Source of the DNA: Jannaschia rubra | GTDB taxonomy: Bacteria; Pseudomonadota; Alphaproteobacteria; Rhodobacterales; Rhodobacteraceae | DNA length: 64,000 bases | Assembly (NCBI RefSeq): GCF_001403735.1 | Contig: NZ_CXPG01000009.1 | Coordinates: forward strand, 1-64,000 | Direction of reading: 5' to 3' | Shown here: piece by piece, positions 1-64,000 of the stretch | Numbering within the stretch: the first letter of the stretch is position 1 | Layout: each line of letters starts with the position of its first letter | Translations under genes and position numbers: made by a program | Notes under the pieces: generated by a model | Seen by the model: the letters and a program-made list of their open reading frames with translations, nothing else | Databases searched by the model: none | What the model was told of the DNA's origin: nothing

Positions 1-788
1 GCCGGTCTCGACGCGGTTATGAGAACATGATTCACTTCCGGCACGGCAGCGGTGGTTAGGGTGACGATGCGTGGGACGGACGAAGCGAGCGGGTCGCCGT
101 TCAGCTATGTCGACCTTGAGGAGCGGATCCCTGCGGGTCATCCGCTTCGCAAGATCCGGCAGATCGTGAACGATGCGCTGACGAGCCTCGATGCCGAGTT
201 CGACGCGCTCTATACCGACTTTGGTCGCCCCCCCATTGCGCCGGAGCGCCTGATCCGTGCGAGCCTTCTCCAGATCCTATTCTCGATCCGCTCGGAGCGG
301 CAGTTGATGCAGCAGATGGACTATAACCTGCTGTTTTGACGGTTCGTCGGGCTGGGCATCGACGACCCGGTCTGAGTTCCCACGGTGTTCAGCAAGACCC
401 GCGACCGGCTGCTGACAACCGACATGTCGCGCAAGGTCATGGCCGCGATCCTCGCGCACCCTCAGGTCAAGCCGCTGCTGTCGGACGGGCACTTCTCGGT
501 CGACGGCACCCTGGTCAGGGCATGGGCGTCCATGAAGAGTTTCCAGCCGAAGGAAGGTACAGCGCCGCCGCAGGATGATGACCCCGGCGGGCCGCCATCA
601 CCACCAGCCGACGAGACCGCCCCGGACACCGACCAGCCCCAGCAAACCGAGACCCAGCCGATGACCGACACGCCCCGCCAGACCCGCAACCCCGAGGTGA
701 ACTTCCGGGGCCAGAAGCGCTCGAACGCAACCCATGCGTCCGTAACGGACCCCGACGCGCGGCTTTGCAAGAAGGCGCCGGGCGCGGC
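1..788 (+). mobile_element. IS element, truncated left-hand copy
   Basis: This segment matches 6730-7517 almost base for base, with about a dozen substitutions, in the same orientation. It begins about 19 bases inside the element because the window starts there, so its left inverted repeat is not visible. The match stops abruptly at 788, so the 3' half of the element is missing. It carries the N-terminal half of a DUF772-type transposase. Together with the full copy at 6711-8148 it forms a pair of direct repeats flanking about 5.9 kb. Confidence 0.9.
52..788 (+). pseudogene. IS5/IS1182-like transposase, 5' part with two in-frame TGA
   Basis: The reading frame starts at ATG 52 (or 67) and encodes the DUF772 N-terminal transposase domain, with the stretch GRPPIAPERLIRASLLQIL. 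It is interrupted by TGA at 337-339 and TGA at 373-375, then continues in the same frame through FSVDGTLVRAWASMKSF, which carries the first catalytic Asp of the DDE domain. The family normally has Arg or Trp codons at these two sites, so both stops look like single transitions. Sequence after 788 is unrelated, so the second half of the catalytic domain is absent. It cannot make an active transposase. Confidence 0.88.
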
Positions 789-871
789 TGGATGAACGTT
801 CAGTGGCAGGTCAGTGTCTTCGGCGGCGCAAAGCCTGAATATCGACGGCAAGATCGGAGCCAAACCGCAGC

Positions 872-1681
872 TCAATCCTCACCTTTAAATGCAGTTTCAA
901 ATGCTGTCACCCAATCCTCTATTGAATCCTGTTCAATTCCCAATTCCGTTCTGCAATCAAAAATTGGAACGCCGTCTTTCGGCTTCAATTGAGAATCCCA
1001 CCTTTCCCTTAGCCATTCGATTTTAGAAAATATTCGCGGACTGTCAACAACTCCTTCGTGGGCAGACTCAAGTTCAGATTTAATCCGCCTTGCTTTCTCT
1101 TTAGTAAGGTACGGCAGTTTTTCACGAGCATCACTTCTGACCCATACAAATGGTTCAAGTGACCATACACCATCGTCGTCCCGCACCAGACGATCGTCCT
1201 TTTGAACACCTGTCGCCGCTCGGTTGACAAACTCTACAGCAGATTTTCCCATCGCAATACGCGGATTGATGGCCAGCTTGCTTTCGACTTCATAGGCTTC
1301 GACAATGGCAGGCCCCCACGGCGTCGTCCTTGTCTTGGAAATCAAGCCGTGAGACATCCCGCCCCGGATCCAGACGCCGATCTCCATAAGATCGAGAGTC
1401 AGCTTCGCCAGCACGACAAACAGCTCAGCCACAACCTCCGCAGATGGAACAACAGACATCACGATGCAGTCCGAGAAGGCATGGCTATGGAAGTCGCTGT
1501 TGCTCTTGGACGGAAAGACGATATCTCCGCGAGACTGGCCTAGGTCTTCGATCACTTTCAAAGCCGCAGCCACTCGGTTCGCCATCTCGCCATCGGGGTC
1601 TCTTGCTGCCTGCCGGACCATGGCGCCGAACCCAAGGATATCGATGAAGACGACAAACCGTTCTTCCAGAATCTCACTCAA
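872..1681 (-). CDS. Class III nucleotide cyclase-like protein, orphan
   Basis: This 269-residue soluble protein has no signal peptide. The start chosen is TTG at 1681, because AAGGAAC lies at Shine-Dalgarno distance upstream and no ATG fits. Three elements match the class III adenylate/guanylate cyclase fold. FIDILGF (Asp14) sits where the first metal-binding Asp is expected. FSDCIVMS (Asp71) sits at the second metal Asp. WGPAIVEAYEVES (122-134) resembles the GPxVNxAARLE strand-helix, but the usual Asn and Arg are replaced. Catalysis is therefore inferred, not shown. The gene is clearly AT-richer than its surroundings and abuts a truncated IS, which suggests horizontal transfer. Stand-alone cyclase-fold proteins occur in Pycsar-type antiphage systems, but no effector gene is adjacent. 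It may also be a degenerate regulatory domain. Confidence 0.6.
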   Translation of the reverse strand: MSEILEERFVVFIDILGFGAMVRQAARDPDGEMANRVAAALKVIEDLGQSRGDIVFPSKSNSDFHSHAFSDCIVMSVVPSAEVVAELFVVLAKLTLDLMEIGVWIRGGMSHGLISKTRTTPWGPAIVEAYEVESKLAINPRIAMGKSAVEFVNRAATGVQKDDRLVRDDDGVWSLEPFVWVRSDAREKLPYLTKEKARRIKSELESAHEGVVDSPRIFSKIEWLRERWDSQLKPKDGVPIFDCRTELGIEQDSIEDWVTAFETAFKGED

Positions 1682-1891
1682 TCAGAAGTTCCTTTGCCTG
1701 CCAGAACGATGTTTCCGAGGAAACGCTTCGCCTCACTCACAGCGACCCGGAACCGAACGCCGGGATTTGCTCTTTCGCCATTTCACCCTTCGTCGGCAAG
1801 ATGCATCCGCGTCAACCTGTGCCACACCACCGTTGACACCGCCCCGCCCTTTTGCGTCTGTTCAGCCGCAACCAAGGGGGAGGAGACCGAC

Positions 1892-2905
1892 ATGATCATG
1901 ACCCGTCGCCACGCCATCGGTGTGATTGGCGCCGCTGCCGGCGCCGCGTTGGCCACGCCCGCGATCGCGCAGGGCCGCACGATCCGGGTGGGCGCGCTGC
2001 GCTTCACCAGCCACGCTGCGACCTTCATCGCGCTGGAGCGGGGCCTGTTCGACGAGGCGGGCCTGACGGTCGAGCCGGTGTTCTTCGAGGCGGCACAGCC
2101 CATGGCGGTGGCCATCGCCTCGGGCGATGTGGACTATGCCATGACAGCGATCTCGGGCGGGCTGGTCAGCCTGGCCGAAAAGGGCGCGATCAAGGTCTTC
2201 GGCGGTGCGCTGTCGGAAGAAAAAGGCATCCCCGGCCAGGCGATCCTTGTGTCGGACGCCGCGTATCAGGCGGGCGTCACCGCGCCGGGCATGCTCGACG
2301 GCAGGCGGTTCGGGATGACGACGGCCGGGTCGTCGTTCCATTACATGGGGTCGAAGATCGCGCAGGCCGAAGGCATCGGGCTGGAGTTCGTGCCGCTGCA
2401 GAAGGTCGGCGCCATCATAGGCGCGCTCAAGACCGGGCAGGTCGACGGCTGGACCATCGTGCCCCACATTGCCAGCGGACTCGTCGCCTCGGGCGAAGTG
2501 CACCGGGTGGGCGAAGTGGCGGAGTATCTTCCGGGCTATCAGGTCACGACCATCTTCGGCTCGACCGTGAACGTGGCGGACCGGGAGCTGACGACAGCCT
2601 ATCTGGGCGCGATGAATGCGGCGACGTCGATCTACAACTCCACGATGATCGACCGCGCCGGCGGAGAGGAGGGCGTAGCGGAGATGGTCGCGCTGCTGCA
2701 ACCCTACGTCTATCCCGATCGCACGGTCAAGGAGGCCGCGCCCCCCATCATCCAGGGCACCATGCGTCTGAACGAAGGGGCCGCGCTCAACGTCGCGTCG
2801 GTACGCGATCAGTTGGAATGGTTCCAGTCGGAGGGGCTGATCGACAGCGCGATCACGCTGGAGCAGCTCATCGACACCTCCTACGTCGAGACGGTCGGCA
2901 GCTAG
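1892..2905 (+). CDS. NitT/TauT-type ABC transporter substrate-binding protein
   Basis: This 337-residue periplasmic binding protein is of the SsuA/TauA/NMT1-THI5 type. ATG 1892 is preferred over upstream starts because GGGGGAGGA precedes it and the protein then begins with a signal peptide. That peptide carries a twin-Arg TRRHAIG motif and an AIA-Q cleavage site near residue 27, so Tat export is possible. The mature part has the two-lobed fold pattern, with FIALERGLFDEAGLTVEP and a G-D-x-D-Y-A segment typical of the family. It is the first gene of a three-gene importer, and its TAG stop shares one base with the GTG start of the ATPase. The ligand could be a sulfonate, nitrate or a pyrimidine precursor; the sequence does not decide. 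Confidence 0.87.
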   Translation: MIMTRRHAIGVIGAAAGAALATPAIAQGRTIRVGALRFTSHAATFIALERGLFDEAGLTVEPVFFEAAQPMAVAIASGDVDYAMTAISGGLVSLAEKGAIKVFGGALSEEKGIPGQAILVSDAAYQAGVTAPGMLDGRRFGMTTAGSSFHYMGSKIAQAEGIGLEFVPLQKVGAIIGALKTGQVDGWTIVPHIASGLVASGEVHRVGEVAEYLPGYQVTTIFGSTVNVADRELTTAYLGAMNAATSIYNSTMIDRAGGEEGVAEMVALLQPYVYPDRTVKEAAPPIIQGTMRLNEGAALNVASVRDQLEWFQSEGLIDSAITLEQLIDTSYVETVGS

Positions 2906-3660
2906 TGGACCTGACGGTCGAGGGCCTGTCGCATCGCTATGGCGATACCGAGGTGCTGCGGGACGTCTCGCTGGACATTCCGGCAGGGCGGATCGTCTGC
3001 ATCGTGGGGCCGTCGGGCTGCGGGAAATCGACCCTGCTGCGGATGATCGGCGGGCTTGAGCGGCCGACCGTCGGGGCAGTGATGCAGCGCGGCGCCCCGC
3101 CGCGGGGGTCGCTGAACCCGCTGACCTTCGTGTTCCAGGACTTCGCCTTGCTGCCCTGGCGCACGGTGGACGGGAACGTGTCGCTGGTGCTGGAGGATCA
3201 CGCGCTGAGCCGTGCGGAGAGGCGCACGATCATCGATGACGTCCTGGCCCGCACCCGGCTGACCGATTTCGCGGGCGCCCTGCCCCGGCAGCTGTCGGGC
3301 GGCATGAAGCAGCGCGTGGCCATTGCCCGCGCCCTGGCCGTGAACCCCGCCGTCATGCTTATGGACGAGCCGCTCTCCGCGCTCGACGCGCAGACGCGGG
3401 AGCTTCTGATGGACGATCTCGTGGCGCTCTGGCTGCGGGAGCGGTTCACGGCCGTCTACGTCACGCACAACCTGGCCGAAGCGGTGCGTCTTGGCCACCG
3501 CGTCGTCGTCCTGTCGCGCAGGCCCGGCCGTATCCGCGAGGTGGTCGAGATCGACGCGCCGCTGGATGCGCGGGGAGCGATGGAGGACGTGCAGAGCCAC
3601 CTCTGGGGCCTGATGCGCGACGAGGCGCGGGCAGCCGATGCGGAGCTTCTGGATGGCTGA
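2905..3660 (+). CDS. ABC transporter ATP-binding protein (NitT/TauT family)
   Basis: This 251-residue cytoplasmic ATPase powers the importer. The GTG start at 2905 overlaps the preceding stop, and the frame begins directly with a canonical ABC strand. Visible motifs are Walker A GPSGCGKS (35-42), Q-loop Gln78, signature LSGGMKQ (130-136), Walker B VMLMDEP (150-156) and the switch His188. It resembles SsuB/TauB. Its 3' end overlaps the permease start by 8 bases (ATGGCTGA), which implies translational coupling. Confidence 0.92.
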   Translation: MDLTVEGLSHRYGDTEVLRDVSLDIPAGRIVCIVGPSGCGKSTLLRMIGGLERPTVGAVMQRGAPPRGSLNPLTFVFQDFALLPWRTVDGNVSLVLEDHALSRAERRTIIDDVLARTRLTDFAGALPRQLSGGMKQRVAIARALAVNPAVMLMDEPLSALDAQTRELLMDDLVALWLRERFTAVYVTHNLAEAVRLGHRVVVLSRRPGRIREVVEIDAPLDARGAMEDVQSHLWGLMRDEARAADAELLDG

Positions 3661-4444
3661 CTCCCGCCCCGTGCCGTTCCGTGGCGGCGGCTTCGTAGCC
3701 CGCCCGCGCCGCTGGGTGGGGGTGGCGGTCATCGTAGCTATCGTCCTTGCCATCGAACTGGGGCTCCGGATGGGGTGGATGTCGCGCCTGACGCTGCCGC
3801 TGCCGTCCGACGTCGCCGGCACGTTCGTGCAACTCTGGGACACGGGGCTTCTGTTCAAGCACCTCATCCCCTCGCTCAGCCGACTGGCCGTGGGTGCGAC
3901 GCTGGGCGCGCTGGCGGGGATCGGCGTGGGCACGCTGATCGGGCTGTTCAGCCTGGCGCGGGCGGGGTTGGTGCCGCTGGTGGCGGCGATCTTCCCGATC
4001 CCCAAGATCGCGCTGCTGCCGCTGTTCGTCATCTGGTTCGGCATCGGCGAGCCGTCGAAATACGCGCTGATTGCCTTCGGCACCTTCACGCCCATGGTCG
4101 TCGCGACCTATGGTGCGGTGGACAACGTCGATCGCACGCTGATCCGCATGGGGCAGTCGTTCGGCCTGTCCTGGGGCAGCATCGTCCGCAAGATCGTGCT
4201 TCCGGGAGCGATGCCGGGCATCCTGTCGGGACTGCGGATCGGCCTCGCCATCTCGATCATCCTGCTCGTCGCGGCCGAGATGCTGGGCGCGACCTACGGC
4301 ATCGGGGCCTACATCCTAGAGGCCGGGTCACTCTATGATCTGGAGCGACTGTTCGCCGGCGTCGTCATCCTGTCGCTGCTCGGGGTTCTGACGAGCGCCG
4401 CGATCGGACTTCTGGAACGGCGGCTTCTGCGCTGGCGGGTCTGA
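3653..4444 (+). CDS. ABC transporter permease (SsuC/TauC-like)
   Basis: This 263-residue inner-membrane permease has about six hydrophobic helices. ATG 3653 gives an 8-base overlap with the ATPase and a normal family N-terminus. The cytoplasmic EAA loop that contacts the ATPase is present as FGLSWGSIVRKIVLPGAMPG. The segment IFPIPKIALLPLFVIWFG is a signature of NitT/TauT permeases. It completes the binding protein, ATPase and permease set starting at 1892. The downstream gene is 170 bases away and functionally unrelated. Confidence 0.92.
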   Translation: MADSRPVPFRGGGFVARPRRWVGVAVIVAIVLAIELGLRMGWMSRLTLPLPSDVAGTFVQLWDTGLLFKHLIPSLSRLAVGATLGALAGIGVGTLIGLFSLARAGLVPLVAAIFPIPKIALLPLFVIWFGIGEPSKYALIAFGTFTPMVVATYGAVDNVDRTLIRMGQSFGLSWGSIVRKIVLPGAMPGILSGLRIGLAISIILLVAAEMLGATYGIGAYILEAGSLYDLERLFAGVVILSLLGVLTSAAIGLLERRLLRWRV

Positions 4445-4614
4445 GGCGGGAAGCCTGGTCACCTGCGGACCGAACGCAACCCCTTGCGGGGGCCGAAATC
4501 GGCTTCGGTCTGGCGCTTTGGTGCGGGATGGGCGATTGCTGCGGTCAAGGATGCCCGCCGCGCCCGAAGCGCATTGCCCACACGTCCACAGCAGCATGAG
4601 GGGACAGAGCTTCC

Positions 4615-6285
4615 GTGCATGAGCCGCAGATCCTCCTGTTCATCCTCAACATCGCGGGGACGGCCGCCCTTCTGATCTGGTCGGTGCGGCTGGTGCGAAC
4701 GGGCGTCGAACGTGCCTTTGCGACGGAGCTGCGGCAGGTGCTGCGCCGGTCCACCTCCGGCCGCGTCCTTGCGGCGACGACTGGGCTGGGCGCGGCGGTG
4801 GCATTGCAGAGCTCGACCGCGGTGGCGATCCTCGTATCCAACTTCGTTTCCAAAGGGGGCCTCGCGGCGACGGCGGGGCTTGCCATCCTTTTGGGCGCCG
4901 ATGTCGGGTCGGCCATCGTGGCGCAACTGCTGCTGGTCAGGCAGACCTGGCTGATACCGCTTCTGCTGCTTGTCGGGGTCGCGCTGTTCATGCGGGGCGA
5001 AGGGCGACGGACGCGGCCCGTCGGGCGCATCCTGATCGGTCTGGCGCTGATCTTCGCATCGCTCGACATGATCCGGGCCGCGACGGCTCCGTTGATGGAC
5101 AGCACGGGCACCATCGCGGCGATGCAGTATCTCGGCGGCGATCCACTGACGGCCTTCGTCATCGGCGCGGTCTTCGCCTGGATGGTGCATTCCAGCGTCG
5201 CCGCTGTCCTGCTGTTCGTCACGCTGGTGGGGCAGGGCCTGTTGCCTGCTTCCGCTGCGGCCGCGATGGTGCTGGGCGCGAACCTGGGCGGCGGTTTCAT
5301 CGCCTACATGCTGACGCTGGCGGCCCCGGTGACGGCCCGCCGGATCGTGGCCGCGAACCTGGGGCTGCGGGGAAGCGGGGCACTGCTGGTGCTGGCCGTC
5401 CTCATCGTCCAGGGGTTCGCCCTCGATTGGCTGGGTGCGAAGGACGCGCGACAGGTCATCAATCTGCATCTCGTGTTCAATCTCGGCCTGGCGGTCGTCG
5501 GGCTGGCCTTCCTCGGCCCGGTCAGCACCCTCGCCGCCCGCCTGCTGCCTGACCGAACGGACCCTTCGGGACGTCTCGCCATGCCCGGCGCGCTGGATGA
5601 AGCGACGCTCGACCGGCCGGACCGCGCGCTCGATTCTGCAGCGCGGGAGGTGCTGCGGATGGGAGAACTGATCGAGACGATGCTGCGCGCGGCCGGTCCC
5701 CTTTTCGAGACCTGGGACGAGCCGACCGCGGAGGCCATCCGCAACCGCGACCGACAGGTGAGCCGGATGCACTTCGCACTCAAGCTGTTCCTGGCCAAGA
5801 TCAACCGACAGCAACTCGACGAGGAACAGAGCCGCCGGGCCATGGACCTCGCCTCCATCGCGATCAACCTCGAAGCGGCATCGGACATCGTGACGCGCAC
5901 CATGCTAGACCTCGCCCGGCGTCTGCACGTCGACGGGATCGCCTTTTCAGCCAAGGGTGGGAGGGAAATCGGCGATTTTCACGACCGGGTGCTGACCAAC
6001 GTGCAGCTGGCGCTGAACGTGATGATGACGCAGGACCCTGACGCCGCCCGCGAACTGGTCGCGGCCAAGGACAAGGTCCGCGCCGTCGAACAGCATCTGC
6101 AACGACAGCACCTGGGGCGGCTGATGGACGCGCTGACCGATAGCATCGAGACGAGCAACATCCACCAGGAGACCCTGCGAGCGCTCAAGCAGATCAACAC
6201 TGCATTCTCGATGATCGGCTATTCGATCCTGGCCCGGACCGGAGACCTGCTGTCCAGCCGCCTCTCGAGTGCCGCGGGCGACTGA
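4615..6285 (+). CDS. Na/Pi-cotransporter family protein with PhoU-like tail
   Basis: This 556-residue integral membrane protein resembles NptA/YjbB. The GTG start at 4615 follows GAGGGG at a suitable distance. The N-terminal two thirds hold two inverted PNaS repeats, each with the family Ser motif: [14 protein letters not shown] in the first and [12 protein letters not shown] in the second. From about residue 350 the chain becomes soluble and helical, like PhoU, with many charged heptads. By family it would move phosphate (in E. coli YjbB, outward) using sodium. No phosphate regulon genes are nearby. tRNA-Arg follows 70 bases downstream. Confidence 0.85.
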
Positions 6286-6355
6286 TCCGGCCGGCCCCGG
6301 TCGCCATCGTTCCCGCTGGAACAAGGCGTCGATCTGTCATACGAACCGCCCCAGC

Positions 6356-6432
6356 GGCCCTGTAGCTCAACTGGATAGAGCAAGGACCTTCTAAGTCCGA
6401 GGTTGAGGGTTCGAGTCCTTCCAGGGCCGCCA
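6356..6432 (+). tRNA. tRNA-Arg (anticodon TCT)
   Basis: The 77-base gene folds into a cloverleaf. The acceptor arm GGCCCTG pairs with CAGGGCC at 6422-6428, the discriminator is G6429, and the CCA tail is encoded (6430-6432). The D arm GCTC pairs with GAGC. The anticodon loop CTTCTAA places TCT at 6390-6392, which reads AGA. The T loop is GGTTCGAGTCC-like. The outermost pair of the anticodon stem looks mismatched (A against G). AGA is a rare codon in GC-rich genomes. Confidence 0.95.
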
Positions 6433-6710
6433 GTTGAGCCATGCTTGCCAACGGGGCATGAGAGCGCGCAGAACGGCGGTTTTGCATGCGCGCCCCTCCC
6501 AAGAGATTTCTGTGAATATCGAGAAATTTTAGCTTATCTATTAAAACACAGGGGTTTCGTGGGATTGGCCGAGGTCTGACGTCGATTGCCCGCCGCTGCC
6601 TCCTTGTCGGCGGCGCCATTCGAACGCAGCCCATTACTCAGTGGGCATAGGTGTCGCGCTGGCCCTCGTGGTAGCTTGCGCAACAGCATTTACGCCCTGG
6701 CGATTTCCCT
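6433..6710. other. Intergenic stretch without a supported gene
   Basis: About 280 bases lie between the tRNA and the IS end. The middle is AT-rich (around 6505-6550), unlike the chromosome around it. No open frame here has coding character, ribosome-binding site or recognisable motif. It may be residue of earlier insertions next to the tRNA. Confidence 0.5.
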
Positions 6711-6725
6711 TAACAGGCTGCTGAA
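6711..6725 (+). repeat. IS left terminal inverted repeat
   Basis: TAACAGGCTGCTGAA, followed by AAAGGCC. It matches the reverse complement of 8134-8148 over 15 of 15 bases, and the similarity continues imperfectly for several more bases. Confidence 0.9.
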
Positions 6726-6780
6726 AAAGGCCGGTCTCGACGCGGTTATGAGAACATGATTCACTTCCGGCACGGCAGCG

Positions 6781-8030
6781 GTGGTTAGGGTGACGATGCG
6801 TGGGACGGACGAAGCGAGCGGGTCGCCGTTCAGCTATGTCGACCTTGAGGGGCGGATCCCTGCGGGTCGTCCGCTTCGCAAGATCCGGCAGATCGTGAAC
6901 GATGCGCTGACGAGCCTCGATGCCGAGTTCGACGCGCTCTATACCGACTTTGGTCGCCCCCCCATTGCGCCGGAGCGCCTGATCCGTGCGAGCCTTCTCC
7001 AGATCCTGCTCTCGATCCGCTCGGAGCGGCAGTTGATGCAGAAGATGGACTATAACCTGCTGTTTTGATGGTTCGTCGGGCTGGGCATCGACGACCCGGT
7101 CTGAGTTCCCACGGTGTTCAGCAAGACCCGCGACCGGCTGCTGACAACCGACATGTCGCGCAAGGTCATGGCCGCGATCCCCGCGCACCCTCAGGCCAAG
7201 CCGCTGCTGTCGGACGGGCACTTCTCGGTCGACGGCACCCTGGTCAGGGCATGGGCGTCCATGAAGAGTTTCCAGCCGAAGGAAGGTACAGCGCCGCCGC
7301 AGGATGATGACCCCGGCGGGCCGCCATCACCACCAGCCGACGAGACCGCCCCGGACACCGACCAGCCCCAGCAAACCGAGACCCAGCCGATGACCGACAC
7401 GCCCCGCCAGACCCGCAACCCCGAGGTGAACTTCCGGGGTCAGAAGCGCTCGAACGCAACCCATGCGTCCGTAACGGACCCCGATGCGCGGCTTTGCAAG
7501 AAGGCGCCGGGCGCGGCGGCGTTGCTGTGCTTCATGGGGCATAAGCTGATGGAAAACCGGAACGGCCTCGTGGTGCAGGCAGAGCTGACCCACGCCCCCT
7601 CTCGGCAGATTGCTGCGCAATCGCCTACCGGGCGATGGATGGGCATGGCGAGCGGAAGGCGGCACTCGAGATGATCAACCGGCACTCACCGGGCTCGACC
7701 CGACGCCTGGCGCTCGGGGCGGACAAGGGATACGACAGCACCGGATACGACAGCGCCGACTTCGTCGCCGAGTTCAGGCGCATGGTCGTGACACCGCACG
7801 TCGCGCAGAAAGCCCGGCATTCCGCCATCAACGGACGGACAACCCAGCACCTCGGCCACGCCCTGTCCCAGCGGCGCCGGAAGAGTATAGAGGAACCGTT
7901 CGGCTGGGCCAAGACCGTCGGCGGCATGTCCCAGACCGTTCATCGCGGGCTCGACAGGGTCTGCGCCCAGTTCACGATGACGATGGCGGCCTGCAACCTC
8001 GCGAGGCTGCCGAAACTCCTGGCGGCCTGA
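6781..8030 (+). pseudogene. IS5/IS1182-like transposase, three lesions
   Basis: The frame starting at 6781 encodes a DUF772 domain, then meets TGA at 7066-7068 and TGA at 7102-7104, the same two positions as in the other copy. It continues in frame through FSVDGTLVRAW and GHKLMENRNGLVVQAELTHA. A 41-base insertion at 7597-7637 then shifts the frame. After it the DDE domain resumes with DGHGERKAALEMINRHS, LGADKGYD and RRKSIEEPFGWAKTVGG, which carry the remaining acidic residues, and ends at 8030. Without the lesions it would be about 400 residues. It is a decayed gene unless stops are read through. Confidence 0.88.
7597..7637 (+). repeat. 41-bp hairpin-forming insertion inside the transposase
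   Basis: The transposase codons for THA (ending 7596) and DGHGE (from 7638) should be adjacent. The 41 bases between them contain the inverted repeat GATTGC-TGC-GCAATC and a GCC-rich tail. The length is not a multiple of three, so it breaks the frame. It looks like a small palindromic repetitive element of the REP/MITE kind. Confidence 0.7.
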
Positions 8031-8133
8031 CGAAGAAGGCAACTCAGACCCCGCGACCGTCGCCGATGCCGATGCCGAAGAAAACCGCCTTCAAATCGTG
8101 ACGGCAGGAACAACGTCCTTCAAGGCCGACTTC

Positions 8134-8148
8134 TTCAGCAGCCTGTTA
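8134..8148 (+). repeat. IS right terminal inverted repeat
   Basis: TTCAGCAGCCTGTTA, the exact reverse complement of 6711-6725. It marks the right boundary of the full IS copy, 70 bases from the typA stop. Confidence 0.9.
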
Positions 8149-8192
8149 GATGTCGGAGAAGTGAGCGGCCTGACCGGGCCACCCATTTTTCC

Positions 8193-8212
8193 GAGTTTCA
8201 GTACAGAAACTC
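8193..8212 (-). terminator. Possible 3' hairpin of typA
   Basis: A perfect 7-base stem, GAGTTTC against GAAACTC with a 6-base loop, lies just beyond the typA stop at 8218. There is no T tract after it in the typA direction, so it is either a weak terminator or an mRNA-end stabiliser. Confidence 0.35.
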
Positions 8213-8217
8213 TATCC

Positions 8218-10038
8218 CTACTCCGCCGCCCTTGCATGCCGCTTGCGCTCGTGCGGGTCGAGGAAGCGCTTGCGCAGGCGGATCGACTGGGGCGTGACCT
8301 CGACCAGTTCGTCGTTGTCGATATAGGCGATGGCCTGTTCCAGCGACATGGTGATCGGCGTCGTCAGGCGCACGGCCTCGTCGGTGCCCGAAGCGCGGAC
8401 GTTGGTCAGCTGCTTGCCCTTCAGGGGGTTCACTTCCAGATCGTTGTCTCGGGAATGCTCGCCGATGATCATGCCCTGATAGACCTGCTCCTGCGCGCCG
8501 ATGAAGAACTTGCCCCGGTCTTCCAGCTTCCACAGGGCATAGGCCACCGACACCCCGTCCTCCATCGAGATCAGCACCCCCTGGCGCCGTCCCGGGATGG
8601 CGCCCTTGTAGGGGGCCCAGTCGTGGAACACGCGGTTCAGGACGCCGGTGCCGCGCGTGTCGGTCAGGAATTCGCCATGATACCCGATCAGGCCGCGCGA
8701 CGGCACATGGGCGATGATGCGCGTCTTGCCCGCGCCGGCGGGTTTCATCTCGGTCAGCTCGCCCTTGCGGATGCCGGTCAGCTTCTCGATCACGACGCCC
8801 GAATATTCGTCGTCCACGTCGATGGTGACTTCCTCGACGGGTTCCAGCCGCTGCCCGTCCTCCTCACGGAAGACGACCTGCGGGCGGCTGACCGACAGTT
8901 CGAACCCCTCGCGACGCATGTTCTCGATCAGGACGCCCATCTGCAATTCGCCCCGACCCGCGACTTCGAAGGCCTCGCCACCCGGCGTGTCGGTGACCTT
9001 GATGGCCACATTGGTCTCGGCTTCCTTCATCAGCCGCTCGCGGATGACGCGGGATTGCACCTTCTTGCCTTCGCGGCCGGCCAGCGGGCTGTCGTTGATG
9101 CCGAAGGTCACGGTGATGGTCGGCGGGTCGATGGGCTGCGCGGGCAGGGGCGTGTCCACCGACGTGTCGCAGAGCGTGTCCGCCACGGTCGCCTTGGCCA
9201 TGCCCGCCAGGGTCACGATGTCACCCGCCTCAGCCACGTCGATCGGCTGCAGCGCAAGGCCCCGGAACGCCTGGATCTTGGTAACGCGGAACTGCTCGAT
9301 CTTCTCGCCGGTGCGCGACAGCGCGTTCAGCGTCTGCCCGGACCGCAGGGTGCCCGCCTCGACCCGCCCGGTCAGGATGCGACCGATGAAGGGATCCGCG
9401 CCCAGCGTCGTGGCCAGCATGCGGAACGGCTTGTCCCGGTCGGCCATCTGCTTCGGTTCGGGCACGTGGCTCAGGATCAGGTCGAACAGCGCATCCAGCC
9501 CCTTGCGCGGCCCGTCGAGTTCCATGTCGGCCCAGCCGCTGCGCCCGGAGGCATACATCACCGGAAAGTCGAGCTGGTCGTCGTCGGCGCCGAGGTTCGC
9601 GAACAGGTCGAACACCTCGTTCAGCGCGCGGTCCGGCTCGGCATCGGGCTTGTCCACCTTGTTGAGCACCACGATCGGCCGCAGCCCGAGCGCCAGCGCC
9701 TTGGACGTCACGAACTTCGTCTGGGGCATCGGCCCCTCGGCCGCATCCACCAGAAGGACGACGCCGTCCACCATCGACAGGATGCGCTCCACCTCGCCGC
9801 CGAAATCGGCATGGCCGGGCGTGTCGACGATGTTGATGCGGGTATCCTTCCACTCGACGCTGGTGGCCTTGGCCAGGATGGTGATCCCCCGCTCACGCTC
9901 CAGATCATTCGAATCCATGGCGCGCTCCGCCACGGCCTGGTTGTCGCGGAAGGCACCGGACTGCTTGAGAAGCTCGTCAACCAGCGTCGTCTTGCCGTGG
10001 TCCACGTGCGCGATGATCGCGATGTTGCGAAGGTCCAT
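8218..10038 (-). CDS. typA: GTP-binding ribosomal stress factor TypA/BipA
   Basis: This 606-residue translational GTPase binds the 70S ribosome and helps 50S assembly and stress or low-temperature growth. ATG 10038 gives the invariant family N-terminus MDLRNIAIIAHVDHGKTTLV; upstream in-frame codons add an unconserved tail. GTPase motifs are G1 AHVDHGKT (10-17), G2 RGIT (50-53), G3 DTPGH (72-76) and G4 NKVD (126-129). After the beta-barrel domain come EF-G-like domains III and V and the TypA C-terminal domain, with SRGLIGYHGEFLTDTRG and SMEDGVSVAYAL. Length and motifs are complete. It is monocistronic, and its 3' end faces the IS. Confidence 0.98.
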   Translation of the reverse strand: MDLRNIAIIAHVDHGKTTLVDELLKQSGAFRDNQAVAERAMDSNDLERERGITILAKATSVEWKDTRINIVDTPGHADFGGEVERILSMVDGVVLLVDAAEGPMPQTKFVTSKALALGLRPIVVLNKVDKPDAEPDRALNEVFDLFANLGADDDQLDFPVMYASGRSGWADMELDGPRKGLDALFDLILSHVPEPKQMADRDKPFRMLATTLGADPFIGRILTGRVEAGTLRSGQTLNALSRTGEKIEQFRVTKIQAFRGLALQPIDVAEAGDIVTLAGMAKATVADTLCDTSVDTPLPAQPIDPPTITVTFGINDSPLAGREGKKVQSRVIRERLMKEAETNVAIKVTDTPGGEAFEVAGRGELQMGVLIENMRREGFELSVSRPQVVFREEDGQRLEPVEEVTIDVDDEYSGVVIEKLTGIRKGELTEMKPAGAGKTRIIAHVPSRGLIGYHGEFLTDTRGTGVLNRVFHDWAPYKGAIPGRRQGVLISMEDGVSVAYALWKLEDRGKFFIGAQEQVYQGMIIGEHSRDNDLEVNPLKGKQLTNVRASGTDEAVRLTTPITMSLEQAIAYIDNDELVEVTPQSIRLRKRFLDPHERKRHARAAE

Positions 10039-10154
10039 TGGGTCAGCCTCGAATTGGGGGTGCGCGCGCGTTATCGTCAATCGCCGCGGAACGCCAGCGA
10101 TTATGCGCCCGCACCGTCTTCCGTGCCCGGCGCCGCTGTGGTTACGTCGCGGCC

Positions 10155-11450
10155 ATGTCGCGCCTTGTCCTGCCCCTTCTGCTGTCTTTGTCGTCGCCTG
10201 CTTGGGCGATGGAGTTTCCGGCACCCGTCACCGACGCCGACTACCGCGCGACGGACCCCGCGCAGGTCGAAATGGGGCGCCTTCTGTTCTGGGACGGAGT
10301 CCTGTCCGGCAACCGCAACATCAGCTGCGGCACCTGTCATCATCCCAGCTTCGGCACCGGCGACGGCCTCAGCCTCGGGATGGGAGAGGGGGGCAGGGGC
10401 CTCGGCCCCGACCGTGCCGTGGACCCCGCGAACCCGCCGGAGGAACGCATCCCCCGCAACGCGCCCGCGCTCTGGAACCTCGGCGCGTCCGAGTTCACGG
10501 TGCTGTTCCACGACGGCCGGATCGAACGGACCGAGGACGGCCTTCGCACCCCCATGGGCTCCGAGATGGTCGAGGGGTTCGACACCCTGCTGTCGGCGCA
10601 GACAATGTTCCCGGTGCTCTCGGCCGACGAGATGGCCGGGCATTACTCCGAGAACGACGTCGCCCGCGCCGTGCGCCAAGGCCTCATCACCGGCGAGGAC
10701 GGCGCCTGGGAGGTGCTGGCGGCCCGCGTGCGCGCGATCCCCGAATACGCAGCGCTGTGGGAGCGGGCCTTTCCCGGCGACGACAGGCTCGACTTCACCG
10801 ACATTTCCGACGCCATTGCGGCCTTCGTCGAACATGAATGGCGCTCCGACACCTCCCCCTTCGACGCCTGGCTGCGCGGCGAGGCCGATCTGCCGGTCGA
10901 GGCGTTGCAGGGGGTGGAGCTGTTCTACGGCGCAGCGGGCTGCGCCGCCTGCCACGCAGGCCCGTTCCAGACCGACCACGGATTTCACGCCATGGGCCAG
11001 CCGCAACTCGGCCCCGGCAAGCGCGCCCGGTTCGAGACGCACGCCCGCGACGACGGCCGCTTTCGCGTGACGGGGGAGGAGGGCGACCGCTTCGCCTTCC
11101 GCACGCCTTCGCTTCGCAACGTGACCGAAACGGGTCCCTGGGGCCATGCGGGGGCCTATTCGGACCTGAGGGCCTTCCTGCGCGACCATGCGGCGCCTCG
11201 CGCGGCGCTGGGCTGGTACCGGCGCGACGCGACCCTGCCCGAGATGGAAGCCGAGGACTGGACCGTCATGGAAGACGCCGAACAGGTCTCGGCATTGGCG
11301 GCCGCCGTCCGCGGCCCCGACCGGGTGCTGACGGAAGCCGAGGTCTCAAACCTCATGGCCTTTCTCGAAAGCCTGCGCGACGAGGCGGCTCTGGCTGGCC
11401 GGCTGGGCATCCCCGAAACCGTGCCTTCCGGCCTGCGGGTGGATCGCTGA
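10155..11450 (+). CDS. MauG/cytochrome c peroxidase-type di-haem protein
   Basis: This 431-residue periplasmic protein belongs to the bacterial di-haem peroxidase family. ATG 10155 yields a short Sec signal ending SPAWA near residue 18. Two haem c sites are visible: CGTCH near residue 60 and CAACH near 265, each in the expected half of the fold. The family motif FRTPSLRNVTETGPWGHAG lies before the C-terminus. Such proteins reduce peroxides or, like MauG, oxidise a partner protein. No mau genes are nearby. The gene converges on an exported FG-GAP protein with only six bases between the stops, and diverges from typA. Confidence 0.9.
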   Translation: MSRLVLPLLLSLSSPAWAMEFPAPVTDADYRATDPAQVEMGRLLFWDGVLSGNRNISCGTCHHPSFGTGDGLSLGMGEGGRGLGPDRAVDPANPPEERIPRNAPALWNLGASEFTVLFHDGRIERTEDGLRTPMGSEMVEGFDTLLSAQTMFPVLSADEMAGHYSENDVARAVRQGLITGEDGAWEVLAARVRAIPEYAALWERAFPGDDRLDFTDISDAIAAFVEHEWRSDTSPFDAWLRGEADLPVEALQGVELFYGAAGCAACHAGPFQTDHGFHAMGQPQLGPGKRARFETHARDDGRFRVTGEEGDRFAFRTPSLRNVTETGPWGHAGAYSDLRAFLRDHAAPRAALGWYRRDATLPEMEAEDWTVMEDAEQVSALAAAVRGPDRVLTEAEVSNLMAFLESLRDEAALAGRLGIPETVPSGLRVDR

Positions 11451-11456
11451 TCGGCC

Positions 11457-12914
11457 CTATCGCGTGACCGTTAGGCGCCCCGGGGCCACCCTCTCCCACT
11501 CCCCGGCCGTCCCGTCGGGCCAGGTCACGCGCAGGTCTGCCGTGCTCGCCGCGCCGATCCCGAAATGGAGCGGCCCCACCGCGCCGCCCGCGTGGCCGCC
11601 GCCCAGCGTCAACTCCTGCATCTGGACACCTTCGGGCGTCCGCACCTCGACCCAGGCGCCGACGGCCGCGCGGTTGCCGCCCGACTGCTCCAGCGTGACC
11701 GACAGCGCGTTTCCCGCCGTCGAGACGTTGCGCCAGACCTCCAGCGGCGCGCGCCGGTTTACGACCGCGAGGTCGAGCCGCCCGTCGCCGTCCAGATCCA
11801 CCAGCGCCGCGCCCCGACCGCGGTGGGCCGAGGCGACGCCCGCCGCGACCGACACTTCGACGAACCGGCCGCCATCGTTCCGCAACAGGTTGTTGGGGTC
11901 CGCCATCGCCATGTCGGGCATCTGGTCCACGTTGCCCTTGGCGATGAACAGGTCGGCATCGCCGTCGTTGTCCACGTCGCCCCAAGCCGCATGCCACCCG
12001 GTCGACGGCCGCCCATCGCCGCCCGCATGCGGCCGTTGGGCATAGCTGCCGATGTCGAAGGGCGCGGGCGTCAGCCCGTCGGGGCCCGACAGTAGCGTCA
12101 GCTGATCGCCCATGGACGTCAGCATCAGGTCGGGCAGCCCATCCCCGGTGATGTCGCGCGACGCGATCCCCATGCCCCAGATCGAGGGCGCGTCGAAGCC
12201 GTCCGCCGCCGTCAGGAACCGCCCTTCCCGCAGGGACCACATCTGCTCTGCCCCGCCGCGGACGTAGTAGTGACGGTCGTTCGACAGCCGCAGGGTCGTC
12301 TCGCCGTCGCGGTCCTCGTCCGAGAACAGGATGGACAGGGCACAGAAGCCCGGTGTCAGGACCGTCTCGACATAGGCCCCCTCCGGTCCCGGCCGCAGCA
12401 GCCAGTTGTCGTCGCAGGCGCCGAACGGCCCCTCCGGGTCGTCGCGGTCGACGTAGTTGCCGAAGGCCAGCGTCGGCCGGTCCTGCCCCGCCTCCCATGT
12501 CGCGGAAAAGGCGGTGGTCCAGGCGCTGCCGCCCGGCACGCCGAAGTCATGGGGCGCGAAGCCGCAGGCCCCGTCGCCCCTGAGCGTCAGGTTGCCCCCC
12601 ACCCGCAGCACCACGAGGTCCGACGCCCCGTCGCCGTCGATATCAAGCGCATAGACCCCCGTGCCTCCCGTGATCCGCGGCAGGGGGCCACGCTCGAACC
12701 TCATGCCGCCCCGGTTGCGCAGCAGGGTCATCGGCGCCGCGCCCCCGGCCGCGAGCAGGTCCGGCAGGTCGTCGCCGTCGCAATCGATGGCCGCCATGCC
12801 GCCGCCGACGAAATGCTCCCACCCGCCGGAGTAGATGTGCTCGGGCACCGCTACCGGCTCGAACGCCACATCGGCGATCGCGGGCGTGGCCAGCAGGAAG
12901 GCGATCCACCTCAT
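11457..12914 (-). CDS. Exported FG-GAP/ASPIC-UnbV (CRTAC1-like) protein
   Basis: This 485-residue protein has a signal peptide (MRWIAFLLATPAIA) and a beta-propeller built of FG-GAP/VCBS repeats. The repeats show calcium-loop DxDGDG motifs, for example AIDCDGDDLPDLL, ALDIDGDGASDLV, GDVDNDGDADLFI and DLDGDGRLDLAVV. The C-terminus is an ASPIC/UnbV domain ending LRVTWPDGTAGEW. It should be secreted or surface-exposed and bind calcium. Its ATG overlaps the stop of the upstream ROK regulator (ATGA at 12911-12914), so the two are probably co-transcribed, an unexpected partnership. Its substrate is unknown. Confidence 0.83.
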   Translation of the reverse strand: MRWIAFLLATPAIADVAFEPVAVPEHIYSGGWEHFVGGGMAAIDCDGDDLPDLLAAGGAAPMTLLRNRGGMRFERGPLPRITGGTGVYALDIDGDGASDLVVLRVGGNLTLRGDGACGFAPHDFGVPGGSAWTTAFSATWEAGQDRPTLAFGNYVDRDDPEGPFGACDDNWLLRPGPEGAYVETVLTPGFCALSILFSDEDRDGETTLRLSNDRHYYVRGGAEQMWSLREGRFLTAADGFDAPSIWGMGIASRDITGDGLPDLMLTSMGDQLTLLSGPDGLTPAPFDIGSYAQRPHAGGDGRPSTGWHAAWGDVDNDGDADLFIAKGNVDQMPDMAMADPNNLLRNDGGRFVEVSVAAGVASAHRGRGAALVDLDGDGRLDLAVVNRRAPLEVWRNVSTAGNALSVTLEQSGGNRAAVGAWVEVRTPEGVQMQELTLGGGHAGGAVGPLHFGIGAASTADLRVTWPDGTAGEWERVAPGRLTVTR

Positions 12915-14167
12915 GCCAGCAGGCGCGGCGTCAGGTCCGACAACGCCAGCGCCGCAGCACCCCGCGCCCAGACCAGATCGTCCCAGGCGTTGACCTCGAC
13001 CGGGGGGGGCGTGTTCAGCGTCAGCCCCGGCAGCTCCGCCAGCATCTCGGCGGCGTAGAGGTAGTCATAGCGCATCCGGCTGCCCGACAGGATGATGCGG
13101 TTGGGGTCGAACAGGTTGGCCACGTTGGCGAGGCCGAGCGCAAGATACCGCCCCGCCCGGTCGAAGATCGCGCGCGCCGCCTCGTTCCCGCCCTTGGCCT
13201 GCGCATAAAGCGTTTCCAGCACCTCGCTCCGCGGCGGCAGCGCTCCGTCGAGGGCGATGGGCGCCTCGCGCACCAGGGCGAAATCGGCGACATAGGCCTC
13301 CAGGCACCCCCGCTGGCCGCAGCGGCAGAGTGCGCCGTCAAGCTGCACCTTGGTATGCCCCAACTCCATCCCGAAGCCATGCGCGCCACGATAGGGGGCG
13401 TGGTCGACGACAAGGCCCAGCCCCACGCCGTATTCGATGGTCACGACCGCGAAATCCGACAGCGACCGGCCCCGCCCGAACCACAGCTCCGCCATGGTCA
13501 GCAGGTTCGCGTCGTTGTCCACCGACACCGGCAGGCCCAGCCGCGCCGACACCGCGCCGGCCAGATCGACGTCGCGCGCGGCCAGGATGGGCGACCAGCG
13601 CAGCCGCCCGCCGGTGTGATCGACCATCCCCGGCAAGCCCAGCCCCGCGCCGAGGATCGGCGGCGCCCCATGGCCTGCCGCCCCGGACAGGCGCGACAGC
13701 AGCGTCGCCACGTCGTCCAGAAGCCCCGCCACCGAGCGGTCGGCCCCTGACCGTGGCAAGGTCGCCTGCGCCACCGGTTGCCCGGCCAGATCGACCAGCA
13801 GCGCGGAGTATTCGTGATCGCTGACCTTCATCCCCGCGACCAGCCCGCGGCGGGCGTTCAGGCCGAGCGTGACCGGCGGGCGGCCCCGGCCGCTGGGCTG
13901 CCCCTCGTCCTGCAGCTCACACAGGAGGCCCCCCGCGAGAAGGTCCGATACCGGGGGCGTGACCGAACCCGGCGACACTCTCAACTCCTTTGCCAATGCC
14001 GCGCGACTGATCCGCCCGGCAGAACGGACCTGTTCATAGATCCGCTGGCGCAGGGACAGGCTGCCGGACTGCCGCGCCCGCCGCAGCGGGCCGCAGCCCG
14101 GCGCGTCGGCCAGGGAAAACCGGGCTGCATCGTGGGCGTCGTCAGGTCGATTAGTTGTGTCCGGCAA
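12911..14167 (-). CDS. ROK-family transcriptional repressor, probable xylose regulator
   Basis: This 418-residue protein has an N-terminal winged helix (about 38-95, ISRAALAKELRVSPGSVTPPV) and a ROK sugar-kinase fold. The ROK zinc site is complete in ELGHTKVQLDG followed by CRCGQRGCLEAY. The start chosen is TTG 14167, preceded by GGGGAAAG; no in-frame ATG is available, and the N-terminal tail before the HTH is variable in the family. It diverges from xylF with 186 bases between, the classic layout for a XylR-type repressor that releases DNA on binding sugar. Its last bases overlap the FG-GAP gene. Confidence 0.86.
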   Translation of the reverse strand: MPDTTNRPDDAHDAARFSLADAPGCGPLRRARQSGSLSLRQRIYEQVRSAGRISRAALAKELRVSPGSVTPPVSDLLAGGLLCELQDEGQPSGRGRPPVTLGLNARRGLVAGMKVSDHEYSALLVDLAGQPVAQATLPRSGADRSVAGLLDDVATLLSRLSGAAGHGAPPILGAGLGLPGMVDHTGGRLRWSPILAARDVDLAGAVSARLGLPVSVDNDANLLTMAELWFGRGRSLSDFAVVTIEYGVGLGLVVDHAPYRGAHGFGMELGHTKVQLDGALCRCGQRGCLEAYVADFALVREAPIALDGALPPRSEVLETLYAQAKGGNEAARAIFDRAGRYLALGLANVANLFDPNRIILSGSRMRYDYLYAAEMLAELPGLTLNTPPPVEVNAWDDLVWARGAAALALSDLTPRLLA

Positions 14168-14170
14168 CTA
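14152..14170. promoter_or_regulatory. Inverted repeat at the ROK gene start
   Basis: TAGTTG at 14152-14157 and CAACTA at 14165-14170 are separated by 7 bases. The repeat covers the proposed TTG start of the ROK gene, so a bound repressor or an mRNA hairpin here could limit its own expression. Confidence 0.45.
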
Positions 14171-14259
14171 TTCTTTCCCCGCTAATCCGAAAAGGGAGGG
14201 CATTCCGGCCCGCCACACCCGTGGGGCCGCGTCGGAGTGAACGATTCTTCCGACATGTC

Positions 14260-14276
14260 GTCAAATTAATTTTGAC
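14260..14276. promoter_or_regulatory. Candidate ROK/XylR operator upstream of xylF
   Basis: GTCAAATTAATTTTGAC is a near-palindrome with perfect GTCAAA/TTTGAC arms. It sits in an AT-rich pocket 78 bases before the xylF ATG. Known XylR operators are AT-rich palindromes with AAA/TTT arms of this kind. The position fits repression of the xyl promoter. Confidence 0.6.
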
Positions 14277-14353
14277 AGCAGAACTAAAACTTGGTTCCCT
14301 TCCGCATCCGGTGGCGGCAACGTCCGGCGACCGCGATCCAATGGGAGGATACG

Positions 14354-15382
14354 ATGAAGACATTTCTGACGGCGGCCGCTGCCGCATCCTTGACCTTTGC
14401 CTCGGCCGCGCTGGCCCAGGACGGCCCTGTCGTGGGCGTGAGCTGGTCCAACTTTCAGGAGGAGCGCTGGAAGACCGACGAGGCCGCGATCCGGCAGGCG
14501 CTTGATGCCGCTGGCGCAAGCTACATTTCCACCGATGCGCAGTCGTCGTCATCGAAGCAGCTGTCGGATGTCGAATCGCTGATCGCACAGGGAGCCGACG
14601 CCCTCATCATCCTGGCGCAGGACAGCCAGGCCATCGGCCCCGCCGTCACCGCCGCCCAGAACGAGGGCATCCCGGTCGTGGGCTATGATCGCCTGATCGA
14701 GGATCCCTACGCCTTCTATCTCACCTTCGACAACGTCGAGGTCGGGCGGATGCAGGCCCGTGCCGTGCTCGAGGCCGCGCCCGAGGGCAACTACGTCATG
14801 ATCAAGGGCTCGCCCACCGATCCGAACGCCGACTTCCTGCGCGGCGGCCAGCAGGAGGTGCTGCAGGAGGCCATCGACGCAGGCAAGATCACCATCGTGG
14901 GCGAGGCCTATACCGACGGCTGGCTGCCCGCCAACGCGCAGCGCAACATGGAGCAGATCCTGACGGCCGAGGACAATCAGGTGGATGCCGTTGTCGCATC
15001 GAACGACGGCACCGCCGGCGGGGCCGTGGCCGCGCTGACCGCGCAGGGTCTCGACGGGATCCCGGTGTCGGGGCAGGACGCGGACTTCGCCGCGCTGAAC
15101 CGCGTGGCGCAGGGCACGCAGACCGTCTCGGTCTGGAAGGACTCGCGCGAGCTGGGCAAGGCCGCCGCCGAGATCGCGCTCGCCATGGCCGGGGGCACCG
15201 AGATGTCCGCCATCGAGGGGGCGGAGGAATGGACCTCGCCCGGCGGCACGACGCTCTGGGCCGAGTTCCTGGCGCCCGTTCCGATCACCCGCGACAACCT
15301 GACCGCCGTGACCGACGCGGGCTGGATCCCGGTCGAGGAACTTTGCCAGGGCGTCGAGAACGGCCCCGCGCCCTGCAACTGA
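14354..15382 (+). CDS. xylF: D-xylose ABC transporter substrate-binding protein
   Basis: This 342-residue periplasmic sugar-binding protein is of the RbsB/XylF class. ATG 14354 follows GGGAGGAT and opens a clear Sec signal ending SAALA-QD near residue 23. Family landmarks are VGVSWSNFQEERWKTDE at the mature N-terminus, ALIILAQDSQAIGPAV in the first lobe, VGYDRLI, and VVASNDGTAGGAV plus VSGQDAD in the hinge and second lobe. XylF binds D-xylose with high affinity. It is the first gene of the xyl operon, divergent from the ROK repressor, and is followed by a stem-loop. Confidence 0.93.
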   Translation: MKTFLTAAAAASLTFASAALAQDGPVVGVSWSNFQEERWKTDEAAIRQALDAAGASYISTDAQSSSSKQLSDVESLIAQGADALIILAQDSQAIGPAVTAAQNEGIPVVGYDRLIEDPYAFYLTFDNVEVGRMQARAVLEAAPEGNYVMIKGSPTDPNADFLRGGQQEVLQEAIDAGKITIVGEAYTDGWLPANAQRNMEQILTAEDNQVDAVVASNDGTAGGAVAALTAQGLDGIPVSGQDADFAALNRVAQGTQTVSVWKDSRELGKAAAEIALAMAGGTEMSAIEGAEEWTSPGGTTLWAEFLAPVPITRDNLTAVTDAGWIPVEELCQGVENGPAPCN

Positions 15383-15388
15383 TGCCAT

Positions 15389-15414
15389 TGGCCCGCCCTC
15401 CGCGGGGCGGGCCA
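15389..15414 (+). promoter_or_regulatory. Stem-loop between xylF and xylH
   Basis: A perfect 10-base GC-rich stem (TGGCCCGCCC against GGGCGGGCCA) with a 6-base loop begins just after the xylF stop. There is no T tract. Such hairpins after binding-protein genes protect the upstream mRNA, so that binding protein outnumbers permease. Confidence 0.6.
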
Positions 15415-15440
15415 TCCGCAACACACTGCCGGAGACCGCG

Positions 15441-16727
15441 ATGACCGACGCAAGCCTCGCCCCCGCCAAGCCCCGCCAGGGCCTCCGCGCGCTGGAGCTG
15501 GACCTGCGCCTTCTGGGCATGATCGGCGCCTTCGTCCTGATCGCCGTAGCGTTCCACCTGGCCAGCGACGGGCGGTTCATCACGCCGCGCAACCTGTTCA
15601 ACCTGACGATCCAGACGGCCAGCGTCGCCATCATGGCGACGGGCATGGTCTTCGTCATCGTCACCCGCCACATCGACCTGTCCGTCGGCTCGGTGCTGGC
15701 GACCTGTTCGGCGGTGATGGCGATGACGCAGACGCTCGTGGTGCCCGACTGGCTGGGCCTCGGACTGGGGCACCCGGCCACCGCCTGGATCGCCATCGCC
15801 GCAGGCATCGCCACCGGCGCGCTCATCGGGGCGTTCCATGGCTGGCTGATCGGCTATCTGACCATTCCCGCGTTCATCGTCACGCTGGGCGGCCTGCTGA
15901 TCTGGCGCAACGTGGCCTGGTATCTGACCGACGGACAGACCATCGGCCCGCTGGACGAGACGTTCCAGCTGTTCGGCGGCATCAACGGCACGCTGGGTGA
16001 GACCGGATCCTGGGTTCTGGGCGGGCTGGCGGCGCTGGCCGTCGTCTGGGCGCTGTGGTCGGCGCGGCGCGGCAAGATGGCCCACGACTTCCCCGTCAAG
16101 CCGCTCTGGGCGGAAATCGCCGTGGGCGCGGCAGCCATCGGCGCCATTCTGGGTTTCGTGGCGCTTCTCAATGCCTATACCATTCCGTCGCGCGTGCTGG
16201 CGCGGCGGTTCGAGGCACGGGGCGAGGTGATGCCCGAGGGGCTGGTGCAGGGCTACGGCGTGCCGATCTCGGTCGTCCTGCTGATCGCCGTGGCGATCGT
16301 GATGACCGTGATCGCCCGGCGCACGCGGTTCGGCCGCTACATCTTCGCCACCGGCGGCAACCCCGATGCGGCAGAGCTTTCGGGCATCGACACGCGCTGG
16401 CTCACGGTCAAGATCTTCGCCCTGCTGGGAGTGCTCTGCGCCATCTCGGCCATCGTAGCCTCCGCCCGGTTGACCAACCATTCCAACGACATCGGCGTGC
16501 TCGACGAACTCCGCGTCATCGCCGCCGCCGTCATCGGGGGCACCGCGCTCAAGGGGGGCGTGGGCACGATCTACGGCGCGATCATCGGCGCTCTCATCAT
16601 GCAGTCGTTGCAATCGGGGATGGCGATGGTGGGGGTGGACGCGCCGCTCCAGAACATCGTGGTGGGCGGCGTCCTCGTCCTCGCCGTCTGGATCGACATC
16701 GTCTATCGCAAGCGTGCGGGGGCCTGA
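15441..16727 (+). CDS. xylH: D-xylose ABC transporter permease
   Basis: This 428-residue inner-membrane permease of the branched-chain/ribose class has ten or more hydrophobic segments. GMVFVIVTRHIDLSVGS, which follows the second helix, is a hallmark of sugar permeases of this class. The C-terminal LRVIAAAVIGGTALKGGVGT is the conserved coupling segment. The extended middle, with a periplasmic loop around residues 150-270, is typical of XylH and makes it longer than RbsC. ATG 15441 follows GGAGACC. XylG begins 3 bases after the stop. Confidence 0.93.
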   Translation: MTDASLAPAKPRQGLRALELDLRLLGMIGAFVLIAVAFHLASDGRFITPRNLFNLTIQTASVAIMATGMVFVIVTRHIDLSVGSVLATCSAVMAMTQTLVVPDWLGLGLGHPATAWIAIAAGIATGALIGAFHGWLIGYLTIPAFIVTLGGLLIWRNVAWYLTDGQTIGPLDETFQLFGGINGTLGETGSWVLGGLAALAVVWALWSARRGKMAHDFPVKPLWAEIAVGAAAIGAILGFVALLNAYTIPSRVLARRFEARGEVMPEGLVQGYGVPISVVLLIAVAIVMTVIARRTRFGRYIFATGGNPDAAELSGIDTRWLTVKIFALLGVLCAISAIVASARLTNHSNDIGVLDELRVIAAAVIGGTALKGGVGTIYGAIIGALIMQSLQSGMAMVGVDAPLQNIVVGGVLVLAVWIDIVYRKRAGA

Positions 16728-16730
16728 GGC

Positions 16731-17492
16731 ATGGTTGACAGAACCGGAACCCCGCTTGTCGAACTGCGCGACATCTCGATCGCCTTCGGGGGGGTGCAGG
16801 CGGTGGACGGCGTTTCCCTCGACCTCTGGCCGGGCGAGGTGGTGGGCCTGCTGGGCCACAACGGCGCGGGGAAATCCACCCTCATCAAGATCCTCTCGGG
16901 TGCCTACCGCATGGATTCGGGCGAGATCCGCATCGACGGGCAACCCGCCGACATCCGCAGCCCCGCCGACGCCCGGCGCCACAACATCGAGACGATCTAC
17001 CAGACCTTGGCGCTGGCCGACAATCTGGATGCCCCCGCCAACCTGTTCCTCGGCCGCGAACTGACGACCCCGCTGGGGTTCCTCGACGACGCCCGGATGG
17101 AGGCCGAGACGCGCCGGATCATGGCCCGCCTCAACCCCAACTTCCGCAAGATCAAGGACCCGGTCTCGGCGCTTTCCGGCGGTCAGCGGCAGTCGGTCGC
17201 CATCGCCCGCGCGGTCTATTTCAACGCCCGCATTTTGATAATGGACGAACCCACGGCCGCCCTGGGCGTGCATGAGACCAAGATGGTCGCCGACCTGATC
17301 CAGGAGTTGAAGGCGCAGGGTCTCGGCATCTTCCTCATCAGCCACGACACGCGCGAGATGATGGCGCTCTGCGACCGCGTCTCGGTGATGAAGAACGGGC
17401 AACTGGTGGGCACGGAACGGGTCGAGGACGTGACCGAGGACGACATCCTGAGCATGATCATTCTGGGCAAGAACCCCAAGGCGGCGGCATGA
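16731..17492 (+). CDS. xylG: Xylose ABC transporter ATP-binding protein, single-domain type
   Basis: This 253-residue ATPase has one nucleotide-binding domain instead of the two found in E. coli XylG, as is common in alphaproteobacteria. Motifs are Walker [10 protein letters not shown] (near 40-48), signature [14 protein letters not shown], Walker [13 protein letters not shown] and a switch His in [10 protein letters not shown]. It would act as a homodimer on XylH. Its stop overlaps the xylB start by four bases (ATGA at 17489). Confidence 0.9.
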
Positions 17493-18925
17493 GCTTCATC
17501 GGCCTCGACCTCGGCACCTCGTCGCTCAAGGCGATCCTGGTGGACGACGGCGACCGCGTGCTGGCCGAACATGCCGAGCCCCTGACGGTGCAGCGCCCCC
17601 ACGACGGCTGGTCCGAACAGGATCCGCAGTCCTGGTGCGACGCGGCGCGCACCGCATTGGCCGCGCTGGCCGCCCGCCACGATTGCGGCGGGTTGCAGGG
17701 GATCGGCCTTGCCGGACACATGCATGGCGCGACGATGGTCGGGGCGGACGACCGGGCGTTGCGGCCCTGCCTTTTGTGGAACGACACCCGCGCGCACGAG
17801 GAGGCGGCGGCGATGGACGCCGACCCCCGGTTCCGCGCCGTGACCGGCAACATCGTCTTTCCGGGCTTCACGGCGCCCAAGGTCGAATGGGTCCGCCGGC
17901 ATGAGCCCGCCGTCTTCGACGCGACGGACAGGATCCTGCTGCCCAAGGACTTCCTGCGCCTGTTCCTGACCGGGGAGCATGTGTCCGAAATGTCGGACGC
18001 CGCCGGAACCGCCTGGCTCGACACGGGCGCGCGGGACTGGTCGGACGACCTTCTGGCGGCCTGCGACCTGACGCGCGACCACATGCCCCGCCTCGTCGAA
18101 GGCTTCGCCATCAGCGGCACGCTCCGCGCCGATCTCGCGCGCGAACTGGGCCTGCCGCAGGTGCCGGTTGCCGGCGGCGCGGGGGACAACGCCGCCGCGG
18201 CCATCGGGGCCGGCGTGGTGCAAAACGGCAGCGCCTTCCTGTCGCTCGGTACCTCCGGCGTTCTGTTTGCGGCGACCGACGGCTATCGTCCCGATCCTGG
18301 GACGGCGGTCCACACCTTCTGCCATGCGCTGCCCGGCACGTGGCATCAGATGGGGGTGATCCTGGCCGCGACCGACGCGCTCGAATGGCTGTCGCGCCTG
18401 ACGGGGCAGTCGGCGGCACATCTGACGGCCGACCTGGGGCCCCTCCGCGCGCCGGGCCGGACGCTGTTCCTTCCCTATCTGGGCGGCGAGCGGACGCCCC
18501 ACAACGACGCCGCCATCCGTGGCCAGTTCCTGCACCTCGACCACGCCACCGATGCCCGCGCCGCCACCCGCGCCGTGCTGGAAGGCGTGGCACATGCCTT
18601 CGCCGACTGCCGCGACGCACTGGCCGCGACGGGCACGACGATCCACAGCGCGCTGGCCATGGGTGGCGGGTCGCGGTCGGACCATTGGCTGCAGGTGCTG
18701 GCCACGACGCTCGGGTTCCCGCTGGACGTGCCGGCGCAGGGCGAATTCGGCGCGGCCCTCGGGGCGGCGCGGCTGGGCCGGATGGCCGCCACCGGCGCGG
18801 GCCCGGAGATCGCCACGCCCCCCGCCATCGCCCGCACGGTCGAGCCCGACGCGGCCTTGGGGCCCGCCTTTGCCGAGGCCCACGCCCGCTACCGCCATGC
18901 CTACGACATCTTGAGGACTCTCTGA
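17489..18925 (+). CDS. xylB: Xylulokinase
   Basis: This 478-residue FGGY-family kinase phosphorylates D-xylulose to xylulose 5-phosphate for the pentose phosphate pathway. The phosphate-1 motif is [19 protein letters not shown] at the N-terminus. The catalytic Asp lies in [16 protein letters not shown] (about 230-246), and the FGGY C-terminal signature region includes [29 protein letters not shown] and LWNDTRA match the sugar-binding strands. It is translationally coupled to xylG and only two bases from xylA. Length is normal for XylB. Confidence 0.95.
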
Positions 18926-18927
18926 CC

Positions 18928-20232
18928 ATGACCGATTTCTTCGCGGGCCTCGCCCCCGTCCGCTTCGATCCCGATGCCGCGGACGACCTGTCGTTCCGCC
19001 ACTACGACGCCGACGAAATGGTGATGGGCAAGCGGATGGAGGACCACCTGCGGTTCTCGGCCGCCTGGTGGCACAGCTTCGCCTGGCCCGGCGGCGACCC
19101 CTTCGGCGGTCGGACGTTCGAGCGTCCGTGGTTCCCCGACGCCATGGGCGGCGACACGATGGAGGCCGCGAAGCTCAAGGCCGACGTGGCCTTCGAGATG
19201 TTCGGCCTGCTGGGTCAGCCGTTCTTCTGCTTCCACGATGCCGACATCCGGCCTGAAGGCGACGGTTTTGCCGAAAACACCCGCCGGCTGGAGGAGATGA
19301 CCGATTACATCGGCGGCAAGATGCAGGCGGGCGGCCCGAAGCTCCTCTGGAGCACGGCCAACCTGTTCGGCCATCGCCGCTACATGTCCGGGGCGGCCAC
19401 GAACCCCGACCCGGATGTCTTCGCCTTCGCCGCCGCCACGGTAAAGACCTGCATCGACGCCACGCACCGGCTGGGCGGGCAGAACTACGTCCTCTGGGGC
19501 GGTCGCGAGGGGTACGAGACCCTGCTCAACACCGATCTCGCGCGGGAGCGCGAACAGGCGGGACGGTTCCTGACGATGGCCGTGGACTATGCCCGCAAGA
19601 TCGGCTTCGACGGCACCATCCTGATCGAGCCGAAGCCGCAGGAGCCGACCAAGCACCAGTACGACTACGACGTGGCCACGGTCTACGGCTTCCTCAAGGA
19701 TTTCGGGCTGGAAGGCGAGGTGAAGGTCAACATCGAGCAGGGCCATGCCATCCTCGCCGGCCACAGCTTCGAACATGAGCTGGCGCTGGCAGGCGCGCTT
19801 GGCATCTTCGGCAGCATCGACATGAACCGCAACGACATGCAGTCGGGCTGGGACACCGATCAGTTTCCCGAAAACGTCCCCGAAGTCGCGCGCGCCTATT
19901 ACGAAGTGCTGCGCGCGGGCGGGTTCATCACCGGCGGCACCAATTTCGACGCCAAGCTCAGGCGCCAGTCGCTCGACCCCGTCGACCTGATCGCGGCGCA
20001 TGTCGGCGCCATGGATGTCTGCGCGCGCGGGTTCAAGGCGGCGGCGAAACTGCTGGAGGACGGTGTGCTGGAGACCGCGCGGGTGGAACGCTATGCCGGC
20101 TGGGACGGCTCCGACCTGCTGGGATCGGATCTGGAGACCATCGCGCAGCGGGTGGAACGCGACGGCTTGAACCCCGCCCCCCGCTCCGGCCGGCAGGAGC
20201 GGCTGGAGAACGTCTGGAACCGCTACGTCTGA
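18928..20232 (+). CDS. xylA: Xylose isomerase
   Basis: This 434-residue TIM-barrel enzyme interconverts D-xylose and D-xylulose using two divalent metals. Signature segments are [13 protein letters not shown] (catalytic His near 103), [16 protein letters not shown] (metal Glu), [18 protein letters not shown] and [19 protein letters not shown] (metal Asp/His). It is a class II isomerase with the N-terminal extension seen in E. coli XylA. ATG 18928 follows the xylB stop by two bases. It ends the xyl operon, and the next gene is convergent nine bases away. Confidence 0.97.
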
Positions 20233-20240
20233 CCGAGGCG

Positions 20241-21416
20241 TCAGATCACCGCAAGTTCAGGAAAGGGTTGCCCGGCCAGCAGGCGGTCCACGCCGAAAGG
20301 CGCCATATCGAGGGTGACATACCCCCCGTGGACGATGCGTTCGGCCAGACCCCGCCCCATCGCGGGGGACTGCTGAAGCCCGTGGCCCGAAAAGCCGTTC
20401 ATGAACATGAAGCCGGGCAGGTCGGGGTGCGGCCCCAGCACGGCGTTGGCATCGAAGACGTTGAGGTCGTAGTGCCCCACCCAGGACCGCTTGATCCGGA
20501 TCTCCTCGAAGGCGGGGATGCGGGTGGCGAGCAGGGGCCAGACGTGCTCCTCCCAGATCGACCAGTCGCCCGCGAAATCGTCCGGGTCCACCGCCGGGTC
20601 ATGATCGGGCGTGGCCCCCGCCATGTAGGCCGCGCCGTCCGACCGTACATGGATGCCCGAAGGGTCGATGGTCAGCGGCAGGTCGCGGTCGAGAGGCCGC
20701 GCCGCCTCGAACACCCAAGTGTAGCGCTTGCGGGGCTCCACCGGCAGGTCGAGCCCCGCCATCCGCGCCACCTGCGCGCCCCGCGTCCCGGCTGCGTTGA
20801 CCACGATGTCGGCGGGCAGGCGCGTGCCGTCCGCGAGCGTCACGCCCGACACCCGCCCGCAGCCCGCGTCGATGCCCGTTACCTCGCCCGCGACGTAGCC
20901 CACCCCCCGCTCCCGCGCGATGCGCCGCCACCATTCGAACATCGTGGTCCCGTCGAAGTAGCCCTCGTCCCGCGTCCCGTGCGACCCGAGAATCACGCCG
21001 TCGAGGTCATAGAACGGCCAGGCGCGCGCGATCTCCTCCGGTGTCATCAGGCGGGTGCCTGCCCCCGCGGCGACCTGCACCGCGTGGGCGCGCGTCAGGC
21101 GGTCGGCCTCCGCCGCGTCGCCCGCCAGATAGAGGTATCCGAAGGGATGGAAGTGGATCGGCGGCACGCGGTCGTCGGCCATGTGCATCTGGAAGGCCCG
21201 CAGGTATTCGACTCCGAACCGGCTGATGGCGACGTTGAGCGGGTTGCCGAACTGCTGCCGGATGCAACTGTTGGAAAACGCCGTTCCGCAGGCGGCATAG
21301 GTCGGGTCGCGCTCGACCACGGTGATGTCACGGGGCGCATGCCCCAGCTCGGTCAGCCACCACGCCAGCGACGACCCCATCATCGCCCCGCCCACGATCA
21401 CAACCCTGTCCGCCAT
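20241..21416 (-). CDS. FAD-dependent amino-acid/glycine oxidase-type oxidoreductase
   Basis: This 391-residue DAO-family flavoprotein is close to FOXRED1/sarcosine oxidase subunit beta. ATG 21416 is chosen because GGGGAGGA precedes it and the dinucleotide-binding motif VVIVGGAMMGSSLAW then lies at the N-terminus. Other marks are CGTAFSNSCIRQQFG near the flavin, VVNAAGTRGAQVA, and the C-terminal GFMFMNGFSGHGLQQSPA that closes the FAD site. It should oxidise a secondary amine or amino acid, releasing peroxide or passing electrons onward. It stands alone, divergent from an exporter, and the substrate is not evident. Confidence 0.82.
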   Translation of the reverse strand: MADRVVIVGGAMMGSSLAWWLTELGHAPRDITVVERDPTYAACGTAFSNSCIRQQFGNPLNVAISRFGVEYLRAFQMHMADDRVPPIHFHPFGYLYLAGDAAEADRLTRAHAVQVAAGAGTRLMTPEEIARAWPFYDLDGVILGSHGTRDEGYFDGTTMFEWWRRIARERGVGYVAGEVTGIDAGCGRVSGVTLADGTRLPADIVVNAAGTRGAQVARMAGLDLPVEPRKRYTWVFEAARPLDRDLPLTIDPSGIHVRSDGAAYMAGATPDHDPAVDPDDFAGDWSIWEEHVWPLLATRIPAFEEIRIKRSWVGHYDLNVFDANAVLGPHPDLPGFMFMNGFSGHGLQQSPAMGRGLAERIVHGGYVTLDMAPFGVDRLLAGQPFPELAVI

Positions 21417-21481
21417 GGCGCGTCCTCCCCGTGACCACGCTACCGCTTGCGGCCGCCCATGCAAGACGGCACGAAGGCGCC

Positions 21482-22366
21482 ATGACGCGAAATGCCGCCA
21501 CGCTCGCGGGGTTCGGGGCCGTGGTGCTCTGGTCCACGCTGGCCCTCTTCACCACGCTCTCGGGCGAGGTGCCGCCGTTGCAGCTTCTGGCGATGTGCTT
21601 CGCCATCGGCGGCATGCTGGGGCTGGTCGCGGGTGTGTCGCGTCGGGGTTGGCGGGCGGTGCGGGATGCCGGGCGGCAGCCCTGGCCGGTCTGGGTGCTG
21701 GGGGTGGGCGGGCTGTTCGGCTATCACCTTCTCTACGTTCTGGCGCTGCGCGCGGCACCGCCGGTGCAGGCGAGCCTCATCGCCTATCTTTGGCCCCTGC
21801 TGATCGTTCTGTTCGCCAGCCTGTCGACCGGCGACGGCCTGCGCGCGCACCACCTTGCCGGTGCGTTCCTCGGGTTCGCGGGAGCGGCGCTGATCGTGAC
21901 GGGCGGCCGGGGCGTCGCGCTGTCGGCGGATCATGCTGCGGGCTATGCGCTGGCGCTGGTGGCGGCGGTCGTCTGGGCGGGCTACTCGGTGCTGTCCCGC
22001 CGGGTCGCCTCGGTCCCCACCGACGTGGTGACGGGGTTCTGCCTTGCGGCGGCCGTGCTGTCGGCTGTGGCGCATCTGGCGCTGGAGCGGACGGTCGCGC
22101 CGCAGGGCGTGGAATGGCTGGCGATCCTGGGGCTGGGGGTCGGGCCGCTGGGCCTCGCGTTCTTTCTCTGGGACATCGGCGTCAAGCGCGGCGACCTGCC
22201 GGTGCTGGGCGCTGCCAGCTATGCCGCGCCGCTCCTCTCGACGCTGGTGCTGGTCGCGGCGGGGCAGGCGCAAGCGACCTGGGCGCTGGGGCTGGCCTGC
22301 CTTCTGATCACCGGGGGCGCGGCACTGGCGGCGCGCGACATGCTGCGGCGACAGGCGGCAGCCTAG
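21482..22366 (+). CDS. EamA/DMT-family exporter (YddG-like)
   Basis: This 294-residue protein has ten transmembrane helices and two EamA repeats. ATG 21482 begins right before the first helix (LAGFGAVVLWSTLALFTTL) and follows GAAGG. The segment APPVQASLIAYLWPLLIVLF matches the amino-acid exporter subgroup of YddG/RhaT type. It lies divergent from the FAD oxidoreductase with 65 bases between, which allows shared regulation. Its stop overlaps the convergent ABC ATPase stop in the shared tetranucleotide CTAG (22363-22366). Confidence 0.82.
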   Translation: MTRNAATLAGFGAVVLWSTLALFTTLSGEVPPLQLLAMCFAIGGMLGLVAGVSRRGWRAVRDAGRQPWPVWVLGVGGLFGYHLLYVLALRAAPPVQASLIAYLWPLLIVLFASLSTGDGLRAHHLAGAFLGFAGAALIVTGGRGVALSADHAAGYALALVAAVVWAGYSVLSRRVASVPTDVVTGFCLAAAVLSAVAHLALERTVAPQGVEWLAILGLGVGPLGLAFFLWDIGVKRGDLPVLGAASYAAPLLSTLVLVAAGQAQATWALGLACLLITGGAALAARDMLRRQAAA

Positions 22367-23301
22367 GCCGCGGGGGCCTTGTGGGTCAGCGAAACGAAGA
22401 CGTCCTCGAGGTCCGGCTCCTCCGTCCGCACGTCGCGGATGGTGACGCCCGCCTGCTGAACCGCGGCCAGCAGGTCGCCCGCCGTGATCATGCTCCGGCC
22501 ATAGTGGAAGGCCAGCGCACCGTCCGGCCGCCGCTCCATCTCGACACCTTCAGGCAGGGCAAGGGGGCCGGGGTCGACGTCGGACACGATCACCAGCGTC
22601 TTGGCGTCCAGCCGGTCGAGCAGGTTGGCCGTGCGGTCCCGCACGATCAACTCGCCGTCGCCGATGATGACGATCTCGTCGCACATCTCCTGCGCTTCCT
22701 CGAGGTAGTGTGTGGTCAGGATGATCGTCATTCCCCGCTCCTCGTTCAGGCGGCGGACGTTGCGCCACAGCATCTGCCGCAACTCGATGTCGACGCCCGC
22801 CGTCGGCTCGTCCAGCACCAGCACCTGCGGATGATGCACCAGTGCCTTGGCCAGGAGCAGGCGGCGGCGCATCCCCCCCGACAGGGTGCGCGCATAGGCG
22901 TCGGCCTTGTCGGCGAGCCCCACGAGATCGAGGATCTCCATCGTCCGCCGGTCGCGCCGAGGCACGCCGTAGAGCCCGGCCTGAACCTCCAGCGCATCCT
23001 TGGGCGAAAAGAACGGGTCGAGGTTCAATTCCTGCGGCATGACGCCGATGGCGGCGCGGGCCTGCCGGGGGTTCACGTCCTGATCGAAACCCCAGATGCG
23101 GACCTTGCCGGCGGTCTTGCGGACGAGCCCTGCCATGATGTTGATCGTGGTGGATTTTCCCGCGCCGTTCGGCCCCAGCAGGCCGAAGATGCTGCCCGTG
23201 GGGATCGTCAGGTCGAGGTTCTTCAGCGCCTCTTTCGCGGGGGTCCGCCGGTCGCCGGCGTAAACCTTGCGAAGGCCGGTGATCTCGATGGCGTCGGACA
23301 T
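22363..23301 (-). CDS. ABC transporter ATP-binding protein (YadG/DrrA-like), orphan
   Basis: This 312-residue ABC-2-type export ATPase has Walker A GPNGAGKST, Q-loop in VMPQELNLD, signature LSGGMRRRLLLAKAL, Walker B VLVLDEPTAGVD and switch His in ILTTHYLEEAQEM. The roughly 80-residue C-terminal extension typical of the YadG/CcmA-like group is present. ATG 23301 starts the conserved MSDAIEITGLRKVY. The usual membrane partner (YadH-like permease) is not next to it on either side, so the partner must be encoded elsewhere. A 9-base inverted repeat lies upstream. Confidence 0.88.
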   Translation of the reverse strand: MSDAIEITGLRKVYAGDRRTPAKEALKNLDLTIPTGSIFGLLGPNGAGKSTTINIMAGLVRKTAGKVRIWGFDQDVNPRQARAAIGVMPQELNLDPFFSPKDALEVQAGLYGVPRRDRRTMEILDLVGLADKADAYARTLSGGMRRRLLLAKALVHHPQVLVLDEPTAGVDIELRQMLWRNVRRLNEERGMTIILTTHYLEEAQEMCDEIVIIGDGELIVRDRTANLLDRLDAKTLVIVSDVDPGPLALPEGVEMERRPDGALAFHYGRSMITAGDLLAAVQQAGVTIRDVRTEEPDLEDVFVSLTHKAPAA

Positions 23302-23355
23302 GTTGCCCCTCCGGGTGTTGCGCGTGCCCCGGTCGCTGTCGCATAAGGCCGGGAC

Positions 23356-23379
23356 GCCTTCACCTATGCCGGTGAAGGC
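23356..23379. promoter_or_regulatory. Inverted repeat upstream of the orphan ABC ATPase
   Basis: GCCTTCACC (23356-23364) and GGTGAAGGC (23371-23379) form perfect 9-base arms around a 6-base spacer. It lies in the 120-base divergent gap before the zinc-finger gene. It could be an operator or a 5'-UTR hairpin. Confidence 0.4.
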
Positions 23380-23421
23380 CCTGCGACAACCCAAGGCCAT
23401 TGACCCCCGGGAGCCTTCGTC

Positions 23422-23628
23422 ATGACCACAGGAACCCCCCGTTATCCCAGTCGACAGCACGACCTGCCCCCGCCCGAGACCGAGGTGGTGCACAGCCTTC
23501 GCGTGGCCTGCGACGGCAACGGGGCGGGCGGCCACCCCCGCGTCTGGCTGGCCATCGACCCCCAGCAGGGCTGGGTCGACTGCGGCTACTGCGACAAGCG
23601 GTTCGTGCTGGAAGGCGATGGCCACTGA
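23422..23628 (+). CDS. Small zinc-finger protein (NDUFS6/CHCC family)
   Basis: This 68-residue protein corresponds to the bacterial counterpart of the mitochondrial complex I accessory subunit NDUFS6. The zinc ligands follow the family pattern: a Cys in RVACDG, a His in [10 protein letters not shown] and CGYCDKRF near the C-terminus. Family knowledge in alphaproteobacteria ties it to complex I assembly or stability. It is monocistronic, divergent from the ABC ATPase. Length is typical. Confidence 0.88.
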
Positions 23629-23701
23629 CGACGGCGCCTTACGTCACGGCCTGCCGCTTTCGTGAGTGGAACCGGGCGCGGGCCCTGTTAGATGTATTTG
23701 C

Positions 23702-24382
23702 ATGATCGCGCCCGACACCCCCCTTGGCACTTCCTCCGAGCCCGCCCGCCCCTATGACCGGGCGGAGCTCGTCAGCGATGCCGTGGTCCACCTCGCGGGA
23801 TTGATCCTGGCGCTCGCGGCGGTGCCGGTTCTCATCACGCTGACGGCGACGTTGCGGGGCGATCTGCCGGCGATCGCCGGCGTGTCGATCTATGGCGCCA
23901 CCCTGATCGCCATGTTGTCCGCCTCGCTGGCCTACAACCACATTTCGAACCCGGCCTGGTCGGACCGGCTGCGACGGCTCGACATGGCGGCGATCTACCT
24001 CAAGATCGCGGGCACCGTGACGCCCTTCGTGCTGCTCTCGGGCACCGGGACGACGTTTCTTGCCGCGATGTGGACCGCTGCCGTCGTGGCGACGGCCACG
24101 GCCTTCCTGCGGCGGCGTCGGTCGACGGGGCTGTCGGTGGGTATTGGCCTCGCGATGGGCTGGGCCGTGTTGCTGGGCGGGGGCGAGGTGGTTGCGACGA
24201 CCTCCTGGCCCGTCTTCGCGCTGATGCTCGCCGGCGGCATCCTCTATTCGCTGGGCACGCCGTTCCTCGTGCTGGGGAACATGCGGTTCCACAACGCGAT
24301 CTGGCATGGCTTCGTCGTCGCGGCCTCGGTCACCTTCTTCGTTGCCGTCACCTGGCACATGGTCGGCACGCGCCTCGTCTGA
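23702..24382 (+). CDS. Haemolysin III/PAQR-family membrane protein
   Basis: This 226-residue protein has seven predicted membrane helices. It carries the HlyIII/PAQR marks: a Glu-containing N-terminal motif (AELVSDAVVHLAG), SASLAYNHI with the first His/Asp region, and the C-terminal HNAIWHGFVVAASV with the metal-binding His residues. ATG 23702 is chosen over an upstream frame extension that lacks conservation. Despite the name, most members act in membrane homeostasis. It is followed 72 bases later by polA. Confidence 0.87.
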   Translation: MIAPDTPLGTSSEPARPYDRAELVSDAVVHLAGLILALAAVPVLITLTATLRGDLPAIAGVSIYGATLIAMLSASLAYNHISNPAWSDRLRRLDMAAIYLKIAGTVTPFVLLSGTGTTFLAAMWTAAVVATATAFLRRRRSTGLSVGIGLAMGWAVLLGGGEVVATTSWPVFALMLAGGILYSLGTPFLVLGNMRFHNAIWHGFVVAASVTFFVAVTWHMVGTRLV

Positions 24383-24454
24383 CCCGGCGGCGGTGTGGCG
24401 GCGCGCGCGGGTTCGTGGCATGACGGCGGCGACACGGGCGACAAGGGGCGCGAC

Positions 24455-27247
24455 ATGACCTTCGGCAAGGGCCACCACCTGCATCTGATCGACGGCTCGG
24501 CCTATATCTTCCGCGCCTTCCATGCGCTGCCGCCGCTGGCGCGCAAGTCCGACGGCCTGCCTATCGGGGCGGTGGCGGGGTTCTGCAACATGATCGACCG
24601 CTACGTCGTGGAAAACACGGGCCCGGATGCCGCGACCCATGTTGCAGTGATCTTCGACAAGGGGTCGCACACCTTCCGCAACGACATGTACGACCTCTAC
24701 AAGGCCAACCGATCCGAGATGCCCGAGGACCTGCGCCCGCAGATCCCGCTGACACGCGAGGCGACGATGGCCTTCAACATCGCCTGCGAGGAGATGGAGG
24801 GATGGGAGGCCGACGACATCATCGCGACCCTGTCGTGCCGCGCGCGCGAGGCGGGGGGCCGCGTCACCATCATCTCATCCGACAAGGATCTCATGCAACT
24901 GGTCGGCGGGGGCGTCGAGATGCTCGACCCGATGAAGAACCGACGGATAGATGCCGAGGGCGTGTTCGAGAAGTTCGGCGTGGCCCCCGAGCGTGTCGTC
25001 GACGTGCAGGCGCTGGCCGGGGATTCCGTCGACAACGTACCCGGCGCGCCCGGCATCGGCATCAAGACGGCGGCGCAGCTGATCGGAGAATACGGCTCGC
25101 TCGACGCGCTGCTGGAGCGGGCGGAGGAAATCAAGCAGCCGAAGCGCCGCCAGACCCTGATCGAGCACCGCGAACAGATCGAACTCTCCCGCAGGCTCGT
25201 CCAGCTCGACTGCGACAGTCCGCTGACCTTCGGCCTCGACGACCTGGAGATCCGCGATCCCGATCCCGAGAAGCTGCTCGATTTCCTCAACCGGATGGAG
25301 TTCCGCACCCTGACGCGCCGCATCGCCGAGCGTTTCGGCAAGGAACCCCCCGCGGTCATCGAGGCGGCCACAGCGCCCGTCCCCGACGCACCGGAGGAGG
25401 CGCCCATCGATCACGACGCCTATGAGGTCGTGCGCGACGAGGCGGCGCTTCAGGTCTGGCTCGACCGGATCGCGCGGGCGGGCGCGGTGGCCGTGGACAC
25501 CGAGACGACCTCGCTCGACGAGATGCGGGCGGAACTGGTGGGCATCAGCCTCGCCACGGAACCGGGCGTCGCCTGCTATGTGCCGCTGGCCCACCGCACC
25601 GGCGGCGGCGACCTGTTCGACGGCGAGGCGCAACTGGCGCCTGGCCAGATGGACAAGGCCCACGCGCTGGAAATGCTGGCACCGATGCTGGGGGATGCAA
25701 GCATCCTCAAGATCGGACAGAACATGAAATACGATTTCAAGATCTTCGCCCGCGAAGGCGTCACGGTGGCGCCCATCGACGACACCATGCTGCTGTCCTA
25801 TGCCCAGCACGCAGGCCTGCACGGGCACGGCATGGACACGTTGGCCGACCGTTATCTCAACCACCAGTGCATCCCGATCAAGACGCTGATCGGGACGGGC
25901 AAGTCGCAGGTCACCTTCGATCGGGTCGAAATCGACCGGGCCGCCCCCTATGCGGCCGAGGATGCCGACGTCACCCTGAGGCTCTGGCGCCTGCTCAAGC
26001 CCCGCCTTCATGCGGCAAGGGTCACTAAGGTCTACGAGACGCTGGAACGGCCGCTGGTTCCCGTACTGGCGCGGATGGAAATGGCGGGCATCCGCGTCGA
26101 CCGTCAGGTGCTGTCGCGCATGTCCGGCGCCTTCGCGCAGAAGATGGCCGGGTTGGAGGAGGAGATCCACGAGAAAGCCGGCCGGTCCTTCAACGTCGGC
26201 AGCCCCAAGCAGTTGGGCGAGATCCTGTTCGACGAACTGCGTCTGGAGGGAGGCAAGAAGGGCAAGACCGGCGCGTACGGCACCGGCGCCGACGTGCTGG
26301 AGGATCTGGCGACCGAACACGAACTGCCGCGCCTGATCCTCGACTGGCGGCAACTGTCCAAGCTGAAATCGACCTATACCGACAGCCTTCAGGAACACAT
26401 CAACCCCGACACGGGCCGCGTCCACACCTCCTATTCCATTGCTGGGGCGAACACCGGGCGGCTCGCCTCTACCGACCCGAACCTGCAGAACATCCCCGTG
26501 CGGACCGAGGAAGGCCGCCGCATCCGCGAGGCTTTCGTCGCCCCCGAGGGGCGGGTGCTGGTGTCGCTGGACTATAGCCAGATCGAGCTTCGCATCCTGG
26601 CCCATATCGCGGGGATCGATGCGCTCAAGAAGGCCTTCGCCGAAGGGCAGGACATCCACGCCATCACCGCCAGCCAGATGTTCGGCGTGCCCCTCGACGC
26701 GATGACGCCCGAGGTGCGCCGGCAGGCCAAGGCGATCAACTTCGGGGTGATCTACGGCATCTCGGGCTTCGGCCTTGCCCGAAACCTGCGCATCCCGCGC
26801 GACGAGGCGCAGGCCTTCATCGACACCTATTTCGAACGCTTCCCCGGCATCCGCGCCTATATGGATGACACGGTGAAATTCGCGCGCGAGCATGGCCGGG
26901 TCGAGACGCTGTTCGGCCGCCGCATCCACACGCCCGAGATCAACGCCAAGGGTCCCGGCGCCGGCTTCGCCCGCCGCGCCGCGATCAACGCGCCGATCCA
27001 GGGCACCGCCGCCGACGCCATCCGCCGCGCCATGGTGCGGATGGAAGACGCCATCGACGGGCTGGATGCCACGATGCTGCTGCAGGTCCACGACGAACTC
27101 CTCTTCGAGGTGGCCGAGGGCGACGCCGAGGTGCTGATCGCCCGCGCGCGCGAGGTGATGGAGGGGGCGAACATGCCGGTCGTGCCCCTGTCCGTCCCGC
27201 TGACGGTCGAAGCGGGACAGGGCGCGAACTGGGCTGCGGCGCATTGA
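24455..27247 (+). CDS. polA: DNA polymerase I
   Basis: This 930-residue enzyme carries all three activities. Residues 1-290 are the 5'-3' nuclease (LIDGSAYIFRAFHALPP, EADDIIATL, SSDKDLMQLV, GDSVDNVPGAPGIG). About 320-530 is the 3'-5' exonuclease, with catalytic acids intact in VDTETTSLDEM, NMKYDFKIF and YAAEDADVT, so proofreading is expected. The rest is the polymerase, with DYSQIELRILAHIAG (motif A), RRQAKAINFGVIYGISGFG (motif B) and LLQVHDELLFEV (motif C). ATG 24455 follows AAGGGG. It acts in Okazaki fragment maturation and repair. Confidence 0.98.
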   Translation: MTFGKGHHLHLIDGSAYIFRAFHALPPLARKSDGLPIGAVAGFCNMIDRYVVENTGPDAATHVAVIFDKGSHTFRNDMYDLYKANRSEMPEDLRPQIPLTREATMAFNIACEEMEGWEADDIIATLSCRAREAGGRVTIISSDKDLMQLVGGGVEMLDPMKNRRIDAEGVFEKFGVAPERVVDVQALAGDSVDNVPGAPGIGIKTAAQLIGEYGSLDALLERAEEIKQPKRRQTLIEHREQIELSRRLVQLDCDSPLTFGLDDLEIRDPDPEKLLDFLNRMEFRTLTRRIAERFGKEPPAVIEAATAPVPDAPEEAPIDHDAYEVVRDEAALQVWLDRIARAGAVAVDTETTSLDEMRAELVGISLATEPGVACYVPLAHRTGGGDLFDGEAQLAPGQMDKAHALEMLAPMLGDASILKIGQNMKYDFKIFAREGVTVAPIDDTMLLSYAQHAGLHGHGMDTLADRYLNHQCIPIKTLIGTGKSQVTFDRVEIDRAAPYAAEDADVTLRLWRLLKPRLHAARVTKVYETLERPLVPVLARMEMAGIRVDRQVLSRMSGAFAQKMAGLEEEIHEKAGRSFNVGSPKQLGEILFDELRLEGGKKGKTGAYGTGADVLEDLATEHELPRLILDWRQLSKLKSTYTDSLQEHINPDTGRVHTSYSIAGANTGRLASTDPNLQNIPVRTEEGRRIREAFVAPEGRVLVSLDYSQIELRILAHIAGIDALKKAFAEGQDIHAITASQMFGVPLDAMTPEVRRQAKAINFGVIYGISGFGLARNLRIPRDEAQAFIDTYFERFPGIRAYMDDTVKFAREHGRVETLFGRRIHTPEINAKGPGAGFARRAAINAPIQGTAADAIRRAMVRMEDAIDGLDATMLLQVHDELLFEVAEGDAEVLIARAREVMEGANMPVVPLSVPLTVEAGQGANWAAAH

Positions 27248-27280
27248 CGGGAACGGCCAGCACAAGGAACGGGAAACTGA

Positions 27281-27589
27281 ATGGACGCGATACGTAGACT
27301 GGCTATCGCCACGCTGGCACTGGCACTGCCGGGACAGACGCTTGCCGACGTCTTGTTCGAAAGTTTGGACGAGATCGTCGTGGTGCGTGTGCTCGATATG
27401 TTCGGAACCGCTTCGGTGGACGTGGTTGCGCAGGGCATCGACATGGTGACCTGCATCCTGCTGGACGCGAACCGGAAGCCGCTCGCTGTTGCTACGGGCT
27501 TTCTCCAGAACGGGGCCGGTCAAGCGCTCGCGGCGGACGTCGACGCGACTGCGGTTGCCAGCGTCCAATGCAACGGGAGTTCGATGTAA
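27281..27589 (+). CDS. Small exported protein of unknown function
   Basis: I do not recognise this 102-residue protein. It starts with a Sec signal (RRLAIATLALALPGQTLA, cleaved near residue 22). The mature part of about 80 residues has two cysteines (in VTCILLD and SVQCNG) that could form a disulfide. AAGGAA precedes ATG 27281. It lies 33 bases after polA and 3 bases before the CDF transporter on the same strand, so it may be co-transcribed with the latter. A periplasmic role is likely. Confidence 0.6.
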   Translation: MDAIRRLAIATLALALPGQTLADVLFESLDEIVVVRVLDMFGTASVDVVAQGIDMVTCILLDANRKPLAVATGFLQNGAGQALAADVDATAVASVQCNGSSM

Positions 27590-27592
27590 TCC

Positions 27593-28507
27593 ATGTCCCA
27601 CGACCACAACCACGGCCATTCCCACAGCCACATCGACCCGGAGGCGGGCGACCGGAAGGTCATGGCCGCCATCGCGGTCAACCTCGGGCTCACGGTTGCG
27701 CAGATCGTGGCGGGGGTGGTGTCAGGCTCGCTGGCCATGATCGCCGACGCGGTCCACAACCTGTCGGACGCGCTCAGCCTCGTCATTGCCTTCGCGGCCC
27801 GCAAGATCGCACGGCGGCCTTCGGACGCGCGCATGACCTTCGGCTATGGCCGGGCCGAGATGGTGGCCGCGCTGGTGAACTATACCTCGCTCGCCATCAT
27901 CGCGCTCTGGCTGCTGTGGGAGGGCACGGCCCGCCTGTTCGACCCGCAGCCCGTGGCGGGCTGGATCGTGGTGATCGTCGCCGGCATCGCGCTGGCCGTC
28001 GATCTGGTCACGGCCGCGCTGACCTATGCGATGTCCAAGACCTCGGCCAACATCCGCGCGGCCTTTCTGCACAACCTGGCCGATGCCCTGGGATCGGTTG
28101 GGGTGATCGTGGCGGGCACGCTGATCCTTCTGTTCGACTGGTGGATCGTCGACCCCATCGTGACGCTCGCCATCGCGGGATACATCCTGTGGCACGTCTG
28201 GCAGGGCACGCCCCGCGTCATCCGCATGCTGATGCTGGGCGCGCCGCCCGACATGGACGCCAAGGCCGTGCTGGCCGAGATGGAGGGGGTCGATGGCGTG
28301 GCCTCCGTCCATCACCTCCACCTGTGGGAGATGCAGGAGGGGCAACCGGCGGTCGATGCCCATGTCGTTGTCGATGAGGCCGATCCCGTGCTGGTGCGCC
28401 AGCGTGTGATCGACCGCCTGCACGACGTCTTCAGGGTCGAGCACACGACACTGGAAATGGAGCGCCCCGGCGCCTGCGAACCCGATGTCTCGGTCATCGG
28501 TCACTGA
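27593..28507 (+). CDS. Cation diffusion facilitator (CzcD/ZitB-like)
   Basis: This 304-residue inner-membrane antiporter exports Zn2+ or related metals for protons. The N-terminus is His-rich (HDHNHGHSHSH). Helix II carries the metal-site ADAVHNLSDALS motif, and helix V the second half, AFLHNLADALGSVG. Together these give the His/Asp tetrahedral site of Zn/Co/Cd members. A soluble ferredoxin-like C-terminal domain follows residue 210, with VHHLHLWEMQEG. The gene begins three bases after the small exported protein. Confidence 0.92.
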   Translation: MSHDHNHGHSHSHIDPEAGDRKVMAAIAVNLGLTVAQIVAGVVSGSLAMIADAVHNLSDALSLVIAFAARKIARRPSDARMTFGYGRAEMVAALVNYTSLAIIALWLLWEGTARLFDPQPVAGWIVVIVAGIALAVDLVTAALTYAMSKTSANIRAAFLHNLADALGSVGVIVAGTLILLFDWWIVDPIVTLAIAGYILWHVWQGTPRVIRMLMLGAPPDMDAKAVLAEMEGVDGVASVHHLHLWEMQEGQPAVDAHVVVDEADPVLVRQRVIDRLHDVFRVEHTTLEMERPGACEPDVSVIGH

Positions 28508-28515
28508 CCGACGGG

Positions 28516-29484
28516 TCAGGGCGCGGGCGTGCCGCCCGTCAGGATCGTGGCCATCCGGTCCGCGTCGATGTTGCCGCCGCAGTTGATGACTGCCACGGTC
28601 CGACCGGCCATCGCCTCTCGCTCCTGCATGAGGGCGGCGAGCGGCGCGGCTCCCGCGCCCTCGGTCGCGTTGTGCGTGGCGGTCCAGTAGAGGCGGATCG
28701 CTTCGGCCACCTCGTCGTCGGACACGGCGACGATGCGGGCAGCCCCCCGGCCGTAGATCTCCAGCGCCTCGCGCACCGGAGTCCGCACGGCGATGCCATC
28801 GGCGAAGGTCCGCGCCGTGTCGGTCGATATTGCCTGCCCCGCCGCGACCGACATTCGCGCGCCCTGGGCGGCCTCGCTGACGACCCCCACGATTTCCGCG
28901 CCATGTCGCAGGGCGTCGCGCGCGGCGATGCAACCGCAGATGCCCGAGCCGCAGCCGATGGGCACGTAGAGTACCTCGATCTCGGGATGCGCCGACAGAA
29001 GCTCCCACCCATAGGTCGCAACGCCGCGCACAAGCTCCCGGTGGAAGGGCGGCACGACGGTCAGCCCCTCCTCGCCAGCCGCGCGGATCGCCGCCTCCCG
29101 CGCGGTCTCGAAGTCGGTGCCGTGGATGCGCAGTTCGGCGCCCCAGGCCTTCATCGCGGCGTTCTTCTCGGGCGAATTGCTCTCGGGCACATAGACCACC
29201 GCGCGCAATCCTGCCGCCGTGGCCGCCCGTGCCTGCGACTGGCCGTGGTTGCCGCGGGTCGCGGTGACGATGCCTGTCACGTCGGGGCGCGTCCGCGTCA
29301 GCCAGTCGATGAAGGTGATCCCGCCGCGCACCTTGAAGGCGCCGGTCGGGTTGTGGTTCTCGTGCTTCACGATGACCTGTGCCCCCGTCGCCCGGTCGAG
29401 CAGGGGCCAGCGCATCTGGGCCGAGGGAGGCATGTTCCGGTGCACAAGCCGCGCGGCCGCCTCGATCTCCCTCAGGTCGAACAT
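28516..29484 (-). CDS. PLP-dependent threonine/serine dehydratase-like enzyme
   Basis: This 322-residue fold-type II PLP enzyme has the PLP lysine in NPTGAFKVRGG, the catalytic loop ATRGNHGQSQA, and the phosphate-binding Gly-rich loop in PIGCGSGICG. It lacks the C-terminal ACT domains of biosynthetic IlvA, so it resembles catabolic dehydratases. AAGGAGG precedes ATG 29484. It starts 17 bases after the TRAP large permease on the same strand, so it probably acts on what the TRAP system imports. A hydroxy amino acid is plausible; the exact substrate is unknown. Confidence 0.85.
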   Translation of the reverse strand: MFDLREIEAAARLVHRNMPPSAQMRWPLLDRATGAQVIVKHENHNPTGAFKVRGGITFIDWLTRTRPDVTGIVTATRGNHGQSQARAATAAGLRAVVYVPESNSPEKNAAMKAWGAELRIHGTDFETAREAAIRAAGEEGLTVVPPFHRELVRGVATYGWELLSAHPEIEVLYVPIGCGSGICGCIAARDALRHGAEIVGVVSEAAQGARMSVAAGQAISTDTARTFADGIAVRTPVREALEIYGRGAARIVAVSDDEVAEAIRLYWTATHNATEGAGAAPLAALMQEREAMAGRTVAVINCGGNIDADRMATILTGGTPAP

Positions 29485-29501
29485 GGGAACCTCCTTGGCA
29501 A

Positions 29502-30812
29502 TCAGATCGCGAACAGGGTGATGGCGGGAAAGGCCAGCAGGATCGCCACCCGTACCACGTCAGAGGCGAGGAAATACACCACCGCCCGCCAGGTCCGGAC
29601 GATGGGCGTGCCCGGGTCCATGGCGTTCACGACGAACAGGTTCATCCCCACGGGCGGGGTGATCAACCCCACCTCGACCACGATCAGGGTGAGGATGCCG
29701 AACCAGATCGCCGCCTCCTCCGGTGTCAGCCCGAAGTCGAGAGCCATCACCACCGGAAAGAAGATCGGCACGGTCAGCAGGATCATCGACAGCGAATCCA
29801 TCACGCAGCCCAGAGCAAGATAGAACAGCAGGATCGCCACCATCACCGTCATCGGCGCGAACCCCTGCGCGGCGATCCAGAGCGCCATTTCCTGCGGCAC
29901 CTGCGTCAGCGCGAGGAAGCCGTTGTAGAACCCCGCACCCAGCACGATGAAGAAGATCATCGCGGTGGACATGGCCGTGCCCATGAAGGCCTCTGCCAGC
30001 GTCCGCCCCGTCAGCCCGCCGCGTGCCCAGGCGATGAGACCGGTGCCCGCCGCGCCTACCGCCGCGCCCTCGGTCGGGGTGAAGACGCCTCCGTAGATGC
30101 CGCCGACCACCGCCACGAAGACCGCGAGCACTGGCCAGACCGCCAGCAGGCGATGGATGCGCCGTCTCATGGGGATCGCGTCGCGCAGGCCCCCCGGCAC
30201 CGGGTTCCTCGCCGCATGCACGCGGATGGCTACGGCGTAGCCCACGGCCGCCAGAAGGCCCGGCACGATGGCCGCGGCGAACAGCTTGGCGATGTTCTGC
30301 TCGGTCAGCACCGCGTAGATCACCAGCACGACGGACGGCGGGATCAGGATGCCGAGCGTCCCCCCGGCGGCCAGCGTCGCCGTGGCGAAGCCGCCGTCGT
30401 ATCCGTGGCGTCGCAACTCGGGCAGGGCGACGCGCCCCATGGTCGCCGCCGTGGCCAGCGACGAGCCGCAGATCGCCCCGAACCCCGCGCAGGCGCCGAT
30501 GGCCGCCATCGCGACCCCGCCCCTGCGATGGCCGAGGAACCCTTCGGCGGCATGGAAGAGCGCCCGGCTCATCCCGCCCAGGGTGGCGAAATGACCCATC
30601 AGCAGGAACATGGGCACGATCGACAGGAGATAGCTGGAAAAGGTCGAATAGGTCTCGTGCTTCAGACGCGACAGCGCGACGGTGTTATCGCCGGTCACGA
30701 CATAGAGCCCGCCCAGGGCGACCGCCAGCATGGCCAGCCCGATGGGCATCCGCAGGAAGATCAGCGCCAGCAGCACCGGGAACGACCACAGGCCTGTGGC
30801 AAGATCGTTCAA
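29502..30812 (-). CDS. TRAP transporter large permease (DctM)
   Basis: This 436-residue protein with about 12-13 membrane helices is the transport channel of a TRAP system. The conserved DctM segments are present: FGAICGSSLATAATMGRVALPE, LAAGGTLGILIPPSVVLVIYA and VGLITPPVGMNLFVVNA. The start is assigned to TTG 30812, which overlaps the small-subunit stop as TTGA; longer starts would run into the other gene. Transport is driven by the Na+ gradient with DctQ and DctP. Confidence 0.92.
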   Translation of the reverse strand: MNDLATGLWSFPVLLALIFLRMPIGLAMLAVALGGLYVVTGDNTVALSRLKHETYSTFSSYLLSIVPMFLLMGHFATLGGMSRALFHAAEGFLGHRRGGVAMAAIGACAGFGAICGSSLATAATMGRVALPELRRHGYDGGFATATLAAGGTLGILIPPSVVLVIYAVLTEQNIAKLFAAAIVPGLLAAVGYAVAIRVHAARNPVPGGLRDAIPMRRRIHRLLAVWPVLAVFVAVVGGIYGGVFTPTEGAAVGAAGTGLIAWARGGLTGRTLAEAFMGTAMSTAMIFFIVLGAGFYNGFLALTQVPQEMALWIAAQGFAPMTVMVAILLFYLALGCVMDSLSMILLTVPIFFPVVMALDFGLTPEEAAIWFGILTLIVVEVGLITPPVGMNLFVVNAMDPGTPIVRTWRAVVYFLASDVVRVAILLAFPAITLFAI

Positions 30813-31387
30813 GACGCGGACCCCTCGGGCGGCAGGATCACAGATCCGGTCGCCGCCTCGATCAGCCGCGCGACCGCGACATGGACGGCGACGGCCGCCG
30901 AAGCGATCGCCCCCGTCAGCGCGGCGGCATAGGCCCACCAGATCGGGAACTGGATCAGGAAGGTCGTCTCGCCATAGCGCATCTTGTCCTGCGTCCCCTG
31001 CCAGAGCTGCCAGCCGATCAGGATCAGCACCGCCGCGAACAGCACGGCCCAGAGCGCCGCGAGCCCCCGCCGCGCCCGCGGACCCAGCCGCGCGGTCAGC
31101 GCGTCGACGCTGGCATGGCCCCCCCGGAGTTGCGTGATGGGCAGGAAGGCAAAGACGGCGAAGGCCATCCCCGCCTCGACCAGCTCCAGATCGCCGTGAA
31201 TCGGACCCAGCCCCGTGGCGAGCAACGCCTCGGACAGAGCGCTCCCGGCCAGGGGCGGCGATTGCAGTACCCCGTTCAGGAACCGTCCCGTGATGGAAAG
31301 GCAGGTCAGGAGGATCATCGCGGTCAGGACGGCGCCGCCGAGGAAGGCCATCAGGCGGGCCAGGGCCGCGATCCAGCGTGAGATCAT
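30809..31387 (-). CDS. TRAP transporter small permease (DctQ)
   Basis: This 192-residue membrane protein has four predicted helices, the DctQ pattern. The second helix region (FAVFAFLPITQLRGGHASVD) carries the family QLRGGHxxVD signature. It is encoded between the solute-binding protein (28-base gap) and the large permease (4-base overlap). It bridges the binding protein and the large subunit. Confidence 0.9.
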   Translation of the reverse strand: MISRWIAALARLMAFLGGAVLTAMILLTCLSITGRFLNGVLQSPPLAGSALSEALLATGLGPIHGDLELVEAGMAFAVFAFLPITQLRGGHASVDALTARLGPRARRGLAALWAVLFAAVLILIGWQLWQGTQDKMRYGETTFLIQFPIWWAYAAALTGAIASAAVAVHVAVARLIEAATGSVILPPEGSAS

Positions 31388-31415
31388 GGCAGCCGTTCCT
31401 TCCGCGCGTGGCGCC

Positions 31416-32438
31416 TCAGCCGCCGTAGCCGTCCATCAGGCCGCGTGCCCGGTCGATCAGGGCCTGCCCGTCGATGCCCGCGGCCTCCATCTCGGCCACC
31501 CAGGCCTCGTGCACGGGCTGCGCCGCGTCCCGCCAGACCTGCGCCTCCGGTCCCGACAGGGTGACGACGGTATTGCCCGCGTCGACCGCCGCCTGCCGCG
31601 CAGGCGCGTCGGCGGCGGCCTGTGTCCGGCCAGCGAAGACCGAGAATTCAAGCCCCGAATTGGCGTCGATCACTGCCTTCAGATCATCGGGCAGCCCTTC
31701 GTAACGCGCCTTGTTCATCGCCAGAACGAAGGTCAGGGTATAGAGCATCGGCCCCTCGAACTCGGTGTGATGCTCCACCAATTCCGGCACCTTGAGCGAC
31801 CCCGTCACCTCCCACGGCAGGGTCGCGGCGTCGATGACACCGCGCGACAGGGCTTCGGGCACGGCGGGCACGGGCATGCCCACGGGCACGGCACCCAGCG
31901 TCTCGAGCATCCGGTTCACCGTCCGCGACGGGCCGCGGACCTTGACGCCGCGCAGGTCGCCCGGCACGCGGACTTCCCGGTCGGCGTGGATCAGGCCCTG
32001 ACCGTGGACCCAGGTGCCGAGCAGATGGACGTCCGTGAACTCCTCCTGCATGTCGCTCTCGAACATCTGCCAGAACGCCGCGGATGCGGCCTCCGCATCG
32101 CTCACCATGAAGGGCAATTCGAAGACCTCGGTTCGGGGAAAGCGGCCGGGAGTGTAGCCCACGACCGTCCAGATGACGTCCGCCACACCGTCGATGGCCT
32201 GGTCCATCAGCTGCGGCGGCGTCCCGCCCAGTTGCATCGACGGATAGCGGTCCACCTTGATGCGGCCGTCGCTGTCCCGCTCCACGTTGTCGGCCCAGAC
32301 GTCCAGGATCTGCGCGGGCACGTTGGCCTCGGCGGGCAGGAACTGGTGCAGCTTCAGCACCACTTCCTGCGCCAGGGCGGGCAGGGGCAGGACGGCCAGC
32401 GCAGCGGCGAGGCCAAGAAGCGTTCTGCGGTCGGTCAT
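31416..32438 (-). CDS. TRAP transporter solute-binding protein (DctP)
   Basis: This 340-residue periplasmic receptor has a signal peptide with an RR near the start (MTDRRTLLGLAAALAVLPL, ending ALA-QE). Family features are LKLHQFLPAEANVPAQ at the mature N-terminus, SMQLGGTPPQLMDQ, and the region VRGPSRTVNRMLETLGAVP around the carboxylate-binding Arg. It should bind a carboxylate-bearing ligand. It leads the operon DctP-DctQ-DctM-PLP enzyme. Confidence 0.92.
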   Translation of the reverse strand: MTDRRTLLGLAAALAVLPLPALAQEVVLKLHQFLPAEANVPAQILDVWADNVERDSDGRIKVDRYPSMQLGGTPPQLMDQAIDGVADVIWTVVGYTPGRFPRTEVFELPFMVSDAEAASAAFWQMFESDMQEEFTDVHLLGTWVHGQGLIHADREVRVPGDLRGVKVRGPSRTVNRMLETLGAVPVGMPVPAVPEALSRGVIDAATLPWEVTGSLKVPELVEHHTEFEGPMLYTLTFVLAMNKARYEGLPDDLKAVIDANSGLEFSVFAGRTQAAADAPARQAAVDAGNTVVTLSGPEAQVWRDAAQPVHEAWVAEMEAAGIDGQALIDRARGLMDGYGG

Positions 32439-32512
32439 CGTCTCAGGTCTCCCCCGGGTGGCGCGCCCGCGACATCACCACGGATGGTCGCCCGTGCCAA
32501 CGCCAAATCCCT

Positions 32513-34573
32513 TCAGCGCCGCCCCTCGCGCAGCCACGCCAGCGTCGCCAGCCCCGCCGCCAGCAGCAGGAACAGCCACGCCGGTACCAGCGACAGGACG
32601 CGCACGTCCGCCGTCAGATAGGCGCCGCGCGGGGTCCAGCCGATCCAGCCGCGCCCGGCGGCCCGCCGCCCCTCGCGCACGGAGCGCAGGTCTGGGGCGC
32701 CGTCCTCGACCGCGATGGCGCCACCCCGGCGTGCGTCGATGGCATCCGCCAGAACGACGTCGGTGGCGATGGTCTCGACGAATTCGCGCGGGGCGGCGGG
32801 GCCAAGGCCGATCACCGCCGTCCGGTCCCCCTCGACAAGACGATAGAGGCCCTGTTCGCCCCCTTCGATCCGTCCGACGAAGCGGCCCGGCGCCTCCTCG
32901 GTCAACGCAAGCTCCGTCTCGGTTCCGTCGGGCGCCGTGACCGTCACCGCGCCCGGCGTCTCGCCCAGGGTCCGCCGCGTCACAGTGATCTCCTGGCCCA
33001 GCGCACTCGCCGTCAGGGCTTCCTCCTCCAGCTCCGGCTCGGCCATGAGCCAATGCGCCAGCCGCCGCAGCAACTCCGCCTGCGGGCCGCCGCCCTCATA
33101 GCCGCGATCCCACAGCCAGACGTGGTCCGACCCGAGCAGCGCCACGCGTCCCGCCTTGACGCGGTCCAGCACCAGAAGCGGCTCGCCCTCGGTGCCGTCC
33201 ATCACCACCTGCGCGTCGGGATTGGCAAGCACCTGCACCTGTCGGAACCACCGGCCCCAAGGTGCGCCGTCCTCGCCGTATCCCTGCGGCAGACCTTCCG
33301 TCACCGGGTGCTTCTCGCCCGTTTCGGAAACCGTAGGCAGGAACGGCCGGTCGAGCAGGATGGCCGTCGGCGCCGCGGGCAGGATCGGCGCCAGGGGCGA
33401 GCGATAGAGGCTGTCGGCCGAGGCATAGTCCGGCCCCGCCGAGATCAGAAGCGCGCCGCCCTGTTCGACGTAGTTGCGGACGTTGTCGAAATAGATCGAC
33501 GGCAGGATGCCGCGCCGCTTGTAGCGGTCGAAGATGATGAGGTCGAATTCCTCGATCTTCTCGCTGAATAATTCACGCGTGGGAAAGGCGATCAGCGACA
33601 GCTCGTTCACCGGCACGTTGTCCTGCTTGCCCGGTGGCCGCAGGATGGTGAAATGCACGAGGTCCACGGCGGAATCTGCCTTGAGCAGGTTGCGCCAGGT
33701 CCGCTGCCCCGGATGCGGCTCGCCCGACACCAGCAGCACGCGCAGCCGGTCGCGCACGCCGTTGATCTGCACCACGGCGGCATTGTTGCGGTCGGTCAGC
33801 TCGCCGTCCGCCTCGGGCACGGTGAACTCGATCACGTTGAGCCCGCCGTGCGGCAGGGCGATGGGAAGCTCCAGATCCTGCCCCACGGGGATGCGGAAGG
33901 CACGGGGCTGGCCGCCGTCGACGGAGACCACGATGTCGGCCTCCGCGCCCATCTCGGGCGGCACATCGCCCTGATCCTCGATCCGCAGGGTGATCGTGAA
34001 CTCCTCGTCGAGAATGGCGAAGCTCGGCGCGTTCGACACGATCAGCCGCCGGTCCCAGTCGTCGGAGCGGCCGGTCCGCAGAAGGTGCAGCGGTGCGGGC
34101 AGGTCGGGGGCCAGCCCCGCGTCGTGCACCCGTCCGTCCGAGATCACGACCGCCCCGGCGACCCGGTCGCGCGGCACCTGCGCCAGAACCTCGTTCAGCG
34201 CGCCCATGACCAGCGTGCCCTCGTCGCCCGACGCGTCCGCCACCCGCGTCACCCGCACGTCGAGCCCGTCCGCGTCAGCCTCGGCCAGCAGGTCGGCCAG
34301 CGCGGCCTCGGTCTGGCCGGCGCGGTCCGACAGGCGCTGGCTCGCGCTCTCGTCCACTGCGACGAGCAGGATGTCCGACAGCGGCTCGCGCTCCTCGGTC
34401 TGCAGGCTCGGGTCGAGAAGCGCCACGGTCAGCACGCCCGCGGCCAGCGCCCGCAGCCACCACCCCGGCAGGCCGCGCCATGCCGCAAGCAGGCAGAAGG
34501 CCAGCGCCACGCCCGCCAGCACCGCGATCACGGGCCAGGGCAGCATCGGGTCGAACAGGATCTGCCGCGTCAT
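32513..34573 (-). CDS. Large membrane-anchored protein of the MoxR/DUF58 operon
   Basis: This 686-residue protein has two N-terminal helices, a long periplasm-facing or cytoplasmic soluble part, and a C-terminal helix (VLSLVPAWLFLLLAAGLAT) followed by basic residues. The soluble part begins with a von Willebrand-like strand (ILLVAVDESASQRLSD), whose MIDAS is incomplete. It continues with a glutamine-amidotransferase-like Rossmann region (FDLIIFDRYKRRGILP, YVEQGGALLISAGPDYA). Such proteins accompany MoxR AAA ATPases in predicted chaperone systems. ATG 34573 lies one base after the stop of the preceding gene. The exact role is unknown. Confidence 0.78.
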   Translation of the reverse strand: MTRQILFDPMLPWPVIAVLAGVALAFCLLAAWRGLPGWWLRALAAGVLTVALLDPSLQTEEREPLSDILLVAVDESASQRLSDRAGQTEAALADLLAEADADGLDVRVTRVADASGDEGTLVMGALNEVLAQVPRDRVAGAVVISDGRVHDAGLAPDLPAPLHLLRTGRSDDWDRRLIVSNAPSFAILDEEFTITLRIEDQGDVPPEMGAEADIVVSVDGGQPRAFRIPVGQDLELPIALPHGGLNVIEFTVPEADGELTDRNNAAVVQINGVRDRLRVLLVSGEPHPGQRTWRNLLKADSAVDLVHFTILRPPGKQDNVPVNELSLIAFPTRELFSEKIEEFDLIIFDRYKRRGILPSIYFDNVRNYVEQGGALLISAGPDYASADSLYRSPLAPILPAAPTAILLDRPFLPTVSETGEKHPVTEGLPQGYGEDGAPWGRWFRQVQVLANPDAQVVMDGTEGEPLLVLDRVKAGRVALLGSDHVWLWDRGYEGGGPQAELLRRLAHWLMAEPELEEEALTASALGQEITVTRRTLGETPGAVTVTAPDGTETELALTEEAPGRFVGRIEGGEQGLYRLVEGDRTAVIGLGPAAPREFVETIATDVVLADAIDARRGGAIAVEDGAPDLRSVREGRRAAGRGWIGWTPRGAYLTADVRVLSLVPAWLFLLLAAGLATLAWLREGRR

Positions 34574-34574
34574 C

Positions 34575-37274
34575 TCAATTCCCCAGCCGGTCGAGAAGGG
34601 CGGGCACATGCACCTGGTCGGATTTGTAGTTCCCCGACAGCACATGCATCACCAGGTTCACGCCGAACCGATAGGCGATCTCGCGCTGCTGCTCGCCCGC
34701 ATAGCCGCGTCCCACGGGCAGAAGCGCGCGGCCCCGGTCGTCCACGGCCCAGGCGGCGGCCCAGTCGTTCGCGCCGATCACCACCGGCGTCACGCCGTCG
34801 TTGAGGTTGCGAAAGGGCATCCCCTCGACCTGTTCCACGTCGGGGGACGCCTCGACCCAGACCTCGGGCGAGTTGTAACGGCCGGGATAGTCCTGCAGCA
34901 GGTAGAACGTGCGCGTCATCACGTGGTCCGGCGGCATCGGCTCCAGCGGCGGCACGTCGAGCGGCGCGGCCAGATCGCGCAGCCGGACGGAGGCGGGCGA
35001 GGACGACCCGAACCCGCCCAGGTCGGCGTCGCGGGTGTCGAAGACGATCATCCCGCCGCCGCGCAGGTAGCGGTTCAGGCGCGCATAGGCCTCGGCCGAC
35101 GGAAGCGGCTGCGCCTCGGTCACGGGCCAGTAGAGCAGGGGGTAGAACGCAAGCTCGTCGGTCTCGAGGTTCACGCCGCGCGGGGCGTCGGGTTCCACCG
35201 AGGTGCGCTGCGCCAGCACGGTCGACAGGCCGCGCAGCCCCGCCGCCGACACCTCGTCGATGCGGGCGTCGCCGGTCTCGACATAGGCCAGCGTCACCTC
35301 GCCCGGCACGGCGGGGTTGTCCTCCTGCGCCCGCGCGCCCTGCGGCAGGCCCGCCGCCAGCACCACCAGAAGCGCCGCCGACATCCCGCGTCGCAGCCGC
35401 CCGCCCAGCCAGAGAGAGGCCAGCACGTCGAGCGTCAGAAGGCCCATGGCCAGTGCCAGAAGCCATGGCATCAACGGCGTCTCGGCCGCGCGGTCCAGCC
35501 CCTCGACCGCCGTGCCCGCCGGCCAGACGGCGGGCCCCAGAACCGCCTCCGCGTCCAGCACGTTCAACGCAAGGCTCGCCCCCGGCCCCTCGTAGACGCC
35601 CGGCGGCAGGGCCGGCGACGGCACCGGATCCACGAGATCCTCGCCCGCGACGCCCGCCATGCCGCCCGCATCGCGCGCGGTACCGAAGCCGTCGAGAACC
35701 GTGCGCGGCACCCAGGTCGTGCCCTCAAGATCCTCCGGCGACAGGGCGGGGGGGCGGGTGGACACGGCCAGCCGCTCCAGCATCTGGACGAAGAGGCCCG
35801 ACAGCGGCAGCGTCGACCATTCGGCGTTGGCGGTGACGTGGAACAGCACCACCTGCCCCTCGCCCAGCACCTTGCGCGTGACCAGCGGCGTGCCGTCGGC
35901 GAGCGCGGCGATGGTGCGGTCGGCCAGCGTCGGGTCGGGCTGCGCGACGATCTGGCTGCTGACCGTGACTTCCTCCGGCGTCTGAAGCCCGGCAAAGGGC
36001 GAGGCCTCATCGAAGGGGCGCAGCGACTTCGGCTCGCCCCAGGACAGCGCGCCGCCCACGGTACGGCCGCCCGATCGCAGGCGCACGGGCATCAGCGGGT
36101 CCTCTACGTCCCGGCTCAGGTCCGAGGCGGCGAGGCGCGGGCCGGCGAAGCGCAGGAGCAGCCCGCCGTCCTCGACCCATTCCGTGACCTGCGCGCTCTC
36201 GGTCGGCGACAGGCGGGCCACGTCGGCCATGACCAGCACGTCCGGATCCGCGGGCAGGAGGGTCTGCAGGTCGCCCTCGATCAGGTCGGCGGTCGGGTCG
36301 AGCGCGTTCCGCAGGTAATAGAGCGGCGACAGCAGGTCCTGCGCCTCGTCCTCCGCCCGCGTCAGCAGCGCCACCTCCCGCCGCGCGAGGCTGTCGTCGG
36401 TCAGCGTCACGGCCCCGGCCGACCGCTCGCCCGCGATCTCGAACCGGGCGACGCGGTTGCGAAGCTCGGGCGGCAGCGATAGCTCGACCTCGGCCTCGGC
36501 CGCGCCCGCCTCGAAGGCGGCGGTTGCCACGCCCAGTTGCGTCAGCGCTCCGTTCGGCCCCGGTCCGATGGCGCGGATATCGACGCTCCGCGCCGTGCCG
36601 TCACCCATCCGCACCGCCTCCAGCGCGATCATCCCGTCCTCGTAGCGCGCGGGCCGCAGGCCGACCACGAAGCGCCCGCTTTCGATCACGCGGGCGGGCA
36701 GGGCATCGCGCCCCTCCCGTGCCAGACCGTCGGAGACCCAGACGACCTCCGCCCCATCGGTGTCGAGATCGGCCAGCCTTGCGTAGTCCGGCGCCCAGGC
36801 GCGCGGCTCGACCGAGGGCAGACGCTCGACCCAGGCGGCGGCGGATTGCCAGGGGATCTCCTCGGGCAGCGGCTCGGTCAGGGGCAGCACGGCGGCCAGA
36901 CGCCCGGCCCGCGCGGCGTCGCGCAGCATCTCGTCGACCTTCGCCACCCGCGCCGGCCAATCGCGGGCCGAGGCCCAGCTCGCGTCCATCAGCACCAGAA
37001 GCGGCCCGCCGCCCGTGCCCGCCGCGCGCGGGTTCAGGATCGGCCCGGCGAAGCCCACGATTACGGCCGCCAGCGCCAGCATCCGCAGGGCCAGCAGCCA
37101 CCAAGGCGTCGTCGCCGTCTGGCTTTCGTCGTCGCGCAACCCCAGCAGCAGGACGATGCCCGGAAACCGCCGGCGCACCGCCGCAGGCGGCACGGCGCGC
37201 AGCAGCCACCAGAGCACCGGCAGGAGGATCAACCCGATCAGCAGAAGGGGCGCGGTGAAGGCGATGCCGGTCAT
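34575..37274 (-). CDS. BatA-type membrane protein with C-terminal DUF4159
   Basis: This 899-residue protein begins with the double-helix aerotolerance/BatA N-terminus (TAPLLLIGLILLPVLWWLLRAVPPAAVRRRFPG, residues 5-37). A helix and a VWA-like domain follow (LLVLMDASWASARDW). A second membrane pair lies near 645-690. The C-terminal 210 residues form DUF4159, with LAYVETGDARIDEVS, FDTRDADLGG and HVMTRTFYLLQDYPGR. ATG 37274 overlaps the DUF58 stop (ATGA). The BatA plus DUF4159 architecture is recurrent in alphaproteobacterial MoxR operons. Confidence 0.88.
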   Translation of the reverse strand: MTGIAFTAPLLLIGLILLPVLWWLLRAVPPAAVRRRFPGIVLLLGLRDDESQTATTPWWLLALRMLALAAVIVGFAGPILNPRAAGTGGGPLLVLMDASWASARDWPARVAKVDEMLRDAARAGRLAAVLPLTEPLPEEIPWQSAAAWVERLPSVEPRAWAPDYARLADLDTDGAEVVWVSDGLAREGRDALPARVIESGRFVVGLRPARYEDGMIALEAVRMGDGTARSVDIRAIGPGPNGALTQLGVATAAFEAGAAEAEVELSLPPELRNRVARFEIAGERSAGAVTLTDDSLARREVALLTRAEDEAQDLLSPLYYLRNALDPTADLIEGDLQTLLPADPDVLVMADVARLSPTESAQVTEWVEDGGLLLRFAGPRLAASDLSRDVEDPLMPVRLRSGGRTVGGALSWGEPKSLRPFDEASPFAGLQTPEEVTVSSQIVAQPDPTLADRTIAALADGTPLVTRKVLGEGQVVLFHVTANAEWSTLPLSGLFVQMLERLAVSTRPPALSPEDLEGTTWVPRTVLDGFGTARDAGGMAGVAGEDLVDPVPSPALPPGVYEGPGASLALNVLDAEAVLGPAVWPAGTAVEGLDRAAETPLMPWLLALAMGLLTLDVLASLWLGGRLRRGMSAALLVVLAAGLPQGARAQEDNPAVPGEVTLAYVETGDARIDEVSAAGLRGLSTVLAQRTSVEPDAPRGVNLETDELAFYPLLYWPVTEAQPLPSAEAYARLNRYLRGGGMIVFDTRDADLGGFGSSSPASVRLRDLAAPLDVPPLEPMPPDHVMTRTFYLLQDYPGRYNSPEVWVEASPDVEQVEGMPFRNLNDGVTPVVIGANDWAAAWAVDDRGRALLPVGRGYAGEQQREIAYRFGVNLVMHVLSGNYKSDQVHVPALLDRLGN

Positions 37275-38155
37275 CGGTGACGTTCCAGCGCCGTATAGAG
37301 CGACAGAAGCGCCGCCTCGGGCGAGGCATCGGTGTGGTGCAGATGGAACCGCCAGCCCGTCCGCGAACACAGGTCGCGCAGCGCGGCCCGGCGGGCGGCA
37401 AGGCGGAAGAGGTAGTCGTCGCGAAGCTGCCCCGCCTTCAGCGTCTCGAAACGCAGCGTGCCGGACATGCTCTCGAACAGGGTGCGGCCGTCGTAGGGAA
37501 AGGCCTCCTCCTCGGGGTCGAGGATCTGCACCAGAACGCCCCGCACGCCCCGGTCGGCGGCGGCGGTAAGTGCGTCGGCCACGGGCTCCGGCGGCCCGAG
37601 GAAATCCGACAGGAAGACGGCGCGCGCGCCCATGGGCATCACGCGGGGCCGGGGTGCGCCGTAGTCCGGCCTATCGCCCCCTTCCATCAGCGCGTTGGCC
37701 AGCCGGATCAACTGCGCCCGCCCGCCGCGCGGCGGCTCGGGCAGGGTGGCGAGGCCCGTCCGCTCGCCCGCCTTCACGGCCAGCACCGCCAGCGCCAAGG
37801 CCAGCGTCTGCGCCCGGCGCAGCTTGGACGGCCGCTTGCCCGAGGCAAAGGACATCGATGCGGCGTCGTCCACCCACAGCATCAGCGACTGCGCCGCCTG
37901 CCACTCCGTCTCGCGCACGAAATGGGCATCGCCCCGCGCCGATTGCCGCCAGTCGATCGACCGGCGCGGATCGCCCGCCTGCGCGGCACGGAACTGCCAG
38001 AAGGCATCGCCCGGTCCGGCCCGCTTGCGCCCGTGTTCGCCCAGAAGGACGGTCGCCGCCAGCCGGTCCGCCGACATGAGCAGGCCAGGCAGGGCGGCCG
38101 CAGCCGCCTCCGACCGGGCGCGCAGGGTGGCGGGCGTATGGAGGATGTCGTTCAA
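37271..38155 (-). CDS. DUF58 domain protein
   Basis: This 294-residue soluble protein carries the DUF58 core. GPGDAFWQFRAAQAGDPRRSIDWRQSARG is the defining segment (given here as features around residues 46-75, with key residues R-x-I-D-W). The VWA-like strand LMLWVDDAASMSF follows. It starts at TTG 38155, overlapping the moxR-like stop as TTGA. DUF58 proteins are thought to be partners of MoxR ATPases in metal insertion or complex assembly. Confidence 0.88.
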   Translation of the reverse strand: MNDILHTPATLRARSEAAAAALPGLLMSADRLAATVLLGEHGRKRAGPGDAFWQFRAAQAGDPRRSIDWRQSARGDAHFVRETEWQAAQSLMLWVDDAASMSFASGKRPSKLRRAQTLALALAVLAVKAGERTGLATLPEPPRGGRAQLIRLANALMEGGDRPDYGAPRPRVMPMGARAVFLSDFLGPPEPVADALTAAADRGVRGVLVQILDPEEEAFPYDGRTLFESMSGTLRFETLKAGQLRDDYLFRLAARRAALRDLCSRTGWRFHLHHTDASPEAALLSLYTALERHR

Positions 38156-39153
38156 GCCGCGCGACCGAGGCGCATCGTCCGGTCCGTCACTTCGTCGATC
38201 ACCTCGTCCAGCAGCACGCCTTCGGCGCGGGCGGCAAAAGACAGGGCCATGCGGTGGCCCAGAACCGGCCGGGCCAGCCGCGACACGTCGGTCGGGTCGG
38301 GGGCGAGCCGCCCCTCCAGCAGGGCCTGCGCCCGCACCAGCAACATCAGCGCCTGCGCCGCGCGCGGACCGGGGCCCCAGGCGACGTGGCGGCGCACGGT
38401 GTCGGGCGCGTCTTCGCCGTCGGGTCGGCAGGCACGCACGAGGTCGAGGATCATCTCGACCACGGAATCGCCCACGGGCATCCGGCGCACCACCGCCTGC
38501 GCCGCGATAAGGCCCGCCGCGTCGAAAACCGCCGGCGCCTGTGCCTCCGCGCCGCCTGTCGTGGCCAGCACGATGGCCCGCTCGGTGTCGCGGTCGGGAT
38601 AATCCACGTCGATCTTGACGAGGAACCGGTCGAGCTGCGCCTCGGGCAGGGGATAGGTGCCCTCCTGCTCGATGGGATTCTGCGTGGCGAGAACGTGGAA
38701 CGGCGCGGGCAGGCGCCGTGTCTGGCCAGCCACCGTCACCTCCCGCTCCTGCATGGCCTGGAGCAGGGCCGACTGCGTGCGGGGGCTGGCGCGGTTGATC
38801 TCGTCGGCCATCAGAAGCTGCGCGAAGATCGGCCCCTCGATATAGCGGAAGGCCCGGCTGCCGTCGGCCGCCGTCTCCAGCACCTCGGACCCCAGGATGT
38901 CCGACGGCATCAGGTCGGGCGTGAACTGGATGCGATTGCCCGAAAGGCCCATCACGGTGGCCAGCGTCTCGACCAGCCGCGTCTTGCCCAGACCCGGTAA
39001 TCCCATCAGGAGCGCGTGGCCGCCCGAGAGCATCGCCGCCAGCGACAGGCCGACCACCGCGTCCTGCCCGATGATGCGGGTGGCGATGGCGCCGCGCGCC
39101 TCGGTCAGGCGGGCGCCCAGGGCCTCGATCTCGTTCAAAAGCTCATCGGCCAT
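38152..39153 (-). CDS. MoxR-family AAA+ ATPase
   Basis: This 333-residue AAA+ chaperone has Walker A MGLPGLGKTR (near 50), Walker B LLMADEINRASPRTQSALL, sensor 1 VLATQNPIEQEGTYPLPEAQ and an arginine-rich C-terminal lid. ATG 39153 is chosen because GGGAG lies upstream and the protein then begins as in the family. It is the first gene of a four-gene operon with 1-base gaps or 4-base overlaps, so the products are probably needed together. Confidence 0.94.
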   Translation of the reverse strand: MADELLNEIEALGARLTEARGAIATRIIGQDAVVGLSLAAMLSGGHALLMGLPGLGKTRLVETLATVMGLSGNRIQFTPDLMPSDILGSEVLETAADGSRAFRYIEGPIFAQLLMADEINRASPRTQSALLQAMQEREVTVAGQTRRLPAPFHVLATQNPIEQEGTYPLPEAQLDRFLVKIDVDYPDRDTERAIVLATTGGAEAQAPAVFDAAGLIAAQAVVRRMPVGDSVVEMILDLVRACRPDGEDAPDTVRRHVAWGPGPRAAQALMLLVRAQALLEGRLAPDPTDVSRLARPVLGHRMALSFAARAEGVLLDEVIDEVTDRTMRLGRAA

Positions 39154-39220
39154 TGCAATGCTCCCGCGGGGGTTATCTGTTGGGTACATCTATCGGTGAC
39201 GGAGGCAGGGGCAAAGGGCA

Positions 39221-39775
39221 ATGGCCGAACAAGATGACGTGAACCCCTCGGCGGCATCCCTCCTCGACGCGGCCCGCGCGTCCAAGGGGCCGCCGCCGGT
39301 GGACAAATGGGATCCGCCCTATTGCGGCGAGATCGACATCGTGATCCGCCGCGACGGGACCTGGATCCATGAAGGCACGCCCATCGGGAGACCCGGTCTG
39401 GTGCGGCTCTTTTCCTCGATCCTGAAGAAGGAGGGAGAACGCCATTTCCTCGTCACCCCGGTCGAGAAGGTCGGCATCAAGGTCGAGGATGCGCCCTTCG
39501 TCGCCGTCGATTTCGACGCGGGGGACGGCGTGATCACCTTCCGCACCAATGTCGGCGACACGGTGCCTGCCGGTCCCGACCATCCGATCCGGGTCGAACT
39601 GGCCGCCAACGGCGAACCCTCCCCCTATGTCGAGGTAAGGCGCGGCCTGCAGGCCCTGATCGACCGGAAGTCTTTCTACCGGCTGGTGGAACTGGGAGAG
39701 GAACGCGACGGCGTCTTCGGCGTGGCCTCGGGCGGCGCGTTCTTTCCCATCATCGCGGCCGACGCGCTGCGCTGA
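39221..39775 (+). CDS. DUF1285 domain protein
   Basis: This 184-residue soluble protein matches the alphaproteobacterial DUF1285 family. Marks are PPVDKWDPPYCGEIDIVI, RRDGTWIHEGTPIGRPGLVRLFSSIL and EKVGIKVEDAPFVA. Structures of family members show two beta-rich domains and no known activity. It diverges from the moxR operon and converges with the peroxiredoxin-like gene nine bases away. Confidence 0.9.
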   Translation: MAEQDDVNPSAASLLDAARASKGPPPVDKWDPPYCGEIDIVIRRDGTWIHEGTPIGRPGLVRLFSSILKKEGERHFLVTPVEKVGIKVEDAPFVAVDFDAGDGVITFRTNVGDTVPAGPDHPIRVELAANGEPSPYVEVRRGLQALIDRKSFYRLVELGEERDGVFGVASGGAFFPIIAADALR

Positions 39776-39784
39776 CGGGCGCGT

Positions 39785-40318
39785 TCAGGCCGCCCGCGTG
39801 CCTTGCGCGGGATAGTCCTTCTCGATGATGAACCCCATCTTCGACGCCAGCAACTTCAGGTCCGGCCGAACGAAGGGGCCGCTCGCCATCTCGGCCAGAT
39901 AGAGCGTTCCGTCGGGCTTCACGAGGAACAATCCCGGCTCGGAGAAGACCTCCGGCGCGTCGTCGCCCTGCCCCTCCGACAGGAACAGACCCCAGGCGCG
40001 TGCCTGATCCTCGGTCATGTCATGCGCCATCGGCATCGGATCGAGTCCCCAGTCGCCATGGGCCGCCTTCGCGCGGTCGGCGTCGTCCATCGACACGGTC
40101 ACGACCTCGACCCCCTTCGCCAGGAAATCGTCATAGAGGTCGCGCAGGTCGGTCAGGTACTCCTTGCAGATCGGGCAATGCAATCCGCGGTAGGCCACGA
40201 TCATCGTGAAGGCCTCGGGCGATTGTTCGGCCAGCGACCACTTCGCCCCGATGATGAGGTCCAGGTCGAGCGCGGGCGCGGGCCGGCCGGGCAGGGGCAT
40301 GGATACGGTCTCGGTCAC
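39785..40318 (-). CDS. AhpC/TSA-type peroxiredoxin-like protein
   Basis: This 177-residue thioredoxin-fold protein is predicted to reduce peroxides. The active site reads VAYRGLHCPICKEYL, so the peroxidatic position sits in a CPIC (CxxC) motif instead of the usual PxxxTxxC. GTG 40318 is chosen because AGGAG lies six bases before it; ATG ten codons upstream or the downstream ATG fit less well. It is monocistronic. Confidence 0.8.
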   Translation of the reverse strand: MTETVSMPLPGRPAPALDLDLIIGAKWSLAEQSPEAFTMIVAYRGLHCPICKEYLTDLRDLYDDFLAKGVEVVTVSMDDADRAKAAHGDWGLDPMPMAHDMTEDQARAWGLFLSEGQGDDAPEVFSEPGLFLVKPDGTLYLAEMASGPFVRPDLKLLASKMGFIIEKDYPAQGTRAA

Positions 40319-40379
40319 GGGCGTCTCCTGATGTTGGGTTCGCGTCCCAACCGCGGGGCGGGATGCCCGGTTCCATGGC

Positions 40380-40910
40380 CTAGAGCCTGCGCCACTCCCC
40401 CGGCGCCAATCCATCCAGCCCCCAGTCACCCACCCGTGCGCGGATCAGTCGCAGCACCGGCAGGCCGACGTGGGCGCACATCCGACGCACCTGCCGGTTG
40501 CGCCCTTCGGTGATCGTGATCTCCAGCCAGGCGTCGGGCACGGACTTCCGCAGGCGCACCGGCGGGTCGCGGGGCCAGAGCCACTCGGGCGCCGGCACCG
40601 CCCGGACCCGCGCCGGCGCGGTCGGCCCGTCCCGCAGGGTCACGCCCCCGCGCAGCGCGTCGAGCGCCTCCACGTCCGGCTCCCCCTCGACCAGGGCGAG
40701 GTAGGTCTTGGGCATGGCCTTTCGCGGGTCGGTGATGCGGGCCTGCACCCGCCCGTCGTCGGTCAGGATCAGCAGCCCTTCGCTGTCGCGGTCGAGCCGC
40801 CCGGCGGCATAGACGTCTGGCACGTCGATCCACCGCTTCAGGCCGGGCCATTTCCCCTCGTCGGTGAACTGGCTCAGCACGTTCATGGGCTTGTTGAAGG
40901 CGATCAGCAT
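40380..40910 (-). CDS. rluE: 23S rRNA pseudouridine synthase (RluE-like)
   Basis: This 176-residue RsuA/RluE-family enzyme lacks an S4 domain. The catalytic Asp lies in [20 protein letters not shown], with [11 protein letters not shown] and [23 protein letters not shown] (key residues R-N-R-Q-V-R-R) downstream. The short form without S4 corresponds to RluE, which modifies U2457 of 23S rRNA. ATG 40910 begins the usual MLIAFNKP. Confidence 0.88.
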
Positions 40911-40929
40911 GGGGGACGATAGGCAGCGG

Positions 40930-41814
40930 TCAGAGGGTCGGGAAGGGGCGCCGGAGAAGGTCCCAGAAGGCTTCGACCTGCGCGCCCGGTCGATCGGACT
41001 TCTGGCGGATCCGGCGAAGCTCCCGCCGGCCGACGGGATGGGAGGGGACGAAGAACTCCACACCCTCGGGTTGGCTCCGCACGGCGTCGAAGGGCAGGAT
41101 GCTGGCGCCCAGGCCACGGCGAACGAAGGACAGGATGGCGGTGGTGTTGCGTGCCTCCAGCGTGCTGGCGGCGAGCAGGGCATGGACGTCGGGGTCGTCG
41201 ATCAGATGGCAGAGCGGATTGGCGATCAGCCGTTCCAGGGCCAGCAGGCCCCAGCCGGATCGTCCGCCCTCGGCCAGATGGGCAGCGTGGACAGGCCCGC
41301 CTTCGGCGCAGACGATCCCGAGGTCGTCGCAGCGGATCAGCTCCCCCTCCGACGGATCATCGGGCCGGGCGGAGATAATGCCTATGTCGGCCTCGTCGCG
41401 CTGCACGCGGCGGCGCACGGCGACGCTGTCGACGTCGCTGATCTCGATGCGGACATCGGAATGGGCGGTCTGGAACGCCTCGATCACCGCCGGCAACAGG
41501 GACACGGTCGCCGAGGGCACCGCGGCGATGCGGACGATGCCCGCAGTGGAGATGGCATGGCGACGGATCGCCTCGGCGCTGCGATCGAAGATGTCGGTGG
41601 CGCGGCGGCTCTCCTCCAGCACCAGCTGGCCCAAGGGGGTCAGGCGGCTTTTGCGATCGGTCTCGAAGAGGGGGGCGCCTATTTCGTCCTCGATCTGGGC
41701 GAGCGTCATCGAGATGGCCGAAGGGGTCCGTCCCAACAGGCGCGCGCCTGCGGCCAAGGTGCCCTGTTCGGCCACGACGCGAAAGACACGGAGCATTTCA
41801 AGCTTGATCGCCAT
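40930..41814 (-). CDS. LysR-type regulator of the ALDH/M19/BCCT cluster
   Basis: This 294-residue LysR regulator has an N-terminal winged helix ([30 protein letters not shown], key residues A-A-x-x-L-x-x-T-x-S-A-I-S near 20-35) and a PBP2-type effector domain from about 90. It is divergent from the aldehyde dehydrogenase at 41904. Two TTCAG/CTGAA inverted repeats lie in the 89-base gap and reach its own start, which fits autoregulation plus effector-dependent activation of the cluster. Confidence 0.9.
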
Positions 41815-41858
41815 TCAGGATAACTGAAGGTTGTTTCAGAACTTGCAGAATGACTGAA
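41814..41858. promoter_or_regulatory. Two LysR-type operator palindromes
   Basis: Two inverted repeats share the same half-sites. TTCAG-GATAA-CTGAA is at 41814-41828, and TTCAG with CTGAA spaced by 14 bases is at 41835-41858. They fill the divergent gap between the LysR gene and the aldehyde dehydrogenase. Paired recognition and activation sites are usual for LysR regulators. Confidence 0.65.
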
Positions 41859-41903
41859 GTGACACACGCCGTCTAGGGTGTCTCTCACACACAGGAGACC
41901 GCC

Positions 41904-43355
41904 ATGACCGAGCGCACCGGAATTTTCATCGACGGCGAATGGAGCGACGGCGTGTCGACTGTCGAGAACCGCAACCCGTCCGATACTTCGGAGCTGATCG
42001 GGCATTACGCGCAGGCGGATGCGTCGCATCTCGATGCGGCACTGGAAGCGGCGCGGCGGGCGCAGCCCGAATGGTGGGCAGCCGGCATCCAGAAGCGGCA
42101 CGACGTTCTCATGTCCATCGGGACCGAACTGATGGCGCGGGCCGAGGAGATCGGCCGCCTGCTGTCGCGTGAGGAAGGCAAGCCTCTGGCCGAGGGTCGG
42201 GGCGAGGTCTATCGTGCAGGGCAGTTCTTCACCTATTTCGCCGCCGAGACGCTGCGCCAGCATGGCGATCTGGCCGAAAGCGTCCGCCCGGGCATCGAGA
42301 TCGACGTCCGGCGCGAGCCGGTGGGCGTGGTCGCCATCATCAGCCCCTGGAACTTTCCCGTGGCCACCCCGGCCTGGAAGATCGCTCCGGCGCTGGCTTT
42401 CGGCAACGCGGTGGTCTGGAAGCCCGCGAACCTGACGCCGGCGAGCGCCGTCGCCCTGACCGAGATCATCGCGCGCCAGGACATCCCGGCGGGTGTCTTC
42501 AACCTGGTGTCCGGCCCCGGCCGCGACGTGGGCCAGCGGCTTGTCGAAAGCCCGGCGGTCGATGCGATCAGCTTCACCGGCTCGGTCCCGGTTGGACGCG
42601 CCATCGCATCGGCGGCGGTGGGCAACATGACGCGCGTGCAGATGGAGATGGGGTCGAAGAACCCGCTCATCGTCATGGACGACGCGGACCTCGACCTGGC
42701 GGTGGCGCATGCCGCCAATTCGGCCTTTGGCGGCACCGGACAGAAATGCACCGCCGCAAGCCGACTGATCGTGCACACGTCGATCCATGACGCTTTCGTG
42801 GACCGGCTGGTCGCGACGGCACGGGCGCTGAAGGTCGGGCATGCGCAGGAGGAGGACACCCAGATCGGCCCGGTGGTGAGCGAGGAGCAGCTGTCGCAGA
42901 ACCTCGACTACATCGAACTGGGCCGGTCGGAGGGCGCGGAGCTTTTGTGCGGCGGCGAGCGGCTGGAGCGCGCGACCAAAGGTTATTTCATGGCCCCGGC
43001 GGTCTTCGCGGGCACCCGAAACGACATGCGGATCAACCGAGAGGAGATGTTCGCCCCCGTCACCTGCGTGCAGAAGGCCGAAAGCTACGACGAGGCACTG
43101 GCCCTGGCCAACGACACCGAGTTCGGGCTGACGGCGGGGATCATGACCCGGTCGCTGGCCCGCGCCAGCCATTTCCGCGCCAACATGCGGGCCGGATGCG
43201 TGATGGTGAACCTGCCCACCGCCGGCACCGACTATCACGTTCCCTTCGGCGGCCGCGGCGCGTCGAGCTATGGCCCGCGCGAGCAGGGCACCTATGCGGC
43301 GGAATTCTATACCACGGTCAAGACGGCCTATGTCGCGGCGGGAGCGCCGGAATGA
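41904..43355 (+). CDS. NAD(P)-dependent aldehyde dehydrogenase (KGSADH-like)
   Basis: This 483-residue ALDH superfamily enzyme has the cofactor motif SPWNFPVATPAWKIAPALA, the general-base Glu in RVQMEMGSKNPLIV, and the catalytic Cys in FGGTGQKCTAASRLIV. The GQxCTAxSR form and the C-terminal NLPTAGTDYHVPFGGRGASS are close to alpha-ketoglutaric semialdehyde dehydrogenases. CAGGAGA precedes ATG 41904. It is the first gene of the cluster under the LysR regulator and overlaps the M19 gene by four bases. The real substrate may be another semialdehyde. Confidence 0.88.
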   Translation: MTERTGIFIDGEWSDGVSTVENRNPSDTSELIGHYAQADASHLDAALEAARRAQPEWWAAGIQKRHDVLMSIGTELMARAEEIGRLLSREEGKPLAEGRGEVYRAGQFFTYFAAETLRQHGDLAESVRPGIEIDVRREPVGVVAIISPWNFPVATPAWKIAPALAFGNAVVWKPANLTPASAVALTEIIARQDIPAGVFNLVSGPGRDVGQRLVESPAVDAISFTGSVPVGRAIASAAVGNMTRVQMEMGSKNPLIVMDDADLDLAVAHAANSAFGGTGQKCTAASRLIVHTSIHDAFVDRLVATARALKVGHAQEEDTQIGPVVSEEQLSQNLDYIELGRSEGAELLCGGERLERATKGYFMAPAVFAGTRNDMRINREEMFAPVTCVQKAESYDEALALANDTEFGLTAGIMTRSLARASHFRANMRAGCVMVNLPTAGTDYHVPFGGRGASSYGPREQGTYAAEFYTTVKTAYVAAGAPE

Positions 43356-44365
43356 GCGTCCTGATCGACGGGCTGCAGTATGCCAACTGGTCCGAAGGGA
43401 TCTTCCGGCAGATGCGCGCGGGAGGCGTCGATGCCGTCCACGTCACGATCGCCTATCACGAGACCTTCCGCGAGACGGTGCTGAACATCGAACGCTGGAA
43501 CCGCTGGTTCGAGGCTCATCCCGACCTCATCTTCCAGGGCCGGACCGGCGCCGATGTGACCCTTGCGCATGAGACGGGCCGCACGGCGATCTTCTTCGGC
43601 TCCCAGAACCCCTCGTGTATCGAGGACGACATCGGGCTGGTCGAGGTGCTTCATACGCTCGGCCTGCGGTTCATGCAGCTCAGCTACAACAACCAGTCGC
43701 TGCTGGCCTCGGGCTGCTACGAGAACGACGACACCGGACTGACGCGCATGGGTCGTGCCGTGGTGGCCGAGATGAACCGCGTGGGGCTCGTGGTGGACAT
43801 GAGCCATTCGGGCGAGCGGTCCACGCGTGAGGCGATCGACCAGTCGACCCGACCCATCGCCATCACCCACGCCAACCCGGCAAGCTGGCACCCCGCCCTG
43901 CGCAACAAGTCCGACGACCTGCTGCGGGCCCTGGGCGAGGGCGGCGGGATGCTGGGGCTGTCGGCCTATCCGCACCACCTGCTGAGCGGCAGCGCCTGCA
44001 CGCTGCAATCCTGGTGCGACATGGCCGCGCGCGCCGTCGATCTGGTCGGGCCGGAGGGCGTGGGCATCGGCACCGACCTTTGCCAGGACCAGCCCGACAG
44101 CATCGTCGACTGGATGCGGACGGGCCGCTGGACCAAGACCGTGGACTACGGCGAGGGGAGCGCGGAGGCGCCCGGATTCCCGCCGATGCCCGACTGGTTC
44201 CACGACAACCGCGATCTGGCCGGCATCCGCGGCGGGCTGCTGGCCGCCGGCCTCGACCGCGCGACGGTCGATGGCGTGATGGGCGGCAACTGGCACGCCT
44301 TTTTCAATCGGAGCTTCGGCGCGCAGAGCGCGTCGCCGGGGATGCAAAGCCGCGCCGCCGAATAG
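43352..44365 (+). CDS. M19 membrane-dipeptidase homologue with altered metal site
   Basis: This 337-residue amidohydrolase-fold protein resembles renal dipeptidase (M19). DMSHSGERS (His152), AITHANP (His173) and GVGIGTDLC (Asp242) match three conserved active-site positions. However, the N-terminal HxD metal pair is absent (the region reads LIDGLQYANWS), and the bridging Glu of the usual EGG segment is replaced (FFGSQNPS). It therefore cannot bind the canonical dinuclear zinc centre in the same way. It has no signal peptide. Its ATG overlaps the aldehyde dehydrogenase stop (ATGA). It may hydrolyse a cyclic or amide substrate, or have a mononuclear site. Confidence 0.8.
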   Translation: MSVLIDGLQYANWSEGIFRQMRAGGVDAVHVTIAYHETFRETVLNIERWNRWFEAHPDLIFQGRTGADVTLAHETGRTAIFFGSQNPSCIEDDIGLVEVLHTLGLRFMQLSYNNQSLLASGCYENDDTGLTRMGRAVVAEMNRVGLVVDMSHSGERSTREAIDQSTRPIAITHANPASWHPALRNKSDDLLRALGEGGGMLGLSAYPHHLLSGSACTLQSWCDMAARAVDLVGPEGVGIGTDLCQDQPDSIVDWMRTGRWTKTVDYGEGSAEAPGFPPMPDWFHDNRDLAGIRGGLLAAGLDRATVDGVMGGNWHAFFNRSFGAQSASPGMQSRAAE

Positions 44366-44399
44366 GACGCGGAACCATCACGTTCAGGGAGGGAACCAG

Positions 44400-45959
44400 A
44401 TGAGCGATACCGACACGGAGACGGACATCCAGTCCGGTCGCATCGACAAGCCGCTGTTCGCGGTCGCGGTCGGGTTCATCCTGCTGTTCTGCGCCTATGC
44501 GCTGTTCGACATCGACGGCCTGTCCGCGCTGGTGGACGCGGGCTTCGCGTTCTCGGCACGGTACTTCGGCCTTTACTGGCAGGTGCTTCTGCTGGCGACG
44601 TTCCTGATCGGCCTCGTGGTCTGCGTCCTGCCGGGGGCGGGGACGATAATGGGAGGCCTCGCGCGGCCGGAGTTCAGGCTGTTCAGCTGGGGGTCGATGA
44701 TCATGTGCACCCTTTTGGCGGGGGGCGGCGTGTTCTGGGCGGCGGGCGAGCCCATAGCGCATTTCCTGTCGGCGCCGCCGATCTTTGCGGACGTCGGCGA
44801 CGACCCGCAGGCCCGCGCGAGTGCTGCGCTGGCGCAGAGCTTCCTGCATTGGGGGTTCCTCGCCTGGGCGATCCTGGGGTCGCTGACGACGGTGATGCTG
44901 ATGCATTACCATTACGACAAGGGCTTGCCGCTTGCGCCGCGCACGCTGCTCTATCCGGTCTTCGGGGACCGGGCCATCCACGGACCCATCGGGTTGATCG
45001 CGGATGCGTCCTGCGTGATCGCGGTCGTGGCGGGGACCGTGGGGCCGATCGGGTTCCTCGGATTGCAGATGTCCTATGGCCTGAACGCGCTGACGGGGGT
45101 GCCCGACACCTTCACCACGCAGGCCATCGCCGTGCTGGCGCTCGTCGGGGTCTATACCGTCTCGGCCATCACGGGGCTGACCCGGGGCATCCAGCTTCTG
45201 TCGCGGATCAACGTGATCCTGGCCTTGGCACTTCTGGCCTTCATGCTGGTTGCGGGGCCTACGACGGGGATCTTCTCGGGCTTCTTCGGGGGGATGAAAG
45301 TGTATCTTGGCAACTTCTTCCAGATGGCGCTTCACCGGGGCGAGGCGGGGGTCTTCGGTGATCCGGGCTGGCTCGGCTGGTGGACGGTGTTCTTCTGGGG
45401 CTGGTTCATGGGGTACGGGCCGCTCATGGCGATCTTCATCGCCCGCGTGAGCCGCGGCCGGTCGATCCGCCAGATCATCGTGATGCTCTCCATCGTGGCC
45501 CCCATCGTCACCAACTTCTGGTTCACGATCATCGGCGGGTCCGGCATCTTCTTCGAGATCGCCCAGCCCGGCGTGATCTCGGGCCCGTTCGAGGGGTTCA
45601 ACCTGCCCGCGGGCCTGCTGGCCATCACCCAGGCGATGCCGCTGGGGCTGATGCTGTCGGTGCTGTTCCTCGTCCTGACTATGTTCTTCGTCGCCACGAC
45701 CAGCGATTCGATGAGCTACGTCATCTCGGCCGCCATGTCCGAGGGAGAGCCCACGGCCGGCCTTCGGGCGTTCTGGGGCCTTGTCATGGGGGTGATGGCG
45801 CTGATCCTGATCTCGACGGGCGCGGGGGGCATCGGCAAGCTGCAGAGCTTCATCGTGGTGACCGCCGTGCCCGTGTCGCTGATCCTGCTCCCGTCGCTGT
45901 GGGATGCCGTCCGCATCACGCTGATGCTGGGTCGCGCAGGCAGGACAGTCCACGCCTGA
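44400..45959 (+). CDS. BCCT-family transporter
   Basis: This 519-residue protein with 12 predicted membrane helices belongs to the betaine/carnitine/choline transporter family. FSWGSMIMCTLLAGGGVFWAAGEP, FLHWGFLAWAILG and WWTVFFWGWFMGYGPLMAIFIARVSRGRSIR match conserved BCCT segments (key residues W, G and R in the last). The N-terminal tail is short, with no long osmosensory C-terminal extension, so a nutritional role is more likely than osmoprotection. GGGAGGGA precedes ATG 44400. Within this cluster it is the obvious importer of the substrate. Confidence 0.9.
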   Translation: MSDTDTETDIQSGRIDKPLFAVAVGFILLFCAYALFDIDGLSALVDAGFAFSARYFGLYWQVLLLATFLIGLVVCVLPGAGTIMGGLARPEFRLFSWGSMIMCTLLAGGGVFWAAGEPIAHFLSAPPIFADVGDDPQARASAALAQSFLHWGFLAWAILGSLTTVMLMHYHYDKGLPLAPRTLLYPVFGDRAIHGPIGLIADASCVIAVVAGTVGPIGFLGLQMSYGLNALTGVPDTFTTQAIAVLALVGVYTVSAITGLTRGIQLLSRINVILALALLAFMLVAGPTTGIFSGFFGGMKVYLGNFFQMALHRGEAGVFGDPGWLGWWTVFFWGWFMGYGPLMAIFIARVSRGRSIRQIIVMLSIVAPIVTNFWFTIIGGSGIFFEIAQPGVISGPFEGFNLPAGLLAITQAMPLGLMLSVLFLVLTMFFVATTSDSMSYVISAAMSEGEPTAGLRAFWGLVMGVMALILISTGAGGIGKLQSFIVVTAVPVSLILLPSLWDAVRITLMLGRAGRTVHA

Positions 45960-46024
45960 CAGGGCGCGTGGCGGACGCAAGGGCCGCCACGGCCGTCGAT
46001 CCGTCACCTTGGGGAGGAAACGTG

Positions 46025-47701
46025 ATGTCCAGAACCGATCTTCATCCGATGCCCGACGTCGCCGCCTTCCGCCGGCCCGCGTCGGAGGTCATGCGTCTGG
46101 CGCGCATGGGGTGCAGCCATCCGACCCGTCTGTCGTTCCTGCGGACCCTGCTGCGACGGATGCGGACCGAAGGGTGGCGCATCGACCGGCCCGTATGGGA
46201 GGTGGACGACCGGGGCGTGGGCCATGCCGTCTACCGCGTGCGGGGCGGGGCGCATGCCTATAGCCTCGTCGCCTTCGCGCATGACCTTCCCGATGAGATG
46301 CGGTCGGATCGGGTGATCGCCACCGCATGGGACGCGACCTTTACCCTGTTCGACGGCGAGCCTTCGCCCGCCGACATCGAGCGTCTGCGCGCCAACGTGC
46401 CCTTGCAGGAAGCGGGCCGGGTCACCACGCGGGAGCTGACGCTGGCGCGCGCGAACCGGTCGGTGCGCCTGGTCCGCCACGTGATCGAGGCGCTGTCCGA
46501 AGGCCGCCAGCCCGACCTGAAGGAAATCGCGGCCGTTGGCTATCTGATGCGGACGACCGCGGTCTACGGGTCGGGCAAGTTCGGCGCCGCCGACCGCGCC
46601 GACATCGCCGATCGCCCCGAACTCGCCGCGCCCTTCCAGGTCGAGATGCTGACTGTCTGGCTGATCCGGGCCTTCACCGTGGACATCGTGGAGCACATGG
46701 CCGCCGTGCGCGGCGGCGTGGGGGCGGTGCGTCTCGACCCCGCGATCAGGCGGACGCTGGGCGTGGGCAATTCGACGGGGCTCGGCATGGCGCCCTTCGT
46801 GGTCCGCCACCCCATCCTTCTCAACAACTGGATGATGGCGCGGGAGGAGGCGTTGGCGCGCGTCCGCCACCAGCCCTCTGCGACGCCCGAAGCCGTGACC
46901 GAACTGCGCCGCGTGCTGGACCTGGCCATCCGGAACGCCGCCGCCTGGACATCCGAACATCCGGTTCAGGTGGCCAAGCTGGGTGACCTTCGGCGCGACC
47001 TGGACCTCGTGTCGGATCAGTTGACGCGATGGAACACCGGGCAATCGCGCCCCTGGGACGCATTGTGGCGATGGGGCGCGGGCACGCTGAGTTGCGAGGG
47101 GCAGGAGGCGCTTCTGTCGCTGATGCTGGAGCCGCACGGCGACCTGGTGGACGATCTGGCCACGACCATGGGCGCGGACGAGGCGGCGGCCTTCCGTCTG
47201 GACGGCGCGATGCGCGTGGGCGACCTGCGCGCGGTGCTGGCGGATCGCTATGGGTGGGCGCTGGCCATCGACTTCACCGCGCCCGAGAACGTGGCGCGGT
47301 TCTGGTACGTCTCGGAGGAGAAGCTGGAGCCCAGGCTGGGCGAGCGCGCAATAGAGGAAGGCGCCGCTCGGGAGCAGCCGCTCTGCATTGCGCGCCTGGC
47401 GAGTGAGTTGGAGGGGACGCTGCGCGACTACCCGGACGATGCGCCGGTCGCCACCGTCCTGCTGGCGCACCCGGAGCATCGGTTCATGGTGCGGCGGGCA
47501 CAAGTCGCGCGCTTCCACCCCTACGCCGAGGTCCGCGACAACCTGATCGCGGCCGACATGCTGCCCATCGACCTGCTGCGCAGCAAGCTCGCGTTCTTCG
47601 GCGCCACCCGGTTCGACCCAAGGTCCGACCGCTGGGTCCGGATCAACCTGTTCCAGGGAGCGCCCTATCCCGACGAGATCGGATCGGAGGGGCCGCGATG
47701 A
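46025..47701 (+). CDS. Conserved-looking protein of unknown function, 558 residues
   Basis: I do not recognise a family. The start may be ATG 46025 or the adjacent GTG 46022; GGGGAGGAAA lies just upstream. The chain is soluble, without signal peptide or membrane helices, and rich in Arg and Trp. Distinctive segments are HPMPDVAAFRRPASEVMRLA near the N-terminus, SLVAFAHDLPDE, TAVYGSGKFGAADRADI, GNSTGLGMAPFVVRHPIL and RINLFQGAPYPDE at the C-terminus. Its stop overlaps the next start by four bases, so it is coupled to the DUF3726 protein. The pattern of invariant-looking Gly/Ser/His-rich loops suggests an enzyme. It is probably a core component of the pathway encoded from 41904. Confidence 0.8.
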   Translation: MSRTDLHPMPDVAAFRRPASEVMRLARMGCSHPTRLSFLRTLLRRMRTEGWRIDRPVWEVDDRGVGHAVYRVRGGAHAYSLVAFAHDLPDEMRSDRVIATAWDATFTLFDGEPSPADIERLRANVPLQEAGRVTTRELTLARANRSVRLVRHVIEALSEGRQPDLKEIAAVGYLMRTTAVYGSGKFGAADRADIADRPELAAPFQVEMLTVWLIRAFTVDIVEHMAAVRGGVGAVRLDPAIRRTLGVGNSTGLGMAPFVVRHPILLNNWMMAREEALARVRHQPSATPEAVTELRRVLDLAIRNAAAWTSEHPVQVAKLGDLRRDLDLVSDQLTRWNTGQSRPWDALWRWGAGTLSCEGQEALLSLMLEPHGDLVDDLATTMGADEAAAFRLDGAMRVGDLRAVLADRYGWALAIDFTAPENVARFWYVSEEKLEPRLGERAIEEGAAREQPLCIARLASELEGTLRDYPDDAPVATVLLAHPEHRFMVRRAQVARFHPYAEVRDNLIAADMLPIDLLRSKLAFFGATRFDPRSDRWVRINLFQGAPYPDEIGSEGPR

Positions 47702-48414
47702 CCGTCGAACCGTTGGACCAGACGCGCGGCGATTCGACGCCCTTCCTCAATGGCGCCCGGACCGCTGCGCTGTCGCGCAACGAAGTGGCCGCGCTCTGCA
47801 TGAAGGCCGCACGCGGCGCGGGCATGTCCTGGGGGCTGGCGGAGGAGGCGGGGTTTGCCGCAGCCTGGCTCGTCCAGCATGGGTTCGACGGGCCGCGGTA
47901 TCTGCACGCCTATCTGGCGGAGGCGCAGGGCCGCGCCTGGTCCGATCTCTGCCCCACGGTCGCGCCGGGCGAATGGCGCGCGCCGGAGGGTCGGACGCTC
48001 TGCCCGGTGTCGCTGGGCGCCACGCTCTGCGATCATGCGACTTTGGCCGAGGGATTGGCTGAAGGCTGCCCGTTGAGGATCGGCCCGGTGGATCACCCGG
48101 TGCTTCTGGTGCCGTTCCTTGCGACGATCGCCGGGGCCGCGGACATCCGGATCGAGCTGGAATGGGCCGATGGGTCGGTCTGCATCGGCGGTGATCCGGG
48201 CGATCTGGCCGGGGCCATGGACGGGCTGGCCGGATCAGCCGCGCTGTCGCTGACTGCGCGGCCCGGCCCCGCGCGCGCGCCGGCGGCTGCCGCATCGCCC
48301 CCGATCGATGCCGACACCATCGCCGCGCTGAACGCATTGGCCATGCGGACGACCGTTCCGCCGTCGGAGGCGTCCCGCGCGGGCGCCGGATCGACGGCAA
48401 GCGACAACGACTGA
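47698..48414 (+). CDS. DUF3726 domain protein
   Basis: This 238-residue protein resembles DUF3726. The typical N-terminal region LSRNEVAALCMKAARGAGMSWGLAEEAGFAA is visible (key residues N-E-V, K-A-A-R-G-A-G and W-G-x-A-E-E-A around residues 27-57). The C-terminal third is Ala/Pro-rich and probably disordered. The function of the family is unknown. ATG 47698 overlaps the stop of the 558-residue protein, implying a stoichiometric pair or complex. Confidence 0.78.
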   Translation: MTVEPLDQTRGDSTPFLNGARTAALSRNEVAALCMKAARGAGMSWGLAEEAGFAAAWLVQHGFDGPRYLHAYLAEAQGRAWSDLCPTVAPGEWRAPEGRTLCPVSLGATLCDHATLAEGLAEGCPLRIGPVDHPVLLVPFLATIAGAADIRIELEWADGSVCIGGDPGDLAGAMDGLAGSAALSLTARPGPARAPAAAASPPIDADTIAALNALAMRTTVPPSEASRAGAGSTASDND

Positions 48415-48432
48415 CCCCGAAAGGAAATGACC

Positions 48433-48792
48433 ATGACCCTTCACCGTCTGAACCCCGGCCCGCGCATGAGCCAGGCCGTCTGCATCGGCGATATCGCCTT
48501 TCTCGCCGGGCAGGTGCCCGACGACCTGACTGCCGATATCGGCGAGCAGACCCGTCAGGTCCTGACCAAGATCGACGCCGTGGTCGAGACGCTGGGCGCC
48601 GCCAAGGGGGACATCGCCTCGGTCCAGGTCTGGCTGAGCGACATGGCCGATTTCCAGGGGATGAACGCGGTCTGGGACGACTGGGTCGACGGCGAGGCGC
48701 CGCCCGCCCGCGCCACCGGCGGCTTGGCCCTCGCCCGCCCCGGCATGAAGGTCGAGATGATCGCCGTCGTGGCGCTTGGCCGCACGAAGTAG
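48433..48792 (+). CDS. RidA/YjgF-family protein
   Basis: This 119-residue protein is of the Rid (enamine/imine deaminase) superfamily. ATG 48433 is chosen over ATG 48427 because AAGGA at 48421 is then correctly spaced. Marks are VCIGDIAFLAGQVPDD, IDAVVETLGAAKGDI and VWLSDMADFQGMNAVWDDW. The Arg that positions the substrate carboxylate in RidA is retained in PPARATGG. It would deaminate a reactive enamine/imine intermediate. As last gene of the cluster, it suggests the pathway produces such an intermediate. Confidence 0.88.
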   Translation: MTLHRLNPGPRMSQAVCIGDIAFLAGQVPDDLTADIGEQTRQVLTKIDAVVETLGAAKGDIASVQVWLSDMADFQGMNAVWDDWVDGEAPPARATGGLALARPGMKVEMIAVVALGRTK

Positions 48793-48829
48793 GGGACGGT
48801 CCGGCGGGGCAGTGGCGCGACGGGTTATC

Positions 48830-49345
48830 CGCGCGCCGCTGTCTTGCGGAACCGTCGTTCAGGTGATGCCCTGCGCCACCTCGGCGGGCGGGATTGACCT
48901 GCGCACTTCGAAAAAGGGCCGAAAAGAACGCCGGGGCGCATTCGGAATGCAGCTGGCACGTCAGCGGCCGGTCGCCGTTGCGCGAAATGGCGTATCTGCG
49001 GAAGTCCGACGGGACGATCACCTCCGCACCATTGGGCAGAACGGCGATCTGGCCTTGGTGCCAGGCCATCTACGCAATCCCGCCGCCCTCCACCTTGTAT
49101 CGGACCGGACCCACGGACCAGCGGCCGGCAAACTTCTGGACTGTGCTGCCGGGCGCTTGCGTGAGGATCTGATGGCCGAAGCACACGCGGACGATCTACG
49201 CCCTCTCCCCGTAGGCCGCGCCCAGGAACTGCTGGAAGGGCGGGAGCCAGACGTGACCTTCGAAGGCCCCGAACCGCGACCCGGTGATGAGCCAACCATC
49301 TGCGGCCGTCACGTTATCGGATGAAGGGCGTTCTTCGGGAACTAG
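48830..49345 (-). pseudogene. Class I glutamine amidotransferase (PuuD-like), decayed
   Basis: One reading frame on the minus strand preserves the family in order: DGWLITGSRFGAFEGHVWLP, then VCFGHQI with the nucleophile Cys, then MAWHQGQIAVLPNGAEVI, then CQLHSECAPAFFSALF with the His and Glu of the triad. The frame is broken by TAG at 49196-49198 and TAG at 49070-49072. The N-terminal about 40 residues are also not recognisable. Stand-alone GATases of this form sit in polyamine clusters and cleave gamma-glutamyl intermediates. It lies downstream of puuB in the same orientation. Confidence 0.8.
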
Positions 49346-49908
49346 ATGGCCGGTTCTTCGCGGACGCCTTCGTGCACGAACCCTGTCACAAAAAGGGTCG
49401 GGATGGCGAAAGAGACGACGGCCGTGATCGGGCCCGGACTTCGGGGCGCGGGATGTCGTCCACGAACGACAGCACGTTTTCACTGGTCGGAGCGTTGGCC
49501 GCACCGCCACGCGCCCGAACGATTTCGCCGTTGGCGGGGGCGTTGATGTACGGCGAGGAATGCAGGCACCGCAGGTGAGGCCGCACCGCTTCCGGAGACA
49601 CCCGCGCTTGCGGTAGATCCTTCGTCCACTCGGAATGGGTCGAGCCCGATTCAGTCGAGGAGGGGGGCATGATCTTGATCGAGGGGACGGCGACGTGGTG
49701 TCACGTCGATCCGCTCGGCAGATGGGCTTTCGGAACCTCGTTGCTGTCGAAGACATCGTAGTCGGTCTTCATGCAGGTTTCCGCCTCGACGTTCGTGATC
49801 GTGTCTTTGGCAACATGGTCGGACCTGCTGTCGATATCGAGGTCACCCTCGGCCATGGAGTTCCGCGAAGGGGCCGATGGCCGCCGCGCCAAGGCACTCG
49901 TTCTTCGG
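49346..49908. other. Degenerate stretch between puuB and the GATase remnant
   Basis: About 560 bases show coding-like base composition on the minus strand, but the frames are repeatedly broken. Short pieces look protein-like, for example HSSPYINAPANGEIVRARGG and ITAVVSFAIPTLFVTGFV, the latter perhaps part of a membrane helix. I cannot assign them to a family. It is probably the remains of another gene of the same catabolic operon. Confidence 0.5.
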
Positions 49909-51222
49909 CTACACGCCCAGACGATCCCGCAGTCCGTACCACCACGATCCGATAACGGAGTAAGGCACGCGCAGGGCCCGGCCTCCGGGGAACGGATACC
50001 AGGGCAACGACGCGAAGACGTCGAAACGGGACAGGTCGCCCGTGATCGCTTCCGACAGGATCCGGCCGAAGGTATGCGATCCGGTGACGCCGTGACCGCT
50101 GTAGCCATGGGCAAAATAGGTGTTCGCGCCGATGCGGCCCATCTGCGGCACCCGGCTGAACGACAGGGCGAAATTGCCGCTCCAGGCATATTCGACCTTG
50201 ACGTGCGCCAGTTGCGGAAAGACCGCGGCGAGGTTCCGGCGCAGCTTGGCCTCGATGTCGCGGGGATCGGCCCCGCCATAGACCGTGCCGCCGCCGAACA
50301 GCAGCCGCTTGTCCGCCGAAAGCCGGTAGTAGTCGAGGATGTAGCGGATATCCTCGATGCAGTCGTCACCGGGGATGAGTGACGCTGCAAGGTCCGGATC
50401 GAGCGGTTCGGTCGCCATGACCTGCGTGGAGACGGGCATGACCCGCGCCGCCAGCTTCGGGACCACCTCCCCCAGATAGGCATTGCCGCAGAGGACGAGC
50501 GTCCTGCACGTCACCTTCCCCTGCGCGGTCGTGACCGTTGGCGACGGGGCTTCCGTATCCACCTTGGTCACCGGCGACATCTCGTAGATCGTGCCGCCGA
50601 GGCTCTCGAACGCCGCCGCTTCGCCCAGAGCGAGGTTCAGCGGATGCATGTGCCCGCCCGTGCGGTCGATCAACCCGCCGGCATAGAGATCGGAGCGGAC
50701 ATGGTCGCGCAACTGCTCGCGGTCCAGCATCTCTTGGTTGTCGATGCCGTAGCTGGCCCAGAGGGCGCGACGCTCCTCCAGTTCGCGCATATGCGCGCCG
50801 GTGAGGCCGACGAAGATGTTGTTGTCCTTGAGGTCGCAGGCGATCCCGTAGGTCGCGACCCGTTCGCGGATGATCTCGCCGCCTTCCTGAACCATTCCGG
50901 CGACGAAGTGCGCCGTGTCCTGTCCATAGCGTTTCCGGATCGTCTGCAGGCTGGCGTTCAGGCCGTTGACGATCTGCCCGCCATTGCGCCCCGACGCCCC
51001 CCAGCCCACGCGCGCCCCTTCGACGATGACGACGCTGTGGCCTTTCTCAGCCAGATGCAGCGCCGTGGACAAGCCGCTGTATCCTGCGCCGACGACGCAG
51101 ATATCGGCCTCTATCTCGCCTTTGAGGCTGGGTCGGTCGGGGGCAGGGTTGGCCGAGGCGGCATAATAGCTGTTCGTGTGCCGCCCGTCGCCCGCATAGG
51201 ACATCTCGCTCCGCGCATTCAT
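49909..51222 (-). CDS. puuB: Gamma-glutamylputrescine oxidase-like FAD oxidoreductase
   Basis: This 437-residue DAO-family flavoprotein resembles PuuB/OrdL. The FAD motif is ADICVVGAGYSGLSTALHLAE (key residues G-A-G-x-S-G), followed by RVGWGASGRNGGQIVNG, the hallmark of the PuuB group. The C-terminal FAD-binding strand includes YFAHGYSGHGVTGSHTFGRI. ATG 51222 follows GGAGA and overlaps the stop of the glutamine-synthetase remnant (ATGA). PuuB oxidises gamma-glutamylated polyamines to the aldehyde. Its upstream synthetase and downstream amidotransferase are decayed, so its present substrate is uncertain. Confidence 0.88.
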   Translation of the reverse strand: MNARSEMSYAGDGRHTNSYYAASANPAPDRPSLKGEIEADICVVGAGYSGLSTALHLAEKGHSVVIVEGARVGWGASGRNGGQIVNGLNASLQTIRKRYGQDTAHFVAGMVQEGGEIIRERVATYGIACDLKDNNIFVGLTGAHMRELEERRALWASYGIDNQEMLDREQLRDHVRSDLYAGGLIDRTGGHMHPLNLALGEAAAFESLGGTIYEMSPVTKVDTEAPSPTVTTAQGKVTCRTLVLCGNAYLGEVVPKLAARVMPVSTQVMATEPLDPDLAASLIPGDDCIEDIRYILDYYRLSADKRLLFGGGTVYGGADPRDIEAKLRRNLAAVFPQLAHVKVEYAWSGNFALSFSRVPQMGRIGANTYFAHGYSGHGVTGSHTFGRILSEAITGDLSRFDVFASLPWYPFPGGRALRVPYSVIGSWWYGLRDRLGV

Positions 51223-51545
51223 CAGACGGTCTCCAGATAGCTGTGATATTCGTACTGGGTGACCTGCCGGTCGAGGCACATCGGTTCCGGGCGCTTGCAA
51301 TGATGACAGATCCTTCCCGCATCGCCAGTCTCGAAGACGAAGGCGCTGGCCTCGATATCCTCGCTCCGGATGTCTGTCACGGCGCGGGACACGGGCGTCC
51401 GCATCGCACCCGCCAGGACCCTTTCGGGATTATTCAGGTCCAGCGGCTTTCCGGGCAGCAGGCCGTTCCGGTCGCAGGTGCAAGCCAGGACATTCGAGAT
51501 ACCCGCCTCTAGCGAAAGCCAGCCAAGGCTATCCATGTCCCTCAT
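51222..51545 (-). pseudogene. Glutamine synthetase-type (PuuA-like) C-terminal remnant
   Basis: The last about 107 residues of a type-I/gamma-glutamylpolyamine synthetase are recognisable. LSLEAGISNVLACTCDRNGL matches the ANPYLxxAAxLAAG region, PGKPLDLNNPE the following loop, and CLDRQVTQYEYHSYLETV the family C-terminus. Everything N-terminal of this, including the ATP and ammonia sites, is missing. The remnant lies directly upstream of puuB with a 4-base overlap, so it marks where the intact gene once led the operon. Confidence 0.72.
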
Positions 51546-51573
51546 CGGAATGTATCGCTCATGTGATATTATT

Positions 51574-51592
51574 TTGTGACGTATGATCACAA
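51574..51592. promoter_or_regulatory. Probable GntR operator
   Basis: TTGTGA (51574-51579) and TCACAA (51587-51592) form a perfect inverted repeat with a 7-base spacer. It lies in an AT-rich gap between the divergent puu remnant and the GntR regulator gene. A further TGTGAT half-site lies just upstream at 51562-51567. FCD-type GntR regulators bind palindromes of this size. Confidence 0.65.
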
Positions 51593-51662
51593 TTTGCCTA
51601 GTGTCAACGGCGGCCTTTGGCCTGTGACCCGTGAAGACATCAACGGGAGGCTCGGAACGCAC

Positions 51663-52382
51663 ATGGATGAGCAGGCAGAGATGCCCGATATCGCAGTCCG
51701 ATCGCCTTCGACGGAGCAGGAGGCGGTCTTTCGCAGGCTACGGTCCGCCATCATGACCGGGAACCTCGCGCCGGAGACGACACTGACCATTCGGGGGTTG
51801 GCGGACCTGATGGCGTGCAGTCCGACGCCCGTCCGGGAAGCCGTCCGCAGGCTGAGCACCGAGAGCGCGATCGAAGTGCTGGGAAACCGGCGGATGAGGG
51901 TCCCGGCGATGACCTTGGCCAAGTTCGAGGAGATCTTCAGCCTGCGCGTGACGATCGAGAGCCATGCGGCGGTTCGCGTGCTGCCCTACGTCTCGGACGT
52001 GATCATCGAGGGGCTCGAACGCATCGATACGCGGATGGACGAGGCGCTCGTCACGGACGACCAACTAGGGCTTACAGTCCTCAACCACGACTTCCATCGC
52101 GCTGTCTACATGACCAATCCACATCAGGCGGCAATGCCCATGATCGAGAGCATCTGGCTGCAACTCGGTCCGTTCCAGCGCCAGATCCTGCAGAGCGGAC
52201 TGGAGTTCTACGTCATCGACCGTCACAAGGAGATCCTGCGCGCCCTGCGGGATCGCGACCCCGGCGCACTCGCTGTCGCTATCGAGGCGGACATCCGGGA
52301 CGGCATCTATCGCTCCGGCAGGCAATACCTTCTCGATCGCGCGAAGCTGTCGTCGCCTTCGCAGGTTCCCTACGGACCCTGA
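51663..52382 (+). CDS. GntR-family regulator (FCD type)
   Basis: This 239-residue regulator has an N-terminal winged helix (TEQEAVFRRLRSAIMTGNLA and GLADLMACSPTPVREAVRRL, about 20-75) and an FCD effector domain with metal-type His residues in LNHDFHRAVY and the later DRHKEILRALRDRD. ATG 51663 is preferred over an upstream codon within the operator. It diverges from the puu remnant/puuB side and is followed 74 bases later by puuC, so it probably governs both. Confidence 0.88.
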   Translation: MDEQAEMPDIAVRSPSTEQEAVFRRLRSAIMTGNLAPETTLTIRGLADLMACSPTPVREAVRRLSTESAIEVLGNRRMRVPAMTLAKFEEIFSLRVTIESHAAVRVLPYVSDVIIEGLERIDTRMDEALVTDDQLGLTVLNHDFHRAVYMTNPHQAAMPMIESIWLQLGPFQRQILQSGLEFYVIDRHKEILRALRDRDPGALAVAIEADIRDGIYRSGRQYLLDRAKLSSPSQVPYGP

Positions 52383-52455
52383 CCCGAAACGAATTGGCCC
52401 TGCGTCGCCGCATCGTGATATCTTTATTCAGGATTGTATCAGAAAACGGGGTGGC

Positions 52456-53949
52456 ATGGAGCGGACGTCGGGCGACTGGCAGGATGCCGCGACGGCCATC
52501 ACATTTTCCGGACAGTCGGTGATCGACGGAAAGTCCGTCGACGGCTTGTCCGGCAAGACCTTCGCATCGAAAAGCCCGATCGATGGCCGTCATCTTCCGG
52601 ATGTGGCGCTGTGCGATGCCGGGGATGTGGACCGTGCCGTCGCGAGCGGACGGCGCGCGTTCGAGGCAGGCGTCTGGAGCGGGACGACGCCGGCCGACCG
52701 CAAGCGCGTGATGCGGTGCCTGGCCGACCTGATCCGCACGCAACGCGATGAGGTGGCGCTGCTCGAGACCCTCGATATGGGCAAGCCCATCGGCGACAGC
52801 ACGTCGATCGACGTCCGCGCCGTGGCCAATTGCTTCGACTACTACGGCGCGGCGATCGACAAGATCTACGATGAGATCGCGCCGACCGCGCGCAATGCGA
52901 TCGCCCTCGTCACGCGGGAGCCGCTGGGCGTGGTCGCCGCCGTCGTGCCTTGGAACTTTTCCATGCTGATGGCGACCTGGAAGGTGGCGCCGGCGCTTGC
53001 CGCTGGAAATTCCGTCGTCTTGAAGCCGGCCGAGCAATCGTCGCTGACCGCGATCCGCCTGGTGGAACTCGCGCTGGGGGCGGGGGTGCCGCCGGGGGTC
53101 TTCAATGTCGTGACCGGCACGGGCCCGGACGTCGGGCGCGCGCCCGGGCTTCACATGGACGTCGACGGGATCTTCTTCACTTGCTCGACTCCAGTGGGCC
53201 GCATCTTCATGGAATATTCGGCACGGTCGAACCTCAAGAAGATCGGGCTGGAACTGGGCGGCAAAAGCGCGAACATCATCCTGTCGAGCTATCGCGACAC
53301 GGCGCACGCGGCGCGTACTTCGGCCCATTCGGCATTCTTCAACCAGGGAGAGATGTGCACCTGCCCCAGCCGCCTGATCGTGGAGCGCACCATCCACCAC
53401 GAGGTGGTCGAGACCCTGCTCGAGGTCGCGAGGGACTATGCGCCGGGCGACCCGCTCGACCCTTCCACCTCCATGGGCGCGCTCGTCGATCATCGCCACA
53501 CGAAGCGGGGGATGGACTTCATCCGAACGGCGGAACGCGACGGCGCGACGATCAGGACGGGCGGACGACAGGTCAGGGAGGATACGGGTGGCTGCTATGT
53601 CGAGCCGGTGGTCCTGACCGATGTGACGAACGACATGACCATTGCGCGTGAGGAGGTCTTCGGTCCCGTCCTGTCGGTCATCGCCGTCGACGATATGGAT
53701 AAGGCCGTGCGCGTCGCGAACGACACACCGTTCGGTCTCGCATCCGCCGTCTGGACCGACGATCTGACGACGGCGCACAAGGTCTCCGCGGGGATCCGCG
53801 CCGGGCTCGTGTATGTGAACTGTTATGACTGCGACGATCTGACGGTGCCGTTCGGCGGCTTCAAGCAATCGGGCATCGGGCGCGAAAGGTCGCTTCACGC
53901 CCTCGACAGATACACCGAATTGAAGACGACCTGGATCGCCCTCGGCTGA
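52456..53949 (+). CDS. puuC: Aldehyde dehydrogenase (PuuC-like)
   Basis: This 497-residue ALDH is similar to gamma-glutamyl-gamma-aminobutyraldehyde dehydrogenase. Visible marks are VPWNFSMLMATWKVAPALA (cofactor), ELGGKSANII with the general-base Glu, FFNQGEMCTCPSRLIV with the catalytic Cys, and EEVFGPVLSVI. The usual FTGSTxVG turn reads FFTCSTPVG, and the residue after the catalytic CT is Cys, not Ala; both are unusual. It should oxidise the aldehyde made by PuuB. It lies between the GntR gene and the transaminase remnant. Confidence 0.88.
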   Translation: MERTSGDWQDAATAITFSGQSVIDGKSVDGLSGKTFASKSPIDGRHLPDVALCDAGDVDRAVASGRRAFEAGVWSGTTPADRKRVMRCLADLIRTQRDEVALLETLDMGKPIGDSTSIDVRAVANCFDYYGAAIDKIYDEIAPTARNAIALVTREPLGVVAAVVPWNFSMLMATWKVAPALAAGNSVVLKPAEQSSLTAIRLVELALGAGVPPGVFNVVTGTGPDVGRAPGLHMDVDGIFFTCSTPVGRIFMEYSARSNLKKIGLELGGKSANIILSSYRDTAHAARTSAHSAFFNQGEMCTCPSRLIVERTIHHEVVETLLEVARDYAPGDPLDPSTSMGALVDHRHTKRGMDFIRTAERDGATIRTGGRQVREDTGGCYVEPVVLTDVTNDMTIAREEVFGPVLSVIAVDDMDKAVRVANDTPFGLASAVWTDDLTTAHKVSAGIRAGLVYVNCYDCDDLTVPFGGFKQSGIGRERSLHALDRYTELKTTWIALG

Positions 53950-53971
53950 GGGGCGGGGCAGCACGTTTCAT

Positions 53972-54894
53972 TGAAAGCACAGAAGACGAAGAACGCCGAA
54001 AAGCGTGGGGCGAACATCGCTCGCGGCGTCGGGATGACGACCCCGACCTATGCCACCAAGCCGAGGATGCAGAAATCCAGGATGTGATGAAGAACCACTA
54101 CATCGGCTTCGCCGCCGGAATCGCGGCAGTCAACATTCGGCACCGTCACCCAAGGTAATCGCGGTCGGGAAGCAGCAGCTGGACCGGTTCACTCACATCT
54201 GCTACCAGGTCGCGCCCTGTCACGACTACATGGATCTGGCGGCGCGTCTGAACGACCTGTTGCCTGGCGATTTCGACAAGAAGACGATCGTCGTTGCGGC
54301 GGAAGCGGAGGTCGCCGGCGACGCCGTCACGATCGCGCGAGCCGCGACCGGCCGTTCCGCTGTCATCGCGTTCATCCGCGCCTTGCCCGGCCGAACCTTC
54401 ATGGGCATGGCGCTGCCCGACAAGGTCATGCCCTACAAGAAAAGGTTTGGCGCGATGCCCGGCGACGTCTTTCGCGTGTCGTTCCCAACCTGACGGCGAT
54501 GGCCAAGGGGTTGGACGGTAGCCTTCCGATCGCGGCCGCACATGCCGTCCTCGATAACATCGTGGAGGAGGAAACTCTGTAACCGCGCCGACGACCTTGG
54601 GGCGCGTCTGAAGCAGAGGCTGGAGGGCATGCGCGAGGGACTGCCCGAGATCGTCGATAGCCGCAGTCCGGTCTTCACGAAACAGTAAAGGTCGACGACG
54701 CGAGAACGGACCGGCCGAACCCCGATTTGGCGGATAGGACCCGAGGGGAGGCGCTGCAGCGGAACCTCATCCTTTTGACCTGCGGTGTCTACGGAAACGT
54801 CATCCGTTTTCTGGCGCCCATCCCCGACGATGTCTTCACTGAGACGCTGGATACCCTGGAGGATTCCGTGATGGCGGCGCGGACCGGTGCATGA
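53972..54894 (+). pseudogene. 4-aminobutyrate aminotransferase (GabT/PuuE-like), decayed
   Basis: Pieces of a class III aminotransferase occur in order across several frames: NIARGVGMTTPTYA, then HYIGFAAGIAAVNI, then QLDRFTHICYQVAPCHDYMD with LPGDFDKKTIVVAAEAE and IARAATGRSAVIAFIRALPG (one open frame to 54493), then MAKGLDGSLPIAA, then LGARLKQRLEGM, and finally LTCGVYGNVIRFLAPIPDD to the stop at 54894. The middle third, with the PLP lysine, is deleted and frameshifts separate the rest. It would have converted the gamma-aminobutyrate produced by the pathway. Confidence 0.82.
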
Positions 54895-54992
54895 GCAGCG
54901 GTCGCGGGTTGCGGGGATGCCGCCAAGGTCGGCCTGCGCGATCTGGCGCCGGTGATCAGGGCTCTCCGCCGAAATCGCCCTGCGTCGCGGGG

Positions 54993-56042
54993 TCAGATCC
55001 GGCCGAAGCCCACGATCAACTGGTGCAGGCCGATCGCGGCCCCGACGAGGATGGCGGCGGAGGCCAGCGGCGCGGAATAGGCGAGAACGGAAAACGCGGT
55101 GAGGCCTTGGCCCACGCTGCACCCGATGGCGAGGACCGCGCCGACGCCCATGGCGACGGCCCCCATGAGCTGGCGCCGCAATTCCCGCGGATCCTCGCAG
55201 GCCTCCCAGCGGAACTGTCCGCGGATCAGGCAGCCGACGAAGGCGCCCGCCAAGACGCCCGCGACCGAGCCGATGCCGAAATCCAGATCGGTACCGCTCG
55301 CCGTCATCAGCCAGAGCAGGGACCCGCCGAGCGGTGCGGCAAAGGAATGCGAGACGACCGGCACGGCGGCGAAGCCGGTGTCCGCGATCCAGGCCATGCC
55401 GATCCAGCCAGACACGATGGCCACGGCGACGCACAGACCCCAGCCGATGGCGCGCCAGTCCCGAAGGAAGGAGCGGTCGGCGAGGGACAGACCGATGAGG
55501 CCCAGGCCGGCCGCGATGCCGGGAATGGCCACCGGCATGCCGGTCATCGCGGCGATGCCATGGGCAAGGCCCTGCGGCTGCAGCGGAACGTTCGGCGGAA
55601 AGACCGCGACGCGCAGTGGGGCGAACGGGCCCGACAGGACGGCATAGGCCGCCAGCCCCATGACGATGACGATGACAAGGGATCGCATGTCGCCGCCACC
55701 GGCGCGCGCCAGCGCCCCGAACCCGCAGTTCCCCGCCAGCGCCATGCCGTAGCCGAACAGCAGCCCGCCTGCGACGACCGCGACCGGCGACCAGGGCGAG
55801 GCCAGGTTGAACGTGTCCGGAAGGTCGATCAGCCCCGCCTCGCCCGCGGTGAAGGTGAGGACGACGGCACCGCCAACTGCCACCCCCCACATCCGGGCGC
55901 GGGCCCACGAGGCCCGATAGAGGGCATCCTCGATCGCCCCGAGCGTGCAGAACCGGCCCAGACGCGCGGCAAGCCCGAGCAGCAGGCCGCCGAAGAACCC
56001 GACGAGGGCGGTCATGACGGGCTCGTCGATCCCGCCGATCAT
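54993..56042 (-). CDS. soxT: SoxT-type YeeE/YedE membrane protein
   Basis: This 349-residue protein has about nine or ten membrane helices and two YeeE/YedE (DUF395) repeats. Each repeat has the conserved Cys region: GRFCTLGAIEDAL and AGNCGFGALARAGGGD, then CLIRGQFRW and AIGCSVGQGLTAFS. Family members import thiosulfate or other sulfur species. ATG 56042 is used; ATG 56015 is an alternative. It follows soxR by 37 bases on the same strand, as in other sox clusters, and probably supplies or senses the sulfur substrate. Confidence 0.87.
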   Translation of the reverse strand: MIGGIDEPVMTALVGFFGGLLLGLAARLGRFCTLGAIEDALYRASWARARMWGVAVGGAVVLTFTAGEAGLIDLPDTFNLASPWSPVAVVAGGLLFGYGMALAGNCGFGALARAGGGDMRSLVIVIVMGLAAYAVLSGPFAPLRVAVFPPNVPLQPQGLAHGIAAMTGMPVAIPGIAAGLGLIGLSLADRSFLRDWRAIGWGLCVAVAIVSGWIGMAWIADTGFAAVPVVSHSFAAPLGGSLLWLMTASGTDLDFGIGSVAGVLAGAFVGCLIRGQFRWEACEDPRELRRQLMGAVAMGVGAVLAIGCSVGQGLTAFSVLAYSAPLASAAILVGAAIGLHQLIVGFGRI

Positions 56043-56079
56043 TCGGGAACCCGGCCCGGTGAGGCGGAAGGTGCGCCGG

Positions 56080-56439
56080 TCAGGACCGGGGTCCGCCCCG
56101 GCCGGCGGAGCCGTTGCAGAAAAGATCGTAGACCACGTCCATGATGCGCACGGCCCGGTCGTCGGCAAGGGAGTAGTAGATCGCCTTTCCCTCCCGGCGG
56201 GGCGTGACCAGCCCTTCGAGCCGGAGTCGGCCCAACTGCTGGGATACGGCGGCCTGTCGCTGGGCGAGCAGATCCTCGAGCTCCCTGACCGATTTTTCCC
56301 CCGAGGCGAGATGGCACAGGATCATCAGACGCCCCTCGTGGCTGATCGCCTTGAGGAAGTTGGACGCCGCCGTGGCGTTCTCGACCATGCGGTCGAGTTC
56401 TTCCTGGCTGGTATCGGGTCCGAATACGGGAAGGGCCAT
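56080..56439 (-). CDS. soxR: SoxR, ArsR-family persulfide-responsive repressor of sox
   Basis: This 119-residue winged-helix protein of the BigR/SqrR branch carries the recognition helix in RQAAVSQQLGRLRLEGLV (60s to 70s). Cys42 (LMILCHLAS) and Cys108 (YDLFCNG) have the same 66-residue spacing as the redox pair of SqrR/BigR, which forms a tetrasulfide bridge with persulfides. It would therefore release the sox promoters when sulfane sulfur rises. Matching palindromes lie at soxS/soxV and soxW/soxX. This SoxR is unrelated to the MerR-type superoxide sensor of the same name. Confidence 0.92.
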   Translation of the reverse strand: MALPVFGPDTSQEELDRMVENATAASNFLKAISHEGRLMILCHLASGEKSVRELEDLLAQRQAAVSQQLGRLRLEGLVTPRREGKAIYYSLADDRAVRIMDVVYDLFCNGSAGRGGPRS

Positions 56440-56508
56440 GCGCGCGATAAGGATCCATTCTGTTTCCCGCCCGATATGACGGGCCGACGGCAGTTGCCTG
56501 ATGCCCTG

Positions 56509-56898
56509 TTAGCGGGCGTCGCGCCAACCGTCCAGTTCCGGAATGTCGCGGGCGGCATCGTCGAGCATGGCGCCCAGAACGGGCCAGAAGAATTCCTCCC
56601 CCGGATAGCCCTCGCGGCGCGCGATCTCGCGTCCGTCATGGACGAGGATGAAGGTCGGCGTGAACCTGATGCGCCCGGCCAGGTCCAGATCGTCGGGTAC
56701 GGAGGCGTGGATGTCGATCCGGCGCAAGGGGGCCGCGTGCCCCTCGGCGGTCAGCGGATACTCCGGCGCGACCTCGGCGTTCCAGCGGGCGCACCAGATG
56801 CAGCCCGCCTCCTCGCCCATGACCAGCGTGACCTCGGCCGTGGCGACCCCGGGCGCAAGGCAGAGCATCGTCGCAAGGGCGGGAATTAGCGGTTGCAT
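56509..56898 (-). CDS. soxS: SoxS, periplasmic thioredoxin-like protein
   Basis: This 129-residue protein has a signal peptide ending VATA-EV near residue 21 and a CIWC redox motif (33-36). ATG 56898 is preferred; ATG 56910 would extend into the promoter palindrome. In Paracoccus, SoxS keeps the SoxY carrier cysteine reduced and active. It shares a divergent promoter with soxV and is on the same strand as soxR and soxT. Confidence 0.86.
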   Translation of the reverse strand: MQPLIPALATMLCLAPGVATAEVTLVMGEEAGCIWCARWNAEVAPEYPLTAEGHAAPLRRIDIHASVPDDLDLAGRIRFTPTFILVHDGREIARREGYPGEEFFWPVLGAMLDDAARDIPELDGWRDAR

Positions 56899-56930
56899 TT
56901 CATAATACATAATTTGAATGTTTGAATGCG
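56895..56930. promoter_or_regulatory. soxS/soxV divergent promoter with SoxR-type repeats
   Basis: The short gap is strikingly AT-rich in a GC-rich genome. It contains TTTGAATG repeated twice in tandem (56913-56928) facing ATTTCAT/ATTCA-like half-sites near 56897. Related half-sites form the palindrome at soxW/soxX. It is the likely SoxR binding region for soxS and soxV. Confidence 0.55.
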
Positions 56931-56950
56931 GCAAGACATGGTTGCGTCCG

Positions 56951-57682
56951 ATGTTCGACATCTCATTCTTCGGGGCCTTTCTGGCAGGACTGCTGTCGTT
57001 CCTGTCGCCCTGCATCCTGCCGATGGTGCCGTTTTATCTCTCCTACCTCGCCGGCGGCTCCGTGCAGGCGCTGGAGGAGGGGGATCTGCCGGCCGGCACG
57101 CGACGCCGGGCGGTGCTTTCGGCGGTCGCCTTCGCCGCCGGGGTCGCCACGATCTTCATGGGGCTGGGAGCGACTGCGACCGCCTTCGGGCAGATTGTCC
57201 GCGACTGGTTCGACGTCCTGCGCTGGATCGCGGCGGCGCTGATCCTGCTTATGGGAGTGCATTTCCTGGGGGTCTTCAAGATCGGATTGCTCTACCGGTC
57301 CTTCGGCCAGAACAGGACGGCCGCGCCGGGCGGCGGGGGCATGATGGCCGGCTACGTCATCGGCCTTGCCTTCGCGTTCGGCTGGACGCCCTGCGTCGGC
57401 CCCGTCCTCGCCGCCATCCTGTTCATGGCGGGGTCGCAGGAGAGCGTGTCGCAAGGCGTGATCCTTCTGCTGATCTACGCCATCGGCATGACGGCACCCT
57501 TCGTTCTCGCCGCTGCCTTCGTCGGGCCGTTCATGCGCTGGATGCGTCGGTTCCGCCGTCACCTGCCAACGATCGAGAAGATTATGGGTGTCTTCCTCAT
57601 CGTCTTCGCGGTGCTGATCGCCACGAACTCGATGAACGTGATCGCGAACTGGATGCTGCAATTCTGGCCGGCAATCGGCTGA
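56951..57682 (+). CDS. soxV: SoxV, CcdA-type electron-transfer membrane protein
   Basis: This 243-residue inner-membrane protein with six helices passes reductant from cytoplasmic thioredoxin to periplasmic SoxW. The two active-site cysteines are in FLSPCILPMVPFYLSYL and FGWTPCVGPVLAAILFMAG. ATG 56951 gives the typical MFDISFFGAF start; ATG 56918 would add 11 residues inside the operator. SoxW begins 19 bases later. Confidence 0.92.
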   Translation: MFDISFFGAFLAGLLSFLSPCILPMVPFYLSYLAGGSVQALEEGDLPAGTRRRAVLSAVAFAAGVATIFMGLGATATAFGQIVRDWFDVLRWIAAALILLMGVHFLGVFKIGLLYRSFGQNRTAAPGGGGMMAGYVIGLAFAFGWTPCVGPVLAAILFMAGSQESVSQGVILLLIYAIGMTAPFVLAAAFVGPFMRWMRRFRRHLPTIEKIMGVFLIVFAVLIATNSMNVIANWMLQFWPAIG

Positions 57683-57701
57683 TACCTTTCGGGAGGATGA
57701 C

Positions 57702-58259
57702 ATGACACGCTTGATGACCACCCTGGCCGCGACCCTGGCTCTGGCCCTGCCCGCGACGGCGGCCGAACTTGGCGATGACGGGCTGCACAAGGCGCCCTGG
57801 ATGGTGGAGACCTTCAAGGACCTGCGGGAGGACCTCGACGAGGCGAATGCCGAGGGGCGCCGCCTCATGGTGATCGTGGAGCAGCGGGGCTGCATCTATT
57901 GCACGCGGATGCACGAGGAGGTCTTCCCCGATCCGGACATCGCCACGATGCTGGGCGAGGATTACTACGTCGTGCAGATCAATATGTTCGGCGACGTCGA
58001 GGTCACCGATTTCGATGGCGAAGCGCTGTCGGAGAAAGAGGCGGTCCGGAAGTGGAGGCTCAACTTCACGCCGACGATGATGTTCTTTCCCGAGGATGTG
58101 CCCGACGGAGTTGACGCCGAGTCCGCCGCGGCGGCGACCGTGCCCGGCGCCTTCGGGATCGAGACCACGCGCAACATGCTCACCTGGGTTCTGGAAAAAG
58201 GATACGACGGAGACGAGCCGTTCCAAGCCTACCATGCCCGCAAGCTCGGCGGCGGCTGA
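57702..58259 (+). CDS. soxW: SoxW, periplasmic thioredoxin
   Basis: This 185-residue thioredoxin-fold protein has a Sec signal ending PATA-AE near residue 20 and a CIYC active site (64-67) in VEQRGCIYCTRMHEEVF. The cis-Pro region is FTPTMMFF. It receives electrons from SoxV and keeps Sox components reduced. GGGAGGATG precedes the ATG. A 96-base gap containing a SoxR-type palindrome follows. Confidence 0.92.
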   Translation: MTRLMTTLAATLALALPATAAELGDDGLHKAPWMVETFKDLREDLDEANAEGRRLMVIVEQRGCIYCTRMHEEVFPDPDIATMLGEDYYVVQINMFGDVEVTDFDGEALSEKEAVRKWRLNFTPTMMFFPEDVPDGVDAESAAAATVPGAFGIETTRNMLTWVLEKGYDGDEPFQAYHARKLGGG

Positions 58260-58273
58260 ATTGGCATTAAAGT

Positions 58274-58289
58274 ATTCACGATTGTGAAT
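58274..58289. promoter_or_regulatory. SoxR operator at the soxX promoter
   Basis: ATTCAC-GATT-GTGAAT has perfect 6-base arms and lies 67 bases before soxX, within the only sizeable gap of the sox structural operon. SoxR of related bacteria is known to bind both the soxS-soxV and soxW-soxX gaps. The arms resemble BigR/SqrR sites. Confidence 0.72.
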
Positions 58290-58355
58290 TGATCCTTGCG
58301 CGATCGTCCCTCCGCGGCATAGCCTCATGACCGGGAGACGAGACTGGGAGGTTTC

Positions 58356-58835
58356 ATGAGACGCTTTGCGTTAGCTTTCGCGACGGCTGTTGCCTGCGCC
58401 ACGATGGGAGCGGCACAGGATGTCGTGGCCCCCGGCGGTGTTGCCGTCGATGAGTACGGGGGCATCGCCACGTCCCTGACCGGCGCCCCCGGGGATCCGG
58501 CGAACGGGCAGGCGCTGATGGACAAGGGGTCTGGCAACTGCATCGCATGCCATGCGGTGACGGAGCTGTCCCATCTGGGCTTTCACGGCACCATCGGCCC
58601 CGTTCTCGACGGCGCTGCCGATCGTTGGACGGAAGCCGATCTTCGCGGAATCGTGGTGAATGCCAAGAACGTCTTCGAGGGGACGATGATGCCGTCCTTC
58701 TACCGGACCACCGGCTTCGTCCGACCCGGAGACGCCTTTACCGGAAATGCCCCCAAAGGCGACGTCCAGCCGCTTCTGACAGCGCAGGAGGTCGAGGATG
58801 TGGTGGCCTACCTCATGACGCTCAAGGAGGGTTGA
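58356..58835 (+). CDS. soxX: SoxX, mono-haem cytochrome c subunit of SoxXA
   Basis: This 159-residue protein has a signal peptide ending GAA-QD (near 21) and one haem c site, CIACH (62-66). A distal Met ligand is plausible in EGTMMPSFYRTTGF. With SoxA it forms the complex that attaches thiosulfate to the SoxY cysteine. GGGAGG precedes the ATG. SoxY starts one base after its stop. Confidence 0.94.
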   Translation: MRRFALAFATAVACATMGAAQDVVAPGGVAVDEYGGIATSLTGAPGDPANGQALMDKGSGNCIACHAVTELSHLGFHGTIGPVLDGAADRWTEADLRGIVVNAKNVFEGTMMPSFYRTTGFVRPGDAFTGNAPKGDVQPLLTAQEVEDVVAYLMTLKEG

Positions 58836-58836
58836 G

Positions 58837-59256
58837 ATGAACTTCACGAGACGCAAGACACTCATGACGGGAGCGACCGCTTTCGCGGCGGCGATGCTGC
58901 CTTTCGGCGCATATGCGGCCCTGTCCGACGACGCCATCGCGGAATTCACCGGGGGCGCCGAGGTCGGGTCCGAGGGGATCACGCTGACCGCCCCGGAAAT
59001 TGCCGAGAACGGCAACACGGTGCCGATCGAGGTCGAGGCTCCGGGCGCTGTGTCGATCATGGTGCTCGCCGCGGGCAATCCGAACCCGGATGTCGGCACG
59101 TTCAACTTCGGCCCGCTGGCGGCACGCCAGTACGCCTCGACGCGGATACGTCTTGCCGGAACGCAGGATGTCATTGCTGTCGCCAAGATGCAGGACGGCA
59201 GCTTCGTGCAGGCATCGACCGAGGTGAAGGTCACCATCGGCGGCTGCGGCGGCTGA
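58837..59256 (+). CDS. soxY: SoxY, sulfur-carrier subunit
   Basis: This 139-residue protein has a twin-Arg signal (FTRRKTLMTGATAFAAAM). Its C-terminus is VTIGGCGG, the flexible arm with Cys137 that covalently carries the sulfur substrate through the cycle. Being folded with SoxZ before export fits Tat transport. SoxZ lies 23 bases downstream. Confidence 0.97.
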   Translation: MNFTRRKTLMTGATAFAAAMLPFGAYAALSDDAIAEFTGGAEVGSEGITLTAPEIAENGNTVPIEVEAPGAVSIMVLAAGNPNPDVGTFNFGPLAARQYASTRIRLAGTQDVIAVAKMQDGSFVQASTEVKVTIGGCGG

Positions 59257-59279
59257 GATCGACGACAAGGAGAACCAAG

Positions 59280-59609
59280 ATGGCAGAAGGCGTCAAACCC
59301 CGCGTCCGCGTTCCGAAGGAAGCGTCGGTCGGCGAGGCGATACTGATCAAGACCCTGATCTCGCACCAGATGGAATCGGGGCAGCGCAAGGACGACGCGG
59401 GAAACACGATCCCGCGCTCGATCATCAATCGGTTCACGGTCGATTTCGAAGGCGAGAACGTCATCGACGTCACGCTGGAGCCGGCGATCTCCACGAACCC
59501 TTATTTCGAATTCGAAGCGACGGTGCCGACATCGGGAACCTTCGTCTTCACATGGTACGACGACGACGGCGACGTCTACACCGACGAACAGTCGATCACG
59601 GTCTCCTGA
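59280..59609 (+). CDS. soxZ: SoxZ, partner of the SoxY carrier
   Basis: This 109-residue immunoglobulin-like beta protein has no signal peptide; it is exported together with SoxY. Family marks are RVRVPKEASVGEAILIKTLI, HQMESGQRKD, IPRSIINRF and FTWYDDDGDVYTDEQSI. AAGGAGAA precedes the ATG. Length is typical. Confidence 0.97.
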   Translation: MAEGVKPRVRVPKEASVGEAILIKTLISHQMESGQRKDDAGNTIPRSIINRFTVDFEGENVIDVTLEPAISTNPYFEFEATVPTSGTFVFTWYDDDGDVYTDEQSITVS

Positions 59610-59677
59610 CTGGGGTCGAACGGTGGCGCGGATCCGGGGAGGAGGCCGCGCCGCAATCCCGGGGAGGGGAAGGGAGC

Positions 59678-60538
59678 ATGAGAATGACGGTGAAGATGTT
59701 GTCCGCCACGGTCGCCGCGCTGACACTGGGGACCTGTGCAGCTTTGGCCGGTCCGGACGATGACCAGCTTGTGATCAACGGCGATTTGGAGATCGCGACC
59801 GAAGCCCCGGCCCCCGCCCATCTGGACGGCGCGCTGGGCGACACGATCTATTCGGGCTGGCGCTACCGCGAGGACGAGACGCAATCGGTTCAGGCCGACG
59901 ATTTCGACAATCCGGGGATGCTCGGCGTCGAGAAGGCCCGCGATCTCTGGGTCGAGAGCGCGGGGACGGGCGAGGAAAGCTGCCAGTCCTGCCATGGCGA
60001 GCCCGAGGAAATGGCCGGCGTGTCCCCGACCTATCCGAAGTGGGACGAGACGGCGGGGGAGGTGCAGACCCTGACCATGCAGATCAACGAATGCCGGACG
60101 GAGCGCATGGGTGCTGAACCCTTCGCCTACGACAAGAGCGATGCCGTCGACATGACCGCGCTCCTCACTTCGGTCAGCCGGGGAATGCCCGTGAACGTGG
60201 CGATCGACGGCCCGGCGGAGGAGACCTGGCAGAGGGGGCATGACCTCTACTACACGCGCTTCGGCCAGATGGAGTTGAGCTGCGCGAACTGCCATGAGGA
60301 CAACAACGGCCAGATGATCCGCGCCGATCACCTGAGCCAGGGCCAGAGCAACGGCTTCCCGGTCTACCGGCTGAAGAACACCAAGCTGAACGGCGTGCAG
60401 GACCGGTTCAAGGGCTGCATCCGAGACACCCTTGCCGAGACTTTCGCGCCCGGATCGCCGGAGCTCATCGCGCTCGAACTCTACGTCGCCTCGCGCGGCA
60501 ACGGGCTGTCGGTCGAAGGGCCGAGCGTCCGCAACTGA
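59678..60538 (+). CDS. soxA: SoxA, di-haem cytochrome c subunit of SoxXA
   Basis: This 286-residue protein has a signal peptide ending AALA-GP near residue 24. Two haem c motifs are present, CQSCH (102-106) and CANCH (202-206), so it is the di-haem form as in Paracoccus. Cys247 in FKGCIRDTL is the persulfide-type axial ligand of the active-site haem, and Cys139 pairs with the first haem region. ATG 59678 follows AGGGGAAGGGAG. A strong intrinsic terminator begins eight bases after the stop. Confidence 0.95.
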   Translation: MRMTVKMLSATVAALTLGTCAALAGPDDDQLVINGDLEIATEAPAPAHLDGALGDTIYSGWRYREDETQSVQADDFDNPGMLGVEKARDLWVESAGTGEESCQSCHGEPEEMAGVSPTYPKWDETAGEVQTLTMQINECRTERMGAEPFAYDKSDAVDMTALLTSVSRGMPVNVAIDGPAEETWQRGHDLYYTRFGQMELSCANCHEDNNGQMIRADHLSQGQSNGFPVYRLKNTKLNGVQDRFKGCIRDTLAETFAPGSPELIALELYVASRGNGLSVEGPSVRN

Positions 60539-60546
60539 CCTTTCGA

Positions 60547-60583
60547 GCCCGTCTGCCGGAGATGGCAGACGGGCCTTTCTTTC
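60547..60583 (+). terminator. Intrinsic terminator between soxA and soxB
   Basis: A perfect 11-base stem, GCCCGTCTGCC (60547-60557) against GGCAGACGGGC (60564-60574) with a 6-base loop, is followed directly by CTTTCTTTCTT. This is a textbook Rho-independent terminator placed inside the sox operon. Confidence 0.88.
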
Positions 60584-60625
60584 TTCGAATACATGCGGTT
60601 TCTCGAATACGACCGGAGCGGCGAC

Positions 60626-62320
60626 ATGATTTCCAGACGAGACTTCCTCCAGGTGGCGATGGCGACCACGGCCATCTACGGGGGCGCTGCCTTCGGCACA
60701 TGGTCCCGCGCAGCCGCGCAGCAGGCAATGACGCAGGACGATCTTCTGTCCTTCGAGACGACGGGCAACGTGACGCTGATCCACATCACGGACATCCATG
60801 CGCAACTGGTCCCCGTGTGGTTCCGCGAGCCTGAGATCAACCTCGGCGTCGGGGCCGCCGAAGGCCAGCCGCCGCACCTGACGGGAAAGGAGTTCCTGCA
60901 GCGCTACGGGATCGAGACCGGCAGCGCGGCGCAATACGCGCTGTCCTATCCCGATTTCACCGCGCTGGCCCGAAGCTACGGAAGGATGGGCGGCGCCGAC
61001 CGGATCGCGACCATCGTCAAGTCGATCCGGGCAGAGCGGCCCGACGCGCTACTCCTCGACGGCGGCGACACCTGGCAGGGCAGCCTGACCGCGCTGCGGA
61101 CCGACGGGCGCGATATGGTGGAGGTGTTCAACGCGCTCGGCACAGATGCGATGACGTCTCACTGGGAGTTCACGCTGGGCATCGACCGGGTGACGGAGAT
61201 CGTCGAGAACGAACTGAACTTCCCGTTCCTCGGGGCGAACATCTTCGACGCCGAATGGAACGAGCCGGCCTATGAGCCCTATGTCATCTTCGAACGGGGC
61301 GGGGCGCGCATCGCCGTGATTGGGCAGGCCTTTCCCTACATGCCGATCGCGAATCCCGGTTACATGTTCCCCGACCTCAGCTTCGGCGTGCGGGATGAGC
61401 GGATGGCAGAAGTCGTCCGGGAGGCCCGCGACGAGGGGGCCGATGCGGTGGTCTTGCTGTCGCACAACGGCTTCGACGTTGATCGCAAGATGGCCGCCCG
61501 CGTGCCGGGGATCGACGTGATCCTGACCGGGCACACGCACGACGCGCTTCCCGAGCCACTGCTTGTCGGCAAGACGCATCTGATCGCGTCGGGCAGCCAT
61601 GGCAAGTTCGTGAGCCGCCTCGATCTCGACGTGCGCGACGGCGAGGTGAAGGCGGTGCGCCACAAGCTGATCCCCGTTTTCTCGGACGTCATCGCGGCCG
61701 ATCCGGAGATGACCGCACTGGTCGAGGCCCAGCGGGGCCCCTTCAAGGGCGAGCTTTCGGAAGTGATCGGACGGACGGAGTCGCTTCTCTACCGCCGCGG
61801 GAACTTCAACGGAACGTGGGACGACCTGATCTGCGACGCCCTGCTGCAGGAGCGGGAGGCGGATATCGCGCTGTCGCCGGGATTCCGCTGGGGCGCCTCC
61901 GTGCTGCCGGGGCAGGACATCACGCGCGAGGACATCTTCAACGCGACCGCCATGACCTACCCCGAGGCCTACCGCACGGAAATGACCGGCGAACAGCTGC
62001 ACATCATCATGGAGGACGTGGCCGACAACCTGTTCCATCCCGATCCCTACTACCAACAGGGCGGCGACATGGTGCGCGTCGGGGGCATGGGCTACCGCAT
62101 CGACATCGGCAGACCGGCCGGCAGCCGCATCTCCGAGATGACGATGCTTTCGACCGGCGAAGCGGTGGAGCCGTCGCGGACCTACGTCGTCGCGGGCTGG
62201 GCCAGCGTCAATCCGGAGGTCGAGGGGCCGCCGATCTGGGACGTGGTGGAATCCTACGTCGCGCGCGAAGGCACCGTCTCGATCTCGCCCAATCAGAATG
62301 TGCAGGTCGTCACCGGATGA
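60626..62320 (+). CDS. soxB: SoxB, thiosulfohydrolase
   Basis: This 564-residue periplasmic enzyme of the 5'-nucleotidase family cleaves sulfate from the SoxY-bound thiosulfonate. ATG 60626 opens a Tat signal (MISRRDFLQVAMATTAIYGG). Dinuclear manganese-site motifs are HITDIHAQLVP, LLDGGDTWQGS, HNGFD and LTGHTHDALPE; ASGSHGKFVSRLDLDV follows. The region EPYVIFERGGARIAVIG is also conserved. It lies 42 bases after an intrinsic terminator, so its transcription depends on readthrough or its own promoter. Confidence 0.97.
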   Translation: MISRRDFLQVAMATTAIYGGAAFGTWSRAAAQQAMTQDDLLSFETTGNVTLIHITDIHAQLVPVWFREPEINLGVGAAEGQPPHLTGKEFLQRYGIETGSAAQYALSYPDFTALARSYGRMGGADRIATIVKSIRAERPDALLLDGGDTWQGSLTALRTDGRDMVEVFNALGTDAMTSHWEFTLGIDRVTEIVENELNFPFLGANIFDAEWNEPAYEPYVIFERGGARIAVIGQAFPYMPIANPGYMFPDLSFGVRDERMAEVVREARDEGADAVVLLSHNGFDVDRKMAARVPGIDVILTGHTHDALPEPLLVGKTHLIASGSHGKFVSRLDLDVRDGEVKAVRHKLIPVFSDVIAADPEMTALVEAQRGPFKGELSEVIGRTESLLYRRGNFNGTWDDLICDALLQEREADIALSPGFRWGASVLPGQDITREDIFNATAMTYPEAYRTEMTGEQLHIIMEDVADNLFHPDPYYQQGGDMVRVGGMGYRIDIGRPAGSRISEMTMLSTGEAVEPSRTYVVAGWASVNPEVEGPPIWDVVESYVAREGTVSISPNQNVQVVTG

Positions 62321-62348
62321 CCCGCCTGGAGCCGAAGGAGAACCACAG

Positions 62349-63605
62349 ATGAGCGAGCACAAAGGTCCCAGCCGCCGCATGCTCCTGGGCGCGATGGCCG
62401 CGGGTGGCGCCGCGATGACGACTGGAATGGCCCGTGCTGCGGGCGATCCGGCCATCACCGAGCTGCAACCCTGGATGCGGAGCCTTGGAGACGGCGTCGA
62501 CGCCCACCCCTACGGGATGCCGTCCCCGTTCGAGGCACATGTGAAGCGCCGCAACGTGGAATGGCTGACGGCCGATCCGGTGAGTTCGGTCAACTTCACC
62601 CCCATCCACGAGCTCGACGGCATCATCACGCCCAACGGATTGTGCTTCGAGCGCCATCATTCCGGTATCGCGCGGGTGGATCCCTCGCTCCACCGACTGA
62701 TGATCAACGGGCTGGTGGACCGCGAGATCGTGTTCACCATGGACGACCTGAAGCGCTTTCCGCGGTACAACCGGATCCATTTCCTCGAATGCGCGGCCAA
62801 CTCCGGCATGGAGTGGCGCGGTGCCCAGCTGAACGGGTGTCAGTTCACCCACGGCATGATCCACAACGTCATGTATACAGGTGTGATGCTGCGCGACGTC
62901 CTGGCGGCCGCGGGGGTGAAGCCGACTGGAACATGGCTGCTGGCGGAGGGGGCCGATGCCGCCGCGATGACGCGTTCCATCCCGATGGAAAAGGCGCTCG
63001 ACGACTGCATGATCGCCTTCAAGATGAACGGCGAGGCGCTGCGCCCCGAACAGGGCTATCCGGTGCGCCTCGTCGTGCCGGGGTGGGAAGGCAACATGTG
63101 GGTCAAGTGGCTGCGCCGGATCGAGATCGGCGACCAACCCTGGCAGCACCGCGAGGAGACGTCGAAGTACACTGACCTGCTGCCCGACGGACGCGCCCGG
63201 CGATTCACCTATGAGATGGACGCGAAGTCAGTGATCACCAACCCGTCACCGCAGGCCCCGCTGAGCCATGGAAAGGGGCCGACCGTCCTGACCGGTATCG
63301 CCTGGTCGGGGCGTGGCACGATCCCGCGGGTGGACGTTACGCTCGACGGCGGTCGGAACTGGCATCAGGCGCGGATGGATGGCCCGAGCCTGGAGAAATC
63401 GATGCACCGGTTCTACTTCGATTTCGACTGGGACGGGCGTCCGCTTCTGCTGCAGAGCCGGGCGCATGACAGCACCGGCTACGTCCAGCCGACGAAGGAT
63501 GCGCTGCGCGCGATCCGCGGACCGGATTCGATCTATCACAACAACGGCATCCAGACATGGCATGTCGACGAACGCGGGGAGGCCGAGAATGTCGAGGTCG
63601 GTTGA
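62349..63605 (+). CDS. soxC: SoxC, sulfane dehydrogenase molybdenum subunit
   Basis: This 418-residue sulfite-oxidase-fold protein has a twin-Arg signal ([18 protein letters not shown]). The molybdenum-binding Cys is in [15 protein letters not shown], and [20 protein letters not shown] is the matching cofactor pocket. The C-terminal dimerisation domain includes [21 protein letters not shown]. With SoxD it oxidises the SoxY-bound sulfane sulfur, so thiosulfate can be oxidised fully to sulfate without sulfur globules. Its end overlaps soxD by 17 bases. Confidence 0.97.
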
Positions 63606-64000
63606 ACGCAGGACGCGGTTCGCGATCGCTCTATGCGGCATCGCGGTGGCTGCGACGGCCATCGCGCCCGAGATGCCGAGCCGGCTCATGGCCAGCTTCA
63701 CGATGACCGCGCAGGCGCAGACGGTGCCGACCGGGGAGGAACTTGCGCTTGGCCGGCTCGCCACGCCGGACGAGATCGCCGCTTGGGACATCGACATCCG
63801 GCCCGATGGCGCCGGCCTCCCCGACGGCTCCGGCGACGTCTGGACGGGCGAGGAACTCTATGTCGAGAACTGCGCCAGCTGCCACGGCGATTTCGGCGAA
63901 TCCATCGGACGCTGGCCGCAGCTTGCGGGCGGGCAGGGGACGCTGACTCGCGATCGCCCCGTCAAGACGATCGGCAGCTATTGGCCCTATCTTTCGACGG
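63589..64000 (+). CDS. soxD: SoxD, di-haem cytochrome c of sulfane dehydrogenase (partial)
   Basis: The first 137 residues are in the window; the gene continues past its end. ATG 63589 lies within the soxC coding region, 17 bases before its stop, and starts a signal peptide with an Arg-rich front ([20 protein letters not shown]) ending near AQA-QT. The first haem c motif is [17 protein letters not shown], followed by [11 protein letters not shown] and TIGSYWPY. The second haem domain should follow outside. SoxD accepts electrons from SoxC. Confidence 0.93.

Follow-up and report, generated by a model that had tools for sequence, protein, structure and literature searches.

What does a compact cluster of seven genes in Jannaschia rubra take up and break down? 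The cluster lies in the window, which is the whole 64,000-nucleotide stretch analysed here (positions 1 to 64,000 of contig NZ_CXPG01000009.1). A first-pass annotation had listed a LysR regulator, an aldehyde dehydrogenase (ALDH), an M19 homolog, a BCCT transporter, a protein of 558 residues (U558), a DUF3726 protein and RidA, and had proposed that together they form an undescribed catabolic pathway. All seven genes, and the two ATGA overlaps reported with them (ALDH/M19 at 43352-43355 and U558/DUF3726 at 47698-47701), were found in place. LysR was the sole exception to the forward orientation of the cluster.

40930..41814, minus strand: LysR-type regulator, divergent (PF00126, 3.6e-15; PF03466, 4.1e-24)
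41824-41839, no strand: candidate LysR operator, palindrome CTGAA-N6-TTCAG, CTGAAGGTTGTTTCAG, perfect in the window and conserved in relatives
41904..43355, plus strand: ALDH (PF00171, 3.3e-164)
43352..44365, plus strand: M19-like hydrolase fold (PF01244, 1.7e-66)
44400..45959, plus strand: BCCT betaine-type transporter (PF02028, 1e-142, residues 19-505 of 519)
46025..47701, plus strand: U558, candidate ring-opening subunit
47698..48414, plus strand: DUF3726, partner of U558, Ldh2 fold, internally shortened (PF12525, 3.5e-22)
48427..48792, plus strand: RidA, predicted Rid2-like imine deaminase (PF01042, 2e-25)

The start previously given for the cluster, 41814, is the LysR start codon, and the LysR gene extends leftward from there. 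The make-up of the cluster was computed directly, as were the conserved operator, the fold of DUF3726, the alternation of RidA with an Ldh enzyme, and the Mgd-like neighbors of some sister clusters.

U558 was found in 165 of the 292 genomes of the same order. In a biased sample of 121 loci, those with enough flanking sequence, M19 was near U558 in 109. The gene order was kept in many named genera, indicating that the cluster is more than a chance arrangement, and the proposed check for co-occurrence of U558 with DUF3726, M19 and BCCT was positive across loci. The BCCT domain covered the whole transporter protein in the window. A BCCT protein at 55% identity or more was present in 42 of the 121 loci; another 16 encoded an ABC binding protein of betaine type, and the remaining 63 had neither at the thresholds used. 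The transporters that could be assigned were thus mostly of betaine type; the Mesorhizobium locus had a branched-chain-amino-acid-type ABC system and the S. meliloti locus a polyamine-type one. A distant U558 copy on Sinorhizobium pSymB was beside an aminotransferase and a succinate-semialdehyde-dehydrogenase-like ALDH. Two genomes about 1.4 Mb in size also held near-complete clusters, as would be expected if the solute is abundant in the sea.

On balance, and with modest confidence, we favor a substrate-induced operon that takes up an N-methylpyridinium betaine and opens its ring, the likeliest compound being homarine (N-methylpicolinate). The identity of the substrate, each of the reactions and their sequence are inferred. 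The zwitterion would be imported by the BCCT protein, and its aromatic ring would be opened by U558 and DUF3726 acting as a single enzyme. The ALDH would then oxidize the resulting semialdehyde, the M19-like protein would hydrolyze an intermediate, perhaps an N-formyl amide, and RidA would hydrolyze the remaining N-methyl enamine or imine to a 2-oxo acid and methylamine. In sister clusters, Ldh would instead reduce the imine, giving an N-methyl amino acid on which an N-methylglutamate-dehydrogenase-like enzyme would act. The earlier interpretation, in which a betaine-like or cyclic amino compound is imported and degraded step by step to a semialdehyde, fits these findings and is partly supported overall, while its substrate panel of betaines, ectoines or cyclic dipeptides narrows to an N-methylated betaine, most likely the pyridinium betaine homarine.

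In Synechococcus homarine reaches 400 mM, and in North Pacific samples it accounts for up to 3% of the particulate carbon, according to PMC8269262, which as of 2021 knew of no characterized homarine degradation pathway. Growth of R. pomeroyi was poorer on homarine than on trigonelline in the same source, which would count against our reading if that strain carries U558. That the pathway is undescribed is now doubtful, because a conserved homarine catabolic pathway in environmental bacteria was published in 2026 (Ferrer-Gonzalez et al. 2026, Nat Microbiol 11:1531), known to us through its citation as reference 55 in PMC13390433.

The M19-like protein also allows for catabolism of dipeptides or cyclic dipeptides around an M19 dipeptidase, since its Pfam match is strong (1.7e-66). 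The binuclear metal ligands of M19 membrane dipeptidases are an HxD motif, a bridging Glu, two His and an Asp. Although H152, H173 and D242 were each conserved in at least 97% of 127 rows, Q85 occupied the canonical Glu place in an alignment to 3id7, and L8-Q9-Y10, with L8 and Y10 at the ligand positions, stood where HxD belongs (site placed by eye), so that the full canonical set was absent by these two comparisons. The closest solved relative, 2i5g (3.1e-57), is named just 'amidohydrolase', and the transporter is of betaine type; dipeptide catabolism is thus very improbable.

The ring-opening step of the homarine reading would fall to U558 and DUF3726. At E 0.001, U558 had no family match in either Pfam or NCBIfam, and its confident predicted model (pLDDT 85) found no match in the PDB. 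The two proteins were fused in two lineages, which together with the proximity of M19 to U558 in most loci argues that U558, DUF3726 and M19 form one core module. Structure comparison gave DUF3726 the fold of the Ldh2 family: 164-189 of its 238 residues aligned across chains of 313-361. Because the alignment runs from near the first to near the last residue of the Ldh2 chain, it is an internal part that is missing, and the coenzyme-binding part may not be intact. By sequence, Pfam at E 0.001 returned only DUF3726, and a PDB search with the DUF3726 profile brought up no Ldh2 chain at E values as high as 10. Given its fold, DUF3726 is not wholly unknown. We would tentatively suggest, at somewhat less than even probability, that the pair represents a novel type of enzyme for opening N-heterocycles, in which a large subunit whose fold has not been seen before is joined by an Ldh2 protein minus an internal part. 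Proteobacteria, ranging from those with SAR11-sized genomes to Sinorhizobium with its copy on pSymB, would reuse this module for different N-methylpyridinium betaines or related ones. The exit would be interchangeable, either hydrolysis by RidA or reduction by Ldh, and would decide between methylamine and an N-methyl amino acid.

Forty-eight U558 positions were kept in at least 98.5% of 150 rows; 27 of these were Arg, Gly, Asn or Ser, and just five (D103, H262, E361, E369 and E435) could bind metal. Neither U558 nor DUF3726 carried an oxygenase or flavin family or signature in Pfam or NCBIfam, which counts against our main reading. Both observations would suit a redox-neutral opening of the same class of substrate, which overlaps our main reading: U558/DUF3726 or the M19-like protein would hydrate homarine to N-methyl-2-aminomuconate semialdehyde, the ALDH would convert this to N-methyl-2-aminomuconate, and RidA, the predicted exit, would free methylamine. 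The ALDH scored well, although below cut-off, on the HpaE and hydroxymuconic-semialdehyde models (415 and 341 bits). Its best NCBIfam match was 2,5-dioxovalerate dehydrogenase (511 bits, below the cut-off of 750), and C282 and E248, presumably the catalytic residues, were conserved in at least 95% of 93 rows; it would perform the semialdehyde step. Bacterial 2-aminomuconate degradation uses the AmnC/NbaE dehydrogenase and the AmnD/NbaF deaminase of the RidA family. This branch of aminophenol and tryptophan degradation resembles the cluster in having an ALDH that acts on an amino-semialdehyde and, after it, a RidA-family deaminase, but the cluster lacks a ring-cleaving dioxygenase, and its BCCT and U558/DUF3726 proteins have no counterpart there. 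The redox-neutral route gives a C6 skeleton and not by itself the N-methylglutamate implied by Mgd-like neighbors of sister clusters, and re-opening an aromatic pyridinium with water alone is, from general chemistry, energetically uphill. We regard it as unlikely.

Whether the sister clusters act on the same compound as the window type bears directly on the homarine reading. R95 of RidA, which we take to be the active-site arginine, was conserved in at least 95% of 49 rows, and the closeness test placed the protein with Rid2. Its best PDB matches, PSPTO_0102 (1.1e-22) and PA5083 (1.6e-20), are Rid2 proteins with imine deaminase activity according to a passage of PMC5619798. The Ldh of sister clusters was nearest to delta1-piperideine-2-carboxylate reductase (1wtj/2cwf/2cwh, 4.8e-53). 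RidA and Ldh were mostly mutually exclusive: among 72 loci with ALDH, 34 had RidA only, 20 Ldh only, 3 both and 15 neither. On the tree each changed 13 times, never in the same way in any independent pair, and the sign test on these pairs gave a median of 0.125, above 0.05. Their rarity together suggests that a single N-methyl enamine or imine can be removed in two ways, by hydrolysis in the window type or else by reduction.

Of the two operator palindromes claimed earlier, one was perfect and the second less clear, a further CTGAA half-site being present 14 bases downstream. The perfect palindrome recurred between LysR and ALDH at 63 other loci; including the window, 13 of the 64 gaps had a perfect copy, 33 had one mismatch, 12 two, 2 three and 4 four. 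At most one mismatch was thus seen in 46 of 64 gaps compared with 0.26 expected from shuffles, in sequences that are related and not independent. A direct LysR-ALDH gap is lacking in those Ldh loci that carry a betaine ABC system (L024, L049, L059, L069, L074 and L076 among them), and the count does not cover them; their LysR was 34-38% identical to that of the window, compared with 54-78% for the ortholog in BCCT-type loci where it was in reach. The operator was common to RidA-type loci and to Ldh-type loci having the gap, and the two types interleaved on the U558 tree, which together suggests one inducer for both.

The two types differed in exit enzyme and mostly in transporter, several genomes carried two U558 copies, Rieske genes were near some copies, and the LysR of the ABC/Ldh loci was distant. 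These observations would fit a window type with a different substrate among the N-methylated ring betaines (trigonelline, stachydrine or hydroxyproline betaine), with only the Ldh type being the homarine operon. Against this are the interleaving and the shared operator just described, and the cluster in the window has no oxygenase or Rieske protein; such a division of substrates seems to us distinctly improbable. The trigonelline (tgn) pathway also involves an ALDH and the release of methylamine. It resembles the proposed pathway in degrading an N-methylpyridine carboxylate with ring opening first (PMC8269262), but it uses the TgnA/TgnB oxygenase system to open the ring, whereas a Pfam search at E 0.001 matched none of the seven cluster proteins to an oxygenase or to a flavin reductase. 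The same source considers TgnA/B unlikely to act on homarine.

Genome context suggested a possible connection between the homarine reading and N-methylglutamate metabolism. The operon of the 2026 pathway is reportedly named homABCDER, five enzymes and a regulator, and would presumably fit ALDH, M19, U558, DUF3726, Ldh and LysR. Mgd is reported to participate in homarine catabolism in a passage of PMC13390433, and Mgd-like genes adjoin some sister U558 clusters. Seven of eight gmaS-linked (Mgd-like) 'sarcosine oxidase' alpha subunits fell in one clade, which included the U558-adjacent alpha subunits of Ruegeria TM1040, Phaeobacter and L077 (loci L151, L152 and L077), and which that of Shinella (L158) joined at the base. 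The alpha subunit near the U558 of L043 grouped with the sarcosine type; in the small genomes L192 and L193 the corresponding subunits lay outside both clades, with weak support. GmaS was present in 17 of 29 genomes with U558 versus 7 of 32 without it (p 0.004).

Its RidA and BCCT, and its lack of Ldh, would set the window type apart from the 2026 pathway. The window genome's own alpha subunit, beside glyA- and sdaA-like genes, fell apart from the Mgd-like clade; no Mgd-like enzyme was found in that genome, only a sarcosine-type soxA, and nothing scored over the cut-off for GmaS. No Ldh2 homolog was found there either, in a search that had no positive control and so shows little. Taken together, these results, which count against our main reading, suggest that this genome is probably unable to follow the N-methylglutamate route and that it may release methylamine from the cell.

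If the cluster is a homarine sink, homarine turnover would be readable from genomes. The RidA type should then release methylamine, while the Ldh/Mgd type should retain the nitrogen as an N-methyl amino acid, and U558 and DUF3726 would be a ring-opening pair worth investigating, as we found no solved relative for the larger of the two.

The first-pass annotation had reported a seven-gene cluster in this stretch, and seven genes were found at that place; a separate oxidoreductase gene is listed with them.

40930-41814, minus strand: LysR regulator
41904 to 48792: aldehyde dehydrogenase (ALDH), M19-family protein, BCCT transporter, U558 (558 residues), DUF3726 and RidA, in that order
49909-51300: DAO-family oxidoreductase, adjoining an amidotransferase-like remnant

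ATGA overlaps link ALDH to M19 and U558 to DUF3726. U558, the candidate ring-opening subunit, matched no Pfam or NCBIfam family at E 0.001, and no solved sequence scored credibly against it (best E 0.95). Elsewhere in the window, a class I glutamine amidotransferase-like remnant (identified by eye; about 48820-49650, minus strand) contains in-frame stops and looks decayed. A GntR/FCD regulator and a second aldehyde dehydrogenase (51576-53949) perhaps form, with the DAO oxidoreductase, a separate amine-oxidation unit. The plus strand at 56918-63605 has by eye the look of a sulfur-oxidation (sox) cluster, with CcdA-, SoxA-, SoxB- and SoxC-like frames.

Among named genome contigs, at least 588 stretches matched a pattern and 564 of these encode a U558 relative, the best 80 of which were retained. 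Of 292 genomes in the window's order, 165 had a relative, as did 39 of 289 genomes drawn from the class and 168 plasmid records, including Phaeobacter, Ruegeria TM1040, Mesorhizobium, Sinorhizobium, Aminobacter, Pseudomonas and Vibrio. Distribution in the window's genus is patchy, since four listed genomes (the window's own included) contain U558 and six listed genomes do not. U558 and DUF3726 form a single open frame in Mesorhizobium and at loci L029 and L042, whose fused proteins are 93% identical.

A total of 149 U558 loci were tabulated, 121 with at least 4.8 kb of flank on both sides. Neighbors were counted within 7 kb of U558 and over more than 35% of their length, at minimum identities of 35% (Rid and Ldh, the latter resembling piperideine-2-carboxylate reductase), 30% (betaine-type binding protein), 50% (ALDH) and 55% (BCCT). 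In this sample, which is biased because the window's best matches make up L001-L080 and most others were hand-picked from lists, M19 was near U558 in 109 of 121 loci, DUF3726 in 102 (BLAST overlooks at least two annotated in records, L154 and L158) and ALDH in 72. For transport, 42 of the 121 loci had BCCT and 16 had a betaine-type binding protein; 38 had a Rid protein and 37 had Ldh. A divergent set among L131-L150, mostly 50-54% identical, included ten loci with TamA- and TruA-looking flanking genes (by eye), six of them without M19.

At L136, L137, L138, L141, L142, L146 and L150, U558 occupies a fixed chromosomal spot with tamA-/truA-looking flanks (in L136 only the tamA-looking side is visible) and without nearby M19; six of the seven have a small DUF3726-like gene (by eye). 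Distant U558 proteins (31-35% identity) at L157 (Sinorhizobium meliloti pSymB) and L156 (Alloyangia pacifica) have a small partner gene where DUF3726 would be. Their surroundings encode an M19 protein, IclR and a polyamine-type ABC system, together with either one Rid protein or two, and also an aminotransferase and a succinate-semialdehyde dehydrogenase, which in Alloyangia are on the opposite strand; the core is similar to that of the window, and the substrate is probably another. MttB-like methyltransferase and GcvT-fused FAD oxidoreductase genes near U558 at L125, L130 and L153 hint at betaine demethylation.

RidA and Ldh rarely occurred together. The 72 loci with ALDH comprised 3 with both, 34 with RidA alone, 20 with Ldh alone and 15 with neither (odds ratio 0.066, p 9e-6; kinship ignored), and the corresponding counts for all 121 loci were 3, 35, 34 and 49 (p 2e-4; kinship ignored). 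On a tree of 73 U558 rows each trait changed 13 times, and no independent pair changed in the same direction (sign test about 0.125, with only about 4 of 12 pairs informative). The closest solved relatives are delta1-piperideine-2-carboxylate reductase for Ldh and, for RidA, a Rid2 protein with demonstrated imine deaminase activity (PMC5619798, in excerpt). The two may be exchanged because one enamine or imine is open to either reduction or hydrolysis.

A shared operator was also found. CTGAA-N6-TTCAG, with at most one mismatch, was present in 46 of 64 LysR-ALDH gaps (0.26 expected from shuffles), a count that covers loci where LysR and ALDH are direct neighbors and so not those Ldh loci whose ABC genes separate the two. 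It occurred in RidA-type loci and in Ldh-type loci such as L111, L113, L115, L151 and L152; other Ldh-type loci had two mismatches (e.g., L123, L127 and L158) or four (L148 and L153). That both types carry the operator argues for a single inducer.

N-methyl chemistry was suggested by several neighborhoods. In Ruegeria TM1040 and Phaeobacter inhibens the U558 cluster has beside it genes annotated as the alpha and gamma subunits of sarcosine oxidase, and in Shinella all four subunits, a betaine ABC system and purU adjoin it. Eight alpha subunits, each encoded 1.7-16.6 kb from GmaS, were taken as N-methylglutamate dehydrogenase (Mgd) by context. In a tree of 26 alpha subunits, seven of these eight fell within a single 18-row clade, which also held those of TM1040, Phaeobacter and L077, with Shinella's at its base; the eighth, farthest from its GmaS, was placed outside. 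Seven further members had no assigned context, and the clade is therefore Mgd-like by association. The alpha subunits of the window genome and L043 lay outside it, as did those of L192 and L193, on long, weakly supported branches. GmaS (counted at E 1e-130; 1 of the 17 below the family cut-off) was found in 17 of 29 genomes with U558 versus 7 of 32 without (p 0.004; one genome per genus, kinship ignored). The window genome's alpha subunit adjoins glyA-, sdaA- and creatinase-like genes (by eye). There, L222 (G000:C16:12000-31000) carries creatinase-, symporter- and GlxA-type-regulator-looking genes (by eye), then soxBDAG, then glyA-/sdaA-like genes, likely a creatine/sarcosine unit.

The cluster parts fit a route in which an N-methylpyridinium carboxylate is opened, a semialdehyde oxidized, an intermediate hydrolyzed, and an N-methyl enamine either removed or reduced. 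Oxidative C5-C6 ring opening of homarine would give an N-formyl-N-methyl enamide, on which M19 would act as a deformylase. N-methyl-2-iminoglutarate would be the branch point, converted by RidA to 2-oxoglutarate and methylamine or by Ldh to N-methylglutamate. The chief rival is a hydrolytic, aminomuconate-like route of ring opening. A homarine operon reportedly goes by the name homABCDER. A 2026 Nature Microbiology paper reportedly describes a conserved homarine pathway, and newness is therefore not claimed for the pathway itself. What was computed here is the RidA variant, the DUF3726 fold, whether U558 resembles a known fold, and the exchange between RidA and Ldh; a search of the available literature on DUF3726 and on the gene combinations of the cluster found no paper on either.

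Two alphaproteobacterial genomes of 1.4 Mb (L190 and L191) cluster Ldh, a betaine ABC system, ALDH, M19, U558 and DUF3726, and a 1.2-Mb genome (L192) holds M19, U558 and DUF3726 together with no ALDH or Ldh nearby. Homarine is the favored substrate on three grounds: a role for Mgd in homarine catabolism has been reported (PMC13390433, in excerpt), homarine is one of the abundant betaines of the sea (PMC8269262, in excerpt), and such clusters are present in the two 1.4-Mb genomes.
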